A DNA stretch of 64,000 bases, taken from the NCBI RefSeq assembly GCF_021533195.1, contig NZ_JAJNKB010000005.1, positions 186,001 to 250,000 on the forward strand. Reading direction: 5' to 3'. Position 1 is the first letter of the stretch, and the number at the start of each line of letters is the position of its first letter. Below the pieces are notes generated by a model. The model worked only from the letters and a program-made list of their open reading frames with translations, was not told the origin of the DNA and made no database searches. This DNA is from Portibacter marinus (GTDB taxonomy: Bacteria > Bacteroidota > Bacteroidia > Chitinophagales > Saprospiraceae). The position numbers were made by a program, and so were the translations under genes. Shown piece by piece: positions 1 through 64,000 of this stretch.

Positions 1-690
1 TTTGCCAAATTATCGCAGGAGGCCGACGGCAGATATTATGTTTTTTTAGGCCAACCCATTACGGATAGAGGTGCATACGAAATCAGGGTGTCAGATACGC
101 CATTTGAAGATGCAAGTGCTATGACCATAGTACCTGAAGACGTTGTCATTAGTAATCTCAAGTTTAAGTTTCAGGCTGGGACCGATCCCTTAGATATGAG
201 TCCGATCAGTGAGATAAGTTTTACCATTGATGATCCTGAAGGCAAAGACTATTACACCGTAGAGGTCAATGATATTTTTTTGGGCCAGGATACTTTTTTT
301 AACGGTATAGATACCATCATAGAAGAAAGGTTTTTTGGCGTCTATCCGGCTCCAACACAGTTGGACCCTAGTGTGAGTACATCAGGCTTCTCTAATGCAT
401 TCATCATCAGTGATGACACATTTGATGGCCAAAAGAAAGAAATAAAACTCCGATTTGTTTTGAATTACTGGACCAGTTCTGACAATTTTGAGGAATTGAT
501 TAAAAAGTCATTAAATTTCAGGTTCACCACACATTCTGAGGATTCCTTCTTATATGTCACCTCAGTCAACGCTTACGACTCGGCCAGTGATTTCAATATT
601 TTCGGCGAACCGGTGTCAGTTTATACGAACATCAATAGTGGGTTGGGTGTTTTCGCAGGCAAATCCAGTAAAATATATGATTTTAAATGA
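1..690 (+). CDS. DUF4249-type envelope protein, C-terminal part (truncated by window edge)
   Basis: The reading frame is open from base 1, so the N terminus, where a lipoprotein signal would be expected, lies outside the window. What remains is about 229 residues of beta-rich sequence ending in a segment like FGEPVSVYTNINSGLGVF. That ending is typical of DUF4249 proteins, predicted Bacteroidota lipoproteins usually found beside TonB-dependent receptors. Their function is unknown, and a role at the outer membrane next to a receptor is inferred from family context. The stop codon directly abuts the stop codon of the convergent rhomboid gene, with no spacer. A GTG at base 88 is only an internal codon, not the start. 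The family call rests mainly on the C-terminal pattern. Confidence 0.7.
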   Translation, partial: FAKLSQEADGRYYVFLGQPITDRGAYEIRVSDTPFEDASAMTIVPEDVVISNLKFKFQAGTDPLDMSPISEISFTIDDPEGKDYYTVEVNDIFLGQDTFFNGIDTIIEERFFGVYPAPTQLDPSVSTSGFSNAFIISDDTFDGQKKEIKLRFVLNYWTSSDNFEELIKKSLNFRFTTHSEDSFLYVTSVNAYDSASDFNIFGEPVSVYTNINSGLGVFAGKSSKIYDFK

Positions 691-1326
691 TCAGAAAGCA
701 GAAGCTATTTTACTGATAAATTCGGGTACAATCCCTGGATTAAATAAGATAATAAACAGCATGCCATAAAGTGCACCGTAGAAGTGAGCATCATGCCCAA
801 TCCTGGTGTCCTGTTTCCTTGCTGCCCAGGAGGAATAAGCCAAATACAAAATTCCGAATATGAAAGCCGGAATATATACCGGAATAAATATGATCCCAAT
901 ACCCGACATTGGCCTAAACAAAATACTGATAAAAATGACTCCTGACACTGCACCGGATGCTCCTATGGCGCCGTATCCCGGGTTGTCACGGTGTTTAAAA
1001 AAGGAAGGCAAATTAGCCGCGATAATGCATGTCAGGTACATGGCCAGATATAGCAATCTGCCAGGCAATATTCCAAATTGGAACACAAAGTATTCTTCTA
1101 CAATATTTCCAAACATCAGCAAAACATAGACATTGAAAATCAGGTGTGCCCAACCTCCGTGTAGGAAGCCTGAACTGAGCATTCTGTAATACTCCTTGTT
1201 TTTATATTCTGCGTATGGGTAGTGCTTAAATTTTTCGAAAAAACCTCTATCTGAAAATCCTTTGTAAGATATCAATGCGGTTAAAACGATGATGCCGAGT
1301 GTTAGATTGATTTGAATATCATTCAT
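691..1326 (-). CDS. Rhomboid-family intramembrane serine protease
   Basis: This 211-residue polytopic membrane protein has the rhomboid hallmarks. An HLIFN segment (His61, Asn65) lies in the second membrane helix, a GASG motif carries the predicted nucleophile Ser124, and an H-x2-G-x3-G pattern supplies the catalytic His181. Rhomboids cleave membrane-spanning substrates inside the bilayer. Substrates of Bacteroidota members like this are not known, so no pathway is assigned. Six membrane segments can be counted. The gene lies 32 bp downstream of rlmH on the same strand, so the two may be co-transcribed, and it converges without spacer on the DUF4249 gene. Confidence 0.9.
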   Translation of the reverse strand: MNDIQINLTLGIIVLTALISYKGFSDRGFFEKFKHYPYAEYKNKEYYRMLSSGFLHGGWAHLIFNVYVLLMFGNIVEEYFVFQFGILPGRLLYLAMYLTCIIAANLPSFFKHRDNPGYGAIGASGAVSGVIFISILFRPMSGIGIIFIPVYIPAFIFGILYLAYSSWAARKQDTRIGHDAHFYGALYGMLFIILFNPGIVPEFISKIASAF

Positions 1327-1358
1327 GGTGTAAAGATACGTCAGTTTAAATAAATATA

Positions 1359-1835
1359 TTATTTCTTTTCATTGTGATAGTTTTCTCCCCTCAAGATGGT
1401 AAATGCCCGGTACATTTGTTCCAGGAAAAAAGTCCTGATCATTTGATGAGAAAAGGTCATTTCTGAAAGTGAGACTTTCTCCTGAGCTCGCTCGTATACA
1501 GTTTCGTGAAATCCGAACGCACCACCGATGATAAAAAGCACTCTTTTATAGGTTGAAATTTGTAGTTTATTCATCTTTTCAGAAAATTGTACAGATGTGT
1601 ATTGCGTTCCCTTTTCATCGAGAAGAATCATATAATCAGTAGGTTCACATTGGCCTAAAATTAAATCAGCCTCCAGCAGTTTCAAAACCTCAGGATCTCC
1701 GCCGAACTTTTTAATTTCAGGTATAATCTGGTATTTGAGCTTTGTATACCGCTTTAATCGCTTGAGGTACTCTTGCTCTGCAGCATTAAAGTATTTTTCC
1801 TTTGTTTTACCGATTACCCAAAACTCAAACTTCAT
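1359..1835 (-). CDS. rlmH: 23S rRNA (pseudouridine1915-N3)-methyltransferase RlmH
   Basis: The 158-residue product has the normal length and the SPOUT-fold signature of RlmH. LDEKG lies at residues 72-76, the GGAFG SAM-binding loop at 104-108, and the C-terminal HQMIRTFFLEQMYRAF block runs from residue 130, followed by the NYHNE ending. RlmH methylates pseudouridine 1915 in helix 69 of 23S rRNA on assembled 70S ribosomes. The start MKFEFWVIGKTK is the usual family start. The rhomboid gene follows on the same strand. Confidence 0.95.
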   Translation of the reverse strand: MKFEFWVIGKTKEKYFNAAEQEYLKRLKRYTKLKYQIIPEIKKFGGDPEVLKLLEADLILGQCEPTDYMILLDEKGTQYTSVQFSEKMNKLQISTYKRVLFIIGGAFGFHETVYERAQEKVSLSEMTFSHQMIRTFFLEQMYRAFTILRGENYHNEKK

Positions 1836-1972
1836 TTTTATTTTTTACGCTCACTAACTTTAAATGGTTGGTCAATTCTTCATTATCAGGTCGAAAGATA
1901 GGGTAAAATCTGCATTTTAGGGACAGTTTGTATGCAGGAGAAATTTAATATGATCAGGTAATTTTATAGAAA

Positions 1973-1987
1973 GTGTTAAATTAACAC
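1973..1987. promoter_or_regulatory. Perfect 15-bp palindrome, candidate operator of the adjacent regulator
   Basis: GTGTTAAATTAACAC is a perfect inverted repeat with 7-bp arms around one central base, ending 33 bp before the start of the Nudix/winged-helix regulator gene. A TATCTTGT sequence directly after it resembles a weak -7 box. A 13-bp palindrome of the same design (TGTCAATTTGACA) lies in the susC promoter, giving a shared pattern TGTyAAwTTrACA. Autoregulation is an inference. The rest of the 1836-2020 spacer shows nothing else recognisable. Confidence 0.5.
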
Positions 1988-2020
1988 TATCTTGTTCCCT
2001 ATCCCAATTTTTGTTGAAAG

Positions 2021-2737
2021 ATGGAAAGCACAAGTAGAATAGTTCAGGCGTTAGGGCCATTAGATGAGGAAGTAAAACTTCGGTGTACAGTAGATTGTGT
2101 CATTTTTGGCTATGACCAGGAAGACCTAAAGGTATTGACCATAGAATGTAACATGGAGCCTTTCAGAGGCATGCCATCACTTCTAGGTGATTTTGTCGCG
2201 CAAGACGAGGACGCTGACTCTGCTGCTAAGAGGATTTTGAAGTATTGCACCGGCAATGATGAAATCTATCTCGAAGAAGTAAAATGTTTTAGTAAACCGG
2301 ATCGACATCCATTCGGCAGAGTGATCACCATTGCCTATTATTCACTAGTGTCTATTCCCCAGACCATTTTGACGGATGCTGCTGGCAAACATTTGAACTG
2401 GCGTTCGGTGGATGAGATAACTTGTATGGCATTTGACCATAAGGAAATTTTGGATACTTGCCTCAAACAGCTACGACACAGCCTGAGAGAAAAGCCGATT
2501 GGCTTCAATTTACTACCCAAGAAATTCAGCCTTAAACAACTTCAGACTCTATATGAAGTAGTACTTGACATTGAATTGGATAAAAGAAATTTTAGACGAA
2601 AACTGCGCTCATTAAATATTCTTATTGATCTGGAAGAACAGCAGCGAGAAGTGAATCATCGACCTGCCAAGCTTTACAAATTTGACGATAAGAGTTTTGA
2701 AAAGAAGCGATCGAATGGATTGAAATTTGAAATATGA
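2021..2737 (+). CDS. NrtR/AraR-like transcriptional regulator (Nudix sensor plus winged helix)
   Basis: This 238-residue protein has an N-terminal Nudix-like domain (about residues 18-150) and a C-terminal winged-helix region (about 160-225, with RNFRRKLRSL and PAKLYKF), the layout of the NrtR family. The Nudix box is degenerate: where active enzymes have REUXEE this protein reads AKRILKY. The domain probably binds a ligand rather than hydrolysing one. In Bacteroidota, NrtR-family proteins include sugar-responsive regulators such as AraR of Bacteroides. The next gene, a secreted GH13 enzyme, starts inside this one with an ATGA overlap, so they are co-transcribed and a sugar ligand is likely. 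A perfect palindrome lies just upstream. The ligand is unknown. Confidence 0.8.
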   Translation: MESTSRIVQALGPLDEEVKLRCTVDCVIFGYDQEDLKVLTIECNMEPFRGMPSLLGDFVAQDEDADSAAKRILKYCTGNDEIYLEEVKCFSKPDRHPFGRVITIAYYSLVSIPQTILTDAAGKHLNWRSVDEITCMAFDHKEILDTCLKQLRHSLREKPIGFNLLPKKFSLKQLQTLYEVVLDIELDKRNFRRKLRSLNILIDLEEQQREVNHRPAKLYKFDDKSFEKKRSNGLKFEI

Positions 2738-5499
2738 ATAAACTACTAATACTGTTATTAACCTTCGTTATTTGGAAAGCGGAAGCGCAATTGATCAGAA
2801 CGGAACCTGCCTTCCCTTCACAATTTGATGATGTGACCGTATATTTTGATGCCAGCAAAGGGGACGGAGGACTAGCCGGTTTCACGGGTGATGTCTACGC
2901 CCATACCGGTGTGATCACCAACGAAAGCAACAGCCCTACCGACTGGAAGAATGTACAGGGTCAATGGGGTATTGAGTTTCCAAAAACACTGATGACGGCG
3001 GAAGGAAATGATATTTATTCCATCTCTTTTAACATTATGGATTTTTATGGTATTTCAGATGGCACAACCGTGGAACAACTGGCTTTTGTGTTTAGAAATG
3101 TAGATGGCAGCGTGACAGGTAGAGCTGAAGGAGGAGGTGATATTTTTACGCCAGTCTACCCGCCGGATGAAGGATTACTACTGACTGTTTTTTCACCAGA
3201 ACAAGCGGGAGCCATCATCTACGAAGATGATAGTCTCTTTGTTCAGTTTGCGCTCAATACTAAGGCGATGGTTTCTGTACTGGACAATGACATAGTGGTC
3301 TATAGTGACAGCACCGAAAGTGTCAGCTTTTTCATAAAGGAACCATTGGCAGGCGCCCATCAACTTGAATTTATCGTGACGAATGAAATAGATAGTCTAT
3401 CTCTATTTAGAAACTATTTCGTTTTGCAAAGAAACGAGGAGGCCATCGACCCTCCTCTTGAAATGCCAATGGGACTGAGCTATTTTACAGACAGCACTTA
3501 CTACTTCCAACTTTTCGCACCTGAAAAGGAACATGTATTCTTACTGACACCTTCGAACAGCTATAATGTAGATCTGGAATACAAGATGAACAGATCGAGT
3601 GATCGCTCAACTTTCTGGATTGAATTGGATACCTCTTTATTTACAGGAGGCAGAAATACCTATCAGTATCTGATTGATGGCAGAATTAAAATTGCTGACC
3701 CTTTTTCGACCGTTGTGCTTGATCCAGCAAACGACCCATTTGTGCCCGAAGAAGTGTTAAGAGAGCTACCACCTTACCCTGAAGGCAAGACGAATGGAAT
3801 TGTGACAGCTTTCGACCTTGATAATGATGATTTTCCTTGGACAGATTTTGCAATGTATGAAATACCCGAACAGACTAACATTGTGGTATATGAGCTGTTA
3901 ATGAGAGATTTTTTGGATGACAAAAACTACGCTTCCTTGCTGGATACCCTGGATTATCTTGAAGATTTGGGCGTTACAGCTATTGAACTGATGCCTGTCA
4001 ATGAGTTTGAAGGAAATCAAAGTTGGGGTTACAATCCCTCCTATCACATGGCCTTAGATAAATATTATGGCAGCAGACGCCAGCTCAAGATGGTGGTCAA
4101 TGAAGCTCATTCCAGAGGGATTGCAGTGATTCTGGATGTCGTTTATAATCATGTATTCAGCCAGAGCCCTCTTGCTCAGATGTACTGGGATGGTGCGAAT
4201 TTCAGACCAACCGAAGATAGTCCTTATTTGAATGTCACTGCCAGACATCCTTTTAATGTGGGTTATGATGTCAATCATGAGAGTGCTGCTACGAAAGCCT
4301 GGGTCAAGCAAACCCTGGGTTATTGGATGACAGAGTTTCATATCGATGGTTTCCGCTTTGATTTATCTAAGGGATTTACTCAAACTAATTCGGGCAACGA
4401 TGCTGGATTGATGTCAAGGTATGATGCCGGCAGGATTGCAATCTTGAAAGATTATGCGGATTACATATGGAGCATAAACCCTGATGTGTATGTGATTCTG
4501 GAGCACTTTGCAGATAATGACGAGGAAAAAGAATTGGCCAATTACGGCATGATGCTGTGGGGCAATATGCATTTTCAATTTCTCAGAGCAACCAAAGAGC
4601 AATCTTCTGACCTTGAATGGTTGGATTATAAAGTAAGGGAATGGGACCATCCGCATGTGGTAGGATACATGGAAAGTCATGATGAAGAGAGGATCGTCGT
4701 AGATCTTGAGAATACTGGATTTTCGCTGGATGAGGCATTGGAGAAAGTAGAAACGGCGTCCACGATTCTTTACCTGGTACCAGGACCGAAGATGTTTTGG
4801 CAGTTTGGAGAATTAGGTTTTGACTACAGCATCAATTGGTGTGTCAATGGATCGGTGAATAACAACTGTCGATTAGATCCAAAGCCGGTGGTTTGGAATT
4901 ATTTAGAAGATGAGGAGCGATTGGAATTACGTGATGTTGTAGCTAATATTCTTGATCTGAAAAAGAACTATCCCACTTTTTCGAGCGATGATTATGAGTT
5001 CAATGATGGAAATCTGTACTTGAAGACCATTCATTTTAATCACGAGGAAATGGATGCTGTGGTCATGGCTAACTTTCGAGATGTGACCGGAAACCTGAAT
5101 CCCAAATTTCAATATGAAGGAGTTTGGTATGAGTATTTCAGTGGAGATTCATTGGTTGTAGAAGATACACAGGAGAAAATACCATTGCAATCTGGAGAAT
5201 ATCGGATTTATACTTCTGAGAGGATAACTCCTGTGAGAGGTTTTACATCTTCAGTTGAGGATTTGGCTGAGGCCAATATTGAGATTTGGCCTAATCCGGC
5301 TAGAGCTGGTCAGCGATTGTACATTTCTGGTGATATCGATGTACAAGAATTGTGGATGGTTGATCAGTTGGGACGGAATGTGTTGTACAGTGACCATGTG
5401 AGTGGATTTAGAGTGCCTACGGATATGCCGAGTGGTGTCTACTATCTTAGAATTTCAGATGGAGAAAGGGTAGGAGTGAGTCGGTTGGTGGTGGAGTAG
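2734..5499 (+). CDS. Secreted GH13 alpha-amylase-family enzyme with T9SS sorting domain
   Basis: The 921-residue protein has a signal peptide ending near AEAQ, about 370 residues of beta-rich N-terminal domains (including a CBM48/E-set-like segment before the catalytic part), a GH13 barrel, and a C-terminal T9SS sorting domain beginning at IWPNPARAG. The four GH13 regions are readable: DVVYNH at 468-473, GFRFD with nucleophile Asp543, acid/base Glu590 in VILEHF, and His649-Asp650 in ESHDEER. It should act on alpha-glucans outside the cell or on its surface. Exact specificity (amylase, pullulanase or other) cannot be read from sequence. It overlaps the upstream regulator gene by 4 bp, which implies joint expression. 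Confidence 0.88.
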   Translation: MNKLLILLLTFVIWKAEAQLIRTEPAFPSQFDDVTVYFDASKGDGGLAGFTGDVYAHTGVITNESNSPTDWKNVQGQWGIEFPKTLMTAEGNDIYSISFNIMDFYGISDGTTVEQLAFVFRNVDGSVTGRAEGGGDIFTPVYPPDEGLLLTVFSPEQAGAIIYEDDSLFVQFALNTKAMVSVLDNDIVVYSDSTESVSFFIKEPLAGAHQLEFIVTNEIDSLSLFRNYFVLQRNEEAIDPPLEMPMGLSYFTDSTYYFQLFAPEKEHVFLLTPSNSYNVDLEYKMNRSSDRSTFWIELDTSLFTGGRNTYQYLIDGRIKIADPFSTVVLDPANDPFVPEEVLRELPPYPEGKTNGIVTAFDLDNDDFPWTDFAMYEIPEQTNIVVYELLMRDFLDDKNYASLLDTLDYLEDLGVTAIELMPVNEFEGNQSWGYNPSYHMALDKYYGSRRQLKMVVNEAHSRGIAVILDVVYNHVFSQSPLAQMYWDGANFRPTEDSPYLNVTARHPFNVGYDVNHESAATKAWVKQTLGYWMTEFHIDGFRFDLSKGFTQTNSGNDAGLMSRYDAGRIAILKDYADYIWSINPDVYVILEHFADNDEEKELANYGMMLWGNMHFQFLRATKEQSSDLEWLDYKVREWDHPHVVGYMESHDEERIVVDLENTGFSLDEALEKVETASTILYLVPGPKMFWQFGELGFDYSINWCVNGSVNNNCRLDPKPVVWNYLEDEERLELRDVVANILDLKKNYPTFSSDDYEFNDGNLYLKTIHFNHEEMDAVVMANFRDVTGNLNPKFQYEGVWYEYFSGDSLVVEDTQEKIPLQSGEYRIYTSERITPVRGFTSSVEDLAEANIEIWPNPARAGQRLYISGDIDVQELWMVDQLGRNVLYSDHVSGFRVPTDMPSGVYYLRISDGERVGVSRLVVE

Positions 5500-5511
5500 A
5501 TTGCACAGGAC

Positions 5512-5630
5512 CTCGGGTTTCAACCCGAGAATATAGGACCACGGATTTTAATCCGTGCTTTTATGACTAGCAGAACCACGGATTTTAATCCTTGCCTTTA
5601 TGACTAACAGAACCACGGATTTCAATCCGT
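5512..5630. repeat. REP-like palindrome array beside a RAYT gene
   Basis: Four short hairpins stand in a row. CTCGGGTT-TC-AACCCGAG at 5512-5529 has a perfect 8-bp stem. CACGGATT-TT-AATCCGTG at 5540-5557 is also perfect. A degenerate copy lies at 5577-5594, and ACGGATT-TC-AATCCGT lies at 5615-5630. The last three recur at exactly 37 bp and share linker sequence (TATGACTArCAGAACCACGG), so this is a short tandem array. It fills the gap between the GH13 gene and the end of the transposase gene. REP palindromes next to RAYT genes are an established arrangement. Confidence 0.85.
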
Positions 5631-5634
5631 AGCT

Positions 5635-6321
5635 CTAATACGATTCCATCTCTCCATACTCCGGACTTAAATAGCTATGTTCAAAATCACTCGCTTTTTC
5701 TACAATTCCTGCCTTGACCGGATTTTGAAGGATATAGCGAATGACATTGCTCAGCATTTTTTCATTGCGAATGTATATATCAAAACTTTCTTTACCCCAA
5801 AATTTGCCAGACCGGCTCAACTGTTTATTCGCATAAAAGGCTGAGGAACCTTTGATTTTCTTCATTATTTGGTCCAGTGTAGTAAAGTTTTCTGCATTTG
5901 CAGATATTTGACCATCTGGCGGTATTTGAACACTGGTGTCTATCAACAGGTGAATATGATTACTCATAATCGTGCAGGCGATCAGATGATAGAGCTGATC
6001 ATTGTGTTTAAGGATTTCACGCATGCAGATTTTGGCAATTTTGTGTTCTTGTAAATATCTTGGCCCCGCTTCTCTATTGTCCAATATGCGATCATAACTT
6101 ACCACAAGTCTTCTTTTTAAATAATACTTTCTGCTATTAGTATCGCGAGGATTGGAATATTTGATCATGGCTTTGCTGATAGCTTGTTGGTAATTTCGAC
6201 TTAGTTCCCTGATAACTGAATTGTGGATGCTTCCGTGTAGGCGAAAGGTTACGAAGAAAGTCGCTCCGATAGGTTGAATGTGAGGTAGACGCTGTTTGTA
6301 GTATTGTTTAAGCTCTTGCAT
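5635..6321 (-). CDS. REP-associated tyrosine transposase (RAYT, IS200-like Y1 family)
   Basis: The 228-residue product (counting from MQELKQYYK) starts with RLPHIQPIGATFFVTFRL, typical of RAYT proteins. It has the metal-binding HUH pair in NHIHLLI (His122, His124) and ends with the VIRYILQNPVKAG block of this family. RAYTs are single-copy, domesticated relatives of IS200/IS605 transposases that process REP palindromes. The catalytic tyrosine cannot be assigned with certainty, since the ESFDIYIRN region has Phe where some relatives have Tyr. A start 48 bp upstream (6369) is possible but adds residues unlike the family. The gene is flanked on both sides by palindromic repeats. Confidence 0.88.
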   Translation of the reverse strand: MQELKQYYKQRLPHIQPIGATFFVTFRLHGSIHNSVIRELSRNYQQAISKAMIKYSNPRDTNSRKYYLKRRLVVSYDRILDNREAGPRYLQEHKIAKICMREILKHNDQLYHLIACTIMSNHIHLLIDTSVQIPPDGQISANAENFTTLDQIMKKIKGSSAFYANKQLSRSGKFWGKESFDIYIRNEKMLSNVIRYILQNPVKAGIVEKASDFEHSYLSPEYGEMESY

Positions 6322-6452
6322 ACACTTTGTTTTATGTATTAGTGTGTCGCAAGTGATTTGCGTTACCATTTACTGTGTTCTTTTTGAAATTTTATAGAGA
6401 ATTAGATCTGGATAGGGGAGTTGGATATAAAGTGATAAAACTGTTGAGAGGA

Positions 6453-6625
6453 GACGGCAAATGAATTTGCCGGGCCAATGGAAGTGCTAATGTGATCAGT
6501 TTTGTGGAAATAGTTGAGTGAGTATTTAATGAATAGAGGATAGACGGCAAATGAATTTGCGGGCCAATGGTTAGCAAAAATTATCGGTGAATAAATATGC
6601 CGGGCCAATGGAATTGCCGGGCCTG
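6453..6625. repeat. Second palindromic repeat cluster upstream of the RAYT gene
   Basis: GGCAAATGAATTTGCC at 6456-6471 is a perfect 7-bp-stem palindrome followed by GGGCCAATGG. The unit recurs at 6546-6570 with one base lost, and a rearranged copy (GCCGGGCCAATGGAATTGCCGGGCC) spans 6599-6623. The cluster fills most of the roughly 400-bp gap between the transposase and the SusE/F-like gene. It is related to the GGCAAATGGAATTTGCC elements elsewhere in this window. Short reading frames on the minus strand here are repeat-derived and not considered genes. Confidence 0.75.
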
Positions 6626-6671
6626 TGGTAGATTGCACCCTGCAAGCAATGGTTGATTTGCATCAGACATT

Positions 6672-6704
6672 AAAAAAGCCGATGAGAGTACTCACCGGCT
6701 TTTT
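6672..6704 (-). terminator. Intrinsic terminator of the SusE/F-like gene
   Basis: AAAAAAGCCGATGAG, a 4-base loop, then CTCACCGGCTTTTT form a 9-bp stem with one mismatch, flanked by A and T runs. It lies 19 bp past the stop of the leftward SusE/F-like gene, and because both flanks carry runs it could work in both directions. Confidence 0.8.
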
Positions 6705-6722
6705 CTATTTCAAATTTCTCGA

Positions 6723-8498
6723 TTATTTTACCACTATTGGCTTTGCAACCAAAAACGACTTATTGTAAAGTTTTACAAAGTAATTGCCTTGATTCAAACC
6801 AGATACATCTAACGTCACAAATCCGTTTCCCTGCTGAACTTTAGTCATCAAAGTTCTGCCAGTTATATCAATGACCTCAATATTTACTCTTCCAGTAATT
6901 AATTCTGAATCTAGTTCAATATTGATGATGCCATCTGTCGGATTCGGATACACCTTGATCTCATTCAAGATCGACTCATTATATACTGAAGAAGGAGGCT
7001 GGAAACCATAAGCTCCATTGTCCGTTCTAATAGAAATCATGTACGTTCCCGCTGTAACAGGGATGTTAGGTCCGTCTTGCGTACCAATACCAGTTGGCCA
7101 AGAATCTGCACCCCAATTCACTGTCCACATACTATCCGCGCGGAATTTAGCCTCACCATCCTGTAATGTCAATGGAGAAATGGTCCACAACTGCTCATCA
7201 GTTTCATCCTTAGTTAAGAAAATGTCTACATTCCAACCATCTTCTACACCGGTAGCTGTTCCTACGATACCAACTCTATCAAATATTACCAATTCCTCAA
7301 AATTATACTCACCAGTCTTATTGTTATAGGTAATGAAGTATTCACCAGCAGTAATAGGTACTAGTGCTCCACCTAATTCAGCTGTTCCAGAAGGAAATTC
7401 ACCTGCGCTGTAGGGACTTCCAATATCTCCATTATGTACAAAATATAGTTCACCATCATCTAGTATTGTTCTCAATGTCCATAAAGTGGTATCACTAGAA
7501 CTTCTATTAAGTGGAGTTACTGTTTCAAATAGTCCTTCTGTGGCATTTCCAATGATCCCAGCTGTTTCAAGATTTTCAAACGCTCTAAAATTAAAAATTA
7601 AGGTTTCTGTATTGAAGGTAACGTAGTAGAGTCCAGCTGTAGCTATCATATCAGCACCACCAAGAACAGCAGTGTCCATAGGGAATTCACCACTACCATA
7701 CTTCATGTTCCAGTCACTATTCGCTCGGAATAAGAAAGCACCATCTGTCATTTCAATTTCACCAACCCAAGTTACTCCATCTGATTGTCTTGTTAAAAAA
7801 GTTTCAGAAGCCTCATCCCATCCACCTGGGGTTGCTTCACCTATCAAACTTATGGTCTCAAACAACACTAATTCTTCGAAATTATAAAAACCAGTGGTGG
7901 TGTCAAAAGTTACATGATATGTTCCCGCAGTAGAAACAGGAATATCAGCTCCACCTTGTGATCCAATTCCACTAGGAAAGCTATCCGCGCCCCAATTTAC
8001 TGCCCAGTCATCATCAAGTCTGAATTTCACTAAAGAATCAAGTAATTCAATGTCTAAGAAAAAGAGTCCATTAGTATCTTCATACATATTTACATCCTCA
8101 GCCCAACCTGTACCAGGGACTGCATTTCCTATCAATCCAACACGAGATTGTATCTCAAAAGAATAGTTACCAGTGACTGTATCTAAATAAATATCGTAGT
8201 TTCCAGCAAAAACGGGAATGTCAGCCCCGCCCTGAGTGCCTGTCCCAGTTGGGAAATCTGGAGAACCCCAGTTTACTGTCCAATCGGGATCATTATTCAA
8301 TCTAAACTTTACAAGGCCATCTGTTAGATCTGTATTTACGTAAAATAAGCCCATCGTATCGGCTACTTCTTCCATTATAATGTCCGGACCCTCCCAGCCA
8401 TTCGGAGTCGCACTTCCCACAATACCCACGGTATCCTGTGCACTCACTCCTAATGCCATCATGCATAAAATAAAAGCATACAGTAATCGTAATTTCAT
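6723..8498 (-). CDS. Five-module SusE/SusF-like glycan-binding protein with T9SS sorting domain
   Basis: A signal peptide (cut after GVSAQ) precedes five tandem modules of about 96 residues, at roughly 22-119, 120-215, 216-312, 313-408 and 409-508. Each reads like GIVGSAT-GW, later KFR-W-NWG, FP-GT-GG-IPV-AGTY and YNFE. The pattern matches the SusE/SusF-type starch-binding fold. Residues 509-591 form a T9SS sorting domain (KVYPNP through VAKPIVVK). Bacteroides SusE/SusF are lipoproteins, whereas this one has no lipobox and would reach the surface by T9SS. It diverges from susC and shares its control region, so it probably captures the same glycan. The ligand is not deducible. Confidence 0.85.
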   Translation of the reverse strand: MKLRLLYAFILCMMALGVSAQDTVGIVGSATPNGWEGPDIIMEEVADTMGLFYVNTDLTDGLVKFRLNNDPDWTVNWGSPDFPTGTGTQGGADIPVFAGNYDIYLDTVTGNYSFEIQSRVGLIGNAVPGTGWAEDVNMYEDTNGLFFLDIELLDSLVKFRLDDDWAVNWGADSFPSGIGSQGGADIPVSTAGTYHVTFDTTTGFYNFEELVLFETISLIGEATPGGWDEASETFLTRQSDGVTWVGEIEMTDGAFLFRANSDWNMKYGSGEFPMDTAVLGGADMIATAGLYYVTFNTETLIFNFRAFENLETAGIIGNATEGLFETVTPLNRSSSDTTLWTLRTILDDGELYFVHNGDIGSPYSAGEFPSGTAELGGALVPITAGEYFITYNNKTGEYNFEELVIFDRVGIVGTATGVEDGWNVDIFLTKDETDEQLWTISPLTLQDGEAKFRADSMWTVNWGADSWPTGIGTQDGPNIPVTAGTYMISIRTDNGAYGFQPPSSVYNESILNEIKVYPNPTDGIINIELDSELITGRVNIEVIDITGRTLMTKVQQGNGFVTLDVSGLNQGNYFVKLYNKSFLVAKPIVVK

Positions 8499-8536
8499 AA
8501 TTCTTTAATTTAAATTTTAAATTTTAAAGTTCTTAA

Positions 8537-8549
8537 TGTCAATTTGACA
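8537..8549. promoter_or_regulatory. Palindrome TGTCAATTTGACA in the divergent susE/susC control region
   Basis: The sequence is a perfect 13-bp inverted repeat with 6-bp arms around a central T. It lies 39 bp from the start of the leftward SusE/F-like gene and covers the TTTG of the susC promoter. Its design matches the palindrome in front of the Nudix-type regulator gene, so the regulator may control both directions here. That link is inferred from similarity and position. Confidence 0.5.
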
Positions 8550-8576
8550 CAAAGTACTAAAAGTTTTATATTTTCG
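8543..8576 (+). promoter_or_regulatory. Bacteroidota-type promoter of susC
   Basis: TTTG at 8543-8546 and TATTTTCG at 8569-8576 fit the -33/-7 pattern TTTG...TAnnTTTG (7 of 8 in the -7 box) with a 22-bp spacer. The predicted transcript starts about 30 bases before the ATG at 8613. This supports the shorter susC start, because an ATG at 8544 would lie within the promoter. Confidence 0.6.
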
Positions 8577-8612
8577 CGGTACTTCATCACAAAAAACATT
8601 AAATTATTTTCA

Positions 8613-11564
8613 ATGAGGTTGACTAAATTATATTTGCTCAGAAGCAGTCTCGCCATACTCCTGGCCATCTGCTCCATTTTCTTCGCATACAGCCAGAAAA
8701 TGATTACCGGAATTGTCGTTGATGAGGAAACTCAAGATCCCTTAATCGGTGCTACCGTCGTTGCTAAAAACGATATCGGTAATGGGACAACCACAGATAT
8801 CGATGGCAGTTTTCAACTACAGGTGGATGAAGCAGAAGATGCCATAATTATTTCTTATACCGGATACAGGGACAAGGAAGTAGCATTGACCTCAAATGAA
8901 CTTGGAAGTATTACTCTTGCATTTGGTGAATTACTGGACGAGGTAGTCGTGGTGGGATATGGTACGGTTAAAAGAGAGGATGCGACAGGATCTATTCAGT
9001 CCGTAAGCTCAAAGGACTTTAACAAAGGAGCTATCACTGGACCTCAGCAATTGTTGTCAGGTAAGGTAGCAGGTGTTGCAATTACTACTGATGGTTCACC
9101 AGGAGGTGGATCGAAAATAAGGATTAGAGGGGAATCTTCACTTTCTGCCTCTAATGACCCTCTGATTGTTATAGATGGCGTGCCACTTGACAACGGCGGG
9201 GTGTCAGGAAATCGAAACCCTCTTAATATCATCAATCCCAACGATATCGAATCGATGACTGTTCTGAAAGATGCTTCTGCGTCAGCCATTTATGGTAACA
9301 GAGCGGCAGGCGGTGTCATTCTTATCACGACAAAGCAAGGAGAGTTGGGCAAGAAAGTACGAGTAGGATACAATGGTAATGTTTCTTTTGGTAACGCAGT
9401 CAATCAGGTGGATGTGTTGACCGCAGACGAATTCAGGGCCATACTTTCAGAAAGATACCCTGAGCCTCATCCAGCTACGGGCTTAACCGGAGAGGCTTCG
9501 ACCAATTGGCAAGATGAGGTATACCAACAAGCCATTGGAACAGACCACAACCTCAACGTTTCAGGTGGAATAGGAGTGGTGCCTTACAGAGTTTCCATTG
9601 GTTATACGGATATGCAGGGTCTCCTTAAAACAGATCATTTTAACAGATATACAGCCGGAGTAAATTTAACTCCAGGCTTGCTGAATAATGCCCTTCAACT
9701 TAAATTACATTTCAAGGGGATGTTGACCCAAAATCAATTTGCGGACCGGGGTGCGATAGGAAATGCATTGGGCTTTGATCCTACAAGAGATCCATTGGAT
9801 CCGGACAGCCCATATGGCGGCTTTACCACCTGGACCAATGTCAATGGAGAACCCAATGCAATTGCACCTACTAACCCCTTGGCACTACTGGAATTAAGGG
9901 ATGACCAATCCACCGTAAGACGATATCTGACCAATGTAAGTGCAGACTATAGAATTCCATTTTTGCCTGATCTCAGGGCGAATCTAAACCTGGCTTATGA
10001 TTATTCACTGGGAAGCGGAAGTGTCTCCGTGCCCACCTTTGCTTCCTTCGCCTTCAATGCCATTACTGGCGGGGGTGTGGAAAATATTTATGAGCAAACC
10101 AAGGAGAATGAACTCTTGGAATTTTACTTGAATTATAAGAAGAGCCTTGATCGACATACTTTCGATGTTCTGGGAGGATACTCATGGCAGCACTTTTTTG
10201 TCAATAATAGCTTTACAACTTCAGACGCGGCCGGGACGCCTTCAGAGACTCAGACGGGTAGCGACCCTGGTGAATTTTACCTGGTGTCATTGTATGGTAG
10301 AATCAATTATAATTACAATGACAGGGTTTTGGTGACCGGAACTTTGAGAAGAGATGGGACTTCCAGATTCTCTCCTGAGGAGCGATGGGGACTCTTCCCT
10401 GCGGCAGCATTGGCAGTGAAGGTCATAGAGAATGACAATACTTATTTAAATACGGTAAAAGCCAGAGCAGGTTGGGGTGTTACAGGTCAGCAGGAAATCG
10501 GTGATTACTATGCTTATCTAGCAAGATATCAGGTAGGTCTGAGCAATGCAGCCTATCAATTTGGGGATCAATTTGTGACCACTTTACGGCCAAATGGGTA
10601 TGACGGCGGAATCCGATGGGAGGAAACGTCTACTTATAACATAGGAGTTGATTTTTCTGTGATTCGCGATCGACTTACAGGTTCCATTGACGTCTATCAA
10701 AGAGATACTAAAGATCTTTTGAACCGGATTCCAGTTCCTGCTGGCACAAATCTCACGAACTTCATCACCACCAATGTGGGAAATATGCAAAACAGAGGAA
10801 TAGAAATAGCCTTAAATACCACTCCCATTTTGACAGATAAAGTGGTATGGGATTTTGCAGCTAATTTGGCGATCAATAGAAACGAAATTACGAAATTGAC
10901 GGCCACTGAAGATCCGACCTATGTTGGGATTTTGACAGGAGGAATTGCCGGTGGTGTAGGAAGTAATATTCAAATTCACAGCGTGGGTTTTGCTCCTAGT
11001 TCGTTTTATGTTTATGAGCAATTATACGATGAAGACGGGAACATTTTAGAAGGTCAGTTTGCAGATCGAAATGAAGATGGAGTGGTCAATGATGACGATA
11101 AGTACAGGTTTGAGAAAGCTGCTCCGGATTATGCGATAGGACTGACCAGTAATCTGACTATTGGTGATTTTGATCTGTCATTTGCAGGCCGGGCTAATAT
11201 AGGCAACTACGTTTATAACAATGTTGCCACGGATCAGGGATGGCTGGATCGTCTATATAATTCGAACAATGTGATATGGAATATTCATCAGGCTGCTATT
11301 GACAATAATATTGTCAAACAATCCAGTGTCACTTTTAGCGATGCTTATGTGGTGGATGCTTCATTTTTCAGACTGGATCACATCACCGCAGGTTACAATC
11401 TAGATAAGATTATTGGCCAAAATATCAGAATTTACTCAACTGTACAGAATCCATTTGTGTTAACCAATTACGAAGGACTAGACCCGGAGCTAGGAAATGG
11501 AATTGACAATAATGTCTATCCTAGACCAAGGACCATTTTGTTTGGAATTAGTGCTAATTTTTAA
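8613..11564 (+). CDS. susC: SusC/RagA-family TonB-linked outer-membrane glycan transporter
   Basis: The 983-residue protein starts MRLTKLYLLRSS with a signal peptide ending FAYSQ. A carboxypeptidase-regulatory-like domain follows (GIVVDEETQDPLIGATV through the YTGYRDKEV strand). The SusC-type TonB region EVVVVGYGTVKREDATGSI comes next, then plug (IRIRGESSL, PLIVIDGVPL, AIYGNRAAGGVILITTK) and a beta-barrel ending GISANF. SusC proteins import oligosaccharides through the outer membrane with a SusD lid. SusD follows after 9 bp and a GH53 enzyme after that. An ATG 69 bp upstream adds 23 residues ahead of the signal peptide and overlaps the promoter, so it was not used. Confidence 0.95.
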   Translation: MRLTKLYLLRSSLAILLAICSIFFAYSQKMITGIVVDEETQDPLIGATVVAKNDIGNGTTTDIDGSFQLQVDEAEDAIIISYTGYRDKEVALTSNELGSITLAFGELLDEVVVVGYGTVKREDATGSIQSVSSKDFNKGAITGPQQLLSGKVAGVAITTDGSPGGGSKIRIRGESSLSASNDPLIVIDGVPLDNGGVSGNRNPLNIINPNDIESMTVLKDASASAIYGNRAAGGVILITTKQGELGKKVRVGYNGNVSFGNAVNQVDVLTADEFRAILSERYPEPHPATGLTGEASTNWQDEVYQQAIGTDHNLNVSGGIGVVPYRVSIGYTDMQGLLKTDHFNRYTAGVNLTPGLLNNALQLKLHFKGMLTQNQFADRGAIGNALGFDPTRDPLDPDSPYGGFTTWTNVNGEPNAIAPTNPLALLELRDDQSTVRRYLTNVSADYRIPFLPDLRANLNLAYDYSLGSGSVSVPTFASFAFNAITGGGVENIYEQTKENELLEFYLNYKKSLDRHTFDVLGGYSWQHFFVNNSFTTSDAAGTPSETQTGSDPGEFYLVSLYGRINYNYNDRVLVTGTLRRDGTSRFSPEERWGLFPAAALAVKVIENDNTYLNTVKARAGWGVTGQQEIGDYYAYLARYQVGLSNAAYQFGDQFVTTLRPNGYDGGIRWEETSTYNIGVDFSVIRDRLTGSIDVYQRDTKDLLNRIPVPAGTNLTNFITTNVGNMQNRGIEIALNTTPILTDKVVWDFAANLAINRNEITKLTATEDPTYVGILTGGIAGGVGSNIQIHSVGFAPSSFYVYEQLYDEDGNILEGQFADRNEDGVVNDDDKYRFEKAAPDYAIGLTSNLTIGDFDLSFAGRANIGNYVYNNVATDQGWLDRLYNSNNVIWNIHQAAIDNNIVKQSSVTFSDAYVVDASFFRLDHITAGYNLDKIIGQNIRIYSTVQNPFVLTNYEGLDPELGNGIDNNVYPRPRTILFGISANF

Positions 11565-11573
11565 AAAAAGATC

Positions 11574-13757
11574 ATGAAATATATAAAGATAATTTTTTCA
11601 TTAGGCTTATTAATGGTGAGTGTAGGTTGTTTTAAGGACCTGGATACAGTGCCATTGGATGAGGATGTGGTGACTGCCAATGTGGTTTTCGAAGACCCGG
11701 AATCCTATCTTAGAGTCTTGGCCAAGTTGTATGCTGGATTAGCAGTATCAGGTCAACAAGGTCCAGCGGGTCAAGCTGATATAGAAGGAATTGATGAAGG
11801 TTTTGGGCAATATTTACGTGGCTACTGGTATCATCAGGAACTGACCACGGACGAAGCGCTTATAGGTTGGAATGATCAAACCATCGCAGATTTTCATGCA
11901 CAATCGTGGACTTCTTCTGATGGATTTATTTTCGCACATTACTCCAGGATATTTTATCAAATTGCCCTGGCTAATGAATACCTGAGGGAAACTACAGATG
12001 AAAAATTGGCAGAAAGAGGCGTTGATCCTGCACTAGAATCTGACATTCAAGGGTATAGAGCGGAAGCCAGATTTTTGAGGGCACTGAGTTATTACCATGC
12101 CCTTGACTTGTTCAGGAATGTGCCTTTCGTTACTGAAAATGATATTGTGGGTTCATTCTTTCCTGAGCAGATCCAAGGACCTGAACTCTTTAATTTTATA
12201 GAGGCTGATCTGAAAGAAATTGAAACAGAGATCGCTACTGTTAGGACCAATCCTTATGGTCGTGCAGATCAGGGAGCGGTTTGGGCACTCCTGGCCAAGC
12301 TGTATTTAAATGCAGAAATCTATACCGGAACTGAAAGATATGCAGACTGCCTGGAATATTGTACGAAATTGATCAATGCAGGTTATGAATTGGATGATCA
12401 ATACCAGCACCTCTTCCTTGCGGATAATCATTTATCTTCTGAGGTAATTTTCCCGATCACTTTTGATGGAATCAATACCAGAACCTGGGGAGGAACAACG
12501 TTTATCGTCAGTGCAGGTATCGGAGGTTCTATGGACCCAAGGGCTTCTGGCGTGGCCAATGGTTGGGGCGGTGTAAGAACAACTAAGGAGTTTGTCCAAA
12601 AATTTCCTAATGAAGATCAAGTGCTTGTTGAACCTAGCCAAGGTAGTACCAGGCAGTATCCGAAAGTCTATATACCGGGATCTTTTAATGATTTCAATGC
12701 TTCTGATACAGAAAACTCACTTTCCTCTAAGAATAGCAATAAGATATTTGAAGGTTACCGATATTTTGCTGAAGACAATACAGAGTTTGTAGTTACAACC
12801 ATTCCCTCATTAGCACTTAAATTAGGTGATAACGAAGGCGATGGAGTTCTGGAATCAAATGGTGCCAATATCGTAGTACCAGAATCTGGCTTTTATTATA
12901 TCAGGGTGAATCTGAACGACAATACTTATGTCATTGAGAAGCAGGAATTTGGAGTAATTGGAGATGCGACATCTGCAGGATGGGAAGGCGAGGATTTAGA
13001 TCTGGAGTGGGATGCTGACTTGGAAGCCTTAAAAATCAGTGTTAATCTATCTGCGGGTGGAATGAAATTCAGAGCAAATGATGCCTGGGATATCAATTAT
13101 GGCGATACAGGTGCGGACGCCATTCTTGAATTAGATGGTGATGATATTGTGATCGAAAAAGGCGGTAATTATGAAATCATACTCTATTTAGATAAACCAG
13201 ACTATACTTATCAGATCAACTTTCTTGACTTTGATCGAAGGAAGCTGTTTTACACGCAAGGTCAATCCTTAGAGATAGAAGACGTCGGACTATTTACAGA
13301 TGGTTATGCCATTCGAAAGTTCAAAAACATCAACCGAGACGGTACACCTGGTTCTGATAATTCGCATCCGGACACGGACTTCCCTGTATTCAGGCTGGCA
13401 GACATTTATTTAATGGCGGCTGAATCGATATTGAAAACGGGTAGAGACAGGTCCCTGGCGTTAGATTATGTCAATAGGGTCAGGACAAGAGCCTTTCAAG
13501 GTGAGTCCTCTAATATTTCAGATGCTGAGCTGACTTTAGACTTTATTCTGGATGAGAGAGCAAGAGAATTATATTGGGAGTGTCACAGAAGAACAGACTT
13601 GATTAGATTCGGACAGTTTACGGATGGTGATTATTTGTGGGCATGGAAAGGTGGCGTTAAGGAAGGAAAGAAAGTCGAGCCTTATCGCGCGATATTTCCA
13701 ATCCCGGCGTCTGACATCAGTGGCAATCCAAATCTGGAGCAAAATCCGGGATACTAA
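11574..13757 (+). CDS. susD: SusD-family glycan-binding lipoprotein with two inserted SusE/F-like modules
   Basis: The product is 727 residues, clearly longer than a usual SusD (about 500-600). It starts with a lipoprotein signal ending VSVGC (Cys16). The N-terminal SusD/TPR part holds RAEARFLRALSYYHALDLF. The C-terminal part (GYAIRKFKN, PVFRLADIYLMAAESI, ERARELYWECHRRTDLIRFG) is also classical. Between them lie two extra modules at about 364-456 (VYIPGSFNDF to YVIEK) and 459-552 (FGVIGDATSAGW, MKFRANDAWDINYGD, YTYQINF). Their pattern matches the repeats of the SusE/F-like protein encoded nearby. Binding capacity of the lid is thus probably enlarged. It sits between susC (9 bp) and GH53 (5 bp) in one operon. 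Confidence 0.93.
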   Translation: MKYIKIIFSLGLLMVSVGCFKDLDTVPLDEDVVTANVVFEDPESYLRVLAKLYAGLAVSGQQGPAGQADIEGIDEGFGQYLRGYWYHQELTTDEALIGWNDQTIADFHAQSWTSSDGFIFAHYSRIFYQIALANEYLRETTDEKLAERGVDPALESDIQGYRAEARFLRALSYYHALDLFRNVPFVTENDIVGSFFPEQIQGPELFNFIEADLKEIETEIATVRTNPYGRADQGAVWALLAKLYLNAEIYTGTERYADCLEYCTKLINAGYELDDQYQHLFLADNHLSSEVIFPITFDGINTRTWGGTTFIVSAGIGGSMDPRASGVANGWGGVRTTKEFVQKFPNEDQVLVEPSQGSTRQYPKVYIPGSFNDFNASDTENSLSSKNSNKIFEGYRYFAEDNTEFVVTTIPSLALKLGDNEGDGVLESNGANIVVPESGFYYIRVNLNDNTYVIEKQEFGVIGDATSAGWEGEDLDLEWDADLEALKISVNLSAGGMKFRANDAWDINYGDTGADAILELDGDDIVIEKGGNYEIILYLDKPDYTYQINFLDFDRRKLFYTQGQSLEIEDVGLFTDGYAIRKFKNINRDGTPGSDNSHPDTDFPVFRLADIYLMAAESILKTGRDRSLALDYVNRVRTRAFQGESSNISDAELTLDFILDERARELYWECHRRTDLIRFGQFTDGDYLWAWKGGVKEGKKVEPYRAIFPIPASDISGNPNLEQNPGY

Positions 13758-13762
13758 AAAAA

Positions 13763-15160
13763 ATGGTGATCTGGAAATATCTGATTTTAAGTTATTTATG
13801 TTTAATGTTTTGCATCTTTGGGCAGGCACAGGAATTTTACTACGGCGCCGATCAGTCCTACGTCAATGAAATGGAAGATTGTGGTGTCGTCTACAAAGAA
13901 AATGGCGAAACCAAGGATGTCTACGATATTTTTCAGGATTACGGGAGTAATCTCGTTCGATTGCGATTGTGGCACACACCGGAATGGTATGACCAGTTAA
14001 ACGATGGCAAGCGATATTCCGATCTTCAAGATGTCAAGAAATCAATTCAGAGAGCTAAGGAGCATGACATGTCGGTCTTATTGGATTTTCACCTTTCCGA
14101 TGAATGGGCCGATCCGGGAAAGCAAATCATTCCGAAAGCGTGGGAAGGAGTTGCGAATGACCTTGAAGTATTAAAGGATTCCTTGTACAACTATATTTAC
14201 AGTACACTTAGCAGTCTGCATAATGATGGATTGCTGCCTGACATGGTGCAGGTGGGCAATGAAACGAATAAAGGAATTTTGCAAACTAAAGAGGACAATC
14301 AGGAGTGGAAACTGGAATGGCCAAGAAATGCTGAGCTATTCAATCATGGCATTAAGGCGGTAAGAGATATAGCGCGAGATCTGGGTAAAGAGATACAAGT
14401 CATGGTTCATTTCGCCGGACCTGAAGATGCCATTTGGTTGATGGAGCAGTTTTGGAGCAATGGCGTGCAAGATTTTGATATCATTGGTCTGTCCTACTAC
14501 TGGGCATGGCATAAACCTACTACCATAAAGCGGGCAGGCGACATCATTGACATGTTCAGAACAAAATACGACAAGGAAGTTATGGTAGTAGAAACGGGTT
14601 ATATTTGGACCACAGCATCTAATGATTCAGCCAATAATATTATTTCGGAAATTGATGAAAATTATGGTGCAGCTTCTCCGGCAAGTCAAAAGGCTTGGCT
14701 GATAGATTTGAAAAATGAAGTTCAGAACTCAGGAGGTTTAGGGATGATCTATTGGGAGCCTTCATGGGTGTCTTCGGAGTGTCGGACTCTTTGGGGTAAA
14801 GGTTCGCATCAGGAGCATGCGACTTTTTTTGATTTCAATTCTAATTTACTCATTCCGGGGGGTGTTGAATGGATGAAGGAAAACAGTGTATCTATCGAGG
14901 AAAAAGTAGTTGGAACTTCTATCCAGATCAGCTATGACACCATCAACCATAACTTGGTAGTATCACTTCCATCGGAACCTAGAGATTCTTATGCATATAG
15001 AATCACAGATCTCACGGGAAGACTTTTGCTGCAAGGAAGGATCTCCAGTCAGCTTCAGTATATACCGATCGATCTTAAGCAGCCTCAGTATGTAGTAATC
15101 AGTATTAATGAAGGAAATCAACTTCTAAAGACTTTAAAGCAATTCATAAGCTCACATTAG
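13763..15160 (+). CDS. GH53 endo-beta-1,4-galactanase, secreted
   Basis: The 465-residue protein has a signal peptide ending FGQAQ. Its catalytic domain opens with GADQSYVNEMEDCGVVY and continues NLVRLRLWHTP, the GH53 signature. The predicted acid/base is Glu167 in QVGNET and the nucleophile Glu277 in VVETGY, and IYWEPSW follows as in the family. GH53 enzymes cut beta-1,4-galactan, such as type I arabinogalactan side chains of pectin. Combined with SusC, SusD and SusE-like proteins this resembles the galactan locus of Bacteroides thetaiotaomicron. The C-terminal 80 residues resemble a T9SS sorting domain (YRITDLTGRLLLQG) but lack the usual PNP opening. It starts 5 bp after susD, and no terminator is visible before the convergent gene. 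Confidence 0.93.
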   Translation: MVIWKYLILSYLCLMFCIFGQAQEFYYGADQSYVNEMEDCGVVYKENGETKDVYDIFQDYGSNLVRLRLWHTPEWYDQLNDGKRYSDLQDVKKSIQRAKEHDMSVLLDFHLSDEWADPGKQIIPKAWEGVANDLEVLKDSLYNYIYSTLSSLHNDGLLPDMVQVGNETNKGILQTKEDNQEWKLEWPRNAELFNHGIKAVRDIARDLGKEIQVMVHFAGPEDAIWLMEQFWSNGVQDFDIIGLSYYWAWHKPTTIKRAGDIIDMFRTKYDKEVMVVETGYIWTTASNDSANNIISEIDENYGAASPASQKAWLIDLKNEVQNSGGLGMIYWEPSWVSSECRTLWGKGSHQEHATFFDFNSNLLIPGGVEWMKENSVSIEEKVVGTSIQISYDTINHNLVVSLPSEPRDSYAYRITDLTGRLLLQGRISSQLQYIPIDLKQPQYVVISINEGNQLLKTLKQFISSH

Positions 15161-15240
15161 TGATTAAAAATGAGGCTCCGTTTGGATAAGCCAATGGTCA
15201 ACTGATAACTGATAGAATACTATTCGTAGATTAAAGCGGA

Positions 15241-16212
15241 TTAAGAGATGTAACCATTTGCCTTAGCATGTTCCAACATGACTGATGAAGAATCTGTTAA
15301 TATCACTTCAGTTTCATGATCAGAGTGTTCTTCCACTAATTTTTCGACTCTTTTTGCATTCTTATTTCTTCTGGTTTGTCTAATATAAATGGCGGCAATT
15401 TGACCTTCATATTCATGGGCAAGTTCGGTGTAAAAATCCGCATCCTCTGCTGCTGTATCTCCTAGCATGATAAATTTAAGATTTGGATGATTGTCCAGTA
15501 CACGCTTGATGGAGACCAATTTGTGATCATGAAAATTTCCAACGGGATTTAAACCATAGTCACGCAACAAGATAGGTCCTTTCGGAAGTCCCTGAAGATC
15601 CATAAACTCACTTAGGGTATCAAAAATATTCCAGGGACTGTGTGAGATGTAAAATATGGGATGCTGATCATCTGCAAACTTGCTGAAGAGTTCCACTATT
15701 CCCTCCATCGGTAACCTTTGATGTGCATCTTTGAAAAAAGTGGCATACAGCATTTTCAATTTGAAAATTGAGGTCACATTGGTTTTCAGAACTGTATCAT
15801 CGATATCGGTAATGATTCCATATTGAGCATCCTTAGCCGCGAAGAAAACTTCTGCAACAGCTGATTCTATTCCATGTGATGTCACAATGGCCTGAATCCA
15901 ATTCGATTTGTAATTGTGTTGATAATCCCATTCTACATCCAAGGTAAAATACCCCTCTCGATCGGTTACTACTTCATACTCTCTGCCTTTGATTTCTATG
16001 TTAACTTTGACACCTGGTACTTCATCGGTCTCGAAACGTTTGAAATTTTGAATCAGGTTTCGGATGGCACCTTCCGTTTCTCCTTCGAAAATGCCTTCAT
16101 TCTCCAATACCCTGCCTTTGATCCACAAACTATTAGGTGATGCGTAACCATAGTAGGGTTGAATCATTAAAGGATCTTTCTTGTTGATTTTCGAGCGCAG
16201 ATTTCGTAACAT
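15241..16212 (-). CDS. APP1-type phosphatidate phosphatase-domain protein (DUF2183)
   Basis: The 323-residue protein has an N-terminal beta-sandwich segment (about 20-130, with DREGYFTLDVEW) and a HAD-like C-terminal domain with the metal/nucleophile motif DIDDTV, then FYISHSPWN and IMLGDTAAEDADFY. This is the catalytic domain of the yeast actin-patch protein App1, a Mg-dependent phosphatidate phosphatase. The bacterial homologues have no settled role. No signal peptide is seen, so it is probably cytoplasmic. It follows the SusA-like GH13 gene after 44 bp on the same strand, and no link to glycan use is evident. Confidence 0.85.
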   Translation of the reverse strand: MLRNLRSKINKKDPLMIQPYYGYASPNSLWIKGRVLENEGIFEGETEGAIRNLIQNFKRFETDEVPGVKVNIEIKGREYEVVTDREGYFTLDVEWDYQHNYKSNWIQAIVTSHGIESAVAEVFFAAKDAQYGIITDIDDTVLKTNVTSIFKLKMLYATFFKDAHQRLPMEGIVELFSKFADDQHPIFYISHSPWNIFDTLSEFMDLQGLPKGPILLRDYGLNPVGNFHDHKLVSIKRVLDNHPNLKFIMLGDTAAEDADFYTELAHEYEGQIAAIYIRQTRRNKNAKRVEKLVEEHSDHETEVILTDSSSVMLEHAKANGYIS

Positions 16213-16256
16213 AGACTAATTTTTACAAGCCTAATGTCGGTAAAGCGTTTTTTGTT

Positions 16257-18068
16257 CTATTCAAGAATATAGGCCGTCTTAGGCATTAATGTGATGGTAT
16301 TTCTCAGATCCATCTCGGTGCCGCTGATGACATCTCTGGCGGTTTGTTGTGGAAAATACTTTTTATAGCGATCGAGGGATAGTGATACTGTCTCTTCATT
16401 TTTATTGAGAACCACCATGACCCGATCGTCACCGCTGTGTCTTATGTAAACATAAACGTCATTGATTTCTGGTGCAAAATGTACCAGTTCACCGTTGTGA
16501 ATGACTTCATTATCTCTGCGCCATCGTAGAATTTTTCGCATATAGGACCGGAAATCTTCCTCTTCCTGTGTCAGCTCAGGATCTTCATTCGGCCATCCAC
16601 CTGGAAAATCAGACCTAATTTCGCCGTGATCTCCAGTGCTATCTGCCATCAAGACCTCCGTTCCATAGTAAAATTGTGGAATTCCCCTCATCGTGGCAAA
16701 ATAGGCGATGGCCATTCTGGTTTTAGCAACATCCTCTCCCAGTTGTGCATGAATTCTGCTCATATCATGATTGTCAGGAAATATGACCATGTTCATAGGG
16801 TCAGGGTAGAGATAATCCAGTCCTAATTTTTCATAGACATGGTTCCAGGATGAGTGCCAATTTTCTTCTTCTGTCAATGACTTAACGAGTGCATTTTGAA
16901 TCGGAAAGTCCATGAGACTCTTCAAATCAGAGGTATAATCATTGGGGTTATCCTTACCTTTTTGCCAATAACTGACTACTACAGGATTGAGATACCATTC
17001 TTCAGCAACGATATTAAAATTGGGGTATTCAGTCATTACAGCCTTGGTCCAGTCCGCCATGAAATACATATTGGGATAGGGGTAAGTATCTTGTCTGATC
17101 CCTGAAATTCCCGCAAATTCAATCCACCATATGGTATTTTGAATTAGGTATTTGGCCATGCTGGGGTTTTCCTGATTGAGATCCGGCATAGAAGGCACAA
17201 ACCACCCTTTGAAAAACTGACGTCTGTCCTCTTCGGTAGCATAGGGGTCCAATATGACGGTTTTTCGATGATTGGTGTTGGTATACTCCGGCCATTGATT
17301 GATCCAGTCTTCCGATGGCAAATCTTTCATCCACCAATGTTCTAGGCCACAATGATTGGCAATCATATCCATAATCACTTTGATCCCTTTATCACGAGCG
17401 AGATCACAAAGCTTCAGGTAATCTTCATTGGTGCCATAGCGTGGATCTACTTTGTAGTAATCCGTGGTGGAATAGCCGTGATAGGAATACGTTTCCATGT
17501 CATTTTCCAATATGGGATTGAGCCAAATGGACGTAAAACCCATGTCTTTGATGTAATCCAGATGATTGATGATTCCCTGGATATCTCCGCCATGTCTGCC
17601 ACCTAACAACTCTCGATCGACTTCTTCTTTCAAACCCGGCACATTGTCATTTTCAGGGTTACCGTTCGAGAAACGGTCGGGTGTAATCAAATACATGACA
17701 TCAGAACTGTTAAAACCTTGGATATTAGCACGTTGAGGATTTCTTTCCAGAATGGGGTAGGAGTGAGTGATGACAAGGTCATCACCACTGTACAACATGA
17801 TATCGACATTTCCTGCTGCAGCATTTTCTAATATATCAATGGTAATGAAAAGATAATTGGGATTCTCATAGGCTTTGTGCGACAACAATTTCACACCTTC
17901 ATACTTGATTTTAGGTGTCAAAGTCGCGAGATCTTTCCCATACATCATGATTTCGATTTCATGATGTTTCATGTCTACCCACCAATTAGGGGGCTCCACT
18001 CTTTCCAAGGATTGGGTAAAGGAAAATAGGGGTGTGCAAATCAGGATAAATAGTACAAATCTTTTCAT
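16257..18068 (-). CDS. susA: SusA-like GH13 neopullulanase/cyclomaltodextrinase, periplasmic
   Basis: The 603-residue enzyme starts MKRFVLFILICTPLFSFTQS, a signal peptide, followed by the N-terminal Ig-like domain of cyclomaltodextrinases (RVEPPNWWVDMKH). The barrel opens at VMYLITPDRFSNG. GH13 regions are DMIANH 234-239, GIRQD with nucleophile Asp327, acid/base Glu356 in IVAEEW, and NHD at 433-435. This matches SusA, which cleaves maltooligosaccharides and pullulan after import into the periplasm. It would complete digestion of products released by the secreted GH13. The start at 18068 is preferred over one 33 bp upstream that would place a hydrophobic stretch before the signal peptide. Confidence 0.88.
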   Translation of the reverse strand: MKRFVLFILICTPLFSFTQSLERVEPPNWWVDMKHHEIEIMMYGKDLATLTPKIKYEGVKLLSHKAYENPNYLFITIDILENAAAGNVDIMLYSGDDLVITHSYPILERNPQRANIQGFNSSDVMYLITPDRFSNGNPENDNVPGLKEEVDRELLGGRHGGDIQGIINHLDYIKDMGFTSIWLNPILENDMETYSYHGYSTTDYYKVDPRYGTNEDYLKLCDLARDKGIKVIMDMIANHCGLEHWWMKDLPSEDWINQWPEYTNTNHRKTVILDPYATEEDRRQFFKGWFVPSMPDLNQENPSMAKYLIQNTIWWIEFAGISGIRQDTYPYPNMYFMADWTKAVMTEYPNFNIVAEEWYLNPVVVSYWQKGKDNPNDYTSDLKSLMDFPIQNALVKSLTEEENWHSSWNHVYEKLGLDYLYPDPMNMVIFPDNHDMSRIHAQLGEDVAKTRMAIAYFATMRGIPQFYYGTEVLMADSTGDHGEIRSDFPGGWPNEDPELTQEEEDFRSYMRKILRWRRDNEVIHNGELVHFAPEINDVYVYIRHSGDDRVMVVLNKNEETVSLSLDRYKKYFPQQTARDVISGTEMDLRNTITLMPKTAYILE

Positions 18069-18125
18069 CCTTAAAAATATGAAAAATAAGGTGTCAGACA
18101 AACACTATCAGGCCACTTTGATCCT

Positions 18126-18764
18126 TTAAAACTTAAATGCGACTCCCAAAGCGTTAAGATTCATTCTAGTATTGATAAAGGTTTCATCTAGAGGAATCTC
18201 ATTAATGGATTGGTTAGCAGTGGAAGATTCTAAAATAAAATCTAAAGATGTATTTAGAAAAATATACGCATTGGATAAAATGTTGGTATATAACACTAAT
18301 CTGCCTGAAGGTCCTACCTGAAAATTACGATAAGAGAAATCTCTAATCACAGGACGATCAGGAAGTGTGAAATCTCCTTTGTAGTTTAGAAAGCTACCTA
18401 CCAGTCCCGCAGAAAGAAAAGTACCAAAGTGTTTGAATTGATACTGATGTTCTACACCAAGAAATCCCCCTAGGTTGTACCACAATGTGTTGCCAATATT
18501 ATTATCATACCAGGAATGATTCATTCTGTTGACTAAGCCATTGACTTCACCCACGTAAAAGAACCTGGTTTCCTTGTGTCTTTTTAAGTAGGTTAAGGAC
18601 AATTTAGAGTTTTTACCAAGATGTTGAATTTCAGGCGCAATATTGGGAAGGCCGGTGACATTCCCCAAAAAAGAGATTCTCAATTCATGATTTCGAGTTT
18701 CATCTATTTGTGCTAAAGTAAATAATGGAAGAAGACAAATGCAAATCAATAAAGTTGTTTTCAT
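18126..18764 (-). CDS. Small outer-membrane beta-barrel-like protein, function unknown
   Basis: The 212-residue protein has a clear signal peptide (MKTTLLICICLLPLFTLAQ) and then alternating amphipathic strands with aromatic residues (LGGFLGVEHQYQFKHFGTFLSAGLVGSFL), ending ALGVAFKF with a terminal Phe. That ending is typical of outer-membrane barrels. No family is recognised. It lies 57 bp upstream of the SusA-like gene on the same strand, and co-transcription is possible. Confidence 0.65.
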   Translation of the reverse strand: MKTTLLICICLLPLFTLAQIDETRNHELRISFLGNVTGLPNIAPEIQHLGKNSKLSLTYLKRHKETRFFYVGEVNGLVNRMNHSWYDNNIGNTLWYNLGGFLGVEHQYQFKHFGTFLSAGLVGSFLNYKGDFTLPDRPVIRDFSYRNFQVGPSGRLVLYTNILSNAYIFLNTSLDFILESSTANQSINEIPLDETFINTRMNLNALGVAFKF

Positions 18765-18910
18765 AGCAAAGGGTTACTTTCATTTTTAGACTCTAGACAA
18801 ATAACGAATGAAAATACCAATTTGTATATCTAAACAGCGATATATGTGCTACACTTTCTCATTCTGTAACCTATTCAATGTCGTGTAACGGTATTCAAAG
18901 GACCCTAAAG

Positions 18911-20773
18911 TTATTCTCCTTCCTCTTTTACGATCGGCAGAGTTATATTACTAGGGTATTCTTTAGAATGATGAATCTTATTCCTCGCAATCACTCCTTC
19001 AGATTCATCATAATTATTGCCACCTGTATTGAGGTTTCTGACAAATCTTGGAAAGTTGCTACTTGATACCTCGATCCTGATCCTATGTCCTTTTTCAAAA
19101 TAATTGCTGGTCGACATTGGACTCATTTCGATTTTATACACCTCCCCATCTTCCATAAAAACCTCCTGATCGTAGCCCTCTCGATATCTGGCGCGCTGTA
19201 TCGTTTCATCTAAGTTATACGCGGTTCCATCTGGATAGACATCGATCAATTTGATGGTAAAATCCGTGTCCCTCGCATCTGATGAAACATAAAGGGTGGA
19301 TTCGATAAATCCACTCACTTCCATACCTTTGCTAAGCGGTTCACTAGTATATACCAGGATATCATTTCTGGTCTCCATTTGTCGTTGATCGAAGGCTCCA
19401 CCTTCGATGGCATTACCAGTGCAACAAACATTGCCCCCATAGCTGGTTACAGGGTTCATAGGATCATAGACAAACTCATCGGCTTGATTATCGTCTGGTG
19501 CTTCACCGACCAGCTTACCACCTCCAAATAGGCTGTTAGCATCTCCCTCACTATCCAGAAAATAGGTAGTCATTTCAGCGGCGGCCGGAGGAAAAACTTC
19601 ACTCGTTTTCCAGATATTTTTGCCCATCAGATAATAGTGAACCTTCGGTTTTTGTAAAATAGCATTAGATTGATCTTTCAGCCAGTAATCGAACCATCCG
19701 TACACCAATTCGTCATAATCCAGGCGTGCGTCTCCGACACTTCTTTCTCCTACAATGGTATTTTCAGTAGCGCGTGTATACCTGCAATGAAGAGTAGGTG
19801 CAATGACCAGGTACTGGTCATCTCTGCCTTTACTAACATGGTTGTACAACTCAATATTAGGGGCAGTAGATACGTCATACCACGAGACAAACCAGTACCC
19901 GGGTATTTCGATTTCCATATCTTCATGATACAAACCCCCTTCAAACCATTTTGGATCATTGGGCTTTCGGGTAATCATTTCCTCAAATATCCCTTGAGGA
20001 CCATTGACATTTTTGATGAGATCCTGAACGGGAAGGTGCCAAAGCTTTTCAGACCAATCCACCCTTGGATACTCCGGAGCCATATCATAAAAGCGCTGTA
20101 ACCTTAAAAGATCTTCCTGAGAAATACCTTGCTCAAGTCTCGGAGCTTTTGGATCGTGCTGAACTCCGTAAAGCCATGCAAAAAATAACATTTGCTCTGC
20201 TCCGCCTCGATACCAATTACCCTGCTCGTAAAACCGGCCCACTGTTCCTACTCCGGCTCCAAAACCCTGAGGAACCATAGCCGCGTGCGAAGGGTGGTCG
20301 AGGGCAGCCACCGCCATTTGCCATTCCGCAGTGGAAGAACATCCCAATGTACCTATCTTCCCATTTGACCACGATTGATCCGCCATCCATTGAAAGGCAT
20401 CATAGCCATCAGTCAGCGGAGTACCTAAAATGTCCCATTCCCCTTCTGAAAAGAATCTGCCTCTTTCATTTTGCACTACATAAGCATAGCCCCTTTTTAC
20501 AGCTTCATAAGCTCGTTGAAGGGTTCTCGTAGATTCCTCTCCGTCTCTCCAGGTATTGAAATTGTAAGGTGTTCTGGAGAATATAATGGGGACAGGATCG
20601 TCAGTTTTAGGCCGATAAATGTCGGTGGCCAATCTGATTCCGTCTCGCATAGGCATCATGACCTTTTGATCCACAATGGCAATTTCCTGCATGTATGCCA
20701 GGTTAATTTCCTGCCCATTGATCTCCATCAACAGCGTTAGTAAACAAACTAAAAAGCTTATGTATTTTATCAT
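18911..20773 (-). CDS. CocE/NonD-family alpha/beta-hydrolase (peptidase S15-like), secreted
   Basis: The 620-residue protein has an N-terminal hydrophobic signal (through MEINGQ), the S15/CocE catalytic domain ([28 protein letters not shown]) and the nucleophile Ser146 in GCSSTAE. A C-terminal jelly-roll domain ([45 protein letters not shown]) follows. Relatives include alpha-amino-acid ester hydrolases, cocaine esterase and glutaryl-7-ACA acylase, so it is an amidase or esterase of unknown natural substrate, likely periplasmic. It starts 12 bp after the end of the BNR/VPS10 gene, indicating one operon. Confidence 0.88.
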
Positions 20774-20785
20774 TATGATTGATTT

Positions 20786-23700
20786 TTATGGTCTTACATG
20801 AATTCGATCGCTCATGATACGCACTCCCAGTGGTTGACCTATTTTGTTTAATTCTACTAATCCTTCATTGATTAATTGGTCAAGATCAGAGAGTTCTTTA
20901 TCTAGTTCTGCACTGACTTCTTTATAAAAAGCGACTGCCTGATCTGTAGGTTTATAGTCACCTCGCTGCTGATCTGCAAGTAAAAATGCCAGCCTGTTAT
21001 TGATTCTGATTCCGTAATTCAAGGGATCTTGTCGGGCTTGATTCTTCGTCATATGAATGTTGTTTTCAATGACTTCTAACTCATCTACTAGTCGGTCAGC
21101 AGTTTCAAGAAATTCCTTATAATCTGGATTATCAGCCAATTTCTTCTCAAAGTAATCAATATCACTTTTGATACTTCTGATGTCGATGATCGCTTGATGT
21201 GCCTCACTTACTTTATCTCGAACATTACTCAGGTACTCAAACTGCTCCTCCAAATCCTCCTGAGTACTTTCAAGTCTTGGATCCTTTGTAATTTCAAATT
21301 CCTGGTCTTTAGCCATATCGTCTACGATCAATTTCGCGACATATTGACCTGGTACAGCTTTCGGACCGTTATTAGGAGAGGAATAAAGTACCATGCCATC
21401 AAATTCCTTAAATCCTTCATATCTCATATCCCAAATAAATCGACCATCAACTTCCAATTTATTGTCCTTATCCTTAGCATGATTGGTGAAGCTACGGATC
21501 AATTGACCATCAACCTCCTCAATTCGAAGTTCCACATCCATAGAATCATTATAGTCTTGAATAAAATAATTGAACAATACACCATTTGGATGATTTGTGC
21601 CTTCCAATTTACTATTAGGACTTCCCCAACCTCCTTGTGCCATTCTGTAAGCAGGCTTTGGTTGATACAAATGGTGCGAGGATTGTAAGATTTTTTCATC
21701 AATTTGTTGGAGGGGACCAAGGTCATCAATCATCCAGAAGCTCCTGCCATGGGTAGCAGCAATTAGCATATTGTCTTTTACGTGCAGATCCCGAATGGAG
21801 GTAATGGGCAAATTAAGTTGTAAAGGTTGCCAGTTTTCTCCATCATCCCAACTCACAAACATCCCCCATTCTGTTCCTGCATACAACAGTCCTTCTCTGA
21901 CCTGATCAGCCCGTATGGCTCTGGTATAGTAATTCGAAGGAATGCCATCTGTTATTAAGGTCCAATTTTTACCGTAATCCTCTGTTTTGTAAAGATAAGG
22001 TGTATAATCACCAAATTTATAATGTGTAGCAGCGAGGTAAGCCGCTCCTTTCTTAAATGGATGAACATCAATACAATTCATCATGTTGAGCTTGGGTGAC
22101 CCTTTAGGTGTGACCTCCTCCCAGTTTTCACCTCCGTCTCGTGTTATATGAACCAGGCCATCATCACTTCCAACCCAAATCACACCTTCTTCAAGAGGAG
22201 ATTCGGCCATTGCAAATATGTTAGCATAAAATTCAGCTCCCGTATTGTCCTGCGTAATCGGACCGCCTGAGGATTTAATGGTTTCGGGGTCATTGCGAGT
22301 CAAATCCGGACTAATGGTCTTCCAGGATTGGCCTTCATTTGTTGAAACATGCAAGTAATTAGAACCAGCGTATAACTTTTCAGAATTATGAGGGCTAAAC
22401 ATGACCGGAAAATTCCAGTTGAACCGGTATTTCATGATTTCTGCACCAGACCCTGCTGGATTATCTGGCCATACATTAGTCGATCTCGTTTGGCCATTGG
22501 AATGATCTTTTCGCATCATATAACCTTTGTACGTGCCACCATAAACGATGTCAGGGTCATCCGGGTCCGGTGCCAGGTGCGCACTTTCACCACCAGCGGT
22601 AGATTCCCAGTCTTGCTCTGTGATCGCATTTTCGGACGATCTGTGGCTGATTCGAATAGCACTGTTATCTTGCTGCGCTCCATATATCCGGAAGGGAAAG
22701 TGATTGTCTGTTGTGACCCGATAGAATTGAGCGGTTGGCTGATTGTGATAGGTAGTCCAATTTTCACCGGCATCATAACTTACCTGACCGCCACCATCAT
22801 CTGCGATAGCCATAATTTCATTATCTCCCGGATTGATCCATAGGTCGTGATGATCACCATGTGGTGTTTGAATTCTTTCATAAGTCTTTCCACCATCATT
22901 AGATCGCCAAAAGCCCACATTCAAAACATACACCCGATCTTCCAATTGCGTATCTGCATATATTCTTGAATAGTACCAGGCCCTTTGTCTTAGCTCTCGG
23001 TTGGCACTGGTCTTAGTCCAGGTTTTACCAGCATCGTCACTCCTAAATACACCACCATCGTTGGCTTCGATAATGGTCCATATTCTGTCAGAATTCAAAG
23101 GCGAGACAGTGATTCCAATGATGCCGAGTGTACCTTTAGGAAGACCTTCGCTTGCGGTGATATCTGTCCAGCTTTCTCCGGAATCAGTACTTTTCCAAAG
23201 TTTGCTTCCTGGTCCACCGCTGTCCATGCGGTAGCCATTTCTTTTCATTTCCCAGGTAGAGGCGTAGATGATCCTCGGATTGTTAGGATCGAGAATCAAA
23301 TCACCGGCTCCTGCTTTATCGCTTTCATAGAGAATCTTTTCCCAGGTGGTCCCTCCATCAGTCGTTTTATATACACCTCTCTCTTTGTTGGGTTTCCACA
23401 AATTGCCAATGGCAGCAACATATACAATATCCGGATTGGTGGGATGGACCCTGACCCTGGCAATGTGCTCTGTTCCTTTCAGGCCAATGTGTGTCCAGGT
23501 CGTTCCGCCATCTGTGGATTTCCACATGCCATTACCTGACGAAACATTTCCTCTGAGGGTTTGCTCTCCCTCACCTACATATAAAACATTAGGGTCCGAA
23601 GGAGCCATGGCTACAGCGCCTATAGATCCCCCAAAAAAACCATCAGAAATGCATGACCACGTATTTCCGCCATCCTTAGTCCTCCATACTCCGCCGCCGG

Positions 23701-23902
23701 CCGTACCCATGATATATTCATTGGTCTTTTTCGGATTACCTACAATTGTTCCAGCCCGCCCGCCGCGAAAAGGACCGACTTGCCTCCATTGAACCGTGTT
23801 GATTGCTTCTTCATCAACGTTGCTCAGCTGTTGTGCATAAAGGCTGTTAAAGTCATATAAAAAAAGAGTTAGTGCAAATAGTAAAGTGAAGTGTATTCTC
23901 AT
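20786..23902 (-). CDS. VPS10/sortilin-like BNR-repeat beta-propeller protein, secreted
   Basis: This 1038-residue protein has a signal peptide (ending LYAQQ) and many BNR/Asp-box repeats such as TKDGGNTW, STDGGTTW, TTDGGTTW, STDSGESW, SDDAGKTW and RDGGENW. They form large beta-propellers over about residues 30-700. A C-terminal region of some 300 residues has an Ig-like part and a helical coiled segment (KVSEAHQAIIDIRSIKSDIDYFEKKL). Bacterial homologues are annotated as sortilin-like or glycosyl-hydrolase BNR proteins, but no catalytic site can be identified and function is unknown. It is followed by the CocE-type hydrolase in the same operon and is divergent from valS. Confidence 0.82.
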   Translation of the reverse strand: MRIHFTLLFALTLFLYDFNSLYAQQLSNVDEEAINTVQWRQVGPFRGGRAGTIVGNPKKTNEYIMGTAGGGVWRTKDGGNTWSCISDGFFGGSIGAVAMAPSDPNVLYVGEGEQTLRGNVSSGNGMWKSTDGGTTWTHIGLKGTEHIARVRVHPTNPDIVYVAAIGNLWKPNKERGVYKTTDGGTTWEKILYESDKAGAGDLILDPNNPRIIYASTWEMKRNGYRMDSGGPGSKLWKSTDSGESWTDITASEGLPKGTLGIIGITVSPLNSDRIWTIIEANDGGVFRSDDAGKTWTKTSANRELRQRAWYYSRIYADTQLEDRVYVLNVGFWRSNDGGKTYERIQTPHGDHHDLWINPGDNEIMAIADDGGGQVSYDAGENWTTYHNQPTAQFYRVTTDNHFPFRIYGAQQDNSAIRISHRSSENAITEQDWESTAGGESAHLAPDPDDPDIVYGGTYKGYMMRKDHSNGQTRSTNVWPDNPAGSGAEIMKYRFNWNFPVMFSPHNSEKLYAGSNYLHVSTNEGQSWKTISPDLTRNDPETIKSSGGPITQDNTGAEFYANIFAMAESPLEEGVIWVGSDDGLVHITRDGGENWEEVTPKGSPKLNMMNCIDVHPFKKGAAYLAATHYKFGDYTPYLYKTEDYGKNWTLITDGIPSNYYTRAIRADQVREGLLYAGTEWGMFVSWDDGENWQPLQLNLPITSIRDLHVKDNMLIAATHGRSFWMIDDLGPLQQIDEKILQSSHHLYQPKPAYRMAQGGWGSPNSKLEGTNHPNGVLFNYFIQDYNDSMDVELRIEEVDGQLIRSFTNHAKDKDNKLEVDGRFIWDMRYEGFKEFDGMVLYSSPNNGPKAVPGQYVAKLIVDDMAKDQEFEITKDPRLESTQEDLEEQFEYLSNVRDKVSEAHQAIIDIRSIKSDIDYFEKKLADNPDYKEFLETADRLVDELEVIENNIHMTKNQARQDPLNYGIRINNRLAFLLADQQRGDYKPTDQAVAFYKEVSAELDKELSDLDQLINEGLVELNKIGQPLGVRIMSDRIHVRP

Positions 23903-24029
23903 AAAAATTAGTTTTCAGCAAATTAAGTAAATGCAATTGAAGTCAAAAATCGTAGAGAAATTAATTATGATTGATTTCAACATCGAGATTAATCCTTTTG
24001 TCAATTGGATTTGTTTCATCTGAAAGACT

Positions 24030-24037
24030 TACCTTTG
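24030..24037 (+). promoter_or_regulatory. TAnnTTTG -7 element of valS
   Basis: TACCTTTG matches the Bacteroidota -7 consensus exactly and lies 29 bp before the valS ATG. A TTTG at 24010-24013 could be the -33 element, but the 16-bp spacing is on the short side. Confidence 0.6.
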
Positions 24038-24066
24038 CAGGTTAAATTATAAAATACAGACAAAGA

Positions 24067-26697
24067 ATGATCTCACCCACATACAATCCGGCTGAAGTTG
24101 AAGAAAAGTGGTATGCACACTGGGAATCAAAAGGATATTTTCACTCTGAACCTGATGAGCGTGAAGCATTTTCCATCGTTATTCCGCCACCCAATGTTAC
24201 GGGTGTATTGCACATGGGCCATATGCTCAACAATACCATCCAGGATATATTGATCCGTAAAGCGCTTTTAGATGGCAAAAATGCTTGTTGGGTGCCGGGC
24301 ATGGATCACGCTTCGATTGCTACTGAGGCCAAAGTGGTCAAAATGCTCAGGGAGAAAGGGATCAAAAAATCGGACCTCACCCGAGATGAGTTTCTGGCTT
24401 ATGCATGGGAATGGAAGGAAAAATACGGTGGAATCATCTTAAAGCAATTGAGGAAGCTAGGTGCTGCATGTGACTGGGAAAGAACCGCTTTCACTATGGA
24501 CGAAGAGCGATCAGCGGCGGTATACAAAACTTTCGTGGACCTCTATCATAAGGGTAAATTGTATCGTGGGCTCAGAATGGTAAATTGGGATCCTGAAGCC
24601 CTGACCGTTTTGTCTAATGAAGAAGTGATTTATAAAGATGAGTCAAGCCATATTTATCATGTCAGATATCAAATAGAGGGTTCTGAGGAGTTTGTCACGA
24701 TTGCAACTACGAGACCAGAAACGATTTTGGGTGATTCAGCCATCGCAGTTCATCCTGAGGATCCAAGATATCAGCATTTAAAAGGTAAACGAGCCTTGGT
24801 TCCTTTAATTAATAGATCTATCCCGATCATATTCGATGATTATGTAGATCGGGAGTTTGGAACAGGAGCGCTCAAAGTAACACCGGCTCATGATGTGAAT
24901 GACTATGAAATAGGAAAAAGACATGATTTAGAGGTTATAGAGGTCTTAAACGATGATGGAACGCTGAATGAAAAGGGTGAAGTGAACCATTATGTTGGAC
25001 AGTCGAGATTCAAAGTCAGAACGGAAATTGTAAAAGAATTAGAAGCCTCAGCCAACCTGGTCGAAGTAAAACCCTACACCCATAATGTTGGAAGATCGGA
25101 GCGGACCAATGCTGTAGTCGAACCCAAGCTCAGTTTGCAGTGGTACGTGGATATGAAGAAGTTAGCAGAGCCGGCATTGAAAGCGGTCATGACAGACGAG
25201 GTCGAATTCTTTCCAAAGAATCAAAAAAACGTCTACAAGCACTGGATGGAGAATATACGTGATTGGTGTATTTCCAGACAATTATGGTGGGGACATCAGA
25301 TACCGGCCTGGTATTATAAAGATGATGTTTATGTAGCTGAGACAGCTGAAGAAGCATTGTATCAGGCAAGGGCTCATACGGGAGATCATGATTTAGAATT
25401 GGATGATCTTCGCCAGGATGAAGACGTATTAGATACCTGGTTTTCTTCCTGGTTGTGGCCAATGTCTGTTTTTGACGAGTTTGGTGATCAGGAAGAGATC
25501 GACTATTACTATCCGACCAGTGTTTTAGTCACGGGCTGGGATATTATATTTCTGTGGGTGGCCAGAATGATCATGTCAGGATACGAATGGAAGGATGAAA
25601 AACCATTCGAGCATGTATATTTTACAGGTATGGTCAGGGACAAGCAGAGGAGGAAGATGAGTAAGCAATTGGGCAATTCACCAGATGCCATCAAACTGAT
25701 GGAGGAATTTGGAGCGGATGGTGTCAGATATGGTATGCTGTCCAGCTCGCCTGCGGGAGGAGACCTCTTGTTTGACGAAAAATTGGTAGACCAGGGTAAA
25801 AAGTTCTGCAATAAACTGTGGAATGCCTTGCGGATGTTCAAAAATCTGGAGATTGATTCATCGCTTGAGACGCCTCAGGAAAATAAATTGGCTATCAGCT
25901 GGTTAGAGCAAAAGAAGTCCATGATGCTAGAGGAATTAGAAGGAAATTTTAAGGCTTATCGTCTGTCAGAAGCGCTAGTTACGATCTACAGTTTTATTTG
26001 GGGTGATTTCTGCAGCTGGTACCTGGAAATTGTCAAGCCAGATTATGAGCAACCCATTGACCCACACACGTATCAAAAGTCCATGGATCTCTTTGAGGAA
26101 TTGTGTTTGATTTTGCATCCTTTCATGCCATTTATCACAGAGGAAATATGGCACAAATTGAAGAAAAGAGGAAAGGGTGAAGATTGTATGGCTGGTAGTT
26201 GGCCGGAGGCAGGACAGTTCGATAAAGGTTTTGTCAAGTCAGTTGAGAAGGCTAAAGATGTCGTTTCGAAGATCAGAGATGTTAGGAACAAGTATGGATT
26301 GAAAAAAAGTGAGCCATTAAAAGTATATGTTGAAGAAAGTGAAGGCGCCAGGGAGCTGCTTTCGGTGGAGGGAATAAGAGCGATGATTTTGAAGATTGGT
26401 GTTTTGGAGGATCTGATCTGGACCACGACTGAGCCGGAGGGGACGATCGGATTTTTATCGGGAACGGAGAAATACTATGTAGAGTTAGAGCTGGAGATCG
26501 ATGTGGAGGCTGAGCGTGAAAAATTGGAGAAGGATTTGGATCATGCGAGAGGTTTTGTGAGGTCTGTAGAGAAAAAATTAGCAAATGAGCGGTTTGTGAG
26601 TAACGCGCCTGAGCAAGTGGTGGCGCTGGAAAGGAAGAAGCTACTGGATGGTAAAGAGCGGATCAGGATCATTGAGGAGAGTTTGAAGAGTTTGTAG
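24067..26697 (+). CDS. valS: Valyl-tRNA synthetase
   Basis: The 876-residue class I synthetase has the HIGH motif as HMGH (residues 49-52, after PPNVTGVL), an editing domain with TTRPETILGDSAIAVHPED, the DTWFSSWLWP block, and KMSKQ at 530-534. An anticodon-binding domain and the C-terminal coiled coil (EKLEKDLDHARGFVRSVEKKLANERFVSNAP) typical of ValRS complete it. It charges tRNA-Val in the cytoplasm and its length is normal. The 3' end is followed by a cluster of palindromic repeats rather than a clear terminator. Confidence 0.98.
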   Translation: MISPTYNPAEVEEKWYAHWESKGYFHSEPDEREAFSIVIPPPNVTGVLHMGHMLNNTIQDILIRKALLDGKNACWVPGMDHASIATEAKVVKMLREKGIKKSDLTRDEFLAYAWEWKEKYGGIILKQLRKLGAACDWERTAFTMDEERSAAVYKTFVDLYHKGKLYRGLRMVNWDPEALTVLSNEEVIYKDESSHIYHVRYQIEGSEEFVTIATTRPETILGDSAIAVHPEDPRYQHLKGKRALVPLINRSIPIIFDDYVDREFGTGALKVTPAHDVNDYEIGKRHDLEVIEVLNDDGTLNEKGEVNHYVGQSRFKVRTEIVKELEASANLVEVKPYTHNVGRSERTNAVVEPKLSLQWYVDMKKLAEPALKAVMTDEVEFFPKNQKNVYKHWMENIRDWCISRQLWWGHQIPAWYYKDDVYVAETAEEALYQARAHTGDHDLELDDLRQDEDVLDTWFSSWLWPMSVFDEFGDQEEIDYYYPTSVLVTGWDIIFLWVARMIMSGYEWKDEKPFEHVYFTGMVRDKQRRKMSKQLGNSPDAIKLMEEFGADGVRYGMLSSSPAGGDLLFDEKLVDQGKKFCNKLWNALRMFKNLEIDSSLETPQENKLAISWLEQKKSMMLEELEGNFKAYRLSEALVTIYSFIWGDFCSWYLEIVKPDYEQPIDPHTYQKSMDLFEELCLILHPFMPFITEEIWHKLKKRGKGEDCMAGSWPEAGQFDKGFVKSVEKAKDVVSKIRDVRNKYGLKKSEPLKVYVEESEGARELLSVEGIRAMILKIGVLEDLIWTTTEPEGTIGFLSGTEKYYVELELEIDVEAEREKLEKDLDHARGFVRSVEKKLANERFVSNAPEQVVALERKKLLDGKERIRIIEESLKSL

Positions 26698-26706
26698 TGG
26701 TGATAT

Positions 26707-26939
26707 CTGGCAAATGGAATTTGCGAGTCTCAGGGCAAGTTACTGGTCCCAGGGCAGTTTGGAACTTTACACTGCTTTAGGACTTGTCACTTTAGTGGCA
26801 AGCTAGGTAGGAAAGTAAAGTTTGTTGATTGAGTGCAGGCAAATGGAAGTTGCAAGTTCCAAGGCACTAGAGTAATGCAATGATTAGAGTAGTGGCGAAG
26901 CTGGCAAATGGAATTTGCCAGTCCTAGGGCAGTTTGAAG
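26707..26939. repeat. Cluster of dispersed palindromic repeats after valS
   Basis: GGCAAATGGAATTTGCC is the core. At 26901-26921 it is perfect, with 9-bp arms (CTGGCAAAT / ATTTGCCAG) around GGA. Imperfect copies stand at 26707-26727 and 26836-26856. Each is followed by a conserved tail like GTCCyAGGGCAGTTTG (26746-26762 and 26921-26937). The repeats fill the space between valS and the convergent Nudix gene. Single copies occur at 39737 and 61977. No coding sequence is seen here. Confidence 0.8.
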
Positions 26940-26965
26940 CTCGAAGAAAAGTCTGATCATCAGAG

Positions 26966-27505
26966 CTAAGCGGAGAAGTGGAAATACTTGAGCAAGGCTG
27001 CGACGTGCAGGGCTTGCACCAACTCATCTTTCTTGATCATTTGAAGTACTTCTTCTCTGCTGAATAATCTGACATTAATATCTTCGGTTCGGTCCAAACT
27101 TTGCTCCTCTATTTTCTGCACACCCTTAGCCACGTAGGTATGGACCGTATTGGTGTGCGTTCCCGGATTAGCGCATAGATTAGTTAGATGTGACCATTGG
27201 CCCCCGCCAAAACCTGTTTCTTCCAACAATTCTCTTTGACCCGCCACTAAGGGACTTTCGTCGTCCTCATCGATCACTCCCGCTGAGAGCTCGAAGGCCG
27301 TCACTCCATAAGCATGACGATATTGCTCAATGAATACAAATTGATCTTCTTCTGTAATGGCAATAACAGTCACCCAGTCGGGATATTCCAGTACGTAATA
27401 ATTCTCCAGCACCTCCCCATTGGGTAACTTGACCGTGTCTACTCTCGCTGTAAACCAGGGCTTATCTCTTGATATATATCTCGACTTGAGAACTTTCCAC
27501 TCCAT
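26966..27505 (-). CDS. Nudix hydrolase, ADP-ribose pyrophosphatase type
   Basis: The 179-residue protein has the Nudix box as GVIDEDDE...GQRELLEETGF, with the catalytic REXXEE glutamates intact and one residue more than consensus between the first Gly and Glu. The upstream VFIEQYRHAYGVTAFELSAG is typical of ADP-ribose pyrophosphatases (NudF-like), which cleave ADP-ribose and related nucleoside diphosphate sugars to AMP and a sugar phosphate. Substrate preference cannot be fixed from sequence. No signal peptide is present. It is a single gene convergent with valS, and the T9SS protein downstream diverges from it. Confidence 0.88.
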   Translation of the reverse strand: MEWKVLKSRYISRDKPWFTARVDTVKLPNGEVLENYYVLEYPDWVTVIAITEEDQFVFIEQYRHAYGVTAFELSAGVIDEDDESPLVAGQRELLEETGFGGGQWSHLTNLCANPGTHTNTVHTYVAKGVQKIEEQSLDRTEDINVRLFSREEVLQMIKKDELVQALHVAALLKYFHFSA

Positions 27506-27597
27506 GTCGACAAAAATAGGTAAGATTTTTAGAATACTTTGTGAGAAGCTGACTTTGTTCTATCTTGAGCCCTTTGAATTTGAATTTGAAAAGAATT

Positions 27598-29259
27598 ATG
27601 AACACGAAATCATTTCATTTAATAGCATTATTATTACTGGTAACAGTATCCCTATCAGGACAGACGATTGGCGGAGATTTTGATTTTGTCGTTGAATCAC
27701 CGCCGGAAGCGGCAGGAGAATATGATTATGGAGGAACCTCTAATTTCGGACCCGATATCACTGAGAATTTTTGTGGAGAGCTGGTATGGGGAGGTCCCGC
27801 AGAAAATCTCTCGTGTGAACCGATAAGTGCAGACCTTACGGGTAAAATTGCGTTGATCAGACGAGGTACCTGTGATTTCAGCCTTAAAATCTGGCATGCT
27901 CAAGAAGCAGGTGCCATAGCAGTAGTGATTGTTGACCATGGACAAGGACAAAATGCAGTGAATGAGCCTGTCGATATGTTGGGAGGTGATATGGCTGATG
28001 AAGTAAATATACCTGCAATTATCCTTTCATTCCTTACCAGCGAAATAATCGTCCCGGCTGTAAATAGCGGAACGGTAGAAGTCTGTTTTCGCCTACCTAC
28101 GATCCAAAATTCTTTCGGTCCATATTCCTATTCGACTCCACGGGCACAAATTGTACCTTTGGAGAATATCAGTGTTCAATTGATCAATAGAACGGGACAA
28201 GCCATGTCAAATGTTGAAGGTCGGGTAGAAATAATCTCTCCCTTAGGTGAGACTACTACTTTAATAGCAACCAATGATCTTCCTGTCAATGAAGTAATTA
28301 CTTATCACTTCGAACATTATCTTCCCAAGGAATTGGGCGAGTATACCATGGTTTATTCAAGTGATCATGATGTAGCAACCATCGAACGCAAATTTGAAAT
28401 TACTGAGAATACCTTCGCTACTGACGATGGGATTCCTGTAGGCTCTAGAGGACTAACAAATGATGATTTTGCCACATCAGATTTTTTTCAACAAAGTGGT
28501 TCACTGGTGATTGCTGGCGCCGATGAAATGGCTACTCATATCACTTTTGGATTGGCAAATGGAGAGGAATTGTATACAAGAGATGAGAATTCAGATATTG
28601 TCGTTGTAGCAGTTTATAATGCAGATCAAGATGGAAACAATATTCTTGATCTTGACATAATTTCAACTTTTGAAGATTTGGGTCAACCACTAGAGATAGG
28701 TATTTACCAGATAGATGGGACTGAAGTCTTTGATAAATTGGTAACAGTTGAGCTAGAAAACCCAGTTTTGCTTGAAAAGGATCGTTTATATTACGCTACT
28801 GTTGCATATAGTGGTGAAGATGCAGGAACTGGAATAGCGCCAAGATTCTCAGTTTCTAAACATGTTGATTATAACAACAGTCTTATTACTCCTCTACAGA
28901 CAAATGGACAATTATTTAATGGTTGGGATAGATCATCAACTATGATTACGCGATTGCACACTAAAGGCCATGTTGTTAATACCGATGAATATCATAATTC
29001 TGAATTCTCACTAGATTTGATCAATAATCCAGTGTTAAACGGTATTCTAAATTTTAGTGTCAATGATTTAAATTTTGTAGACAATGCAAAATTCTGTCTA
29101 TTCAATTCTAATGGTGAATTGTTAAAAAAGATTTCTATAAAAAATAATTATTATCAAAACTATATGATTGACGTGCATGAATTTGATTCAGGACTATATT
29201 TCATAAAAGCATCTTTTAGTAGTGGATATATTTGTAGGAAGTTTATAATTCAAAATTAA
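27598..29259 (+). CDS. PA-domain secreted protein with T9SS sorting domain
   Basis: The 553-residue protein starts MNTKSFHLIALLLL with a signal peptide ending LSGQ. A protease-associated (PA) domain lies at about residues 65-170 (GKIALIRRGTCDFSLKIWHAQEAGAIAVVIVDH). Beta-sandwich regions follow, and the C terminus is a T9SS-type sorting domain (CLFNSNGELLKKISIKN through GYICRKFIIQN). PA domains are non-catalytic binding or protein-interaction modules, and no peptidase domain is present here, so function is unknown. From about base 28550 onward the sequence becomes visibly AT-richer than the 5' half, so the C-terminal half may have a different history. A start 33 bp upstream puts charged residues before the signal peptide and was rejected. 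Confidence 0.8.
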   Translation: MNTKSFHLIALLLLVTVSLSGQTIGGDFDFVVESPPEAAGEYDYGGTSNFGPDITENFCGELVWGGPAENLSCEPISADLTGKIALIRRGTCDFSLKIWHAQEAGAIAVVIVDHGQGQNAVNEPVDMLGGDMADEVNIPAIILSFLTSEIIVPAVNSGTVEVCFRLPTIQNSFGPYSYSTPRAQIVPLENISVQLINRTGQAMSNVEGRVEIISPLGETTTLIATNDLPVNEVITYHFEHYLPKELGEYTMVYSSDHDVATIERKFEITENTFATDDGIPVGSRGLTNDDFATSDFFQQSGSLVIAGADEMATHITFGLANGEELYTRDENSDIVVVAVYNADQDGNNILDLDIISTFEDLGQPLEIGIYQIDGTEVFDKLVTVELENPVLLEKDRLYYATVAYSGEDAGTGIAPRFSVSKHVDYNNSLITPLQTNGQLFNGWDRSSTMITRLHTKGHVVNTDEYHNSEFSLDLINNPVLNGILNFSVNDLNFVDNAKFCLFNSNGELLKKISIKNNYYQNYMIDVHEFDSGLYFIKASFSSGYICRKFIIQN

Positions 29260-29360
29260 ATAAGTATTAGTAATTTTTTACGACATTTTTGATGGAATAT
29301 TTATATTGAATTATGTGGATTTTATAGAATATGATTAAGTTGAAAAAAAATATCATAATT

Positions 29361-29966
29361 ATGAAAAATTTTAATTTTTGGAACTATGCCTTTCACATTA
29401 CTTTGCTTTTTATATTTTTGTTAACTTCCTGTTCAAAAATAGAACACACCAATGAAAAGAAAATTGTTGAGCAAGATTCAAATTACAAAATATCAGCCAA
29501 GGACATCCTTAAAGATCCAATACTTAGAGATTCCATTGAAGTTGCTGATGAATACGAAGTTTTAAATAGATCTTGTACTTGTAACGTAGCCATAACCAGA
29601 GTAACAACTTCACTTAATAGTAATCCAGAGTATGACTACGCTTTAGTTCTTGTTAGATATAAGCAAAATGGAAATACGCAAATAAGATTATTAGGTTTAC
29701 CAGGCAATACATTTGGTGAGCCACAGCAAGTCTCATTTAATCCAGATAATGCAATCGATCTGGAGGCTGCATATGAACCACATCCAACTTATCCCGCTGG
29801 TGGATTTTGGGTAAAGATTTGGTGTGATTATGCAAATCCTGGTACTGGAGGTTCATACACACATATTTATAACTGGCAAACTGGCGGATTAGGTTGGTTT
29901 GATGAAAATTTTTACCAAAGTGGAAGTACTTGTGTCATTACACCAGTTGGTAGCTCTACCATGTGA
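29361..29966 (+). CDS. Hypothetical lipoprotein in an AT-rich patch
   Basis: The 201-residue product begins MKNFNFWNYAFH and has a lipobox LLTSC (Cys near residue 23), so it is probably lipid-anchored. The mature part is short and polar, with a CTC pair in NRSCTCNVAITRV and two later Cys residues, which could form disulfides. No family is recognised. An ATG 30 bp upstream is possible. Surrounding sequence is strikingly AT-rich and the gene has no obvious partner. A sorting-domain remnant lies about 120 bp downstream. The combination suggests recently acquired DNA, but this is inference. Confidence 0.6.
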   Translation: MKNFNFWNYAFHITLLFIFLLTSCSKIEHTNEKKIVEQDSNYKISAKDILKDPILRDSIEVADEYEVLNRSCTCNVAITRVTTSLNSNPEYDYALVLVRYKQNGNTQIRLLGLPGNTFGEPQQVSFNPDNAIDLEAAYEPHPTYPAGGFWVKIWCDYANPGTGGSYTHIYNWQTGGLGWFDENFYQSGSTCVITPVGSSTM

Positions 29967-30086
29967 TTAAGATTCGACAGGTTTATGTCTTAGAAATAGA
30001 TTTAAACTATAATATTCAGACATAATTAGAGAAAATAGAATATATAAACCTAATATTGTTTGAATGACATTTAAATATTTTTTTAA

Positions 30087-30191
30087 GCTACAGAACAAAT
30101 TGACGTACGCAACTATTCTGCTGGCACTTATTTTTTAAATGTAGTCACTGACCATGAAATTGCAACCCGCAAAGTGATCATTGCAGGATAA
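30087..30191 (+). pseudogene. Remnant of a T9SS C-terminal sorting domain
   Basis: In one frame this stretch reads about 34 residues ending SAGTYFLNVVTDHEIATRK and then VIIAG-stop, the typical end of a T9SS type A sorting domain. There is no start codon, and an in-frame stop (30084-30086) directly precedes it, so it is the stranded 3' end of a lost secreted-protein gene. The gap 29967-30260 otherwise holds only AT-rich sequence. Its former gene may be the PA-domain protein upstream, whose present C terminus lies in the AT-rich patch. Confidence 0.7.
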
Positions 30192-30260
30192 GTAACGGCC
30201 TAAAATATACGAAGGGATGGTCAGTATTGATTGTCCCTTTTCTTTTTATATTGCTTCACT

Positions 30261-31028
30261 ATGTCACATTTTCTTAGTAATAAAGTCAACAAATTATTCT
30301 TAATCCTTGGTGGTTTTTTTGTGGCCAATGCCCTGGTTGCAGAATTTATCGGTATTAAGATCTTCTCATTGGAAAGGACACTGGGGTTTGATCCCATGAA
30401 TTTTACGTTTTTTGGTGTGGAAGGTCTGGGTTTTAGTTTGACGGCAGGTGTATTGCTCTGGCCTGTGGTTTTTGTGATGACCGATGTCATTAATGAATAT
30501 TACGGCTCCAAAGGGGTTCGCTTTCTCTCTTATCTCACGGTAGGTTTGATCAGCTACGCTTTTGTCATGGTTTTTCTTGCGATATGGATTAGTCCCGATG
30601 ATTGGTGGCAAAATTTAAGTGGTGGAGATATTGCTGATATGGATTTGGCTTTTAGTAAAGTTTTTGGCCAGGGCCTGTGGATCATCGTAGGATCTCTTGT
30701 AGCTTTTTTAGTGGGTCAAATTGTTGATGTGCTCGTCTTTCATCGCATTAAGAAGTGGACAGGAGAAAAAAAAGTTTGGCTGAGGGCGACCGGTTCTACG
30801 CTTGTATCTCAATTTATTGACAGCTTTGTGGTTTTGTTGATCGCCTTTTATATCGGTAGCGATTGGGATCTGGTAAGAGTTTTAGCGATTGGTACTGTTA
30901 ACTATATATACAAATTTATCATGGCGATTGCATTGACACCCGCCATATATTTCGCACACTATGCCATTGACAGTTACCTAGGAGGAAAAACAGCGCATCG
31001 GCTGAAAAAACAAGCCATGGGTAATTAA
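30261..31028 (+). CDS. Queuosine precursor transporter (YhhQ/VUT family)
   Basis: The 255-residue integral membrane protein (counting from MSHFLSNKVNKLF) has about six hydrophobic helices and the family signatures VMTDVINEYYG and QFIDSFVVLLIAFYIG. YhhQ-type proteins import queuosine precursors such as preQ0 and preQ1 for tRNA modification at the inner membrane. No other queuosine gene is in the window. A start 30 bp upstream is open but adds a hydrophobic run that does not fit the family. It ends 34 bp before ctlX, which has its own promoter. Confidence 0.88.
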   Translation: MSHFLSNKVNKLFLILGGFFVANALVAEFIGIKIFSLERTLGFDPMNFTFFGVEGLGFSLTAGVLLWPVVFVMTDVINEYYGSKGVRFLSYLTVGLISYAFVMVFLAIWISPDDWWQNLSGGDIADMDLAFSKVFGQGLWIIVGSLVAFLVGQIVDVLVFHRIKKWTGEKKVWLRATGSTLVSQFIDSFVVLLIAFYIGSDWDLVRVLAIGTVNYIYKFIMAIALTPAIYFAHYAIDSYLGGKTAHRLKKQAMGN

Positions 31029-31038
31029 AAGAAAAGCT

Positions 31039-31046
31039 TACTTTTG
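31039..31046 (+). promoter_or_regulatory. TAnnTTTG -7 element of ctlX
   Basis: TACTTTTG matches the Bacteroidota -7 consensus and lies 16 bp before the ATG of the ctlX gene, implying a short 5' untranslated leader. No convincing -33 element was found. Confidence 0.5.
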
Positions 31047-31062
31047 CAAAAATTTCAGATCA

Positions 31063-31977
31063 ATGGCGACGACAACGGATACAATATTCATGGTGAGACC
31101 ATCCAATTTTGGCTACAATCATGAAACAGCAGAAAACAATGCTTTTCAGGACAATTCTGGTAATGAGACCAAGGAGCAGATAAGTGAAATGGCCAAGGTG
31201 GAATTTGATGGGATGGTTGAAAATTTAAGAGATAAAGGCATCGAGGTGATTGTTTACGAAGACTTGCCTGATCGAATGGTAAAGGATTCTGTTTTTCCCA
31301 ATAATTGGATAACAACGCATCAAAACAATGTCATCATTACTTATCCCATATTTGCGGAAAGCAGAAGAATGGAGAGAAGAGAAGACATTGTCGATGATCT
31401 GAAAGAACGGTTTGGTTTTGAAAGGCAGTATTTTTTTGAGCACTACGAGGGAGAATCTAAATTTCTAGAAGGAACAGGCAGTATGATTCTGGATCGAGAC
31501 AACAGAATTATATATGCGTGTTTGAGTGATAGGACAGATGTAGAGATCTTGGAAAAGTTTTCCATCCTAATGAATTATAATAAAATCTTTTTCCACGCCG
31601 AAGATGCTGATGGAATACCGATATACCATACTAATGTCATGATGGCTTTAGGGGAAGAATTATGCATTCTTTGTAAGGACAGCATCACGGATGAAAAGGA
31701 AAGGGCTGAGGTGATTGACTCATTGGAACAAAGTGGTAAAGAAATTATTGAAATCAGCATCGAGCAAATGAATCACTTCGCTGGTAATATGTTAGAGGTC
31801 AAAAATAAAGATGGTTATCGGTATATGGTCATGTCTGAACAAGCCTACAAATCATTGAATCAGGATCAAATTACCAAAATCGAGCACTACGCACAAATTT
31901 TGCATTCTCCATTATACACCATTGAAAAGTATGGAGGTGGTAGTGCCAGATGCATGATTGCAGAGATATTTGCATAA
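31063..31977 (+). CDS. ctlX: CtlX-type citrulline/arginine-modifying hydrolase (amidinotransferase fold)
   Basis: The 304-residue protein opens with IFMVRPSNFGYNHETAENNAFQ and carries the pattern of the guanidino-modifying superfamily: Glu in FLEGTGSM, His in IPIYHTNVMM, and catalytic Cys297 in GGGSARCMIAEIF. It matches the CtlX group (COG4874), related to arginine deiminases and dimethylarginine hydrolases. Members are linked to citrulline utilisation, but the exact substrate for this protein is not settled. It is cytoplasmic and apparently monocistronic. Confidence 0.85.
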   Translation: MATTTDTIFMVRPSNFGYNHETAENNAFQDNSGNETKEQISEMAKVEFDGMVENLRDKGIEVIVYEDLPDRMVKDSVFPNNWITTHQNNVIITYPIFAESRRMERREDIVDDLKERFGFERQYFFEHYEGESKFLEGTGSMILDRDNRIIYACLSDRTDVEILEKFSILMNYNKIFFHAEDADGIPIYHTNVMMALGEELCILCKDSITDEKERAEVIDSLEQSGKEIIEISIEQMNHFAGNMLEVKNKDGYRYMVMSEQAYKSLNQDQITKIEHYAQILHSPLYTIEKYGGGSARCMIAEIFA

Positions 31978-32120
31978 GATTATAGTAATTTTACATTTTT
32001 AGTGTACTATCTATCAGCCTGATAGGTGGTGTATAGGATTTTCAAAAACGAACATATCTCATCCTTAAAGATTTACAATTTATTAATATAAGTTTTCTCG
32101 ATATGTCGGGAAAATAAAAG

Positions 32121-32128
32121 TACTTTTG
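32121..32128 (+). promoter_or_regulatory. TAnnTTTG -7 element of the TonB-receptor gene
   Basis: TACTTTTG matches the -7 consensus and lies 26 bp before the ATG of the TonB-dependent receptor gene. The intergenic stretch 31978-32120 shows nothing else recognisable. Confidence 0.55.
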
Positions 32129-32154
32129 CAGAAAATTTAACCAAAGTAATTAAA

Positions 32155-34710
32155 ATGAAAAAATTATTTACACTTACTATTTTAGCATGTATGACGCTTT
32201 TCGTCAGTGCCCAGACGGTAACAGGAGTGGTGGTCGATCCATCTTCTGGTGATCCGCTTATTGGAGCAACTGTAATTGAAAAGGGGACTACTAATGGAAC
32301 CATCACTGACATTGATGGAAAATTTTCAATCGTCATTACCGAACCAGGTGAGCCTGTTTTATTGGTGTCTTTTTTGGGATACAACCCACAAGAAGTTTCC
32401 GTAATGGGTGACGGTAATGTTAGTTTGGGTAACATCGAATTAGCGCCAGATGGTCTAGGTCTTGATGAAGTAGTCATTACTGGAACGATGGACATCGTCA
32501 GAGATCGTAAAACGCCTGTGGCAGTTTCAACCATTGGAGTTCGTGAAATTCAGGCGAAGGCTGTTGGAAACGTGGAGTTTCCTGAAGTGATGAAAAATAC
32601 GCCTTCGGTATATGTTTCAAGCCAAACCGGTTTTGGAGATTCTCAAATGTGGATGAGAGGTTTTGATCAGATCAACACTGCATTTCTTTTAAATGGCCAA
32701 CCTATTAATGGTATGGAGGATGGAAGAATGTACTGGTCAAACTGGTCAGGTATGTCTGATGTAGCTACAGCTGTTCAGGTACAAAGAGGTCTTGGTTCTT
32801 CTAAGCTGGCCATTTCTTCTGTTGGTGGAACCGTTAACATAGTAACAAAAACTGTTGAGAATCAACAAGGAGGATTTGCAAGATTTATGGTTGGTAACGA
32901 TGGCTATTTGAAAGGAACTTTGGCATATAATTCAGGTCTTGTAGGCAAATGGGCAGTTTCCGCTTTAGTAGACCATTGGCAAGCGGATAGAAAGTGGGCT
33001 GAAGGTACTTTTGGTCAAGGTCAATCTTATTTTCTTTCAGTTGGATTTAAGCCAAATGAGAGAAACACTTTTAACTTTCTCGTAACTGGAGCACCTCAGA
33101 ATCATGGTCAGAGATGGTCTCAAAGCCTTGAAACTCTAGAGGAAGATCCTAAGTTTAATCAACATTGGGGACTGGATAGTGACGGTAATATCCTATCTGA
33201 AAGATACAATTACTATCACAAGCCGGTGATGAACCTGATTTGGGATTTTGATATTGATGAAAGGACCACTTTATCCTCAGTTTTGTATGCTTCTTTCGGT
33301 AGAGGTGGGGGAACTGGAGATTACGGAAGAGGAAGAATCAGAACGGAGGAAGGACAGGTTGATTTTGCTGCAATTGAAGCATCTCAGTCCGGTATCGGTA
33401 GCTTTGGAGATAACTACGCAAGAAGAGCTTCTGTAAATAACCACCAGTGGTATGGTAATGTAACTACATTTAAGAAAAATTTGTCACCAGATGTTGATGT
33501 AAGTGTTGGAGCTGATGTCAGATTTTACAGAGGAGATCACTTCAGACAAATCGTTAACTACTTTGGTCTGTCAGGTTGGAATGAATCGTTTAGACATGCA
33601 ACCAGACCTAGTGACTATGTGGTTAATGAAAGCTATTCCGTTAATCCTTGGGCTGCATTGACAAACTTTGCACCTGAAGGTCAAAGAATCGCTTATGACT
33701 ATTCAGAGAATATCAATTACCAAGGGGCATTTGGTCAGTTGGAATATACACCTGGAAATGCTTCAACGTTCATTCAGGGTTCTGTTTCAAACCAGTTCTA
33801 TCAAAGAGAGGGAAGATGGTCTGACATTGGGAAATCAGACAGCGTAAACAAGTTGGGATATAATGTTAAAGCGGGAGCTTCTTACTCTTTCGATCTGTCT
33901 AACATTATTTTCTTCAATGCAGGGTTTTATTCAAGACAACCTTTCCTGGATAACATTTTTGAAAATATCAGATACTCTAATGACTTCATTGAACCTGAAA
34001 TCGAAAATGAAAATGTGATAGGACTAGAGTTAGGTTACAAGTTGTTCCTGGAAAGCTTTGCAGCTAACATTAATCTCTATAATACGAACTGGGGTAATAG
34101 AACGAATGTTAGTACTTTCAATAATGATGCAGGAACGCCTGATGATGAATCAGATGATTTTGCTCAAAGGAACATCGAGAGAGGTATTTCACAAGTTCAC
34201 AGAGGAATTGAAATCGATATGAGATATGATTTCCTAAATGGATTTCTATTAAAAGGATATGCTTCCTTCGGAGACTGGAAATACACAGCCATTGATAGAG
34301 TCACTGTGTTTAATGACGATACAGGTGCCTTGATTGGAGAAGAAGACGGTTCAGATTTGTCAGACGTACATGTTCCCAATGCACCTCAGACATCATTTGG
34401 TATAGGTGCTTCTTATAGATGGAATGGAATTTCATTCTTCGCTGATTATAACTATTATGATAGATTGTTTCAGAGAAATAACTTTAACAGTTCTGAAACT
34501 TTCCTTAGAGAAGAAATTGGAACTCTTGATCCATACAGCTTGATAGACGCTGGTGTGGGATACAGATTTAACATTGGCGAAAGCGGTTTAGAATTAAGAG
34601 CCAACGTATATAATGTTCTGGATAGTTTCTATATCAATCAAACGGATCCATTTGGATTTTTAAATGGTAATGGTAGAACTTGGAATTTGAGCTTAAAATA
34701 TATCTTCTAG
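32155..34710 (+). CDS. TonB-dependent outer-membrane receptor with CarboxypepD_reg-like domain
   Basis: The 851-residue protein has a signal peptide ending FVSAQ, a carboxypeptidase-regulatory-like domain (GVVVDPSSGDPLIGATVIEKGTT), a plug domain (VMKNTPSVYVSS, MWMRGFDQINTAFLLNG, SSVGGTVNIVTKT) and a beta-barrel ending in NLSLKYIF. It is shorter than the SusC protein, lacks the VVGYG box and has no SusD next to it. It therefore resembles receptors for metals, siderophores or small organics rather than a classical Sus glycan transporter. The substrate is unknown. A strong terminator follows, so the gene is monocistronic. Confidence 0.92.
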   Translation: MKKLFTLTILACMTLFVSAQTVTGVVVDPSSGDPLIGATVIEKGTTNGTITDIDGKFSIVITEPGEPVLLVSFLGYNPQEVSVMGDGNVSLGNIELAPDGLGLDEVVITGTMDIVRDRKTPVAVSTIGVREIQAKAVGNVEFPEVMKNTPSVYVSSQTGFGDSQMWMRGFDQINTAFLLNGQPINGMEDGRMYWSNWSGMSDVATAVQVQRGLGSSKLAISSVGGTVNIVTKTVENQQGGFARFMVGNDGYLKGTLAYNSGLVGKWAVSALVDHWQADRKWAEGTFGQGQSYFLSVGFKPNERNTFNFLVTGAPQNHGQRWSQSLETLEEDPKFNQHWGLDSDGNILSERYNYYHKPVMNLIWDFDIDERTTLSSVLYASFGRGGGTGDYGRGRIRTEEGQVDFAAIEASQSGIGSFGDNYARRASVNNHQWYGNVTTFKKNLSPDVDVSVGADVRFYRGDHFRQIVNYFGLSGWNESFRHATRPSDYVVNESYSVNPWAALTNFAPEGQRIAYDYSENINYQGAFGQLEYTPGNASTFIQGSVSNQFYQREGRWSDIGKSDSVNKLGYNVKAGASYSFDLSNIIFFNAGFYSRQPFLDNIFENIRYSNDFIEPEIENENVIGLELGYKLFLESFAANINLYNTNWGNRTNVSTFNNDAGTPDDESDDFAQRNIERGISQVHRGIEIDMRYDFLNGFLLKGYASFGDWKYTAIDRVTVFNDDTGALIGEEDGSDLSDVHVPNAPQTSFGIGASYRWNGISFFADYNYYDRLFQRNNFNSSETFLREEIGTLDPYSLIDAGVGYRFNIGESGLELRANVYNVLDSFYINQTDPFGFLNGNGRTWNLSLKYIF

Positions 34711-34725
34711 TATTAAGTACTGAAG

Positions 34726-34763
34726 AAAAGTCCGTCAAGTCTTTGTGTTTGACGGACTTTTTT
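34726..34763 (+). terminator. Intrinsic terminator of the TonB-receptor gene
   Basis: AAAAGTCCGTCAA and TTGACGGACTTTT form a perfect 13-bp stem around a 10-base loop, and the 3' arm runs into six Ts. It lies 15 bp past the stop codon. Confidence 0.93.
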
Positions 34764-34838
34764 ATTTAAAGCTGTAATGATTGATTCACTCCTTTCAATG
34801 AATTTTTATCTTTAGCACTTCTATAAAATTATTGTACT

Positions 34839-37673
34839 ATGAATAGAATGATTACCATGATTGCCTTTGTTTTTACTGCGATTACATTGGCACAATCCCA
34901 AATTGTCATCACAGAAATTATGTATAACCCCCCGGAAAGTGGCGGAGACTCCTTAGAATATATTGAAATATACAATCAGTCTGAGGCAGCCGTCAATCTC
35001 GATGGTTATGCTTTTGTAAGCGGTATAAATCATACTTTCAGTATGATGGAATTGGAGGCCGATGCCTATTTGGTATTGTCAATAGATTCCGTAGCATTAA
35101 GGTCGGTTATGGGTGTCGCTTCGCTTCAATGGGCTGCAGGGGCATTGAATAACAGTGGTGAGCTTATTCGTCTGGCGGATGCAGATGGAAATATTGTAGA
35201 TTCCCTGGAATACGGTACAACTTCGCCATGGCCTTTATTTTCGGATGGTGCTGCAGGTGGAGGTGCTTCCATAGAGCTTTGCATTGATCAGGAAGACAAC
35301 GCTGATGGTGCGAATTGGATGGCAGCAACTACGGGTTCAGGTGTGACCATTAATTCAGCTGAAGTGAAAGGAACTCCGGGAACTGCAAATAGTGCGGTGT
35401 GTACGGTTCCCCCAGCTGCAACTGTAATTGCCACAAGCAATGTTTTCACACCTTCGGACGTCACGATCAATATAGGTGAGAAAGTTTTATGGCGAAATGA
35501 GCAAGGCTTTCACAATGTAAATGGCAGCATTGCAACCTTTCCACAAAATCCTGAGGGCTTTGGAAATGGTGCCGCTTCTTCGGCTCCATGGGAGTACGAA
35601 TTCACATTTACCCAGGAGGGTGTCTATAACTATCAGTGTGATCCACATGCTTCGCTGGGCATGAATGGAACGGTAACGGTTATTAATGATATTCCTCAAT
35701 TGGTCATTACAGAGATCATGTACAATGATCCATCTAGTGATGATGTCGATAGTCTTGAGTTCATAGAAATATATAATAATGGAGATGATGTCTTCCTAGG
35801 AGACGTGACGCTGACCACTAATGTGATCAATTTCACTCTACCTGATATGACGCTACCTGCTGGTGATTTTTTGATCGTCAGCAAATTTGAGACGGCGTTT
35901 TTTGCTCAATCTGATGTGATGACTGTAGCTTTTCAAAATGGTGGATTAGGCAATAACTCTGATTCTGTGACTTTAAAATCCCAGAATGGTTCAATTATAG
36001 ATCAGGTCATCTATATGGACGGTGATGAATGGCCGGAAGAAGGAGATGGGCAAGGTAGTTCTATATCCCTATGTGATATTACAGCTGATAACAACATAGG
36101 AAGCAATTGGCAGGCCAGCAGTACCATTACAGAAAGAGAGTACGAAGAGGGCATGTTTATTTTTGCAAATCCCGGTGCCTTGAATGCCTGCCTGATTTCT
36201 ATTGCAGATGCCAGTGAAGTCGACGAGAACGGAACTGCTGTAAATGACGGACAGAATGTCATTCTCGACGGAATTGTATATGGGGTCAATCTTCGACCGG
36301 GCGGTCTGCAGTTTACAGTGATTGATGATGAAAATGAGGGCATTGCGGTCTTTAGTGCATCTGATGATTTAGGCTACGAGGTCAATGAGGGTGATGAAGT
36401 CAGGTTGATGGGAGAAATTGGACAATTTAATGGTTTGACTCAGATTTATGCGGATAGTGTAGAATTGTTAAGTACTAATAATAATTTAATAGCAGCTGAT
36501 ACGGTGACAACGCTCGGAGAGGCTACTGAATCAAGTTTGGTCACACTCAAAGATGTGGTATTGCTAGATCCTTCTGAATGGACCGGATCGGGTTCTGGGT
36601 TCAATGTCTCTGTTAGTAATGGCAGTGATACTTTCCAATTGCGGATAGATGCTGACGTTGAAGATTTGTATGACGGTGCTTATCCAACAGGTGTTTTCAA
36701 TGTTACTGGAATAGGAGGTCAGTTTGATAACTCTGAACCTTACCTGGATGGGTACCAGTTGTTACCGAGATATGCTGCTGATATTGAACCTTATGTCCCG
36801 TTTGTAGAGGCTTATCCTTTGGTAGATATCGCTGATGTCATTGAAGAAGATGACATGGGCAATGCCATATCCGAAGGTGAGCAGGTAGAAATCATTGGAG
36901 TGACTCATGGAACTAACTTCAGACCTTCGGGATTGCAATTTACCATCATAGATGACACAGGAGATGGAATCGGATTATTTTCTTCCGATAACCCATTTGA
37001 ATACAGTTATGCAGAAGGTGACTTGATCAGCATAAAGGGCACCATCAGTCAGTTTAATGGATTAACACAGATTAATCCGGATTCAATCAATGTCATAAGT
37101 AGTGGTATTGAGCTTCAGGATCCGCTGGTAGTCGAAGTATTGGGTGAAGAAACAGAATCCAAGTATATTAAAATAGAGTCTGCTAAAATTATAGACCCAA
37201 GTCAGTGGGCAGGAGATGGCAGTAGTTTCAATGTTCAGATAGAAACTGCTTCTGGTGCGATTTTCGATATGAGAATTGACTCAGACACAGAACTTTCAGA
37301 CCAACCACTGCCTGGTACAACGGTAATGATTACGGGAATCGGCGGTCAGTTTGATAATTCTGAGCCATATTTCGAAGGATATCAGATTTTACCAAGTTTT
37401 GAAGGAGATGTAGTGATGGTGAGTGATGTTAAGGATACTTACCTTGATGGTCAATCACTGCGCATTTTTCCAAATCCAGTGCAGGACTATTTGATGATCG
37501 ATACCGAATTGAAGTTAAAAAGTATTTCGATTTACAATGCTGAAGGCAGAAGATTGGAATTTGTTACCCAACCTTCTCCTAGAATCAACATGGCTCAATT
37601 GGCTCCAGGAACTTACATTGCTCACTTCATTGCTGAAGAAGGTGTCGTGATCAAAGAATTTATTAAATTATAG
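34839..37673 (+). CDS. Secreted multidomain protein: lamin-tail, cupredoxin, OB-like repeats, T9SS sorting domain
   Basis: The 944-residue protein has a signal peptide (ending TLAQSQ) and a lamin-tail domain from residue 22 (IVITEIMYNPPESGGDSLEYIEIYN). A plastocyanin-like domain with complete type 1 copper ligands follows (His225, Cys267, His270 and Met275, in YQCDPHASLGM). A second lamin-tail domain (LVITEIMYNDPS) and two tandem repeats of about 190 residues come next, each starting near ADASEVDENG or ADVIEEDDMGN and ending TGIGGQFDNSEPY. They look like OB-fold nucleic-acid-binding-type domains. The end is a T9SS sorting domain (RIFPNPVQDYL). An extracellular scaffold or redox role is possible; the function is unknown. 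Confidence 0.85.
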   Translation: MNRMITMIAFVFTAITLAQSQIVITEIMYNPPESGGDSLEYIEIYNQSEAAVNLDGYAFVSGINHTFSMMELEADAYLVLSIDSVALRSVMGVASLQWAAGALNNSGELIRLADADGNIVDSLEYGTTSPWPLFSDGAAGGGASIELCIDQEDNADGANWMAATTGSGVTINSAEVKGTPGTANSAVCTVPPAATVIATSNVFTPSDVTINIGEKVLWRNEQGFHNVNGSIATFPQNPEGFGNGAASSAPWEYEFTFTQEGVYNYQCDPHASLGMNGTVTVINDIPQLVITEIMYNDPSSDDVDSLEFIEIYNNGDDVFLGDVTLTTNVINFTLPDMTLPAGDFLIVSKFETAFFAQSDVMTVAFQNGGLGNNSDSVTLKSQNGSIIDQVIYMDGDEWPEEGDGQGSSISLCDITADNNIGSNWQASSTITEREYEEGMFIFANPGALNACLISIADASEVDENGTAVNDGQNVILDGIVYGVNLRPGGLQFTVIDDENEGIAVFSASDDLGYEVNEGDEVRLMGEIGQFNGLTQIYADSVELLSTNNNLIAADTVTTLGEATESSLVTLKDVVLLDPSEWTGSGSGFNVSVSNGSDTFQLRIDADVEDLYDGAYPTGVFNVTGIGGQFDNSEPYLDGYQLLPRYAADIEPYVPFVEAYPLVDIADVIEEDDMGNAISEGEQVEIIGVTHGTNFRPSGLQFTIIDDTGDGIGLFSSDNPFEYSYAEGDLISIKGTISQFNGLTQINPDSINVISSGIELQDPLVVEVLGEETESKYIKIESAKIIDPSQWAGDGSSFNVQIETASGAIFDMRIDSDTELSDQPLPGTTVMITGIGGQFDNSEPYFEGYQILPSFEGDVVMVSDVKDTYLDGQSLRIFPNPVQDYLMIDTELKLKSISIYNAEGRRLEFVTQPSPRINMAQLAPGTYIAHFIAEEGVVIKEFIKL

Positions 37674-37680
37674 GGCCTAT

Positions 37681-37717
37681 ATGCGGGTCTGCTTTATATG
37701 GTGGACCCGCATTTTTT
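37681..37717 (+). terminator. Intrinsic terminator after the lamin-tail protein gene
   Basis: ATGCGGGTC and GACCCGCAT form a perfect 9-bp stem with a 14-base loop, followed by six Ts. It begins 7 bp after the stop and touches the stop codon of the convergent phosphoribosyltransferase gene. Confidence 0.9.
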
Positions 37718-38210
37718 ACACCAGATTAACCTCGAAATTGCCCTCTTCAGAGATGTCCACTTTGATGCTTTCCTTTACCGTCGTAGCCAATTCCAGCCCC
37801 ATGTAGTCAACTTTAACAGGGAAGTTTTTATGCTTTCTGTTAACTAGAACGGCTACTTCTACTTTTTTAGGCAATACATTTAAGATAGGCTTGAATGCGT
37901 AAAATATCGTTCTTCCAGTATTGGCAACATCATCGACGATAATCACAGTTTTACCTTTTAGATAATCCTCGCCATCCTCGATGGTCGCATCATTCTTCAA
38001 AGGTGATTTAGGGTTGATCGAAATGCGTTTGATGGTCAGTTTTTGATCATAAATTTTCTTTAGTTCTGATTCCAAAAGTGTGGCAAATGAATAGCCGGTA
38101 TTGTTCATTCCCAACAAAACGATCTCTTTTTCATCGAAGTTATGCTCCAGAATTTCAATGGCCAATCTGGTTATTTTCTGCTTTATCTGATCGTGATTTA
38201 GTACTTTCAT
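37716..38210 (-). CDS. PyrR-like phosphoribosyltransferase
   Basis: The 164-residue type I phosphoribosyltransferase has the PRPP-binding loop VIIVDDVANTGRT near the middle and the N-terminal LNHDQIKQKITRLAIEILE typical of PyrR-like members. Such proteins act as uracil phosphoribosyltransferases or regulators of pyrimidine genes. No pyrimidine gene is adjacent here, so the role is uncertain. It is a single gene, divergent from the Fe-S oxidoreductase operon. Confidence 0.82.
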   Translation of the reverse strand: MKVLNHDQIKQKITRLAIEILEHNFDEKEIVLLGMNNTGYSFATLLESELKKIYDQKLTIKRISINPKSPLKNDATIEDGEDYLKGKTVIIVDDVANTGRTIFYAFKPILNVLPKKVEVAVLVNRKHKNFPVKVDYMGLELATTVKESIKVDISEEGNFEVNLV

Positions 38211-38349
38211 GTGACTTTGCTATTCTTAGTCTGTCGAATATTCAGCGTGGGTGAATGTAGAAAAATTCTTTTAACTTTAATATGAAAATTTTCTTAATGA
38301 AAGATTTAATGTGCATTTTTGACTTTGAGTCAAATTTTAGATTTACACT

Positions 38350-39705
38350 ATGGGACTAGAGCAGGTTATATTTGTAATGATCACCCTGGTAGCTTTTTAC
38401 TTTGCTTACAAGCAATTTTCAAAGTTGCGTGCCAATGTTTTTCTTGGAAAGCCAGATGCTACTGAAGGGCCGACTGGTCAGCGCTGGAAAAATGTTTTAT
38501 TGGTGGCTTTTGGACAAAAGAAGATGTTTAAGAGGCTGATTCCGGCGGTTATGCATTTGTTTATCTATGTCGCCTTTCTATTTACCCAGGTTGAACTGAT
38601 CGAAATTTTGATTGATGGGATCTTTGGGGTGCACCGCTTCTTTGCTCCTATCCTCGGCGGACTTTATACGTTTATTATTAATTTTATTGAGATCCTATCT
38701 GTCCTGGCCTTTGTTGCAACCATTGTTTTTCTAGCAAGAAGAAACTTACTAAAGATACCAAGATTTGTAAAATCTGAAATGACCTGGTGGCCGAAGCTCG
38801 ACGCCAATTTGATCTTGATAGGCGAGTTGGTACTTTTGATTGGGATTTTTACAATGAATGGAGCGGATGTTGCACTACAGAAAATTGACCCGGAACACTA
38901 TCCCGATACCGGTTATCTTGCGATCAGCAGTACTTTCTCTTCTTTTATATTTGACGGACTGCCTAAGGGACTTTTGGTCACCCTTGAGCGCGCAGGTTGG
39001 TGGTTACATATATTAACAGTATACGCTTTTTTGAACTATTTGCCTAAGTCTAAGCATCTGCACATTATGTTTGCATTCCCCAATACCTACTACGCAAAGC
39101 TAAAGCCGAGAGGAGAAATGGAAAACATGCCGGAGATTATGAATGAGGTTAAATCGATGATGGGATTAGCTCCCGAGGGAGAAATTTCTGAAGAGATTCC
39201 GGAATTTGGGGCTAACGATATTTTTGATTTTTCATGGAAGAATATTCTGGGCGCTTATTCGTGTACGGAATGCGGAAGATGCACGGCGGAATGTCCGGCA
39301 AACATTACGGGAAAAAAATTGTCACCTAGAAAGATATTGATGGATATCCGGGATAGGGTAACTGAAGTGAGAAACAATTTGGAAACCGGAGATATCAAAT
39401 ATATTGCTGAGGAAAAGAGGGGAGAAGGGGTCAAGTTGGCGCCGGAGAATTATGATGATGGTAAGTCATTATTTGACTACATTACCAGGGAGGAATTACA
39501 TGCTTGTACTACTTGTAACGCATGTGTGGAAGCGTGTCCTATTTTAATAGACCCGCTTGAGCCGATTCTAAAGATGAGGAGATATGAGATATTGACGGAA
39601 TCTGCTGGACCTGCGGAGTGGACGCCGATGTTTACGGCTATTGAAAATGGGGGAGCGGTGTGGCAGGTGCCGGATGATAGGGATGCATGGACGAGAGAGG
39701 GGTGA
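38350..39705 (+). CDS. Membrane-bound 4Fe-4S oxidoreductase subunit (HdrD/NarI-like)
   Basis: The 451-residue protein has several membrane segments in the first 240 residues (a NarI/cytochrome b-like region with His residues in MHLFIYVAF and WWLHILTVYAF). A soluble domain with two 4Fe-4S ferredoxin motifs, CTECGRCTAECP and CTTCNACVEACP, follows. With the next gene (CCG-domain subunit) it resembles heterodisulfide-reductase HdrDE or GlpC-type electron-transfer modules that exchange electrons with the quinone pool. Physiological donor and acceptor are unknown. The next gene starts 127 bp later, and a dispersed palindromic repeat sits in that gap. Confidence 0.82.
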   Translation: MGLEQVIFVMITLVAFYFAYKQFSKLRANVFLGKPDATEGPTGQRWKNVLLVAFGQKKMFKRLIPAVMHLFIYVAFLFTQVELIEILIDGIFGVHRFFAPILGGLYTFIINFIEILSVLAFVATIVFLARRNLLKIPRFVKSEMTWWPKLDANLILIGELVLLIGIFTMNGADVALQKIDPEHYPDTGYLAISSTFSSFIFDGLPKGLLVTLERAGWWLHILTVYAFLNYLPKSKHLHIMFAFPNTYYAKLKPRGEMENMPEIMNEVKSMMGLAPEGEISEEIPEFGANDIFDFSWKNILGAYSCTECGRCTAECPANITGKKLSPRKILMDIRDRVTEVRNNLETGDIKYIAEEKRGEGVKLAPENYDDGKSLFDYITREELHACTTCNACVEACPILIDPLEPILKMRRYEILTESAGPAEWTPMFTAIENGGAVWQVPDDRDAWTREG

Positions 39706-39736
39706 GGGATTCACGGCTGGAGGTTCGGAGTTGGGA

Positions 39737-39757
39737 CTGGCAACTTCCATTTGCCAG
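39737..39757. repeat. Single dispersed palindromic repeat inside the Fe-S operon
   Basis: The element reads CTGGCAACTT, then CCATTTGCCAG. It is a 9-bp inverted repeat with one mismatch and matches the GGCAAATGGAATTTGCC family in reverse orientation. Its flank TTGGGA on the left equals the tail of the other copies. It lies between the two Fe-S subunit genes. Confidence 0.8.
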
Positions 39758-39832
39758 ATCAAGCGGACAGATTACTAAAAGCGAAAAAGTATTTTCGTAG
39801 TTGAAAAGGATCAAAAACAAGAAAAAAAGTAA

Positions 39833-40612
39833 ATGAACGTACCGATTATGGCCGATTTGGCCGCCGAGGGAAAGAAACCAGAAATTCTGTTCTGGGTGGG
39901 ATGCGCTGGCAGCTTTGATGCAAGGGCTCAAAAAGTGACAAAATCATTGGCCACTATACTGAATAATGTAGGGGTTGACTTTGCTATCCTTGGCAACGAA
40001 GAATCATGTACAGGAGATCCGGCTAGAAGAGCGGGAAATGAATTTGTCTTTCAGATGTCTGCCCTTCAAAACATTGAAACGCTAAATATGTATGGTGTTG
40101 AGAGAATCGTGACGGCCTGTCCTCATTGCTTTAACACCTTGAAGAATGAATATCCAGCCTTAGGAGGAAATTACAAGGTGATTCACCATTCCCAACTTCT
40201 TCAGGAATTGATAGAGGCTGGAAAATTGAAAGTGGAAGGAGGTAGCTTCAAAGGAAAAAAAATCACTTATCATGATTCGTGCTACATGGGAAGAGTCAAT
40301 GGCGAATATACGGCGCCTCGCGAAGTCATTGAGGCATTGGATACGGACCTGGTAGAGCTGAAAAGATGCAAAACAAAAGGGCTATGTTGTGGTGCTGGAG
40401 GTGCTCAGATGTTCAAGGAAGATGAACCGGGAGAAAAGCGGATCAATATGGAAAGGACGGAGGAAATTATTGAATCGGGTGCAAGTATTGTTGCGGCCAA
40501 CTGCCCATTTTGCCTGACCATGCTTCAAGATGGAGTGACTGCCAAAGACAAAGAGGAAGAAATCATGGTTTACGATCTTGCTGAACTAATCGTACAAAAC
40601 AATAATTGGTAG
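39833..40612 (+). CDS. CCG-domain Fe-S oxidoreductase subunit (HdrB/GlpC-like)
   Basis: The 259-residue protein has two cysteine-rich CCG regions: CAGSFDARAQK with CPHCFNTLKNEYP, and CKTKGLCCGAGGAQMF with CPFCLTMLQDG. Such domains hold non-cubane or 4Fe-4S clusters in heterodisulfide reductase subunit B, lactate oxidase LutA and GlpC. The start MNVPIMADLAAEGKKPEILFWVGC is typical of Bacteroidota members. It works with the preceding membrane subunit. The conserved protein that follows starts only 4 bp after the stop and is probably translated from the same message. Confidence 0.85.
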   Translation: MNVPIMADLAAEGKKPEILFWVGCAGSFDARAQKVTKSLATILNNVGVDFAILGNEESCTGDPARRAGNEFVFQMSALQNIETLNMYGVERIVTACPHCFNTLKNEYPALGGNYKVIHHSQLLQELIEAGKLKVEGGSFKGKKITYHDSCYMGRVNGEYTAPREVIEALDTDLVELKRCKTKGLCCGAGGAQMFKEDEPGEKRINMERTEEIIESGASIVAANCPFCLTMLQDGVTAKDKEEEIMVYDLAELIVQNNNW

Positions 40613-40616
40613 AGAT

Positions 40617-41096
40617 ATGACCGATCTGATAGCACTTGACGAATCATCGAAAGTTTGGGTTTACCATTGCTCTGATATCATTCCGGATGAAAAGATTCCT
40701 GAAATGAAGAAGTACATCTTTAATTTCGTAAGTCAATGGGTCAGTCATAACCAGGCATTAAAGGCCTACGGAAACATATTTCACAATCGTTTTCTTTGCT
40801 TATTTGTAGATGAAACACAAGCAGGTGCAAGCGGTTGTAGCATTGATAGTTCAGTTAGGTTTATCAAGAATTTGGGGGAACACTACAAGGTCGATTTTTT
40901 CGATCGCATGATTTTCTCTTATATTAAGAATGATGAAGTACATACCGCAAGGCGACTGGAATTAAAGTCTTTGTACGATAACGGCAATATTAACGACCAG
41001 ACGCTTTTTTTTAATCCTCTGGTGAAAAATAAAGGTGAGTTTATAGATCATTGGTTGGTTCCACTCGGAGATAGCTGGATGAAAAGAATGGTTTAA
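40617..41096 (+). CDS. Conserved Bacteroidota protein of unknown function
   Basis: The 159-residue soluble protein (MTDLIALDESSKVWVYHCSD) has no signal peptide, membrane segment or nucleotide-binding loop. Homologues in public annotation are sometimes labelled as ABC-transporter ATPase, but no Walker motif is visible here, so that label is not supported. Position 4 bp after the CCG-domain gene suggests a role linked to that Fe-S complex, perhaps maturation or an accessory function, which is inference. Confidence 0.7.
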   Translation: MTDLIALDESSKVWVYHCSDIIPDEKIPEMKKYIFNFVSQWVSHNQALKAYGNIFHNRFLCLFVDETQAGASGCSIDSSVRFIKNLGEHYKVDFFDRMIFSYIKNDEVHTARRLELKSLYDNGNINDQTLFFNPLVKNKGEFIDHWLVPLGDSWMKRMV

Positions 41097-41127
41097 TCGA
41101 TTTTTATCTTCCCAATGGAACAGATTA

Positions 41128-41135
41128 TACTTTCG
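41128..41135 (+). promoter_or_regulatory. TAnnTTTG-like -7 element
   Basis: TACTTTCG (7 of 8 to consensus, the same C variant as in the susC promoter) lies 16 bp before the ATG of the next gene. No clear -33 element. Confidence 0.45.
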
Positions 41136-41151
41136 CGGAGTTTAATAGTAT

Positions 41152-41613
41152 ATGTTAGGTAAAGTAAAGAACTGGTTAGGTATAGAAGGTGTCAAGATGG
41201 AAATCGAAACACCTGAGAGGATAAAGCTCAGAGATGGCGTTGTGAAAGGGGCTATTTTGTTTCAGAGCATGACTGATAAAAAGGTCACCAAAGTGAAAAT
41301 TGAACTCATCGAAAAATATACCCGGGGAAGAGGAAAAAGTAAATTGATAAACGAGTATCATCTCGGCTCACTGGAGGTCAATGATGAATTAGAAATCAAG
41401 GCCAATGGTCAGTTAAGATTAGACTTTAAGCTCTTATTTGCTCCTAAAACATCTGAAATGGATGACATGGGTAGGAATCTTTTGCTTAAGGGCCCTGTAG
41501 CTTTAGCCAAACTTATCAAAGGAGCAAAATCACAGTATCGACTAGAGGTAGAAGCTAAAGTGCCCGGTACCGCACTAAATCCAATAGCCAGAAAGGAGAT
41601 CAATTTTTATTGA
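41152..41613 (+). CDS. Arrestin/Spo0M-like beta-sandwich protein
   Basis: The 153-residue protein (MLGKVKNWLGIEGVKMEIETP) is predicted all-beta, with a pattern like the sporulation-control protein Spo0M/arrestin fold: VVKGAILFQSMTDKKVTKVKIELIEKYTRGRG, then a RLDFKLLF strand and YRLEVEAKVPGTALNPIARKEINFY. Function in non-sporulating bacteria is unknown. It is cytoplasmic and overlaps the end of the convergent lipoprotein gene by 7 bp. Confidence 0.6.
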   Translation: MLGKVKNWLGIEGVKMEIETPERIKLRDGVVKGAILFQSMTDKKVTKVKIELIEKYTRGRGKSKLINEYHLGSLEVNDELEIKANGQLRLDFKLLFAPKTSEMDDMGRNLLLKGPVALAKLIKGAKSQYRLEVEAKVPGTALNPIARKEINFY

Positions 41614-42290
41614 TTCAACTTGTTTTTTTCCTCGATGGCTTTCAATACTTCTTCTGGACTTTTGCCTAGGTTTTCCAAAGAAAATTGGGCATCATCTGCA
41701 AAATCATTGTTGGGATATCTTTCCAAAAACAACTCGTAAGCTTCTTTTGCTTCTTCCATTCTTCCCAATTCATTTTCTAGTGTAAATGCTTTGATAAAGA
41801 GAGCAGATGGAGTTTTTTGATAGTCAGGATAGTCGGTAATAAGCTTATCATAAATACTCAAAGCTTTATCATAAGTCTTTAGCAACTTGGCAATCTCAGC
41901 AGCATCAAATAGATATTCGGGCGTCTTTGGATCATCAGGGGCTGATGCCGCATATGCTTCACAAGCATCGACAAATTTAAAAGCTTCGGTTCTATTAATT
42001 CCGTATTGATCAGGGTTCTCCAGCCTTGTTTGCTTTAAATTTTCAATGATTTGAGCTGGGCTTTGTGTACCCATTTTAGATTTTAATTCATCAGCCTTAG
42101 CGTGATCGGGATAATTTTTGAGCAGATTACCGTAGATCACATTTGCAACTTGTGGCTTATTCCTATTTTCCAGATCCTGAGCCATGGCATACAGCTCATC
42201 AAAATCACTCCCCTTGGTATTTGAGTCAGAATTACAGCTGAACAAACCCAATAATGCAAAAAACAAACATTGATAAATTATCCTTTTCAT
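41607..42290 (-). CDS. TPR-repeat lipoprotein
   Basis: The 227-residue protein (from MKRIIYQCLFFALLGLFSC) has a lipoprotein-type signal with Cys19, then a helical region with tetratricopeptide-like repeats (KPQVANVIYGNLLKNYPDHAKADEL, YDKALSIYDKLITDYPDYQKTPSALF, MEEAKEAYELFLERYPNNDFADDA). The pattern recalls YbgF/BamD-like periplasmic scaffolds, but the exact family is not fixed. A start 18 bp upstream is possible. Confidence 0.72.
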   Translation of the reverse strand: MKRIIYQCLFFALLGLFSCNSDSNTKGSDFDELYAMAQDLENRNKPQVANVIYGNLLKNYPDHAKADELKSKMGTQSPAQIIENLKQTRLENPDQYGINRTEAFKFVDACEAYAASAPDDPKTPEYLFDAAEIAKLLKTYDKALSIYDKLITDYPDYQKTPSALFIKAFTLENELGRMEEAKEAYELFLERYPNNDFADDAQFSLENLGKSPEEVLKAIEEKNKLNQ

Positions 42291-42415
42291 CCTTAAATTT
42301 ATATTCAAGCCGCAAAAATAGACTTAGTTACTCAACTATCCAATACATTTTTCATTTTACTCATATATTACGAACAAGTAATGCTTCCATTGAATAATAA
42401 TACTAAAATTAATAG

Positions 42416-43732
42416 ATGGCCAAAGTGAATTTTTTCTGGTTTCGAAGGGATCTCAGACTTCAAGACAATGCAGGATTATACCGTATTTTAAAAATGGAAA
42501 AAGAGGTCATCCCTGTATTCATTTTTGACAAGGAAATTCTGGACAAACTGGAAGACAAGAGGGATGCAAGAGTAGAATTTATCTACAATACCATTTCCCA
42601 AATTAAAGCGGAATTAAGGGAGCTAAACTCAGATATTATTGTAAAATACGGTTACCCGCTTGAAATTTGGAAAGACCTGTTAGAAGAATTTGATGTCCAT
42701 TCTATTTATACCAATAGAGATTATGAAACCTATGCTAAAGATAGGGACAAGCAGGTAAAAGAGCTTATTGAGTCTAAAGGTGGTATTTTCAACGATTATA
42801 AAGATCATGTACTATTTGAAAGCACTGAAGTCAGGAAGGATGACGGTGATCCTTACATTGTTTTTTCTCCCTACAAGAAAACCTGGCTTTCTAAAATTGA
42901 CAATGGAAAAGATGATTTTTTTCTAAAGTCTTATCCTTGTGAAAAATACTATGACGGTTTTAAAAAGAACATTGATTTCAAAATGATCACTCTCGAAGAA
43001 ATGGGTTTTCAAAAAAGCAACATTGACATACCACCCAAAACTGTAAATCAGTCCACCATCAAGGAATATGACAAGAAAAGAAACTTCCCTGCAATCGATG
43101 GTACTTCACGTCTTGGAATACACTATCGGTTTGGTACGATAAGTATTCGGGATAAGGCGCGAAAGGCCTGGGACCTCAATGAAGTTTACCTGAGTGAATT
43201 AATCTGGAGGGACTTTTATTCGCAGATTCTGAATGAATTCCCGCACGTAGAAGAGGAAGCTTTTCGAAAAAAATATGATCGCATTGAATGGAGAAATAAT
43301 GAGGAGGAATTTGCTGCATGGTGCGAAGGGAGAACAGGTTATAAGATCGTGGATGCGGGAATGAGAGAGTTAAATGAAACTGGATATATGCATAACAGGG
43401 TCAGAATGATTACGGCCAGTTTTTTGACAAAACATCTACTGATTGATTGGAGATGGGGCGAGGCCTATTTTGCTAAAAAGCTATTGGACTATGATCTCGC
43501 GAGTAATAATGGAGGTTGGCAGTGGGCAGCGGGAAGTGGCACCGATGCTGCGCCGTATTTTAGGATTTTTAATCCTTATACTCAAATCAAGAAGTTTGAT
43601 AAGAACCTGGAATACGTGAATCAGTGGGTGCCTGAACATGATACTGATGATTACCCGAAGGAGATCGTTGAGCACAAAGCGGCCAGAGAACGATGTCTTA
43701 AAGTATACAAGGAAGCTTTAAATCAATCCTAG
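42416..43732 (+). CDS. phrB: Deoxyribodipyrimidine photolyase (class I)
   Basis: The 438-residue protein starts VNFFWFRRDLRLQDNAGLY, the antenna-binding domain, and has the FAD domain with RDFYSQILNEFPHV, GYMHNRVRMITASFLTKHLLIDWRWGE and NGGWQWAAGSGTDAAPYFRIFNP. The last block is the photolyase/cryptochrome signature. Photolyases repair UV-induced cyclobutane pyrimidine dimers using light. The N and W residues of the active site look intact, and no cryptochrome-type C-terminal extension is present. It is a single gene between divergent and tandem neighbours. Confidence 0.94.
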   Translation: MAKVNFFWFRRDLRLQDNAGLYRILKMEKEVIPVFIFDKEILDKLEDKRDARVEFIYNTISQIKAELRELNSDIIVKYGYPLEIWKDLLEEFDVHSIYTNRDYETYAKDRDKQVKELIESKGGIFNDYKDHVLFESTEVRKDDGDPYIVFSPYKKTWLSKIDNGKDDFFLKSYPCEKYYDGFKKNIDFKMITLEEMGFQKSNIDIPPKTVNQSTIKEYDKKRNFPAIDGTSRLGIHYRFGTISIRDKARKAWDLNEVYLSELIWRDFYSQILNEFPHVEEEAFRKKYDRIEWRNNEEEFAAWCEGRTGYKIVDAGMRELNETGYMHNRVRMITASFLTKHLLIDWRWGEAYFAKKLLDYDLASNNGGWQWAAGSGTDAAPYFRIFNPYTQIKKFDKNLEYVNQWVPEHDTDDYPKEIVEHKAARERCLKVYKEALNQS

Positions 43733-43772
43733 CAACTGTTTAAATTTTTGTAATTTAGGAGAAATTTTTGTT

Positions 43773-45398
43773 ATGAAACATCTTCTACTCCTGACCATCA
43801 TTGCATTCACATTCAGCGCTTGCAACCAGCAAAATCAGAAAGCACTGGAAAACTCGGATTCCTCTCTTGGCGTCCTGGAGCATGATTTTGATATCAGTGC
43901 AGCAGCTCAAGAGGATTTTGAAAAAGGGTTACTGTTGATCCATAGCTTTGAATATGATGATGCGTTGACGGCTTTTCAAGCTGCGAAAGAAAAAGATTCT
44001 ACAGAAGTTATGGCCTATTGGGGTGAGGCCATGTCCCATTATAAAGCTTTGTGGGGATTACAGGACAAGAGGGCTGGCTATGCTGTAATAGAACAATTGG
44101 GTCTGAGTAGGGAAGAGCGTATGGCTAGTATTGAGGATCCATTGGAGAAGGATTTTTGGGAAGGTGTAGAAATTCTCTATGGTGATGGAAGTTTGAAATA
44201 CAGAAATGCTGCATTCAATGATCATATGGAAATGCTTAGTAAAAAATACCCTGGAAATCAGGAGGCGAGAGCTTTCTTTGCTTTGAGTACCATGTGGGAT
44301 GACGATTCAGAAGAGAAGGACATTGAAAAAGGAAAAAGAGCAGCAGCTGTAGCTCAAGGAATTCTGGAGGAAAATCCATTGCACCCTGGTGCTCTCCACT
44401 ACACCATACATGCATACGATAATCCGATTAATGCCCATAAGGCGATGGATCAGGCGAGGGATTATTCTAAAGTTGCACCAGATGCTTCACATGCTTTACA
44501 TATGCCATCACACATTTTTCTGGCTCAGGGAATGTGGCCTGATGTTGTAGCCTCTAATGAGGAGTCATATGCTGCAAGTGTCAGAAGAATGGAGCGTTTA
44601 GGACTGACCGATGAAGCCAGAGGATATCATTCATATGCCTGGTTACACTATGCTTATCTGCAGCAGGGCAGAGTAGAGGAGGCCACTCGATTATTAGCTG
44701 ACATTGCCCAATACTTTGAAAATACGCAGTCAAAAAGCATCAGATCTTATATTGCCTCTATGCAGGCAGCCCAGCTTTTCGAAACGGGTCAATGGCCAGA
44801 GCAACTTGAGGTGTTGGATGTGGATAAATCCGACTTAGGCTTAAGTGCACAGTACAGTGAAGCTCTATTCGATGCTCAGATGGCTTATCATAAAGGAAAC
44901 AATACAGATTTGGAGGCCATCATTGACCATCTTAAATCTGAAATCGAAAAAGGCAAATTGTATGTTTCACAAGACAAAGCTTCGATGTGTAGTGCTGGCC
45001 CTTCCAGATATGCTCCGAATGAGGAAGCTATCAAAGAGTCTGAAGCAGTTCTCCATCAAATTTATGCACTAAAAGCCAAATTGGAGTCATCTGAGAAAGA
45101 TGTCGAGTCTTTCCTTCAAAAAGCGGTGGCACTTGAAGCAGATACAGATTATTCTTTCGGGCCCATTGATATTCCTTTACCTAGTTTTGAAAGATACGGC
45201 TATTGGCTGATCGATCATGAGCGTTATGAAGAAGCTCTGGACCAATTCGAAAAGAGCCTAGAGCGAGCGCCTAATCGTCGAAACGCAATGATGGGAATGA
45301 AAATAGCGTACGAAAAATTGGGAGATCATAGTAAAGCTTTATCGATAGAAAAGGATATCAAAGATTTTAGTATGGGCAATTCATCTTCACCACTATAA
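43773..45398 (+). CDS. TPR-repeat lipoprotein, function unknown
   Basis: The 541-residue protein has a lipobox FSAC (Cys17) and several tetratricopeptide-like helical repeats (YDDALTAFQAAKEKDSTEVMAYWGEAMSHYKALW; RYEEALDQFEKSLERAPNRRNAMMGM). The HYTIHAYDNPINAHKAMD and ALHMPSHIFLAQGMW blocks contain conserved histidines seen in a family of large TPR proteins annotated only as hypothetical. Probably a periplasmic or surface scaffold. A TapB-like gene follows after 9 bp. Confidence 0.78.
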   Translation: MKHLLLLTIIAFTFSACNQQNQKALENSDSSLGVLEHDFDISAAAQEDFEKGLLLIHSFEYDDALTAFQAAKEKDSTEVMAYWGEAMSHYKALWGLQDKRAGYAVIEQLGLSREERMASIEDPLEKDFWEGVEILYGDGSLKYRNAAFNDHMEMLSKKYPGNQEARAFFALSTMWDDDSEEKDIEKGKRAAAVAQGILEENPLHPGALHYTIHAYDNPINAHKAMDQARDYSKVAPDASHALHMPSHIFLAQGMWPDVVASNEESYAASVRRMERLGLTDEARGYHSYAWLHYAYLQQGRVEEATRLLADIAQYFENTQSKSIRSYIASMQAAQLFETGQWPEQLEVLDVDKSDLGLSAQYSEALFDAQMAYHKGNNTDLEAIIDHLKSEIEKGKLYVSQDKASMCSAGPSRYAPNEEAIKESEAVLHQIYALKAKLESSEKDVESFLQKAVALEADTDYSFGPIDIPLPSFERYGYWLIDHERYEEALDQFEKSLERAPNRRNAMMGMKIAYEKLGDHSKALSIEKDIKDFSMGNSSSPL

Positions 45399-45407
45399 AA
45401 TTAAATC

Positions 45408-46079
45408 ATGAAATTTTACTTTATTTTATTTCTTTCAATGGTCTGTCTTACACTCAGTGCACAGTCAGAATGCAGTGATTACTATCCCTTTCAGCAAGGC
45501 ACAGAGACTGAGTTAACGACTTACGATAAAAAAGGAAAGGTAGCAGCTGTTGTAAACTATAAGGTGTTAGAAGTTAGCGGTGGTTCTGTAACCATGCAAT
45601 CACAGGTACTTGATAGCGAAGGTGAGGAAATAGCTCAGAGCGAATATGAAATGAAATGTGATGATGATGGAATCTTAATTGATATTCAGGCTCTTTACAG
45701 TCCCTCTTTGATGTCTCAATATGAGAATATGGAAACAAGTATCAGTGGAAGTGAGCTGTCCTTACCCAATGATCTGGAAGAGGGAGATGAGTTAGAAGAT
45801 GCCGAAATGTACATCACAGTGAGTATGGGAGGAATTGATATGAATGTGGATGTATCGATGACAGACAGAAAAGTTATAGGAAAGGAGCAAGTGACCGTTC
45901 CTGCCGGCACATTTGACTGTATCGTAATCGAATACACCTCCAGTATCAAAATGGGACTGGAGAAAAAAGGATCAGCCAAACAATGGATTGCTAAAGGAGT
46001 GGGATTGGTCAAGCAGGAGGATTACAATAAAAGGGGCAAAGTGACCAGCTCTACTGAATTAACCAAATTTCAGCCATAA
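45408..46079 (+). CDS. TapB/DUF3108-like secreted protein
   Basis: The 223-residue protein has a signal peptide (ending LSAQS) and a beta-rich body with YYPFQQGTETELTTYDKKGKV, VPAGTFDCIVIEY and KQWIAKGVGLVKQEDYNKRGKV. These features match the TapB/DUF3108-like family of Bacteroidota periplasmic proteins. Function unknown. It starts 9 bp after the TPR lipoprotein gene, so the two form an operon. Its stop codon directly abuts that of the convergent outer-membrane protein gene. Confidence 0.72.
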   Translation: MKFYFILFLSMVCLTLSAQSECSDYYPFQQGTETELTTYDKKGKVAAVVNYKVLEVSGGSVTMQSQVLDSEGEEIAQSEYEMKCDDDGILIDIQALYSPSLMSQYENMETSISGSELSLPNDLEEGDELEDAEMYITVSMGGIDMNVDVSMTDRKVIGKEQVTVPAGTFDCIVIEYTSSIKMGLEKKGSAKQWIAKGVGLVKQEDYNKRGKVTSSTELTKFQP

Positions 46080-47303
46080 TTACAATCTGGTATTTAATAT
46101 ATTGTTGAAAGCTGAGCCAAAAGTGTAACTAAGGCCAACGAACCCCCTGATCTGGAAGTCGGTAGCAATTTGCTTTTGCTGGAGTAAAATATCTTCCAGA
46201 GACGCATTTCCACTTGGGAGATTGATCTGGTCTCTGATTAATGAAAAGTCTGCGGACAATCTTAAAGACAGACCCTTGAATATTCGAATGTTTAAATAGC
46301 TGTCCAGAGCCACTCTGTTTTTGGTGATATCAGTAATGAATGTTCTGGCCAATAAACTTGCAAAGATATCTCCCCAGGGCTGACGAAATCTAATATTTAC
46401 ACTTAAAGAATGCCTGAATACATCCTCAGTGACTTTGTCAAAAATGGTTCTTTCAATATATTGATTATTCAGATACCCAATTTTATAGGCAAAGGTGATT
46501 TCTCTTCTGATCACTTCTTCATAAGGAAAAATGTTATACTCAAGCGCTGGTTGAATATAAGTGGCCAGCCCAATGTTACTGTAGGTGTTGTGATTAAGAC
46601 CTGTAAAGATTCCACTAGACCAATGATTATTGATACTTTTCACCACACTCCCTCGTAGGTAATAGCTTTCTCTGACACTTAGGAATTCATCGCCGTCATT
46701 TTGATATTTGATTTCGGCACGATCAAAACCAGCATCACCTCTCAGCCTCCATTCTTCAGTAACACGGTCAACTTCAAAATCTACCTCATATCTAAAAGAA
46801 CTTCGATTACTTTCTTTATCTCCGTTTCCCTGAGCTCCTATTTCGAATATCCAGTTATTCCATGGATCCTCTTCAACTGTTTTGTTAATGATTGTAACAG
46901 TATCGCTAGGAATGATAAATTCAATCCTGTTGGCCAGATCAGTATCTAATAGATAGTATAAAATCCCTTGTTCAATTTTCTTCTTTAGAAGTTCTCTGAT
47001 CTCATCATTAGACATCGTATTTGTTGTGGAAAATGACAATTCGCGAGGCGCACCTTCGTATTCGTTTCGCCCTCTAAAAGTAATATCATAATTGGCGCCA
47101 CCACCACCATTTCTGATCGCATTCACAAAAATCTGAACATCGGACAAATCTTGATCCCTTACGTGATTGAGGTAAGAAAGTTCTTGCCTCAAATAGCTCC
47201 TGTCACAATCACAGTCGATAAAAACCTTTAAAGACTCGGATTGTCCAAAAAGATTGTGTGTTAGGAAAAGCAAAAATGCCAATGCGTATAGTTTCGAGAC
47301 CAT
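46080..47303 (-). CDS. Outer-membrane beta-barrel protein, conserved hypothetical
   Basis: The 407-residue protein has a signal peptide (MVSKLYALAFLLFLTHNLFGQ), an N-terminal soluble domain with a CDCD motif (KVFIDCDCDRSYLRQEL), and a C-terminal barrel region with alternating strands (RYEVDFEVDRVTEEWRLRGDAGFDRAEI through FVGLSYTFGSAFNN). Similar proteins are annotated as DUF481-like or hypothetical. Function is not known. It is the last gene of the leftward run that starts at hemB, 29 bp behind a PNPOx-like gene. Confidence 0.7.
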   Translation of the reverse strand: MVSKLYALAFLLFLTHNLFGQSESLKVFIDCDCDRSYLRQELSYLNHVRDQDLSDVQIFVNAIRNGGGGANYDITFRGRNEYEGAPRELSFSTTNTMSNDEIRELLKKKIEQGILYYLLDTDLANRIEFIIPSDTVTIINKTVEEDPWNNWIFEIGAQGNGDKESNRSSFRYEVDFEVDRVTEEWRLRGDAGFDRAEIKYQNDGDEFLSVRESYYLRGSVVKSINNHWSSGIFTGLNHNTYSNIGLATYIQPALEYNIFPYEEVIRREITFAYKIGYLNNQYIERTIFDKVTEDVFRHSLSVNIRFRQPWGDIFASLLARTFITDITKNRVALDSYLNIRIFKGLSLRLSADFSLIRDQINLPSGNASLEDILLQQKQIATDFQIRGFVGLSYTFGSAFNNILNTRL

Positions 47304-47332
47304 AATTTATTTCGATAATGAACCTGTGACTA

Positions 47333-47890
47333 CTAATTCGAGGAGTGGTCGATTAAAATATTTGTTTTATAGCCGTCTAGACTAGATTGATTCTTTTCTT
47401 TCCAATATTCCTTAATTCCAGATTCCCCTTTATTCTTTGCCCAGTCTTTCAATATGGACCTATCCTGTTGGAAATCCATCAGCGGCACGGCAAATCCGCA
47501 AGAGGTCTGAACGAGATCAATTTTCATTCTAAATATTTGGCGGGCACCTTCCGTATCGCCAAAATTCTTGATAAGCTCTTTAAAGGCGTCATTCCTGGGG
47601 TGTAGGATTTCTGACTGTCCATATAGTCGTAGGATCAATGGTTTACCTTCAAAGGCACAGAACATGATGGTCATCCGGTTGTTCTGAAGGATATGGGCTG
47701 CGGTTTCATTTCCGCTACCTGTTAAATTCAGCCAAATCAGCTCATTCGGACCAGTAACTCTTAAAGTATCCATACCTTTTGGAGATACATTAACCCTTCC
47801 ATCAGAAGCTGCTGTCCCAACGAAAAAAATATGCTGTTCATTGATAAAATCAGTAAGCTTTTCTGTCAATGAATCCAATTGCTTAGCCAT
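47333..47890 (-). CDS. Pyridoxamine 5'-phosphate oxidase-family protein
   Basis: The 185-residue protein has the split-barrel FMN-binding start FVGTAASDGRVNVSPKGMDTLRV and later MTIMFCAFEGKPLILRLYGQ, the pattern of PNPOx-like flavoproteins. These include true pyridoxamine oxidases as well as general flavin reductases, and the short length with no other B6 gene nearby makes a housekeeping PdxH role unlikely. It follows the methyltransferase gene after 5 bp. Confidence 0.85.
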   Translation of the reverse strand: MAKQLDSLTEKLTDFINEQHIFFVGTAASDGRVNVSPKGMDTLRVTGPNELIWLNLTGSGNETAAHILQNNRMTIMFCAFEGKPLILRLYGQSEILHPRNDAFKELIKNFGDTEGARQIFRMKIDLVQTSCGFAVPLMDFQQDRSILKDWAKNKGESGIKEYWKEKNQSSLDGYKTNILIDHSSN

Positions 47891-47895
47891 AAGGA

Positions 47896-48498
47896 TTATT
47901 TTTTTTCGAAAATACCAAATAATTCATTACCGGATCTTGGAGTTATTGAGTTATGGCAATTTTCAAAGGTATTTATTCTAAAATAAGGCTTAAAATAAGT
48001 CAAATATTCCTCCTTATTTCCACCAAATGGACGGCTGCTTACTCCTTTAATGTAAGGGTGTTTGAACCAAACGCCTACCAACTTGCCTCCTGGCAACAAT
48101 AGTTCGTACATTTTTTCTGCGTATCGGGATCTATCAATCTCTTCTGGATCGAAAGAGCAGAAGAAGGTCTGTTCAATTATTAGATTGTATTCTCCCTGAT
48201 GTTCAAAAAAGTTTCCATGAATTATTTGATTGGAAGGAAAATCTGGGTTCCTTTTTTGAAATGATAGCAAAGGCAGTTTGGAAAGATCGAGAATGAATGT
48301 GTTTGTGAAACCGTTTTGCCATAGATACTCTGCTTCGTAAGCATTTCCAGCCCCGGGAATAAGGATGCGAATATTTTTGTCTTCTATTTGATCGACGTAA
48401 GCTTTAATAGGAGTAGAAGGGTAGCCAATATCCCATCCTGTAGAACCTTCCTGATATCTATTATTCCAAAAGTCTTCTTCGTTATGGTCTTTTCGCAT
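47896..48498 (-). CDS. TPMT-family SAM-dependent methyltransferase
   Basis: The 200-residue protein starts EEDFWNNRYQEGSTGWDIGYPSTPI and has the SAM-binding loop ILIPGAGNAYEAEYLWQNGF and the IIEQTFFCSFDP block, as in the thiopurine S-methyltransferase family. Bacterial members methylate thiols, selenium or tellurium compounds; the substrate here is unknown. It lies 33 bp behind hemB and 5 bp ahead of the PNPOx-like gene. Confidence 0.88.
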   Translation of the reverse strand: MRKDHNEEDFWNNRYQEGSTGWDIGYPSTPIKAYVDQIEDKNIRILIPGAGNAYEAEYLWQNGFTNTFILDLSKLPLLSFQKRNPDFPSNQIIHGNFFEHQGEYNLIIEQTFFCSFDPEEIDRSRYAEKMYELLLPGGKLVGVWFKHPYIKGVSSRPFGGNKEEYLTYFKPYFRINTFENCHNSITPRSGNELFGIFEKK

Positions 48499-48531
48499 TT
48501 TTACCGATTGACTATAATCTGTTGATATAAC

Positions 48532-49506
48532 CTAAGACTGAAATCCGTTTTGATGCTTTAAAAAGTCCTTTGCGAAGTAGGATATGATCAGATCAGCACC
48601 CGCTCGCTTGAAACTAAGAAGGAGTTCATGCACCAATTTTTTTTCGTCTATCCAGCCTTTTTCTGCAGCAGCCTTGATCATGGAATATTCTCCACTGACA
48701 TTGTAGGCAACCAATGGGATATCAAAGGCAGCATCTAGTTTAGTTATAATATCCATATAACTCATGGCTGGTTTGACCATGATAAAGTCTGCACCTTGAT
48801 CAATGTCAATTTGTGTCTCTACAATAGCTTCTTTGCTGTTGCCCGGATCCATCTGGTAAGTGGATCGATCACCCTGCTGTGGAGCTGAATCAGCTGCTTC
48901 ACGAAAGGGGCCATAAAAAGAAGAAAAATATTTTGCAGAGTAAGACATGATGGAAGTCTCGATCAGATGTTCTTTGTCAAGTGCAGTCCTTAATGCCTGA
49001 ATCTGGTTGTCCATCATGGCACTAGGGGCTACGGTGTCTACTCCTGCATTGGAACAGGACACCGCCATCTTTGCAAGAACCTCTAGAGATTCATCATTCA
49101 AGACCTTACCATGGTCGAGAATTCCGCAATGTCCATGGTCAGTATAACTGCAAACGCAAATATCCGCAATAAGCCAGACGTCCGGAAATTTTGATTTTAT
49201 GGCACGGGTAGCTTTTTGAACGATGTTATTCGTATCATAAGCCTTGGTAGCTCTGGCGTCTTTTGTGGACGGAGTACCAAATAAGATGAAAGCCTTGATG
49301 CCCAATTGGGTACATTCTTCAATTTCCTTCAGGATTAGGTCAATACTTTGTTTAAAGATACCGGGCATGGAGGAAATTGTGATTTTTTTTTGATCACCCT
49401 CTACTACAAACAATGGGTAAATCAAATCATCCGCCTGTATATTATTTTCTCTTACGGCAGATCTTACTGAATCTGTTACACGCAACCTTCTTGGTCTTCT
49501 ACTCAT
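48532..49506 (-). CDS. hemB: Delta-aminolevulinic acid dehydratase (porphobilinogen synthase)
   Basis: The 324-residue enzyme has RPRRLRVTDSVRSAVRENN at the start, the metal-binding block CVCSYTDHGHCGIL, catalytic lysine regions SYSAKYFSSFYGPFREA and FIMVKPAMSYMDII, and the C-terminal KRAGADLIISYFAKD. HemB condenses two 5-aminolevulinate molecules to porphobilinogen, feeding heme and siroheme. Cysteines of the block suggest a zinc-dependent form. It is 108 bp downstream of hemD and has a candidate promoter of its own. Confidence 0.96.
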   Translation of the reverse strand: MSRRPRRLRVTDSVRSAVRENNIQADDLIYPLFVVEGDQKKITISSMPGIFKQSIDLILKEIEECTQLGIKAFILFGTPSTKDARATKAYDTNNIVQKATRAIKSKFPDVWLIADICVCSYTDHGHCGILDHGKVLNDESLEVLAKMAVSCSNAGVDTVAPSAMMDNQIQALRTALDKEHLIETSIMSYSAKYFSSFYGPFREAADSAPQQGDRSTYQMDPGNSKEAIVETQIDIDQGADFIMVKPAMSYMDIITKLDAAFDIPLVAYNVSGEYSMIKAAAEKGWIDEKKLVHELLLSFKRAGADLIISYFAKDFLKHQNGFQS

Positions 49507-49524
49507 AATGATTTATATGTGACG

Positions 49525-49552
49525 CGAAGATAAATGATTACAATTGGATCAA
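49525..49552 (-). promoter_or_regulatory. Candidate promoter of hemB
   Basis: On the minus strand, TTG (49552-49550) and TATCTTCG (49532-49525; 7 of 8 to TAnnTTTG) have a 17-bp spacer. Transcription would begin about 12 bases before the hemB ATG. This suggests hemB can be expressed apart from the sulfur operon upstream. Confidence 0.5.
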
Positions 49553-49614
49553 CTTAATTGTTTGTAATGATTGGGTAATTTCGAAAGGAAGAAGTTGCTT
49601 TATAACAACGCAAA

Positions 49615-50349
49615 TCATCTGGCTGATTGCACGATGGCATCTAACATTCCTTGAAAAGTGTGGCTTTCACCTACCATTGCTTCCTGATTGAAACTAGCAA
49701 GAATGGAATCAGCAGTCGTTGTTCCTATCGCCGCAAATTTCACGTGACTGGGAACGTGAAGCCTGTATTTTTCCAATTGTGTGTTAAACGAATCAACAGC
49801 AGAAGGGCTGCAAAAGCTGATAATGTCTGGAGATGTGGCAAATAGATGTTGCCAATCTTCTAATGCGTGAAAATATGAGACCGTATGGTAAACCTCAACT
49901 TGCATAAATAATTTGGCCTTGTCCTTTAAGACTTGCAACGTTTCGTAGCGACTCAAATTCCCTCCGATATAACAAATGCTTTCCTCAGTTGTAGAAGGGA
50001 GTTCTTTAGCTAAAATGAGAGATGTATAATGGGAAGGAATGAAGTCAATTTCATATCCATAATCTTCGACGAGTCCAGCGGTTTTAGGACCAACGCAAGC
50101 TATTTTATGATTATTGAGGTTGATTATATTTTCACTTTGGTCAAAAAAGGATTTAACACCATTTTGGGATGTAAATATTAACCAGTCGTAATTTTCTTCG
50201 ATTTCATACTTGACTTGATCGGTCAAAGTTTGATAAGCAAAATCAATCAAGGGAAAATCTATCCAATTAATTTGAGGATATCTTGTTTTGATTTCTGCCA
50301 AATTATTTTCTGCTCTGGTCAATACAACGGTAGATCTATTTCCATTCAT
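49615..50349 (-). CDS. hemD: Uroporphyrinogen-III synthase
   Basis: The 244-residue protein is divergent in sequence, as HemD usually is, but has the expected pattern: WLIFTSQNGVKSFF, KIACVGPKTAGLVEDYGYEIDFIP, SICYIGGNLSRYETL, IISFCSPSAVDSFNTQL and FAAIGTTTADSI. HemD closes hydroxymethylbilane to uroporphyrinogen III, the branch point of heme and siroheme. It lies 19 bp after the ferredoxin gene in the sulfite-reduction operon, where it supports siroheme supply. Confidence 0.88.
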   Translation of the reverse strand: MNGNRSTVVLTRAENNLAEIKTRYPQINWIDFPLIDFAYQTLTDQVKYEIEENYDWLIFTSQNGVKSFFDQSENIINLNNHKIACVGPKTAGLVEDYGYEIDFIPSHYTSLILAKELPSTTEESICYIGGNLSRYETLQVLKDKAKLFMQVEVYHTVSYFHALEDWQHLFATSPDIISFCSPSAVDSFNTQLEKYRLHVPSHVKFAAIGTTTADSILASFNQEAMVGESHTFQGMLDAIVQSAR

Positions 50350-50368
50350 GGTTTTTCTTGATTTTATC

Positions 50369-50695
50369 CTATTCGCTCCCTAAATGGGCCAATCTTACTT
50401 TCAATCCATGAATGTCCTCAGTTACCTTGATCTGGCATCCAAGTCTGGAGTTGTCCTCCACAAACAAAACCTGGTCCAACATAATTTCTTCATCTTCTGA
50501 AGGTTCAGGAAGCTCATGATCACTTTCCACATACATGTGACAACTCGCGCACAGAGCCATGCCACCACAAGTGCCGTCTACATCTAAATCTGAAGCTTTG
50601 CAAACTTCCATTAGATTTAAATCAATATCCAAAGGAATTTCTATATCGTGCAGCTCACCTTCTCGATCTGTAAGGTGTATTGTAATTTCGTCCAT
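50369..50695 (-). CDS. 2Fe-2S ferredoxin (adrenodoxin type)
   Basis: The 108-residue protein (MDEITIHLTDREGEL) has the cluster motif C-x5-C-x2-C in CGGMALCASC, with the fourth Cys in LGCQI, as in adrenodoxin-type ferredoxins. It likely carries electrons from the reductase encoded just upstream to the sulfite reductase or APS reductase. A start 18 bp earlier would overlap the reductase gene, so the ATG at 50695, leaving a 7-bp gap, is preferred. Confidence 0.9.
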   Translation of the reverse strand: MDEITIHLTDREGELHDIEIPLDIDLNLMEVCKASDLDVDGTCGGMALCASCHMYVESDHELPEPSEDEEIMLDQVLFVEDNSRLGCQIKVTEDIHGLKVRLAHLGSE

Positions 50696-50702
50696 CAATC
50701 CA

Positions 50703-51719
50703 TTAAAATGCATTCACGCCCTGAACAGTCGTGTATTTAAAACTTAGTTTTTTATCAGGGTACATGTATTTGAATGCTGATTGCACCGCCAAAGTTCCCT
50801 CATGGAAGCCACAAAGTATTAATTTTAATTTACCTGGATATGTATTAATATCACCAATTGCATAAATACCTGGAATATTCGTAGAGTAATCTGTGGTATC
50901 AACCTCAATCGCATTCTTACTGATATTCAATTCCCAATCAGCGATCGGTCCAAGCTTTGGCGACAGTCCAAAAAGAGGTATGAAATTGTCAGCTGGTAGT
51001 TTGATTTGACCTTCTGTCTTATGATTTAAAATCACTTCCTTCAACACTCCATTACCGTTCAACTCCTTAGCTTCGGTATCTGTCAGCAGATTGACTCTGC
51101 CCTGGCCTGCGAGAACAGCGACTTTTTCTGCGCTATCGATGGCACCCCTAAAACTACTTCGCCTGTGTACCAGTGTCACCTCTTCGGCTACATCTGCTAA
51201 AAAGATGGTCCAGTCTAATGCAGAATCTCCGCCCCCTGCGATCACAACCTTTTTATTTCGATAGACTTCAGGATCTCGGATGATATAATCCACGCCCTTG
51301 TCTTCATATTTTTCAAGGTTTTCAAGGGCCGGTTTTCGAGGTTCAAAACAACCTAAACCTGCGGCAATGGCAATGGCCTTAGCTTTTATAATGGTACCTC
51401 TTGAAGAAGTGACCATGAAAGAACCATCGTCAAGTTTTTGTAAAGCCTGAGCTCTCTCACCTAATGTAAAGGTCGGTTTAAATGGCTCAATCTGTTTCAT
51501 TAAATTGTCAATCAGGTCTCCAGCTAAAATAGAAGGATATCCGGGGATGTCGTAAATAGGTTTCTTGGGATAGATTTCGGCACATTGACCACCAGGAATA
51601 GGTAGTGCATCAATCAGGTGACATCTCATTTTTAATAATCCAGCTTCAAAAACGGTAAACAGACCAACCGGTCCTGCTCCTACAATTAGCAAGTCAGTAT
51701 CTACACTATTTTGACTCAT
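50703..51719 (-). CDS. Ferredoxin-NADP+ reductase, thioredoxin-reductase-like
   Basis: The 338-residue flavoprotein has the FAD-binding GAGPVGLF, PGGQCAEIYPKKPIYDIPGYP, the NAD(P)H-binding GGGDSALDW and the C-terminal IPGIYAIGDINTYPGKLKLILCGFHEG. It lacks the CxxC redox motif of thioredoxin reductase, which marks the YumC/TrxR-like ferredoxin-NADP reductases. With the 2Fe-2S ferredoxin encoded downstream it forms an NADPH-to-ferredoxin chain for sulfite reduction. It overlaps cysH by 14 bp. Confidence 0.92.
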   Translation of the reverse strand: MSQNSVDTDLLIVGAGPVGLFTVFEAGLLKMRCHLIDALPIPGGQCAEIYPKKPIYDIPGYPSILAGDLIDNLMKQIEPFKPTFTLGERAQALQKLDDGSFMVTSSRGTIIKAKAIAIAAGLGCFEPRKPALENLEKYEDKGVDYIIRDPEVYRNKKVVIAGGGDSALDWTIFLADVAEEVTLVHRRSSFRGAIDSAEKVAVLAGQGRVNLLTDTEAKELNGNGVLKEVILNHKTEGQIKLPADNFIPLFGLSPKLGPIADWELNISKNAIEVDTTDYSTNIPGIYAIGDINTYPGKLKLILCGFHEGTLAVQSAFKYMYPDKKLSFKYTTVQGVNAF

Positions 51720-52449
51720 TTAATTCTTTTTTATTGGTAAAATAATGAGTGTGTAAGCCACACTCGGTTTTTTCTGAATCCGCCCACCTTCCATTTCGCC
51801 CTTTGCCTTTAACTGTGCAATGAGTGCATCCTACAGAACCATAACCGAATTCTGCCAATGGATGTTTAGGTAATCCAAAATAATTCATTTCGTATAAAAA
51901 TTGGCCTTCTTCCATATCGATCATCGGATGAAACTTATATAAGTCTCCATGAGGTGCAAAGATACCTAAATCTGATCTGAAATCAGTTTGAAAACCTAGC
52001 ACACCTGAAACCCAAATCTTTTTTCCTTTTTTAACCTTATCAAGTGGTGCAATTTTATTGATGGCACAACACATTTTGGGATGATCATTCCACCATTCTT
52101 CTTCGAATGTAAGAGCATGTTCCTGCTGTAGAGGTTGAATTTCTACAATTTCTAAGCCAAACCGCTCAGAAAGTTGATTTTTATAGATAATGGTTTCTTC
52201 AAATAGATAGCCGGTATTGATAAAATGAACCTTTTGTTTTGGGTTAACTTTGCTCAATAAGAATAGCAAATAGGAAGAGTTGGTACCAAAAGAGGAAGTG
52301 AAAAGTATTTCATCTTCGTCAAAATATTGGTAAAGCTTCCTTAGTCTTTCTTCCGGATTTAAATTCTCAAAAATGCCATTGTACTTACCTATTGAAAACC
52401 GCTCAAAATCAAAACGCTCTTCCTTTGTCTCCTTACTAGAAATCATCAA
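51706..52449 (-). CDS. cysH: Adenylyl-sulfate (APS) reductase
   Basis: The 247-residue protein has the nucleotide-binding LFTSSFGTNSSYLLFLL, the PAPS-reductase fold (WVSGVLGFQTDFRSDL), and four cluster cysteines, in KMCCAINK and GCTHC, followed by the catalytic ECGLH ending. The paired CC and CxxC mark the 4Fe-4S APS reductase type rather than cluster-free PAPS reductase. It reduces APS to sulfite and AMP. Sulfate adenylyltransferase is not in the window. It overlaps genes on both sides. Confidence 0.93.
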   Translation of the reverse strand: MMISSKETKEERFDFERFSIGKYNGIFENLNPEERLRKLYQYFDEDEILFTSSFGTNSSYLLFLLSKVNPKQKVHFINTGYLFEETIIYKNQLSERFGLEIVEIQPLQQEHALTFEEEWWNDHPKMCCAINKIAPLDKVKKGKKIWVSGVLGFQTDFRSDLGIFAPHGDLYKFHPMIDMEEGQFLYEMNYFGLPKHPLAEFGYGSVGCTHCTVKGKGRNGRWADSEKTECGLHTHYFTNKKELNESK

Positions 52450-53048
52450 TTCTTAAATTCTTTTAGTTCAATCATACTTTTAGTCAAATCGTTAAGGATT
52501 TTGACTTTTTCTTCAAAATTTCGCTTCAACTTGCCGCGAAAGGCATGTAAGTTTTGTAACAATTGGTTGGTATCTTCTGGAAATACTTCTTCGAAAACCT
52601 GCCTAAGTCGTTTAGCCAGGGTAGGGGATTTGCCATTAGTAGATATAGCAATTTTAAGATGCCCTTTAGTCACGATGGATCCCAAATAAAAATCGCAAAG
52701 GTCTGGAGTATCTGCCACATTTACAAGTTTTCCTTTGGCTTTTGCCACTTTCCAAACCTCTTTGTTTAAAGATTCAATGTTGGTTGCTGCGATCACGAGA
52801 TCGTATCCTTCAACATCTTCATCTGAAAATTCTTTCTGTTCAATCTTGAAACTGGTCTCATAATAACCTTCCATCATCGCCCAAATACGATCATTGATTT
52901 CTGGTGCTACGATCTTTACATGGGTGATGGGGCTGCTTTTTAACATGAAAAACAATTTTTCATATCCCACTTCACCCGCACCAACGACAAGTACTTTCAG
53001 TCGGTCAAGCCTGAAAAATACCGGAAACAACTGATTTTTCTGTTGCAT
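52446..53048 (-). CDS. Precorrin-2 dehydrogenase/sirohydrochlorin ferrochelatase (Met8/CysG-N type)
   Basis: The 200-residue protein has NAD-binding VLVVGAGEVGYEKLFFML, then DLVIAATN and LVNVADTPDLCDFYLGSIVTKGHLKIAISTNGKSPTLAKRLRQ. This is the Met8p/SirC pattern for oxidising precorrin-2 to sirohydrochlorin and inserting iron. Together with the CobA enzyme upstream it makes siroheme, the cofactor of the sulfite reductase. The gene overlaps cobA by 44 bp and cysH by 4 bp. Confidence 0.93.
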   Translation of the reverse strand: MQQKNQLFPVFFRLDRLKVLVVGAGEVGYEKLFFMLKSSPITHVKIVAPEINDRIWAMMEGYYETSFKIEQKEFSDEDVEGYDLVIAATNIESLNKEVWKVAKAKGKLVNVADTPDLCDFYLGSIVTKGHLKIAISTNGKSPTLAKRLRQVFEEVFPEDTNQLLQNLHAFRGKLKRNFEEKVKILNDLTKSMIELKEFKN

Positions 53049-53826
53049 TCTCTACAGTTTTAGAATGTTCTAAATAAGCATTTACTACCTCTCCGATATA
53101 GATTATCGCAGGGGTAGCAATGCCAGCTTTGCTAACTTTCTCTCGAATCTCATTTATTGTACCATAGACCGCCTTTTGATGACAAAGCGTTCCATTTTGA
53201 ATAACTGCTATTCCTAGATTTGCTCTATTAATTTCAAGATACTTTTGAACTATTTCATCAAGCTTTCCCAAGCCCATTAACACTACAACTGTACCTTGAA
53301 GATCTGTGGCTTCTAAAAAGTCCTTACTCAAGTTTCCATTTTTACCTACAGCGGTGACAACATGAAAACTACGACTAATATTTCTTAGCGTGACTGGTAG
53401 TCCATTCCAGGCGCTCACTGCAGTAGCACTGGACAAACCGGGAATAATTTCTACCGGAATCCCTAATTTTTCTGCATGTATTAGTTCTTCGAATCCTCGT
53501 CCGAAAACAAATGGATCTCCTCCCTTCAGGCGGACAACATGACCGATTCTTACAAAATCGATTAGTTTGTCATTGATTTCTTCCTGCGTTGCGAAATGTT
53601 TTGCAGCTCGTTTTCCTACAAAAATTTTCAATGCATGAGAAGGAGCTTCAGCAATAAGTGCTGGATGAACCAATGCATCATACAATAAGACATCTGCTGA
53701 TTGAATGGTCTTCAAACCTCTTAAGGTAATCAGATCCGGATCTCCTGGTCCAGCTCCAACGAGTGATATTTTATTCATTGAGTCTTGTTGCATGTTTCTT
53801 TCCTTTAAGCCAATTTGATTATGCAT
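53005..53826 (-). CDS. cobA: Uroporphyrinogen-III C-methyltransferase
   Basis: The product has the SUMT signature MNKISLVGAGPGDPDLITLRG, then RLKGGDPFVFGRG, IPGLSSATAVSAWNGLPVTLR and VVVLMGLGKL. It transfers two methyl groups from SAM to uroporphyrinogen III to give precorrin-2 for siroheme. The longest start (53826, 273 residues) overlaps the sulfite reductase stop by 8 bp, which favours translational coupling, but the family-typical start is 48 bp further in (MNKIS, 53778), with another ATG at 53793. Confidence 0.93.
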   Translation of the reverse strand: MHNQIGLKERNMQQDSMNKISLVGAGPGDPDLITLRGLKTIQSADVLLYDALVHPALIAEAPSHALKIFVGKRAAKHFATQEEINDKLIDFVRIGHVVRLKGGDPFVFGRGFEELIHAEKLGIPVEIIPGLSSATAVSAWNGLPVTLRNISRSFHVVTAVGKNGNLSKDFLEATDLQGTVVVLMGLGKLDEIVQKYLEINRANLGIAVIQNGTLCHQKAVYGTINEIREKVSKAGIATPAIIYIGEVVNAYLEHSKTVENATEKSVVSGIFQA

Positions 53827-55951
53827 TGTAGTAGCTTGCTGTGACCAATAAATCGTCAGGACTCTGGGTTTTATCTGATCTTACTGCATGAACCTTTTGA
53901 TTAAAAGCTGAAGCGTCTTCAAGATATTTGACAGCAAATTCCTGATCCGCATTTTCTGTCTTCATTCTCAATACATATTCTGGAAAATTTGATTCTTTTG
54001 CCCAAAGAGGGTCTTGTCCATAGTGTGTTTGGAAATCTTCCAGAATTTTAATGTGGGTATTGCACTTCACATCCTTAGCAAGGAGAAGCGCCTTAGCTCC
54101 TACTATAAATGAAGTGTATGCATGATAGATGGCTTCTGAATACTCACTGATCTCTAATTTTGCCCAGGCACTTTCTAGTTTTTCATCTGAATCTTTAACG
54201 ATCGAAGAAAGCATGTCCAATGCTACACCTGCGCATTCACCCACTCCAATAGCTTGTACATATTCTTCCTCATGTCCCCAATCCAGAAAATCTAAATTGG
54301 TCAGGCTATCTTTGTCCGCCAGGTCTTTAAGTAATTCGTAAAAATATTTTTTACCTAATCGTACGGCATATTCTGTAAAGTGCTCGTCGATTTCAGCCAC
54401 TTCATGGTAGTCATTTAGAAGTATGCTGATGGCTTCAGGGATTCTCTTCGTAGGTAACTTAATGATCTTTTCGGCGATATACGCTTTATGTCCCACCACA
54501 CCGCCACCTAACACTACCTGCATAGCGGGTAGAATTCGACCATCGACTTTAATTGAACTTCCATGAAGTCCTATACTGGCGGCCATGTGCTGTCCGCAGG
54601 CATTCATACAGCCACTAATTTTGATGCTGATATCTTCATTTATTAAGAAAGCCTCATGTGTTTTTTTGATGTGATTTTCAATTTCTTCAGCCAATCCAGT
54701 AGAATTGGTTACGGCCAGATTACACGTGTCGGTACCCGGGCAGGCTGTTACGTCTAAAATGGTTTCAGCCCCAAAGTCCGCAAGACCTATGATGTTTAGC
54801 TCATTGTAGATTTGCTCAATGTCCTGAGCCGCTGCAAATCTCAATAAGATTCCCTGGTGAACAGTAAAGCGGATGTCATCTGCAAAATATCGTTTGACAA
54901 TTTTAGAAAGCGCACGCGCTCTGTCCGATGAAATATCTCCAAGCCTGATTTTAATATTAACTGAATAGTAATCTGTACCTTTTATTTTTTTGAGATTGGT
55001 TTGTTTCCACAACTCAAATGCTCTATCGTCGGTAGCTTTCAGCTCATAAGGAATGGCTTGTTTTTTGGGCTGGGGAGCCTGCCATAAGTCTTCAGCAATT
55101 TCTATTTGCTGAGCAGGTAATGCTTTGAGTTCTTCATGAATAAGTCTTAATAATTCTTCCTGCCCAAAGCTCTTGAGTAAGAACTTCATTCTGGCCTTAA
55201 ATCTCTTTTCCCGCTCTCCATATCTATCGAATACACGAATGGCTGCTTCCATAAAGGGTATGATCTCCTCAGTCGATATAAACTCACTGATGGTTGCAGC
55301 TTCCATTGCTTGTGCACCCAATCCTCCTGCTAATAGTAGTTTAAAACCACGCTGTCCCTTATTAATTCTGGGTATAAAGCCAAAATCATGAAAGTATGTA
55401 AAAGCTGAATCCGCATCGCTGGATGAAAAGGCAATTTTAATTTTCCTGCCCATTTCCTGGCAAATGGGATTTCTTAAAAAATAGTTGTAAACACCAACGA
55501 CATATGGTGTAATATCAAAAAGCTCTTCAGGGTCGATGCCCGCATTAGAAGATGCTGTAATATTTCTGACAGTATTTCCACAAGCTTCTCTTGCATTCAT
55601 GCCAACGTCAGCCATCAATTCCCAAACCTTAGGAGAATTTTTAAGCTTGACATAGTGAAATTGAATATTTTGCCTGGTTGTAATATGCAGATTGCCGGTT
55701 GCATATGCGTCAGAGATGTCAGCAAGTCTGTACAATTGATCGGCTGTAACATGTCCAAATGGAATTTTGGTTCTAAACATATGGACACCCAGTTGCCTTT
55801 GACCGTAAACGCCTCTTGTTAGTCTATAATGTTTGAATTTGTCTTCATTCATTTGACCTTTTTTGAATTGCTCAATTTTGAACTTAAGCTCATCTACATC
55901 AGCGTTGGCCTCTGCAATAAATTGTTCTTTTGTTCTACTCGTTACTGACAT
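53819..55951 (-). CDS. Siroheme/4Fe-4S sulfite reductase (nitrite/sulfite reductase family) with helical C-terminal extension
   Basis: The 710-residue protein starts MSVTSRTKEQFIAEANADVDELK. It has duplicated ferredoxin-like and siroheme-binding halves (YGQRQLGVHMFRTKIPFG, TTRQNIQFHYVKL, GNTVRNITASSNAG; later SVNIKIRLGD and FTVHQGILLRF) and the cluster cysteines in CPGTDTCNLAVT and SGCMNACGQH. It reduces sulfite to sulfide with six electrons. After residue 545 or so comes an extra helical domain (EEYVQAIGVGECAGVALDML, YSEAIYHAYTSFIVGAKALLL) resembling HEPN. A farther start at 55993 would lie inside the attenuator hairpin and was rejected. First gene of the sulfur operon. Confidence 0.92.
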   Translation of the reverse strand: MSVTSRTKEQFIAEANADVDELKFKIEQFKKGQMNEDKFKHYRLTRGVYGQRQLGVHMFRTKIPFGHVTADQLYRLADISDAYATGNLHITTRQNIQFHYVKLKNSPKVWELMADVGMNAREACGNTVRNITASSNAGIDPEELFDITPYVVGVYNYFLRNPICQEMGRKIKIAFSSSDADSAFTYFHDFGFIPRINKGQRGFKLLLAGGLGAQAMEAATISEFISTEEIIPFMEAAIRVFDRYGEREKRFKARMKFLLKSFGQEELLRLIHEELKALPAQQIEIAEDLWQAPQPKKQAIPYELKATDDRAFELWKQTNLKKIKGTDYYSVNIKIRLGDISSDRARALSKIVKRYFADDIRFTVHQGILLRFAAAQDIEQIYNELNIIGLADFGAETILDVTACPGTDTCNLAVTNSTGLAEEIENHIKKTHEAFLINEDISIKISGCMNACGQHMAASIGLHGSSIKVDGRILPAMQVVLGGGVVGHKAYIAEKIIKLPTKRIPEAISILLNDYHEVAEIDEHFTEYAVRLGKKYFYELLKDLADKDSLTNLDFLDWGHEEEYVQAIGVGECAGVALDMLSSIVKDSDEKLESAWAKLEISEYSEAIYHAYTSFIVGAKALLLAKDVKCNTHIKILEDFQTHYGQDPLWAKESNFPEYVLRMKTENADQEFAVKYLEDASAFNQKVHAVRSDKTQSPDDLLVTASYYNA

Positions 55952-55967
55952 TATCCTAATTTGATTC

Positions 55968-56007
55968 AAAAAAAAATCCCTTCGAAATTTCATCTCGAAG
56001 GGATTTT
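55968..56007 (-). terminator. Attenuator terminator ahead of the sulfur-assimilation operon
   Basis: On the minus strand, AAAATCCCTTCGA and TCGAAGGGATTTT form a perfect 13-bp stem around a 9-base loop (GATGAAATT), followed by a run of nine Ts. It lies 16 bp upstream of the sulfite reductase start codon and 20 bp after the stop of the Cys-rich leader ORF. A terminator between a promoter and the first enzyme gene only makes sense as conditional termination. Confidence 0.92.
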
Positions 56008-56026
56008 AGTATACTATATAAATACA

Positions 56027-56122
56027 TTAAAGATCCGATCCAGATGAATCATTCATCATGCAACAACAACAGCACATCATTGCTATTCTTATGGTCCCGG
56101 CTTTAAATGTAATATCATTCAT
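56027..56122 (-). CDS. Cys/Met-rich leader peptide of a transcription attenuator
   Basis: This 31-codon ORF starts ATG AAT GAT ATT ACA and contains IAMMCCCCCMM: five consecutive Cys codons (56060-56074) flanked by two Met codons on each side. It then reads NDSSGSDL and stops. A strong intrinsic terminator follows 20 bp after its stop and the sulfite reductase gene begins right after that. Segment 56048-56033 of the ORF, just behind the Cys-Met run, can pair 13 of 16 bases with the 5' arm and loop of the terminator. The arrangement is that of classical leader-peptide attenuation, with ribosome stalling at Cys codons preventing termination. An A/T-rich stretch but no clear Shine-Dalgarno precedes the ATG. 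Confidence 0.85.
   Translation of the reverse strand: MNDITFKAGTIRIAMMCCCCCMMNDSSGSDL
56033..56048 (-). promoter_or_regulatory. Candidate antiterminator strand within the leader ORF
   Basis: On the minus strand this reads TTCATCTGGATCGGAT. It pairs with ATCCCTTCGAGATGAA (the terminator 5' arm plus part of the loop): 7 contiguous pairs, then a 2-bp and a 4-bp block, 13 of 16 in all. A ribosome halted in the Cys codon run leaves it free; one reaching the stop codon at 56027 covers it. Pairing is read from sequence, the switching is inferred. Confidence 0.65.
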
Positions 56123-56461
56123 AATTTATTCGTCTCTTGCTTTAAGACATGACAATATTGTGCCAATTAATTCATAATTCCAAAGATCAGGCGAAGTTTT
56201 AACAAAATCTTTAATGTTGATAAATGACCATATGTTCATATGTTATTATGTTGGAAATCAAATAGTTATAGGTTTCGAAATTTTTAACAAGGCAAGCGGC
56301 CATTGACCTAAAACCCTTTAAAGAACTTTATCATTACAACTTTATTTAGCATAATCTAAATAAATATTTAGACAGTACTAAATAAAATGATTTACAAATG
56401 TCCGAATATTGCAGTGAAATTTTTGGCCTAGTGGAGCTTTTTAGTTTACACTTTTAAACAA
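56123..56461. other. Promoter region of the sulfur operon (339 bp without a gene)
   Basis: This AT-rich spacer separates the leader ORF from the LOG-family gene. On the minus strand GATCTTTG (56188-56181) is a 7-of-8 match to the -7 box, with a TTG 14 bp upstream, which is a poor spacing. Two CATATG palindromes stand 8 bp apart at 56229-56242, and TCTAAAT-AAAT-ATTTAGA (56355-56372) is a perfect inverted repeat. These are possible operators with no identified regulator. Confidence 0.4.
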
Positions 56462-57574
56462 TTAAACCTTAATCGGCGGATTTTTTTCGATAAAATGGAC
56501 TACTTCTTCCGGGTCATCGGTCAGCATGAGCAGTCGTTGATATGCCTTTTGATTTGAAAGCTGTTTCAGTACCGGAAAGAGCATGGTATCCATCTCATAT
56601 CGCTGTCTGCCCAGAAAAACCATTGGACTGATATATCCAAATGTAGCGTAATGATTCTGAGCAGCATCCATAAAAATTTCCTGCGTTGTTCCAGCACTTC
56701 CGGGAGCGTAAACGATGCCGTGTAAACATATCGCAAGTAAGGTATCTTCACGGATACTATTGGAAAAATACTTCGCTATATGTGATGCGAAGACATTGCT
56801 GGGCTCATGTCCATAAAACCAGGTGGGTATGGCCAGGCTTTCCTGCCCTTCGGGAAACTCATGGAGCACTTCTTTAGCAATTTCCATATATCCATCATCC
56901 GTATAATGGGGTGCAAAAGAAAGCTTTCGAATGGCTTCTGCAAGCGCTTGATCTGATTTTCCTGCAAAATATGCCCCCAAATTGGCCGCTTCCATAATAC
57001 CCGGACCTCCACCAGACGCCACAAAATATCCATGTTCTGTGATAGCTTTAGCAGTATAGGCTGTTTTGCTGAAGAAAAGGTCTGTTCTCAAAGTCCCATG
57101 TCCACCCATAAATCCAACCACTTTGAGTTCATAATCCCCCTTTGACCTTGCACCTAGTAATTCTCTTAAAGCGTGGTCCACGGCATGATCATGTATTCTT
57201 TGCCATAAAGATTCATTTATTGACGGGGAAAACCTGGTCTCTGAAAAATGTTCGTAAATGTTCAGATCCTTCGTTCTTCCTTTTTCTATCACTTTTTCCA
57301 GTTCCTGCCAGGTGTAAAGAGAGGCTCTGTAAGGATTGTACGGTAACTCATTATAATCCGGCAATATAAGCGCGCCATCATGAATGAGTTCCACCTCCAG
57401 ATCTTTATCTAATTCACATCCAAGAAAAGTGAGTGTACATCTTTTGAATTTATCCGCAGATATTTGCTGATCCTTTAGATTAATATTTTGAAAAGTAATG
57501 TCTTTGTGATATGCCCCATCTGCAAGTAAAGTCTTAAATTCCTCCAACGTATTTATAACCAATTCCTTTCTCAC
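56462..57574 (-). CDS. LOG-family protein (Rossmann, lysine-decarboxylase-like fold)
   Basis: The 370-residue protein has the LOG-type signature in its second half: VVGFMGGHGTLR, YFVASGGGPGIMEAANLGAYFAG and IVYAPGSAGTTQEIFMDAA, corresponding to the GGGxGxMG and PGGxGTxxE motifs. Small LOG proteins release cytokinin-type bases by phosphoribohydrolase action; larger ones like this carry an N-terminal extension of about 130 residues with unknown role. It overlaps the preceding gene by 4 bp, which implies co-transcription. Confidence 0.82.
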   Translation of the reverse strand: MRKELVINTLEEFKTLLADGAYHKDITFQNINLKDQQISADKFKRCTLTFLGCELDKDLEVELIHDGALILPDYNELPYNPYRASLYTWQELEKVIEKGRTKDLNIYEHFSETRFSPSINESLWQRIHDHAVDHALRELLGARSKGDYELKVVGFMGGHGTLRTDLFFSKTAYTAKAITEHGYFVASGGGPGIMEAANLGAYFAGKSDQALAEAIRKLSFAPHYTDDGYMEIAKEVLHEFPEGQESLAIPTWFYGHEPSNVFASHIAKYFSNSIREDTLLAICLHGIVYAPGSAGTTQEIFMDAAQNHYATFGYISPMVFLGRQRYEMDTMLFPVLKQLSNQKAYQRLLMLTDDPEEVVHFIEKNPPIKV

Positions 57575-59004
57575 AATAATTCATCAATTTTTTCAACCAG
57601 CCAATTTCGGGAAGCAACACTGCCATCTCTGGCCAGATCATCTTTCAGCTTTTTAAGTTTAGGTTTAGAGTAGGCTAATTTCATTATTTTCTCAATATAA
57701 CTGTTGAAGTTGCCGAAGATCAATTTATATTGATCCGGTATGTTTTTATGTCTGACCAGAAATACTTTAAATGCATTCACTGAAGACTGCGCCAGATCCT
57801 TGTTGTTCATTTCGTAATAAGCAATAATAAGCATAAGTTTAGAATCAAGGGTATACACAAGGTCATCAAACTCAACTTCATTCAACAAGTCAATTAATCC
57901 ATCATAGTCCTTCTTAAATAAAGCCACTCTAGCCAGATTAAATTGGAGTGCATTCGCCCGATACTTAGGATTGATCTTTTGAGCATACTCTTTGATGAAT
58001 TTTTCCACCCACTCAATGTCACCTAGTCTTAAGCCTATGATGCAAATATTTCTGAAGGATGTAGGTGTGATTTCGCCATTGACCAGTAAAACTTCTTTTT
58101 CTAAACCTTCATTATAAATGGTCAACAGTTCCGAATTGAAGTTTTTCATCCCTTTATTTACCTTTCTGACACAATAGTTAAGCGCTGCATCAAATATGTG
58201 CTTCGCTTCTTGCTGAGGAAAAAGGTTGAGGTTTTTCTGTATCAGTTCTTTAAGTTTGTAATAGTGTTCGACTTCTTCCGGCTCTATTGTCGTCAAGTAG
58301 ATCTGATAGTAAATACCAATAGTGGGAATATTGTAATATTTTTTGTCTTTGACCAGTTCCACGATGTCTTCTATAAAAAGCAATTCAATATCGTGTTTGA
58401 CGACGTTCTTCCACGATAGCATGGAACAGTAGTAGCGAAGCTTCTCGGCTATAAAGAAATAGTCCAGGTTGTCATTGATGTCCTGAATGTTGTAGAATTG
58501 AATTTTAGATTTTGAGGCAGATTTTTTTTCAAACTCACTGGTTAGATTAAAACGATGTTTTTCTGCCATATATTGATAGAAGTAGTAGTTGGCATTTCGT
58601 TCTAAATGTCGTTCGGAAAGGCGTTCAGTAGTTTTAAGTACAGAGTTGTAAAGTTCCGGCATCTTATTATCAATCACCGCTTCCAATAGGCTGGTAGATT
58701 CCTTTAGAGGCTGAGCTTTAAATTGTTCGACTGATAAAAATTGTTCTAGCAAGCTGAGTAGATCAGTATTGTACTTGCGAAATCTGGAATCCTTGAAACC
58801 CTCCTGTTTAAAAACCTTTTTCCAAATTTGCTCCTTTGTGTAATCTTCAGTTTCCCCTTTCTTGATTTCCTGATAATAGAAGTCAAATAAATTGATGAGC
58901 TTCTCATTCTGATTGAAATACGGAGAGTATATAAACTTTTTAAACCTGTTTAAGTCATAGATACTCAGGCGGTTCAATGCTCTATAAAACTTAAGATTCT
59001 GCAT
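57571..59004 (-). CDS. Large helical-repeat protein of unknown function
   Basis: The 477-residue protein starts MQNLKFYRALNRLSIYDLNRFKKFIYSPYFNQNEK and is predicted almost entirely alpha-helical, with TPR-like hairpins. There is no signal peptide or catalytic motif. The N-terminal block (FIYSPYFN) recurs in Bacteroidota hypothetical proteins, but no function is recognised. It is translationally linked (ATGA-type 4-bp overlap) to the LOG-family gene that follows, so a joint role is possible. Confidence 0.7.
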   Translation of the reverse strand: MQNLKFYRALNRLSIYDLNRFKKFIYSPYFNQNEKLINLFDFYYQEIKKGETEDYTKEQIWKKVFKQEGFKDSRFRKYNTDLLSLLEQFLSVEQFKAQPLKESTSLLEAVIDNKMPELYNSVLKTTERLSERHLERNANYYFYQYMAEKHRFNLTSEFEKKSASKSKIQFYNIQDINDNLDYFFIAEKLRYYCSMLSWKNVVKHDIELLFIEDIVELVKDKKYYNIPTIGIYYQIYLTTIEPEEVEHYYKLKELIQKNLNLFPQQEAKHIFDAALNYCVRKVNKGMKNFNSELLTIYNEGLEKEVLLVNGEITPTSFRNICIIGLRLGDIEWVEKFIKEYAQKINPKYRANALQFNLARVALFKKDYDGLIDLLNEVEFDDLVYTLDSKLMLIIAYYEMNNKDLAQSSVNAFKVFLVRHKNIPDQYKLIFGNFNSYIEKIMKLAYSKPKLKKLKDDLARDGSVASRNWLVEKIDELL

Positions 59005-59452
59005 TGCTAGATTTAGGAAGTTTCTATATATAACAAAATTAAAAATATAACAATCGGAGTAAAATGTTGGTGCTTTTTCAGTACTAAAATACGTAAATTA
59101 ACGAAGGCGAAATTAAAGTTACCACTTCCCATGACCTGACGTCGACAACAAACCATAGTGTCGGCGTCTTTACTTTAAAACTTTTTTTTATCTCGGCCGT
59201 ACCAAGTTTGTAGCCTAACAACTAAATCAAGGGGCTTTCAAACTATTTTTACCCTTTAAAACTTAAATATTTTGATTTAATTTAATATGTAATCTGTTTA
59301 AACCCATTTGAATATATTAGAAAAAATATGATATGTGTGCTTTTGAGTGAAAATTGACCGTTTTTTTATATTAAAAAAAAATATATGTAATCGAATTATT
59401 CTTTTTTCTTCTTATCTTGCTTCCTGTAATAACCATTTTAACTGCAATTCCC
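59005..59452. other. 448-bp AT-rich spacer with a stable hairpin upstream of a T9SS protein gene
   Basis: GACGTCGACA (59138-59147) and TGTCGGCGTC (59159-59168) form a 10-bp stem with one G-U pair when transcribed rightward, loop of 11 bases, followed by a T-rich stretch (TTTACTTTAAAAC then eight Ts). Nothing coding was found. TATCTTGC at 59414-59421 resembles a weak -7 box about 32 bp before the ATG of the next gene. The hairpin could be a terminator or leader structure. Confidence 0.4.
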
Positions 59453-61915
59453 ATGACAAAAGTGATTATTAAATCGCTCTTAAATGTTGTGGTAGTATTT
59501 CTACTACTGCCAGTTTTGGGTATGTCTCAGTCAAATCCTCAGGTTCTATATAAAGATATCATAGATTCTGAATTTCATTTTTCCTTCATTAGTAGTGCTG
59601 CACCTCCTGTAGTTTTAGAACACCCATCCCATGGTAGTTTTAGCTTACAAACTACACCTGATGGTGAAAATACCTATAACTATACTTATGCACCAGGTAT
59701 AGCAGAAGGGGAGACACAAGCAGTTATTGAGTATTATAGAGTAAATGAAGTTACTGGTGCCTTAACTCCTGACTATACCACTATATATTTCAGAATCACA
59801 CCTTCGCTTATAAGTTGTTCAGATGATCGAATCATCATTGAGAAGAATGCTGGTATTACTTCTGTTGATGTGTTGGCCAATGACAGTAGAACTGATGGGC
59901 CGTTGGTTTTAGAGTCTTTACTTTACTCGGAAAATGGAGCAGCCACAATCATCAATGGTAGGATTATGTTTATGCCAGATCATGATTTTGTGGGAGATGC
60001 GTTTATTTATTATAGCGTAAAAGACCAAAAAGGGAAGAAAGGATCTGGTTTGCTTAAAGTTAAGGTGGTTGATCTTGCGACTATTCCACAGAAAAAAGAG
60101 CTCTTTTATATTAGTTATGGCGGAGAACCAGTTGAAATAGATTTACCATTGAACGGTTTTAAGGTTAATGGAAATTTGAGCTATGGTTCTTTCAAGCAAG
60201 TCGACGGTGCTAATATGTATATTCCGTCGGGCAATCAATCCACTACAGAAGTTTTTGAACTTAAAAAGGATGGAATTACGAGGAAGATCAATGTTAAAAT
60301 GATCTATATGCCTCGTCCTAATAGTTGGGTAAGAGATGATGTGAGATATACGACAAAGGGGGAGAAAGTTACCCTTGATGTAACCAAGAATGACCTTAAG
60401 AAAAATCAGCAGATCATTCAGCACTCCAGTGACTTGGTTCCCGGGTTATCCAGTGGCCTATTTACCTATGAACCGCCATCCTACTACACGGGTTCTAGGA
60501 AGATGACTTACACAGTCAGCGATGGTTATGATAGTGAAACTGGATTTGTTACGGTTCATGTTAATAATTTTAATCCTCAAACAAGACATGATTATGAATT
60601 TCTAGCATTGGGGAATAATACGCTGGTCATCAACTATAGTATTCCGATCGAGAAATTCACTTTTGAATTAATAGAAGCGCCTGAACGTGGTAGTGTAGTC
60701 ATTAACGATGGTAAATCCACCATTAATTTTGAATGTGACGCCATTTCGGGTAACAACCTTATTCTTTATGATCCAGATTATAATTATACAGGGAAAGATG
60801 CTTTTAGAGTAAGATACTGCGTAGAAGGATCATGTAAGAATATCGAAATTGCTGTTGATGTAGTGCAGAACAAAGAAGATATTTGTCATTGCTATACAGG
60901 GTGTGTGTGGGCTGGTGATGCCAATAATGATGGAGTGGTCAATGCTTCTGATTTAATTTCAATGGCGAGTGCTTTTGGCGAAAGTGGTGCCGACTCTGAC
61001 ATGGGTGGTGTATGGTTGGGAAGGAAAACAGAGGATTGGAATTTTGTTTCTGACAATGGGATTAATGCTAAGTTTGCCGATTCTGACGGAAATGGGCTTG
61101 TTGATGAATTCGATTTTGATGCGATTGAGGAAAACTACAATCAAAATCATGCACTGGTTCCTCCTCAGTTTATAGAAAGACGAGATTTCCCTTTCACTAT
61201 TGATCTGGAGAAAGATACCGTTTATGCGGGAGATTTGATCACATTTGATATTGGAATTGGAAACGCATATTACCCAGCACTAGAGGTCAATGGTTTGTCT
61301 TACTCCCTAGGATTTCCGCCCTCTTTTGTAGACTCTACATCATTTAAAGTTGCTTATCAAAGCAACTCTTGGTTTGGCATTGATGAAAAATTAGTTTCAA
61401 TTTCGAAACAAATACGGAAAGGATGGGTCGAATCAGCTGTCGGCAGATTGAGTCCAGCACATAAGAGTGGTCATGGGGTTATTGGTAAGATTAGTTTTAT
61501 TGTAGAAGAAGATGTAGTGGGTGGTTTTAGAGTAAAAAATGATGGAATTATACCACTAACGATTCAAGTTTCAGACATTCAAGTTGCAACAGGAGATGGT
61601 GCCATTGGTGCACTTGACGACACTGGAATAACAATTTATATCAATGTGAATAAAAGGTCTGAAGAAAAGGAAAATGCTCGACTTTTGGTATTTCCTAACC
61701 CCGCTCAAAATGTCCTAAATCTTCACATGAATGGAGGACATGAAATTCTTTCTTATCAGGTATTGAACATCAATGGACAGGTGGTGAAAGCCCAATCTGG
61801 TCTTCTAAATCGCTCTGAGGTTTTTTATGTCAATGATTTGAATCCAGGCGTATACATCTTAAAGGCCAATACTACTTCTGGAATAAGGGTAGAGAGGTTT
61901 GAAGTTCTAAAATAA
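59453..61915 (+). CDS. Large secreted protein with cadherin-like/dockerin-like repeats and T9SS sorting domain
   Basis: The 820-residue protein starts MTKVIIKSLLNVVVVFLLLPVLGMSQ, a signal peptide. The first 470 residues hold Ig/cadherin-like modules with repeated VLANDSRTDGPLVLES-type and VTKNDLKKN-type segments. At about 488-555 two EF-hand-like loops, GDANNDGVVNASDLISMASAF and DSDGNGLVDEFDFDAIEENY, form a dockerin-like calcium-binding unit. A cohesin-like beta-domain and a T9SS sorting domain (LVFPNPAQNVL to RVERFEVLK) follow. Dockerin repeats in Bacteroidota are common in cell-surface proteins; no cellulosome is implied. Function unknown. An ATG 36 bp upstream was rejected because the signal peptide fits the later one. 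Confidence 0.83.
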   Translation: MTKVIIKSLLNVVVVFLLLPVLGMSQSNPQVLYKDIIDSEFHFSFISSAAPPVVLEHPSHGSFSLQTTPDGENTYNYTYAPGIAEGETQAVIEYYRVNEVTGALTPDYTTIYFRITPSLISCSDDRIIIEKNAGITSVDVLANDSRTDGPLVLESLLYSENGAATIINGRIMFMPDHDFVGDAFIYYSVKDQKGKKGSGLLKVKVVDLATIPQKKELFYISYGGEPVEIDLPLNGFKVNGNLSYGSFKQVDGANMYIPSGNQSTTEVFELKKDGITRKINVKMIYMPRPNSWVRDDVRYTTKGEKVTLDVTKNDLKKNQQIIQHSSDLVPGLSSGLFTYEPPSYYTGSRKMTYTVSDGYDSETGFVTVHVNNFNPQTRHDYEFLALGNNTLVINYSIPIEKFTFELIEAPERGSVVINDGKSTINFECDAISGNNLILYDPDYNYTGKDAFRVRYCVEGSCKNIEIAVDVVQNKEDICHCYTGCVWAGDANNDGVVNASDLISMASAFGESGADSDMGGVWLGRKTEDWNFVSDNGINAKFADSDGNGLVDEFDFDAIEENYNQNHALVPPQFIERRDFPFTIDLEKDTVYAGDLITFDIGIGNAYYPALEVNGLSYSLGFPPSFVDSTSFKVAYQSNSWFGIDEKLVSISKQIRKGWVESAVGRLSPAHKSGHGVIGKISFIVEEDVVGGFRVKNDGIIPLTIQVSDIQVATGDGAIGALDDTGITIYINVNKRSEEKENARLLVFPNPAQNVLNLHMNGGHEILSYQVLNINGQVVKAQSGLLNRSEVFYVNDLNPGVYILKANTTSGIRVERFEVLK

Positions 61916-61976
61916 TCTTTTGTTTTTTCTTTTTAAGCTCGGATGTTAAACTGTTCGATATTCACGAGTTTTGGGA

Positions 61977-61997
61977 CTGGCAAATTCCATTTGTCGG
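61977..61997. repeat. Single dispersed palindromic repeat
   Basis: CTGGCAAATTCC then ATTTGTCGG carries the GGCAAATGGAATTTGCC core in reverse, with two mismatched positions in the arms, preceded by TTGGGA as at 39731. It is intergenic, after the T9SS protein gene. The rest of the 61916-62119 gap shows no gene. Confidence 0.75.
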
Positions 61998-62119
61998 AAA
62001 AGTACCTAAAGCCTCTGGTCAGAAAAATACCGAGTCCCTAGCACAAACTAAGTCCACTTGAAAAGTCTTTTAGATGTTAACCATATCTAACCTTTTCTAC
62101 CTTTTTTAAGTAGCCAGTA

Positions 62120-62839
62120 TCACAACCTGTTTTGATTGACAATATCCAACAATTCATCCCTGTAATTTTTGCCGATGGGCAATTGCTTGACTTTGCCATT
62201 TTCTAAGACTTCGACAGTATTTCCAACCACAGCCTGGATCTTATTCAATCCCAAAATATAGGAACGGTGAATTCGCTTAAAGAACTTCTCAGGAAGTTTG
62301 TCCTCCAGGCTCTTCATAGTCTGAAGGGTTATGACTCTGCCAGTTTCCATCCTTATAATGACATAATCTTTCAGGCCCTCAATATATAAGATGTCATTGT
62401 AATTAACCTTGATCAATTTCTTATCAGCCTTCACAAAAATATACTCATCATCGTCATTCCCAGCTGATCCACTATCTGACTTTGAGCCAATCTTCTCTGT
62501 AGCTTTATTTACCGCCTTCATGAAGCGATCTAGTGAAATAGGTTTAACCAAATAGTCCACAGCGTCCATTTCAAAACCTTCTACAGCATAATTTGAATAA
62601 GCTGTTGTAAATATGACTTCCGGCGGATTTTTCAAGGATTTATAGAAATCGATACCAGTCAATTGAGGCATTTGAATATCAAGAAAAATAAGGTCAATAT
62701 CATGCTTCTTTAAAGCATCATTGGCTTCAAATGCATTTTCACACCTTTGAACTAAGTTGACTTCCGGCATCTGTTCGATAAATGTTTCAAGAACATCTAG
62801 GGCCAAGGGTTCATCATCTATTATTAATACATCGATCAT
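62120..62839 (-). CDS. LytTR-family response regulator
   Basis: The 239-residue protein has a receiver domain with the acidic pair in VLIIDDEP, phosphoacceptor Asp54 in FLDIQMP, and YLVKPI, and a LytTR DNA-binding domain from about 140 (EYIFVKADKKLIKVNYNDILYIEGLKDYV, then FFKRIHRSYILGLNKI). It pairs with the kinase encoded 13 bp upstream on the same strand. Target genes cannot be read from the window. Confidence 0.93.
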   Translation of the reverse strand: MIDVLIIDDEPLALDVLETFIEQMPEVNLVQRCENAFEANDALKKHDIDLIFLDIQMPQLTGIDFYKSLKNPPEVIFTTAYSNYAVEGFEMDAVDYLVKPISLDRFMKAVNKATEKIGSKSDSGSAGNDDDEYIFVKADKKLIKVNYNDILYIEGLKDYVIIRMETGRVITLQTMKSLEDKLPEKFFKRIHRSYILGLNKIQAVVGNTVEVLENGKVKQLPIGKNYRDELLDIVNQNRL

Positions 62840-62852
62840 TTCACAAATTTAG

Positions 62853-63905
62853 TTAGTTATTTAATTTTATTTTCAAATCTATACAGTAGTTATTGGGGCT
62901 GTCCTTAATGCTCAGTTCATGGCTATCAGGATAAAGCAGGTTCAGTCGTCGTTTGACATTGACAAGTCCGATACCTCCACTTTTTTTCCCGTTAGGATTG
63001 GGCGCAGATTCAGCTTTGCTATTGTCAATAGAAAAGTGGACATCATTCTCTGATATCTTCATCAATATTTTCACATATCCCCCGCTTAATTGATTACTCA
63101 AGCCGTGTTTAAAACTATTCTCCAGAAAGGGAATGAATAATAGCGGAGCTATTTTTTGATCCTTTATCAGACCGGATACCAAAAAATCTATTTTTATATT
63201 TTTTTTCTGCCTTAGTTTTTCAAGTTCCAGGTAATTCTCCAGATAATTCACTTCCTTCCTCAAAGGCACCCTTTCCTCATTACATTCATAAAGCATATAT
63301 CGCATCATTTCTGAAAGTTTCAGAACGATTTCAGGAGCTTGGTCTGACTTCTTTAAGGTCAAGGCATAAAGGTTGTTGAGCGTGTTAAACAGAAAGTGAG
63401 GATTGATTTGAGATTTGAGAAAATTTAGCTCGGACTCCGTATTTTTATGTTGAAGTTCCATCTTTTCCACACTTCCTTTCTGCCAGTCTAGAATGATTTG
63501 AAAGATGGTAGAAATAGACCCATAGAAGAGCAGTTGGAAAAAAATAATGCCTTGCCTCGATATAAAATAGGTCTGAACTCCCGGTTGATCACTGAACAGC
63601 AGGTAAAAAATAATGGTCTTTAAGGGGGTGAGAATGATGGCTGTAAGAACCAGTGCAATGGCATAATTGATTCCACTATTTCTTCTAAGATAATTGGGAA
63701 TTAAAAAATATAAATTGAAGTACACAATGACCATGTAAAAACAGATCGTCACTAACTCTTTGATAAGTGTAAAAACGCTTGAGGGGTTAGGGTCTATTAA
63801 TATCAATGCAATGTAGAGCCCTACCCAGAAAAGAGCATGAAATAAAGTATCCCGTTTTGCCCAATCCGGTATGTTGAACTTCAAATCCGATCTAATACTC
63901 ATCAT
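62853..63905 (-). CDS. LytS-type sensor histidine kinase
   Basis: The 350-residue protein has four hydrophobic segments in the first 140 residues (around 21-38, 47-68, 82-103, 119-140), then the His_kinase block NPHFLFNTLNNLYAL with His170, and the ATPase regions PLLFIPFLENSFKHG and GGIGLVNVKRRLNLLYP. It is the membrane kinase partner of the LytTR regulator; stimulus unknown. The start uses one of two adjacent ATGs. Confidence 0.92.
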   Translation of the reverse strand: MMSIRSDLKFNIPDWAKRDTLFHALFWVGLYIALILIDPNPSSVFTLIKELVTICFYMVIVYFNLYFLIPNYLRRNSGINYAIALVLTAIILTPLKTIIFYLLFSDQPGVQTYFISRQGIIFFQLLFYGSISTIFQIILDWQKGSVEKMELQHKNTESELNFLKSQINPHFLFNTLNNLYALTLKKSDQAPEIVLKLSEMMRYMLYECNEERVPLRKEVNYLENYLELEKLRQKKNIKIDFLVSGLIKDQKIAPLLFIPFLENSFKHGLSNQLSGGYVKILMKISENDVHFSIDNSKAESAPNPNGKKSGGIGLVNVKRRLNLLYPDSHELSIKDSPNNYCIDLKIKLNN

Positions 63906-64000
63906 CTGTATTTACAATGATTCCAACTGAAAATTGGTTTTCCTATGGCTTGTTTTTAGATCAATCATCACCAGCGATCGATGAATCACTTCCAAAAATA
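63906..64000. other. Window edge upstream of the kinase gene
   Basis: These 95 bases presumably hold the start region of the kinase operon. No gene or clear promoter was recognised. Confidence 0.3.

Follow-up and report, generated by a model that had tools for sequence, protein, structure and literature searches.

The question raised by this locus is whether a short ORF that contains consecutive cysteine codons, directly upstream of a sulfite-reductase operon, is a regulatory leader and, if it is, which signal it reads. The window, by which we mean the whole stretch of 64,000 nucleotides of the Portibacter marinus genome that was analysed, had originally been predicted from its letters alone to carry an amino-acid attenuator at this position. 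That reading is supported by conservation in relatives, by an antiterminator and by similar leaders before other cysteine genes, and we put at about 90% the probability that the window leader is a ribosome-mediated attenuator of the trp/his type that senses the charging of tRNA-Cys and may take a second input from the flanking Met codons. The ORF, the terminator, the antiterminator pairing, the spacing, the conservation and the association with particular genes are read from sequence. Translation of the ORF, ribosome stalling, premature termination and a response to cysteine are inferred in the absence of expression data, and the function remains without experimental proof.

The leader region, read from its upstream end, contains the following features.

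56153 to 56184, minus strand: promoter-like segment TTTG...CAATATTG, largely conserved in three members of the genus
56027 to 56122, minus strand: leader peptide ORF MNDITFKAGTIRIAMMCCCCCMMNDSSGSDL, 31 codons plus stop, taken from the ORF list and kept in relatives
56054 to 56080, minus strand: the Cys run with its two flanking Met pairs (ATG ATG on each side)
56060 to 56074, minus strand: five Cys codons, the putative regulatory codons, TGC TGT TGT TGT TGC
55973 to 56007, minus strand: intrinsic terminator with a 16-bp stem and a 3-nt loop (-19.6 kcal/mol), from a terminator scan and folding
55968 to 55976, minus strand: run of nine T behind the terminator, read from the sequence

The ORF list and the codon coordinates agree with the original description of a 31-codon ORF in which five consecutive Cys codons lie between Met pairs. 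The run is followed by 11 codons including the stop, and from the end of the ORF to the first gene's ATG there are 75 nt. A 13-bp terminator with nine Ts had also been described; the terminator and its T run stand, and only the stem length needs correction, as the scan gives 16 pairs. The spacing of 16 bp between terminator and first enzyme gene was likewise right, with 16 nt separating the nine-T run from the ATG at 55951. The segment at 56153 to 56184 (minus strand) may correspond to the promoter type of Bacteroidota. Further upstream, 5' of the leader promoter, a block of AACATA/CATATG units at 56197 to 56253 (minus strand) is strongly conserved in three members of the genus and may be the site of a transcription factor acting as a second level of control.

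Behind the terminator lies an operon of six genes.

53819 to 55951, minus strand: sulfite (or nitrite) reductase, the first gene of the operon (PF01077/PF03460; NirA/CysI-type matches below NCBIfam cut-offs)
53005 to 53826, minus strand: uroporphyrinogen-III C-methyltransferase (ORF list and NCBIfam)
52446 to 53048, minus strand: precorrin-2 dehydrogenase, for siroheme (ORF list and NCBIfam)
51706 to 52449, minus strand: PAPS reductase, cysH (ORF list, NCBIfam and Pfam)
50703 to 51719, minus strand: FAD/NAD(P) oxidoreductase (ORF list and Pfam)
50369 to 50713, minus strand: 2Fe-2S ferredoxin (ORF list and Pfam)

To call this sulfite-reduction operon complete, as had been done, is slightly generous: the six genes are present, but no sulfate adenylyltransferase was recognised by eye among the ORFs listed for 44000 to 64000. 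Tested for membership among ribosome-mediated transcription attenuators, the window leader has a short ORF with a run of cognate codons, an intrinsic terminator before the first structural gene, downstream genes that make the amino acid to be sensed and, on the strength of computation only, an antiterminator that extends into the end of the ORF and cannot coexist with the terminator.

This last element, absent from the original prediction, is formed when the tail of the ORF pairs with the terminator, along its 5' arm and loop.

56029 to 56048, minus strand: predicted 5' segment of the antiterminator, within the end of the ORF, pairing with the 5' arm of the terminator (-16.9 kcal/mol, p 0.02)
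55990 to 56048, minus strand: predicted antiterminator hairpin (-18.5 kcal/mol, by folding), which excludes the terminator

We modelled the ribosome on the assumption that it covers 11 nt downstream of its A site. When the fifth Cys codon occupies the A site, free RNA begins at 56048, which is the first base of the antiterminator; when the stop codon occupies it, free RNA begins only at 56015, beyond the tail. The proposed mechanism would then run as follows. When Cys-tRNA is plentiful, the ribosome would reach the stop codon and cover the end of the ORF (56048 to 56029), the terminator at 56007 to 55973 would form, and transcription would stop 16 nt short of the first gene. With Cys-tRNA in short supply, the ribosome would wait at the Cys codons and leave the tail of the ORF free to pair with the 5' arm of the terminator, and RNA polymerase would read on into the sulfite-reductase operon. 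At equilibrium the prediction slightly favours the terminator (-19.6 kcal/mol) over the antiterminator (-18.5 kcal/mol), and plain folding of the freed RNA gave the terminator at every ribosome position tried. As such, the switch would have to be kinetic, with the antiterminator forming first.

For the conservation of the Cys run we looked for the reductase in 298 genomes from the window's family; 117 gave a match, some of them weak or to other genes, and the family sample consists of 99 reductase loci with at least 300 nt of upstream sequence, in which a poly-Cys ORF was sought within 700 nt upstream. Such an ORF is present on the coding strand in 73 of the 99 loci and on the reverse strand in none (0/99), and mononucleotide-shuffled upstream regions produced one in 1 of 1980 cases. 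The runs of the relatives are built from both codons (459 TGT and 234 TGC), so it is the amino acid that is conserved and not one DNA repeat. Chance or a repeat artefact can thus be ruled out, and the original statement that five Cys in a row is very unlikely to arise by chance is borne out. A lack of conservation in relatives, which had been named as an outcome that would refute the prediction, is not what these family loci show.

The strict pattern is missing from the remaining 26 loci: 4 of them have a weaker or masked Cys cluster, 10 have nothing, and 12 belong to a more divergent group of reductases (45-49% identity), three of which have a SAM-I-type leader about 1 kb upstream. The strict counts miss ORFs that have no ATG (L039) or that exceed 60 codons from their first ATG (L183). 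Some of the 99 loci come from close relatives; the 116 leaders that they contain amount to 115 distinct peptides. Among named loci, of which 78 with at least 300 nt upstream were drawn from the best 80 matches, 20 show the strict pattern on the coding strand and none on the reverse strand (0/78); judged by identical leaders, at least seven of these loci overlap with the family sample. The 20 include loci from Saprospiraceae, Fulvivirga, Marinoscillum, Flexithrix, Cesiribacter, Pontibacter, Botryobacter and Pedobacter, and the Flavobacteriia in this set of 78 had no such leader within 700 nt of their reductase genes. Copy number varies within one genus (g51), with one unit in L119 and two in L124 and L127, and another genus (g7) has no unit in any of its five loci (L028, L157, L158, L161 and L163), which suggests gain and loss. 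The window's own genome contains 35 places with TGY four times in a row, two of which overlap inside the window leader. Of the other 33, all but one (L015) lie within a stop-to-stop frame of at least 120 codons on one strand. A search around these 33, limited to at least four Cys in a row, found no ATG-started CCCC ORF of up to 70 codons with a terminator of -12 kcal/mol or better; the best terminator nearby reached -10.5 kcal/mol (L014).

The amino acids beside the run bear on which signal is read. Across the 115 distinct leaders, Met makes up 84 of 343 residues (24%) in the three positions before the Cys run and 44 of 337 (13%) in the three positions after it, compared to 68 of 1815 (4%) elsewhere. 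The excess upstream may be due in part to additional ATG start codons, but the downstream excess cannot be, and a contribution of methionine is therefore possible. The original suggestion of tRNA-Met as an alternative input is thus partly upheld: the excess beside the run favours it, with the reservation that some of the upstream part may reflect start codons. Methionine as the main signal in place of cysteine is a further step, one that could appeal to the same excess, to the fact that the pathway also feeds methionine and to the SAM-I aptamer that precedes another class of leaders. We regard it as very unlikely, because at least five Cys are present in 103 of the 115 distinct leaders and Met adjoins the run in only 50 of the 115, and because most of the targets found lie on the way to cysteine.

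Cysteine-sensing attenuation at the level of transcription calls on the terminator and on its alternative pairing, and both recur across the family loci. A terminator of -12 kcal/mol or better follows within 130 nt in 111 of the 116 leaders of the window class, compared to 9 of 580 dinucleotide shuffles; among control stretches taken further upstream, 6 of 92 have one. The distance from the last Cys codon to the terminator is 50-74 nt in the middle 80% of leaders, even though the ends of the ORFs vary. Among 110 distinct leaders, the ORF tail paired with the terminator better than in dinucleotide shuffles in 81 (p<=0.05), and a stretch of the same length taken from upstream of the Cys run did so in 14. 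The pairing of the tail sets in at a median of 12 nt past the last Cys codon; its end, in the 81 leaders, is a median of 2 nt past the stop. When each terminator was offered the tails of other leaders, a median of 8% of these paired better than its own, where 50% would be expected without a link, and the cognate tail was within the best 5% in 47 of the 110 leaders, which indicates that tail and terminator change together. The other 29 leaders lie above p 0.05 and include one genus relative (L022, p 0.09); another (L023, p 0.005) has a clear antiterminator.

These numbers also weigh on the possibility that the leader governs the access of ribosomes to the downstream gene, as has been proposed for the poly-Cys ORFs of mycobacteria, with the hairpin only tuning the outcome; other papers cite the mycobacterial leaders of Canestrari 2020 as a case of translational attenuation. 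Cysteine leaders that have no terminator are described for Actinobacteria (PMC1262725) and, in citations of Canestrari 2020, for mycobacteria, and 9 of 12 tested ORFs of the SAM-I-linked class have no terminator of -8 kcal/mol or better. For the window class this reading has very little left to recommend it: strong terminators are nearly universal, the window ORF stops too far (75 nt) from the first ATG to speak for it, and the partner of the antiterminator is the terminator and not the start of the gene.

Attenuation that responds to cysteine gains further support from the genes that stand behind leaders of this type elsewhere. A covariance model (R1), trained only on 37 reductase leaders, was run on 60 genomes, and 50 loci (30 + 20) among the R1 matches listed were examined. 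At least 14 leaders with a Cys run, all followed by a terminator of -11 kcal/mol or better, precede genes that do not encode the reductase; 14 is a minimum because the ORF filter used for the first 30 loci was narrow. Nine are directly before a cysteine synthase, cysH, metY or an oxidoreductase of the pathway type, two before a peroxiredoxin followed by a cysteine synthase, one before a peroxiredoxin and two before RimK-like ligases.

L233, L237, L253, L259 and L262: cysteine synthase, CysM type (PALP family by Pfam)
L231, L234 and L238: peroxiredoxin, with a cysteine synthase next in L231 and L238
L223 and L242: PAPS reductase
L236: O-acetylhomoserine sulfhydrylase (metY)
L249: FAD oxidoreductase resembling that of the window operon
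L228:1628-2668 and L240:1622-2581: RimK/LysX-like ATP-grasp ligases, below NCBIfam cut-offs

The CysM label of the five synthases rests on by-eye likeness to the L231 protein, whose best NCBIfam match is CysM, below the cut-off. The L231 peroxiredoxin (in an apparently shortened frame), the L238 peroxiredoxin and the second gene of L238 were also named by eye, and the L234 peroxiredoxin passes its NCBIfam cut-off. The cysteine synthase of L253 is followed by members of the JAB and ThiS families, and the RimK-like ligases may make a cysteine-containing compound. At weaker E-values R1 also returns ordinary terminators, with an ORF of at least three Cys in a row present in 5 of 20 loci and missing from 15. 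One of these five, from a genus relative (L261), has a CCC ORF and a terminator and was left out of the 14, as no recognisable gene follows within 2.8 kb. We can hardly credit that the Cys-rich peptide is itself active, for example in metal or redox binding, and that the terminator ends its own transcript, for although Cys-rich peptides are generally known to bind metals and some leaders do precede peroxiredoxin genes, the peptides look unrelated by eye outside the Cys run and vary widely in length, the conserved spacing and tail-terminator pairing would be unneeded by a working peptide, and the downstream genes are mostly those of cysteine biosynthesis.

Many loci carry more than one unit. 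Two poly-Cys units in series are found in 43 of the 99 family loci, with a terminator for each unit in 43 of 43, and in 5 of the 14 non-reductase loci (L223, L231, L233, L253 and L259). The unit closer to the gene has on average 7.5 Cys, compared to 5.9 in the other, a difference for which no significance test was made. Recent duplication as the source of the paired units was considered and set aside, with units of one locus only a little more alike than units of different loci (median local score 24 vs 20, p 0.012).

A second class of leader came to light at loci picked for ORFs whose Cys run lies at or near the end of the ORF. There are 15 such ORFs, in Fulvivirga, Marinoscillum, Pontibacter, Botryobacter, Cesiribacter, a Flammeovirgaceae MAG and three genomes of the window's family, and in 15 of 15 a SAM-I aptamer (RF00162, above the Rfam gathering score) stands 4-19 nt before the ORF. 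The genes that follow, named by eye and with the exception of L081 (minus strand), are a ferredoxin and then a metY-like gene, a sulfite reductase or a PAPS reductase. Terminators reaching -8 kcal/mol occur in L053 (-9.1), L061 (plus strand, -13.4) and L081 (minus strand, -8.8 kcal/mol). A mechanism shared by the whole class found no support, as the folds behind the 15 ORFs are heterogeneous (z +0.6 to -3.7). No poly-Cys ORF was found at the 30 top-scoring SAM-I loci of 119 Bacteroidia genomes (0/30), most of which precede other genes, and RF00162 gave no match at 50000 to 60000 of the window. The window's own genome has one SAM-I match (G000:C61:35384-35497, L297), which is without a poly-Cys ORF and precedes a gene that by eye resembles homoserine O-acetyltransferase. 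Taken broadly, Bacteroidota would have a modular family of cysteine attenuators, with pairs in series for one signal (the gene-proximal unit having the higher mean number of Cys) and, in Cytophagales and some Saprospiraceae, a fusion of the SAM-I aptamer with a poly-Cys ORF, a proposal on which we see the odds as evenly balanced.

The trp and his leaders of Proteobacteria are the classical ribosome-mediated attenuators, and like the window leader they combine runs of codons for the end product, an antiterminator that takes in the end of the ORF, an intrinsic terminator and a cognate operon. The window system differs in that it senses cysteine, belongs to Bacteroidota and often comes as two complete units in series. 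Rfam release 15 gave no match at the gathering score for the window leader, the best being His_leader with 26 bits against the required 49 (E 0.73). In Actinobacteria, short Cys-run ORFs precede cysteine genes as they do here, with the Cys codons near the stop and no conserved terminator, Rho being suggested as one possibility (PMC1262725). In contrast, the window leader has a terminator, an antiterminator and 11 codons including the stop past its run, and it does not meet the definition of the actinobacterial type (Cys run near the stop, no terminator). The SAM-I-linked class, with its Cys codons at the very end, is closer to the actinobacterial leaders than the window class is, and it is also this class, and not the window leader, that the SAM-I riboswitch (RF00162) adjoins. 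The uORFC-8-2 motif before cysS in Rhodobacterales shares Cys codons in a uORF and a terminator with the window, and ribosome-mediated attenuation has been proposed for it (PMC8632094), but it has two Cys codons, belongs to Alphaproteobacteria and controls cysteinyl-tRNA synthetase. The Salmonella mgtCBR leader also has two attenuators, which respond to two different signals, ATP and proline (PMC3641672), whereas both units here have Cys runs.

Within the phylum, leader-peptide attenuation has been suggested upstream of amino-acid operons of Flavobacterium psychrophilum (PMC9723704); cysteine occurs once in the main text of that paper, in reference to a protease. For Bacteroidota such attenuation is mentioned in general terms in this paper and in one other (PMC7366714). 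The authors of a survey of premature terminators state that leader peptides had been known to them from Proteobacteria and Actinobacteria alone, and they add Firmicutes (PMC2965389). We recognised no description of a cysteine attenuator in Bacteroidota in the open-licence literature, which was represented mostly by titles and the openings of abstracts, with supplements excluded.

The series duplication and the SAM-I fusion go beyond what the original prediction had found. If true, series duplication for one signal and fusion to a SAM aptamer would be unusual arrangements, the fusion mixing a metabolite-binding RNA with a ribosome-based sensor, and the SAM-I/poly-Cys leader would be a two-input device that turns sulfate-assimilation genes on only when SAM and cysteine are both low. 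Bacteroidota mostly lack Shine-Dalgarno sites. A classical attenuator needs a ribosome that follows closely behind RNA polymerase, and these leaders thus make the coupling of transcription and translation testable in Bacteroidota. They offer a large set of testable cysteine switches in this phylum, before sulfite reductase, cysH, a cysteine synthase-JAB-ThiS operon, metY and others, and they point to genes whose link to cysteine had not been recognised, such as the RimK-like ATP-grasp ligases and the peroxiredoxins.
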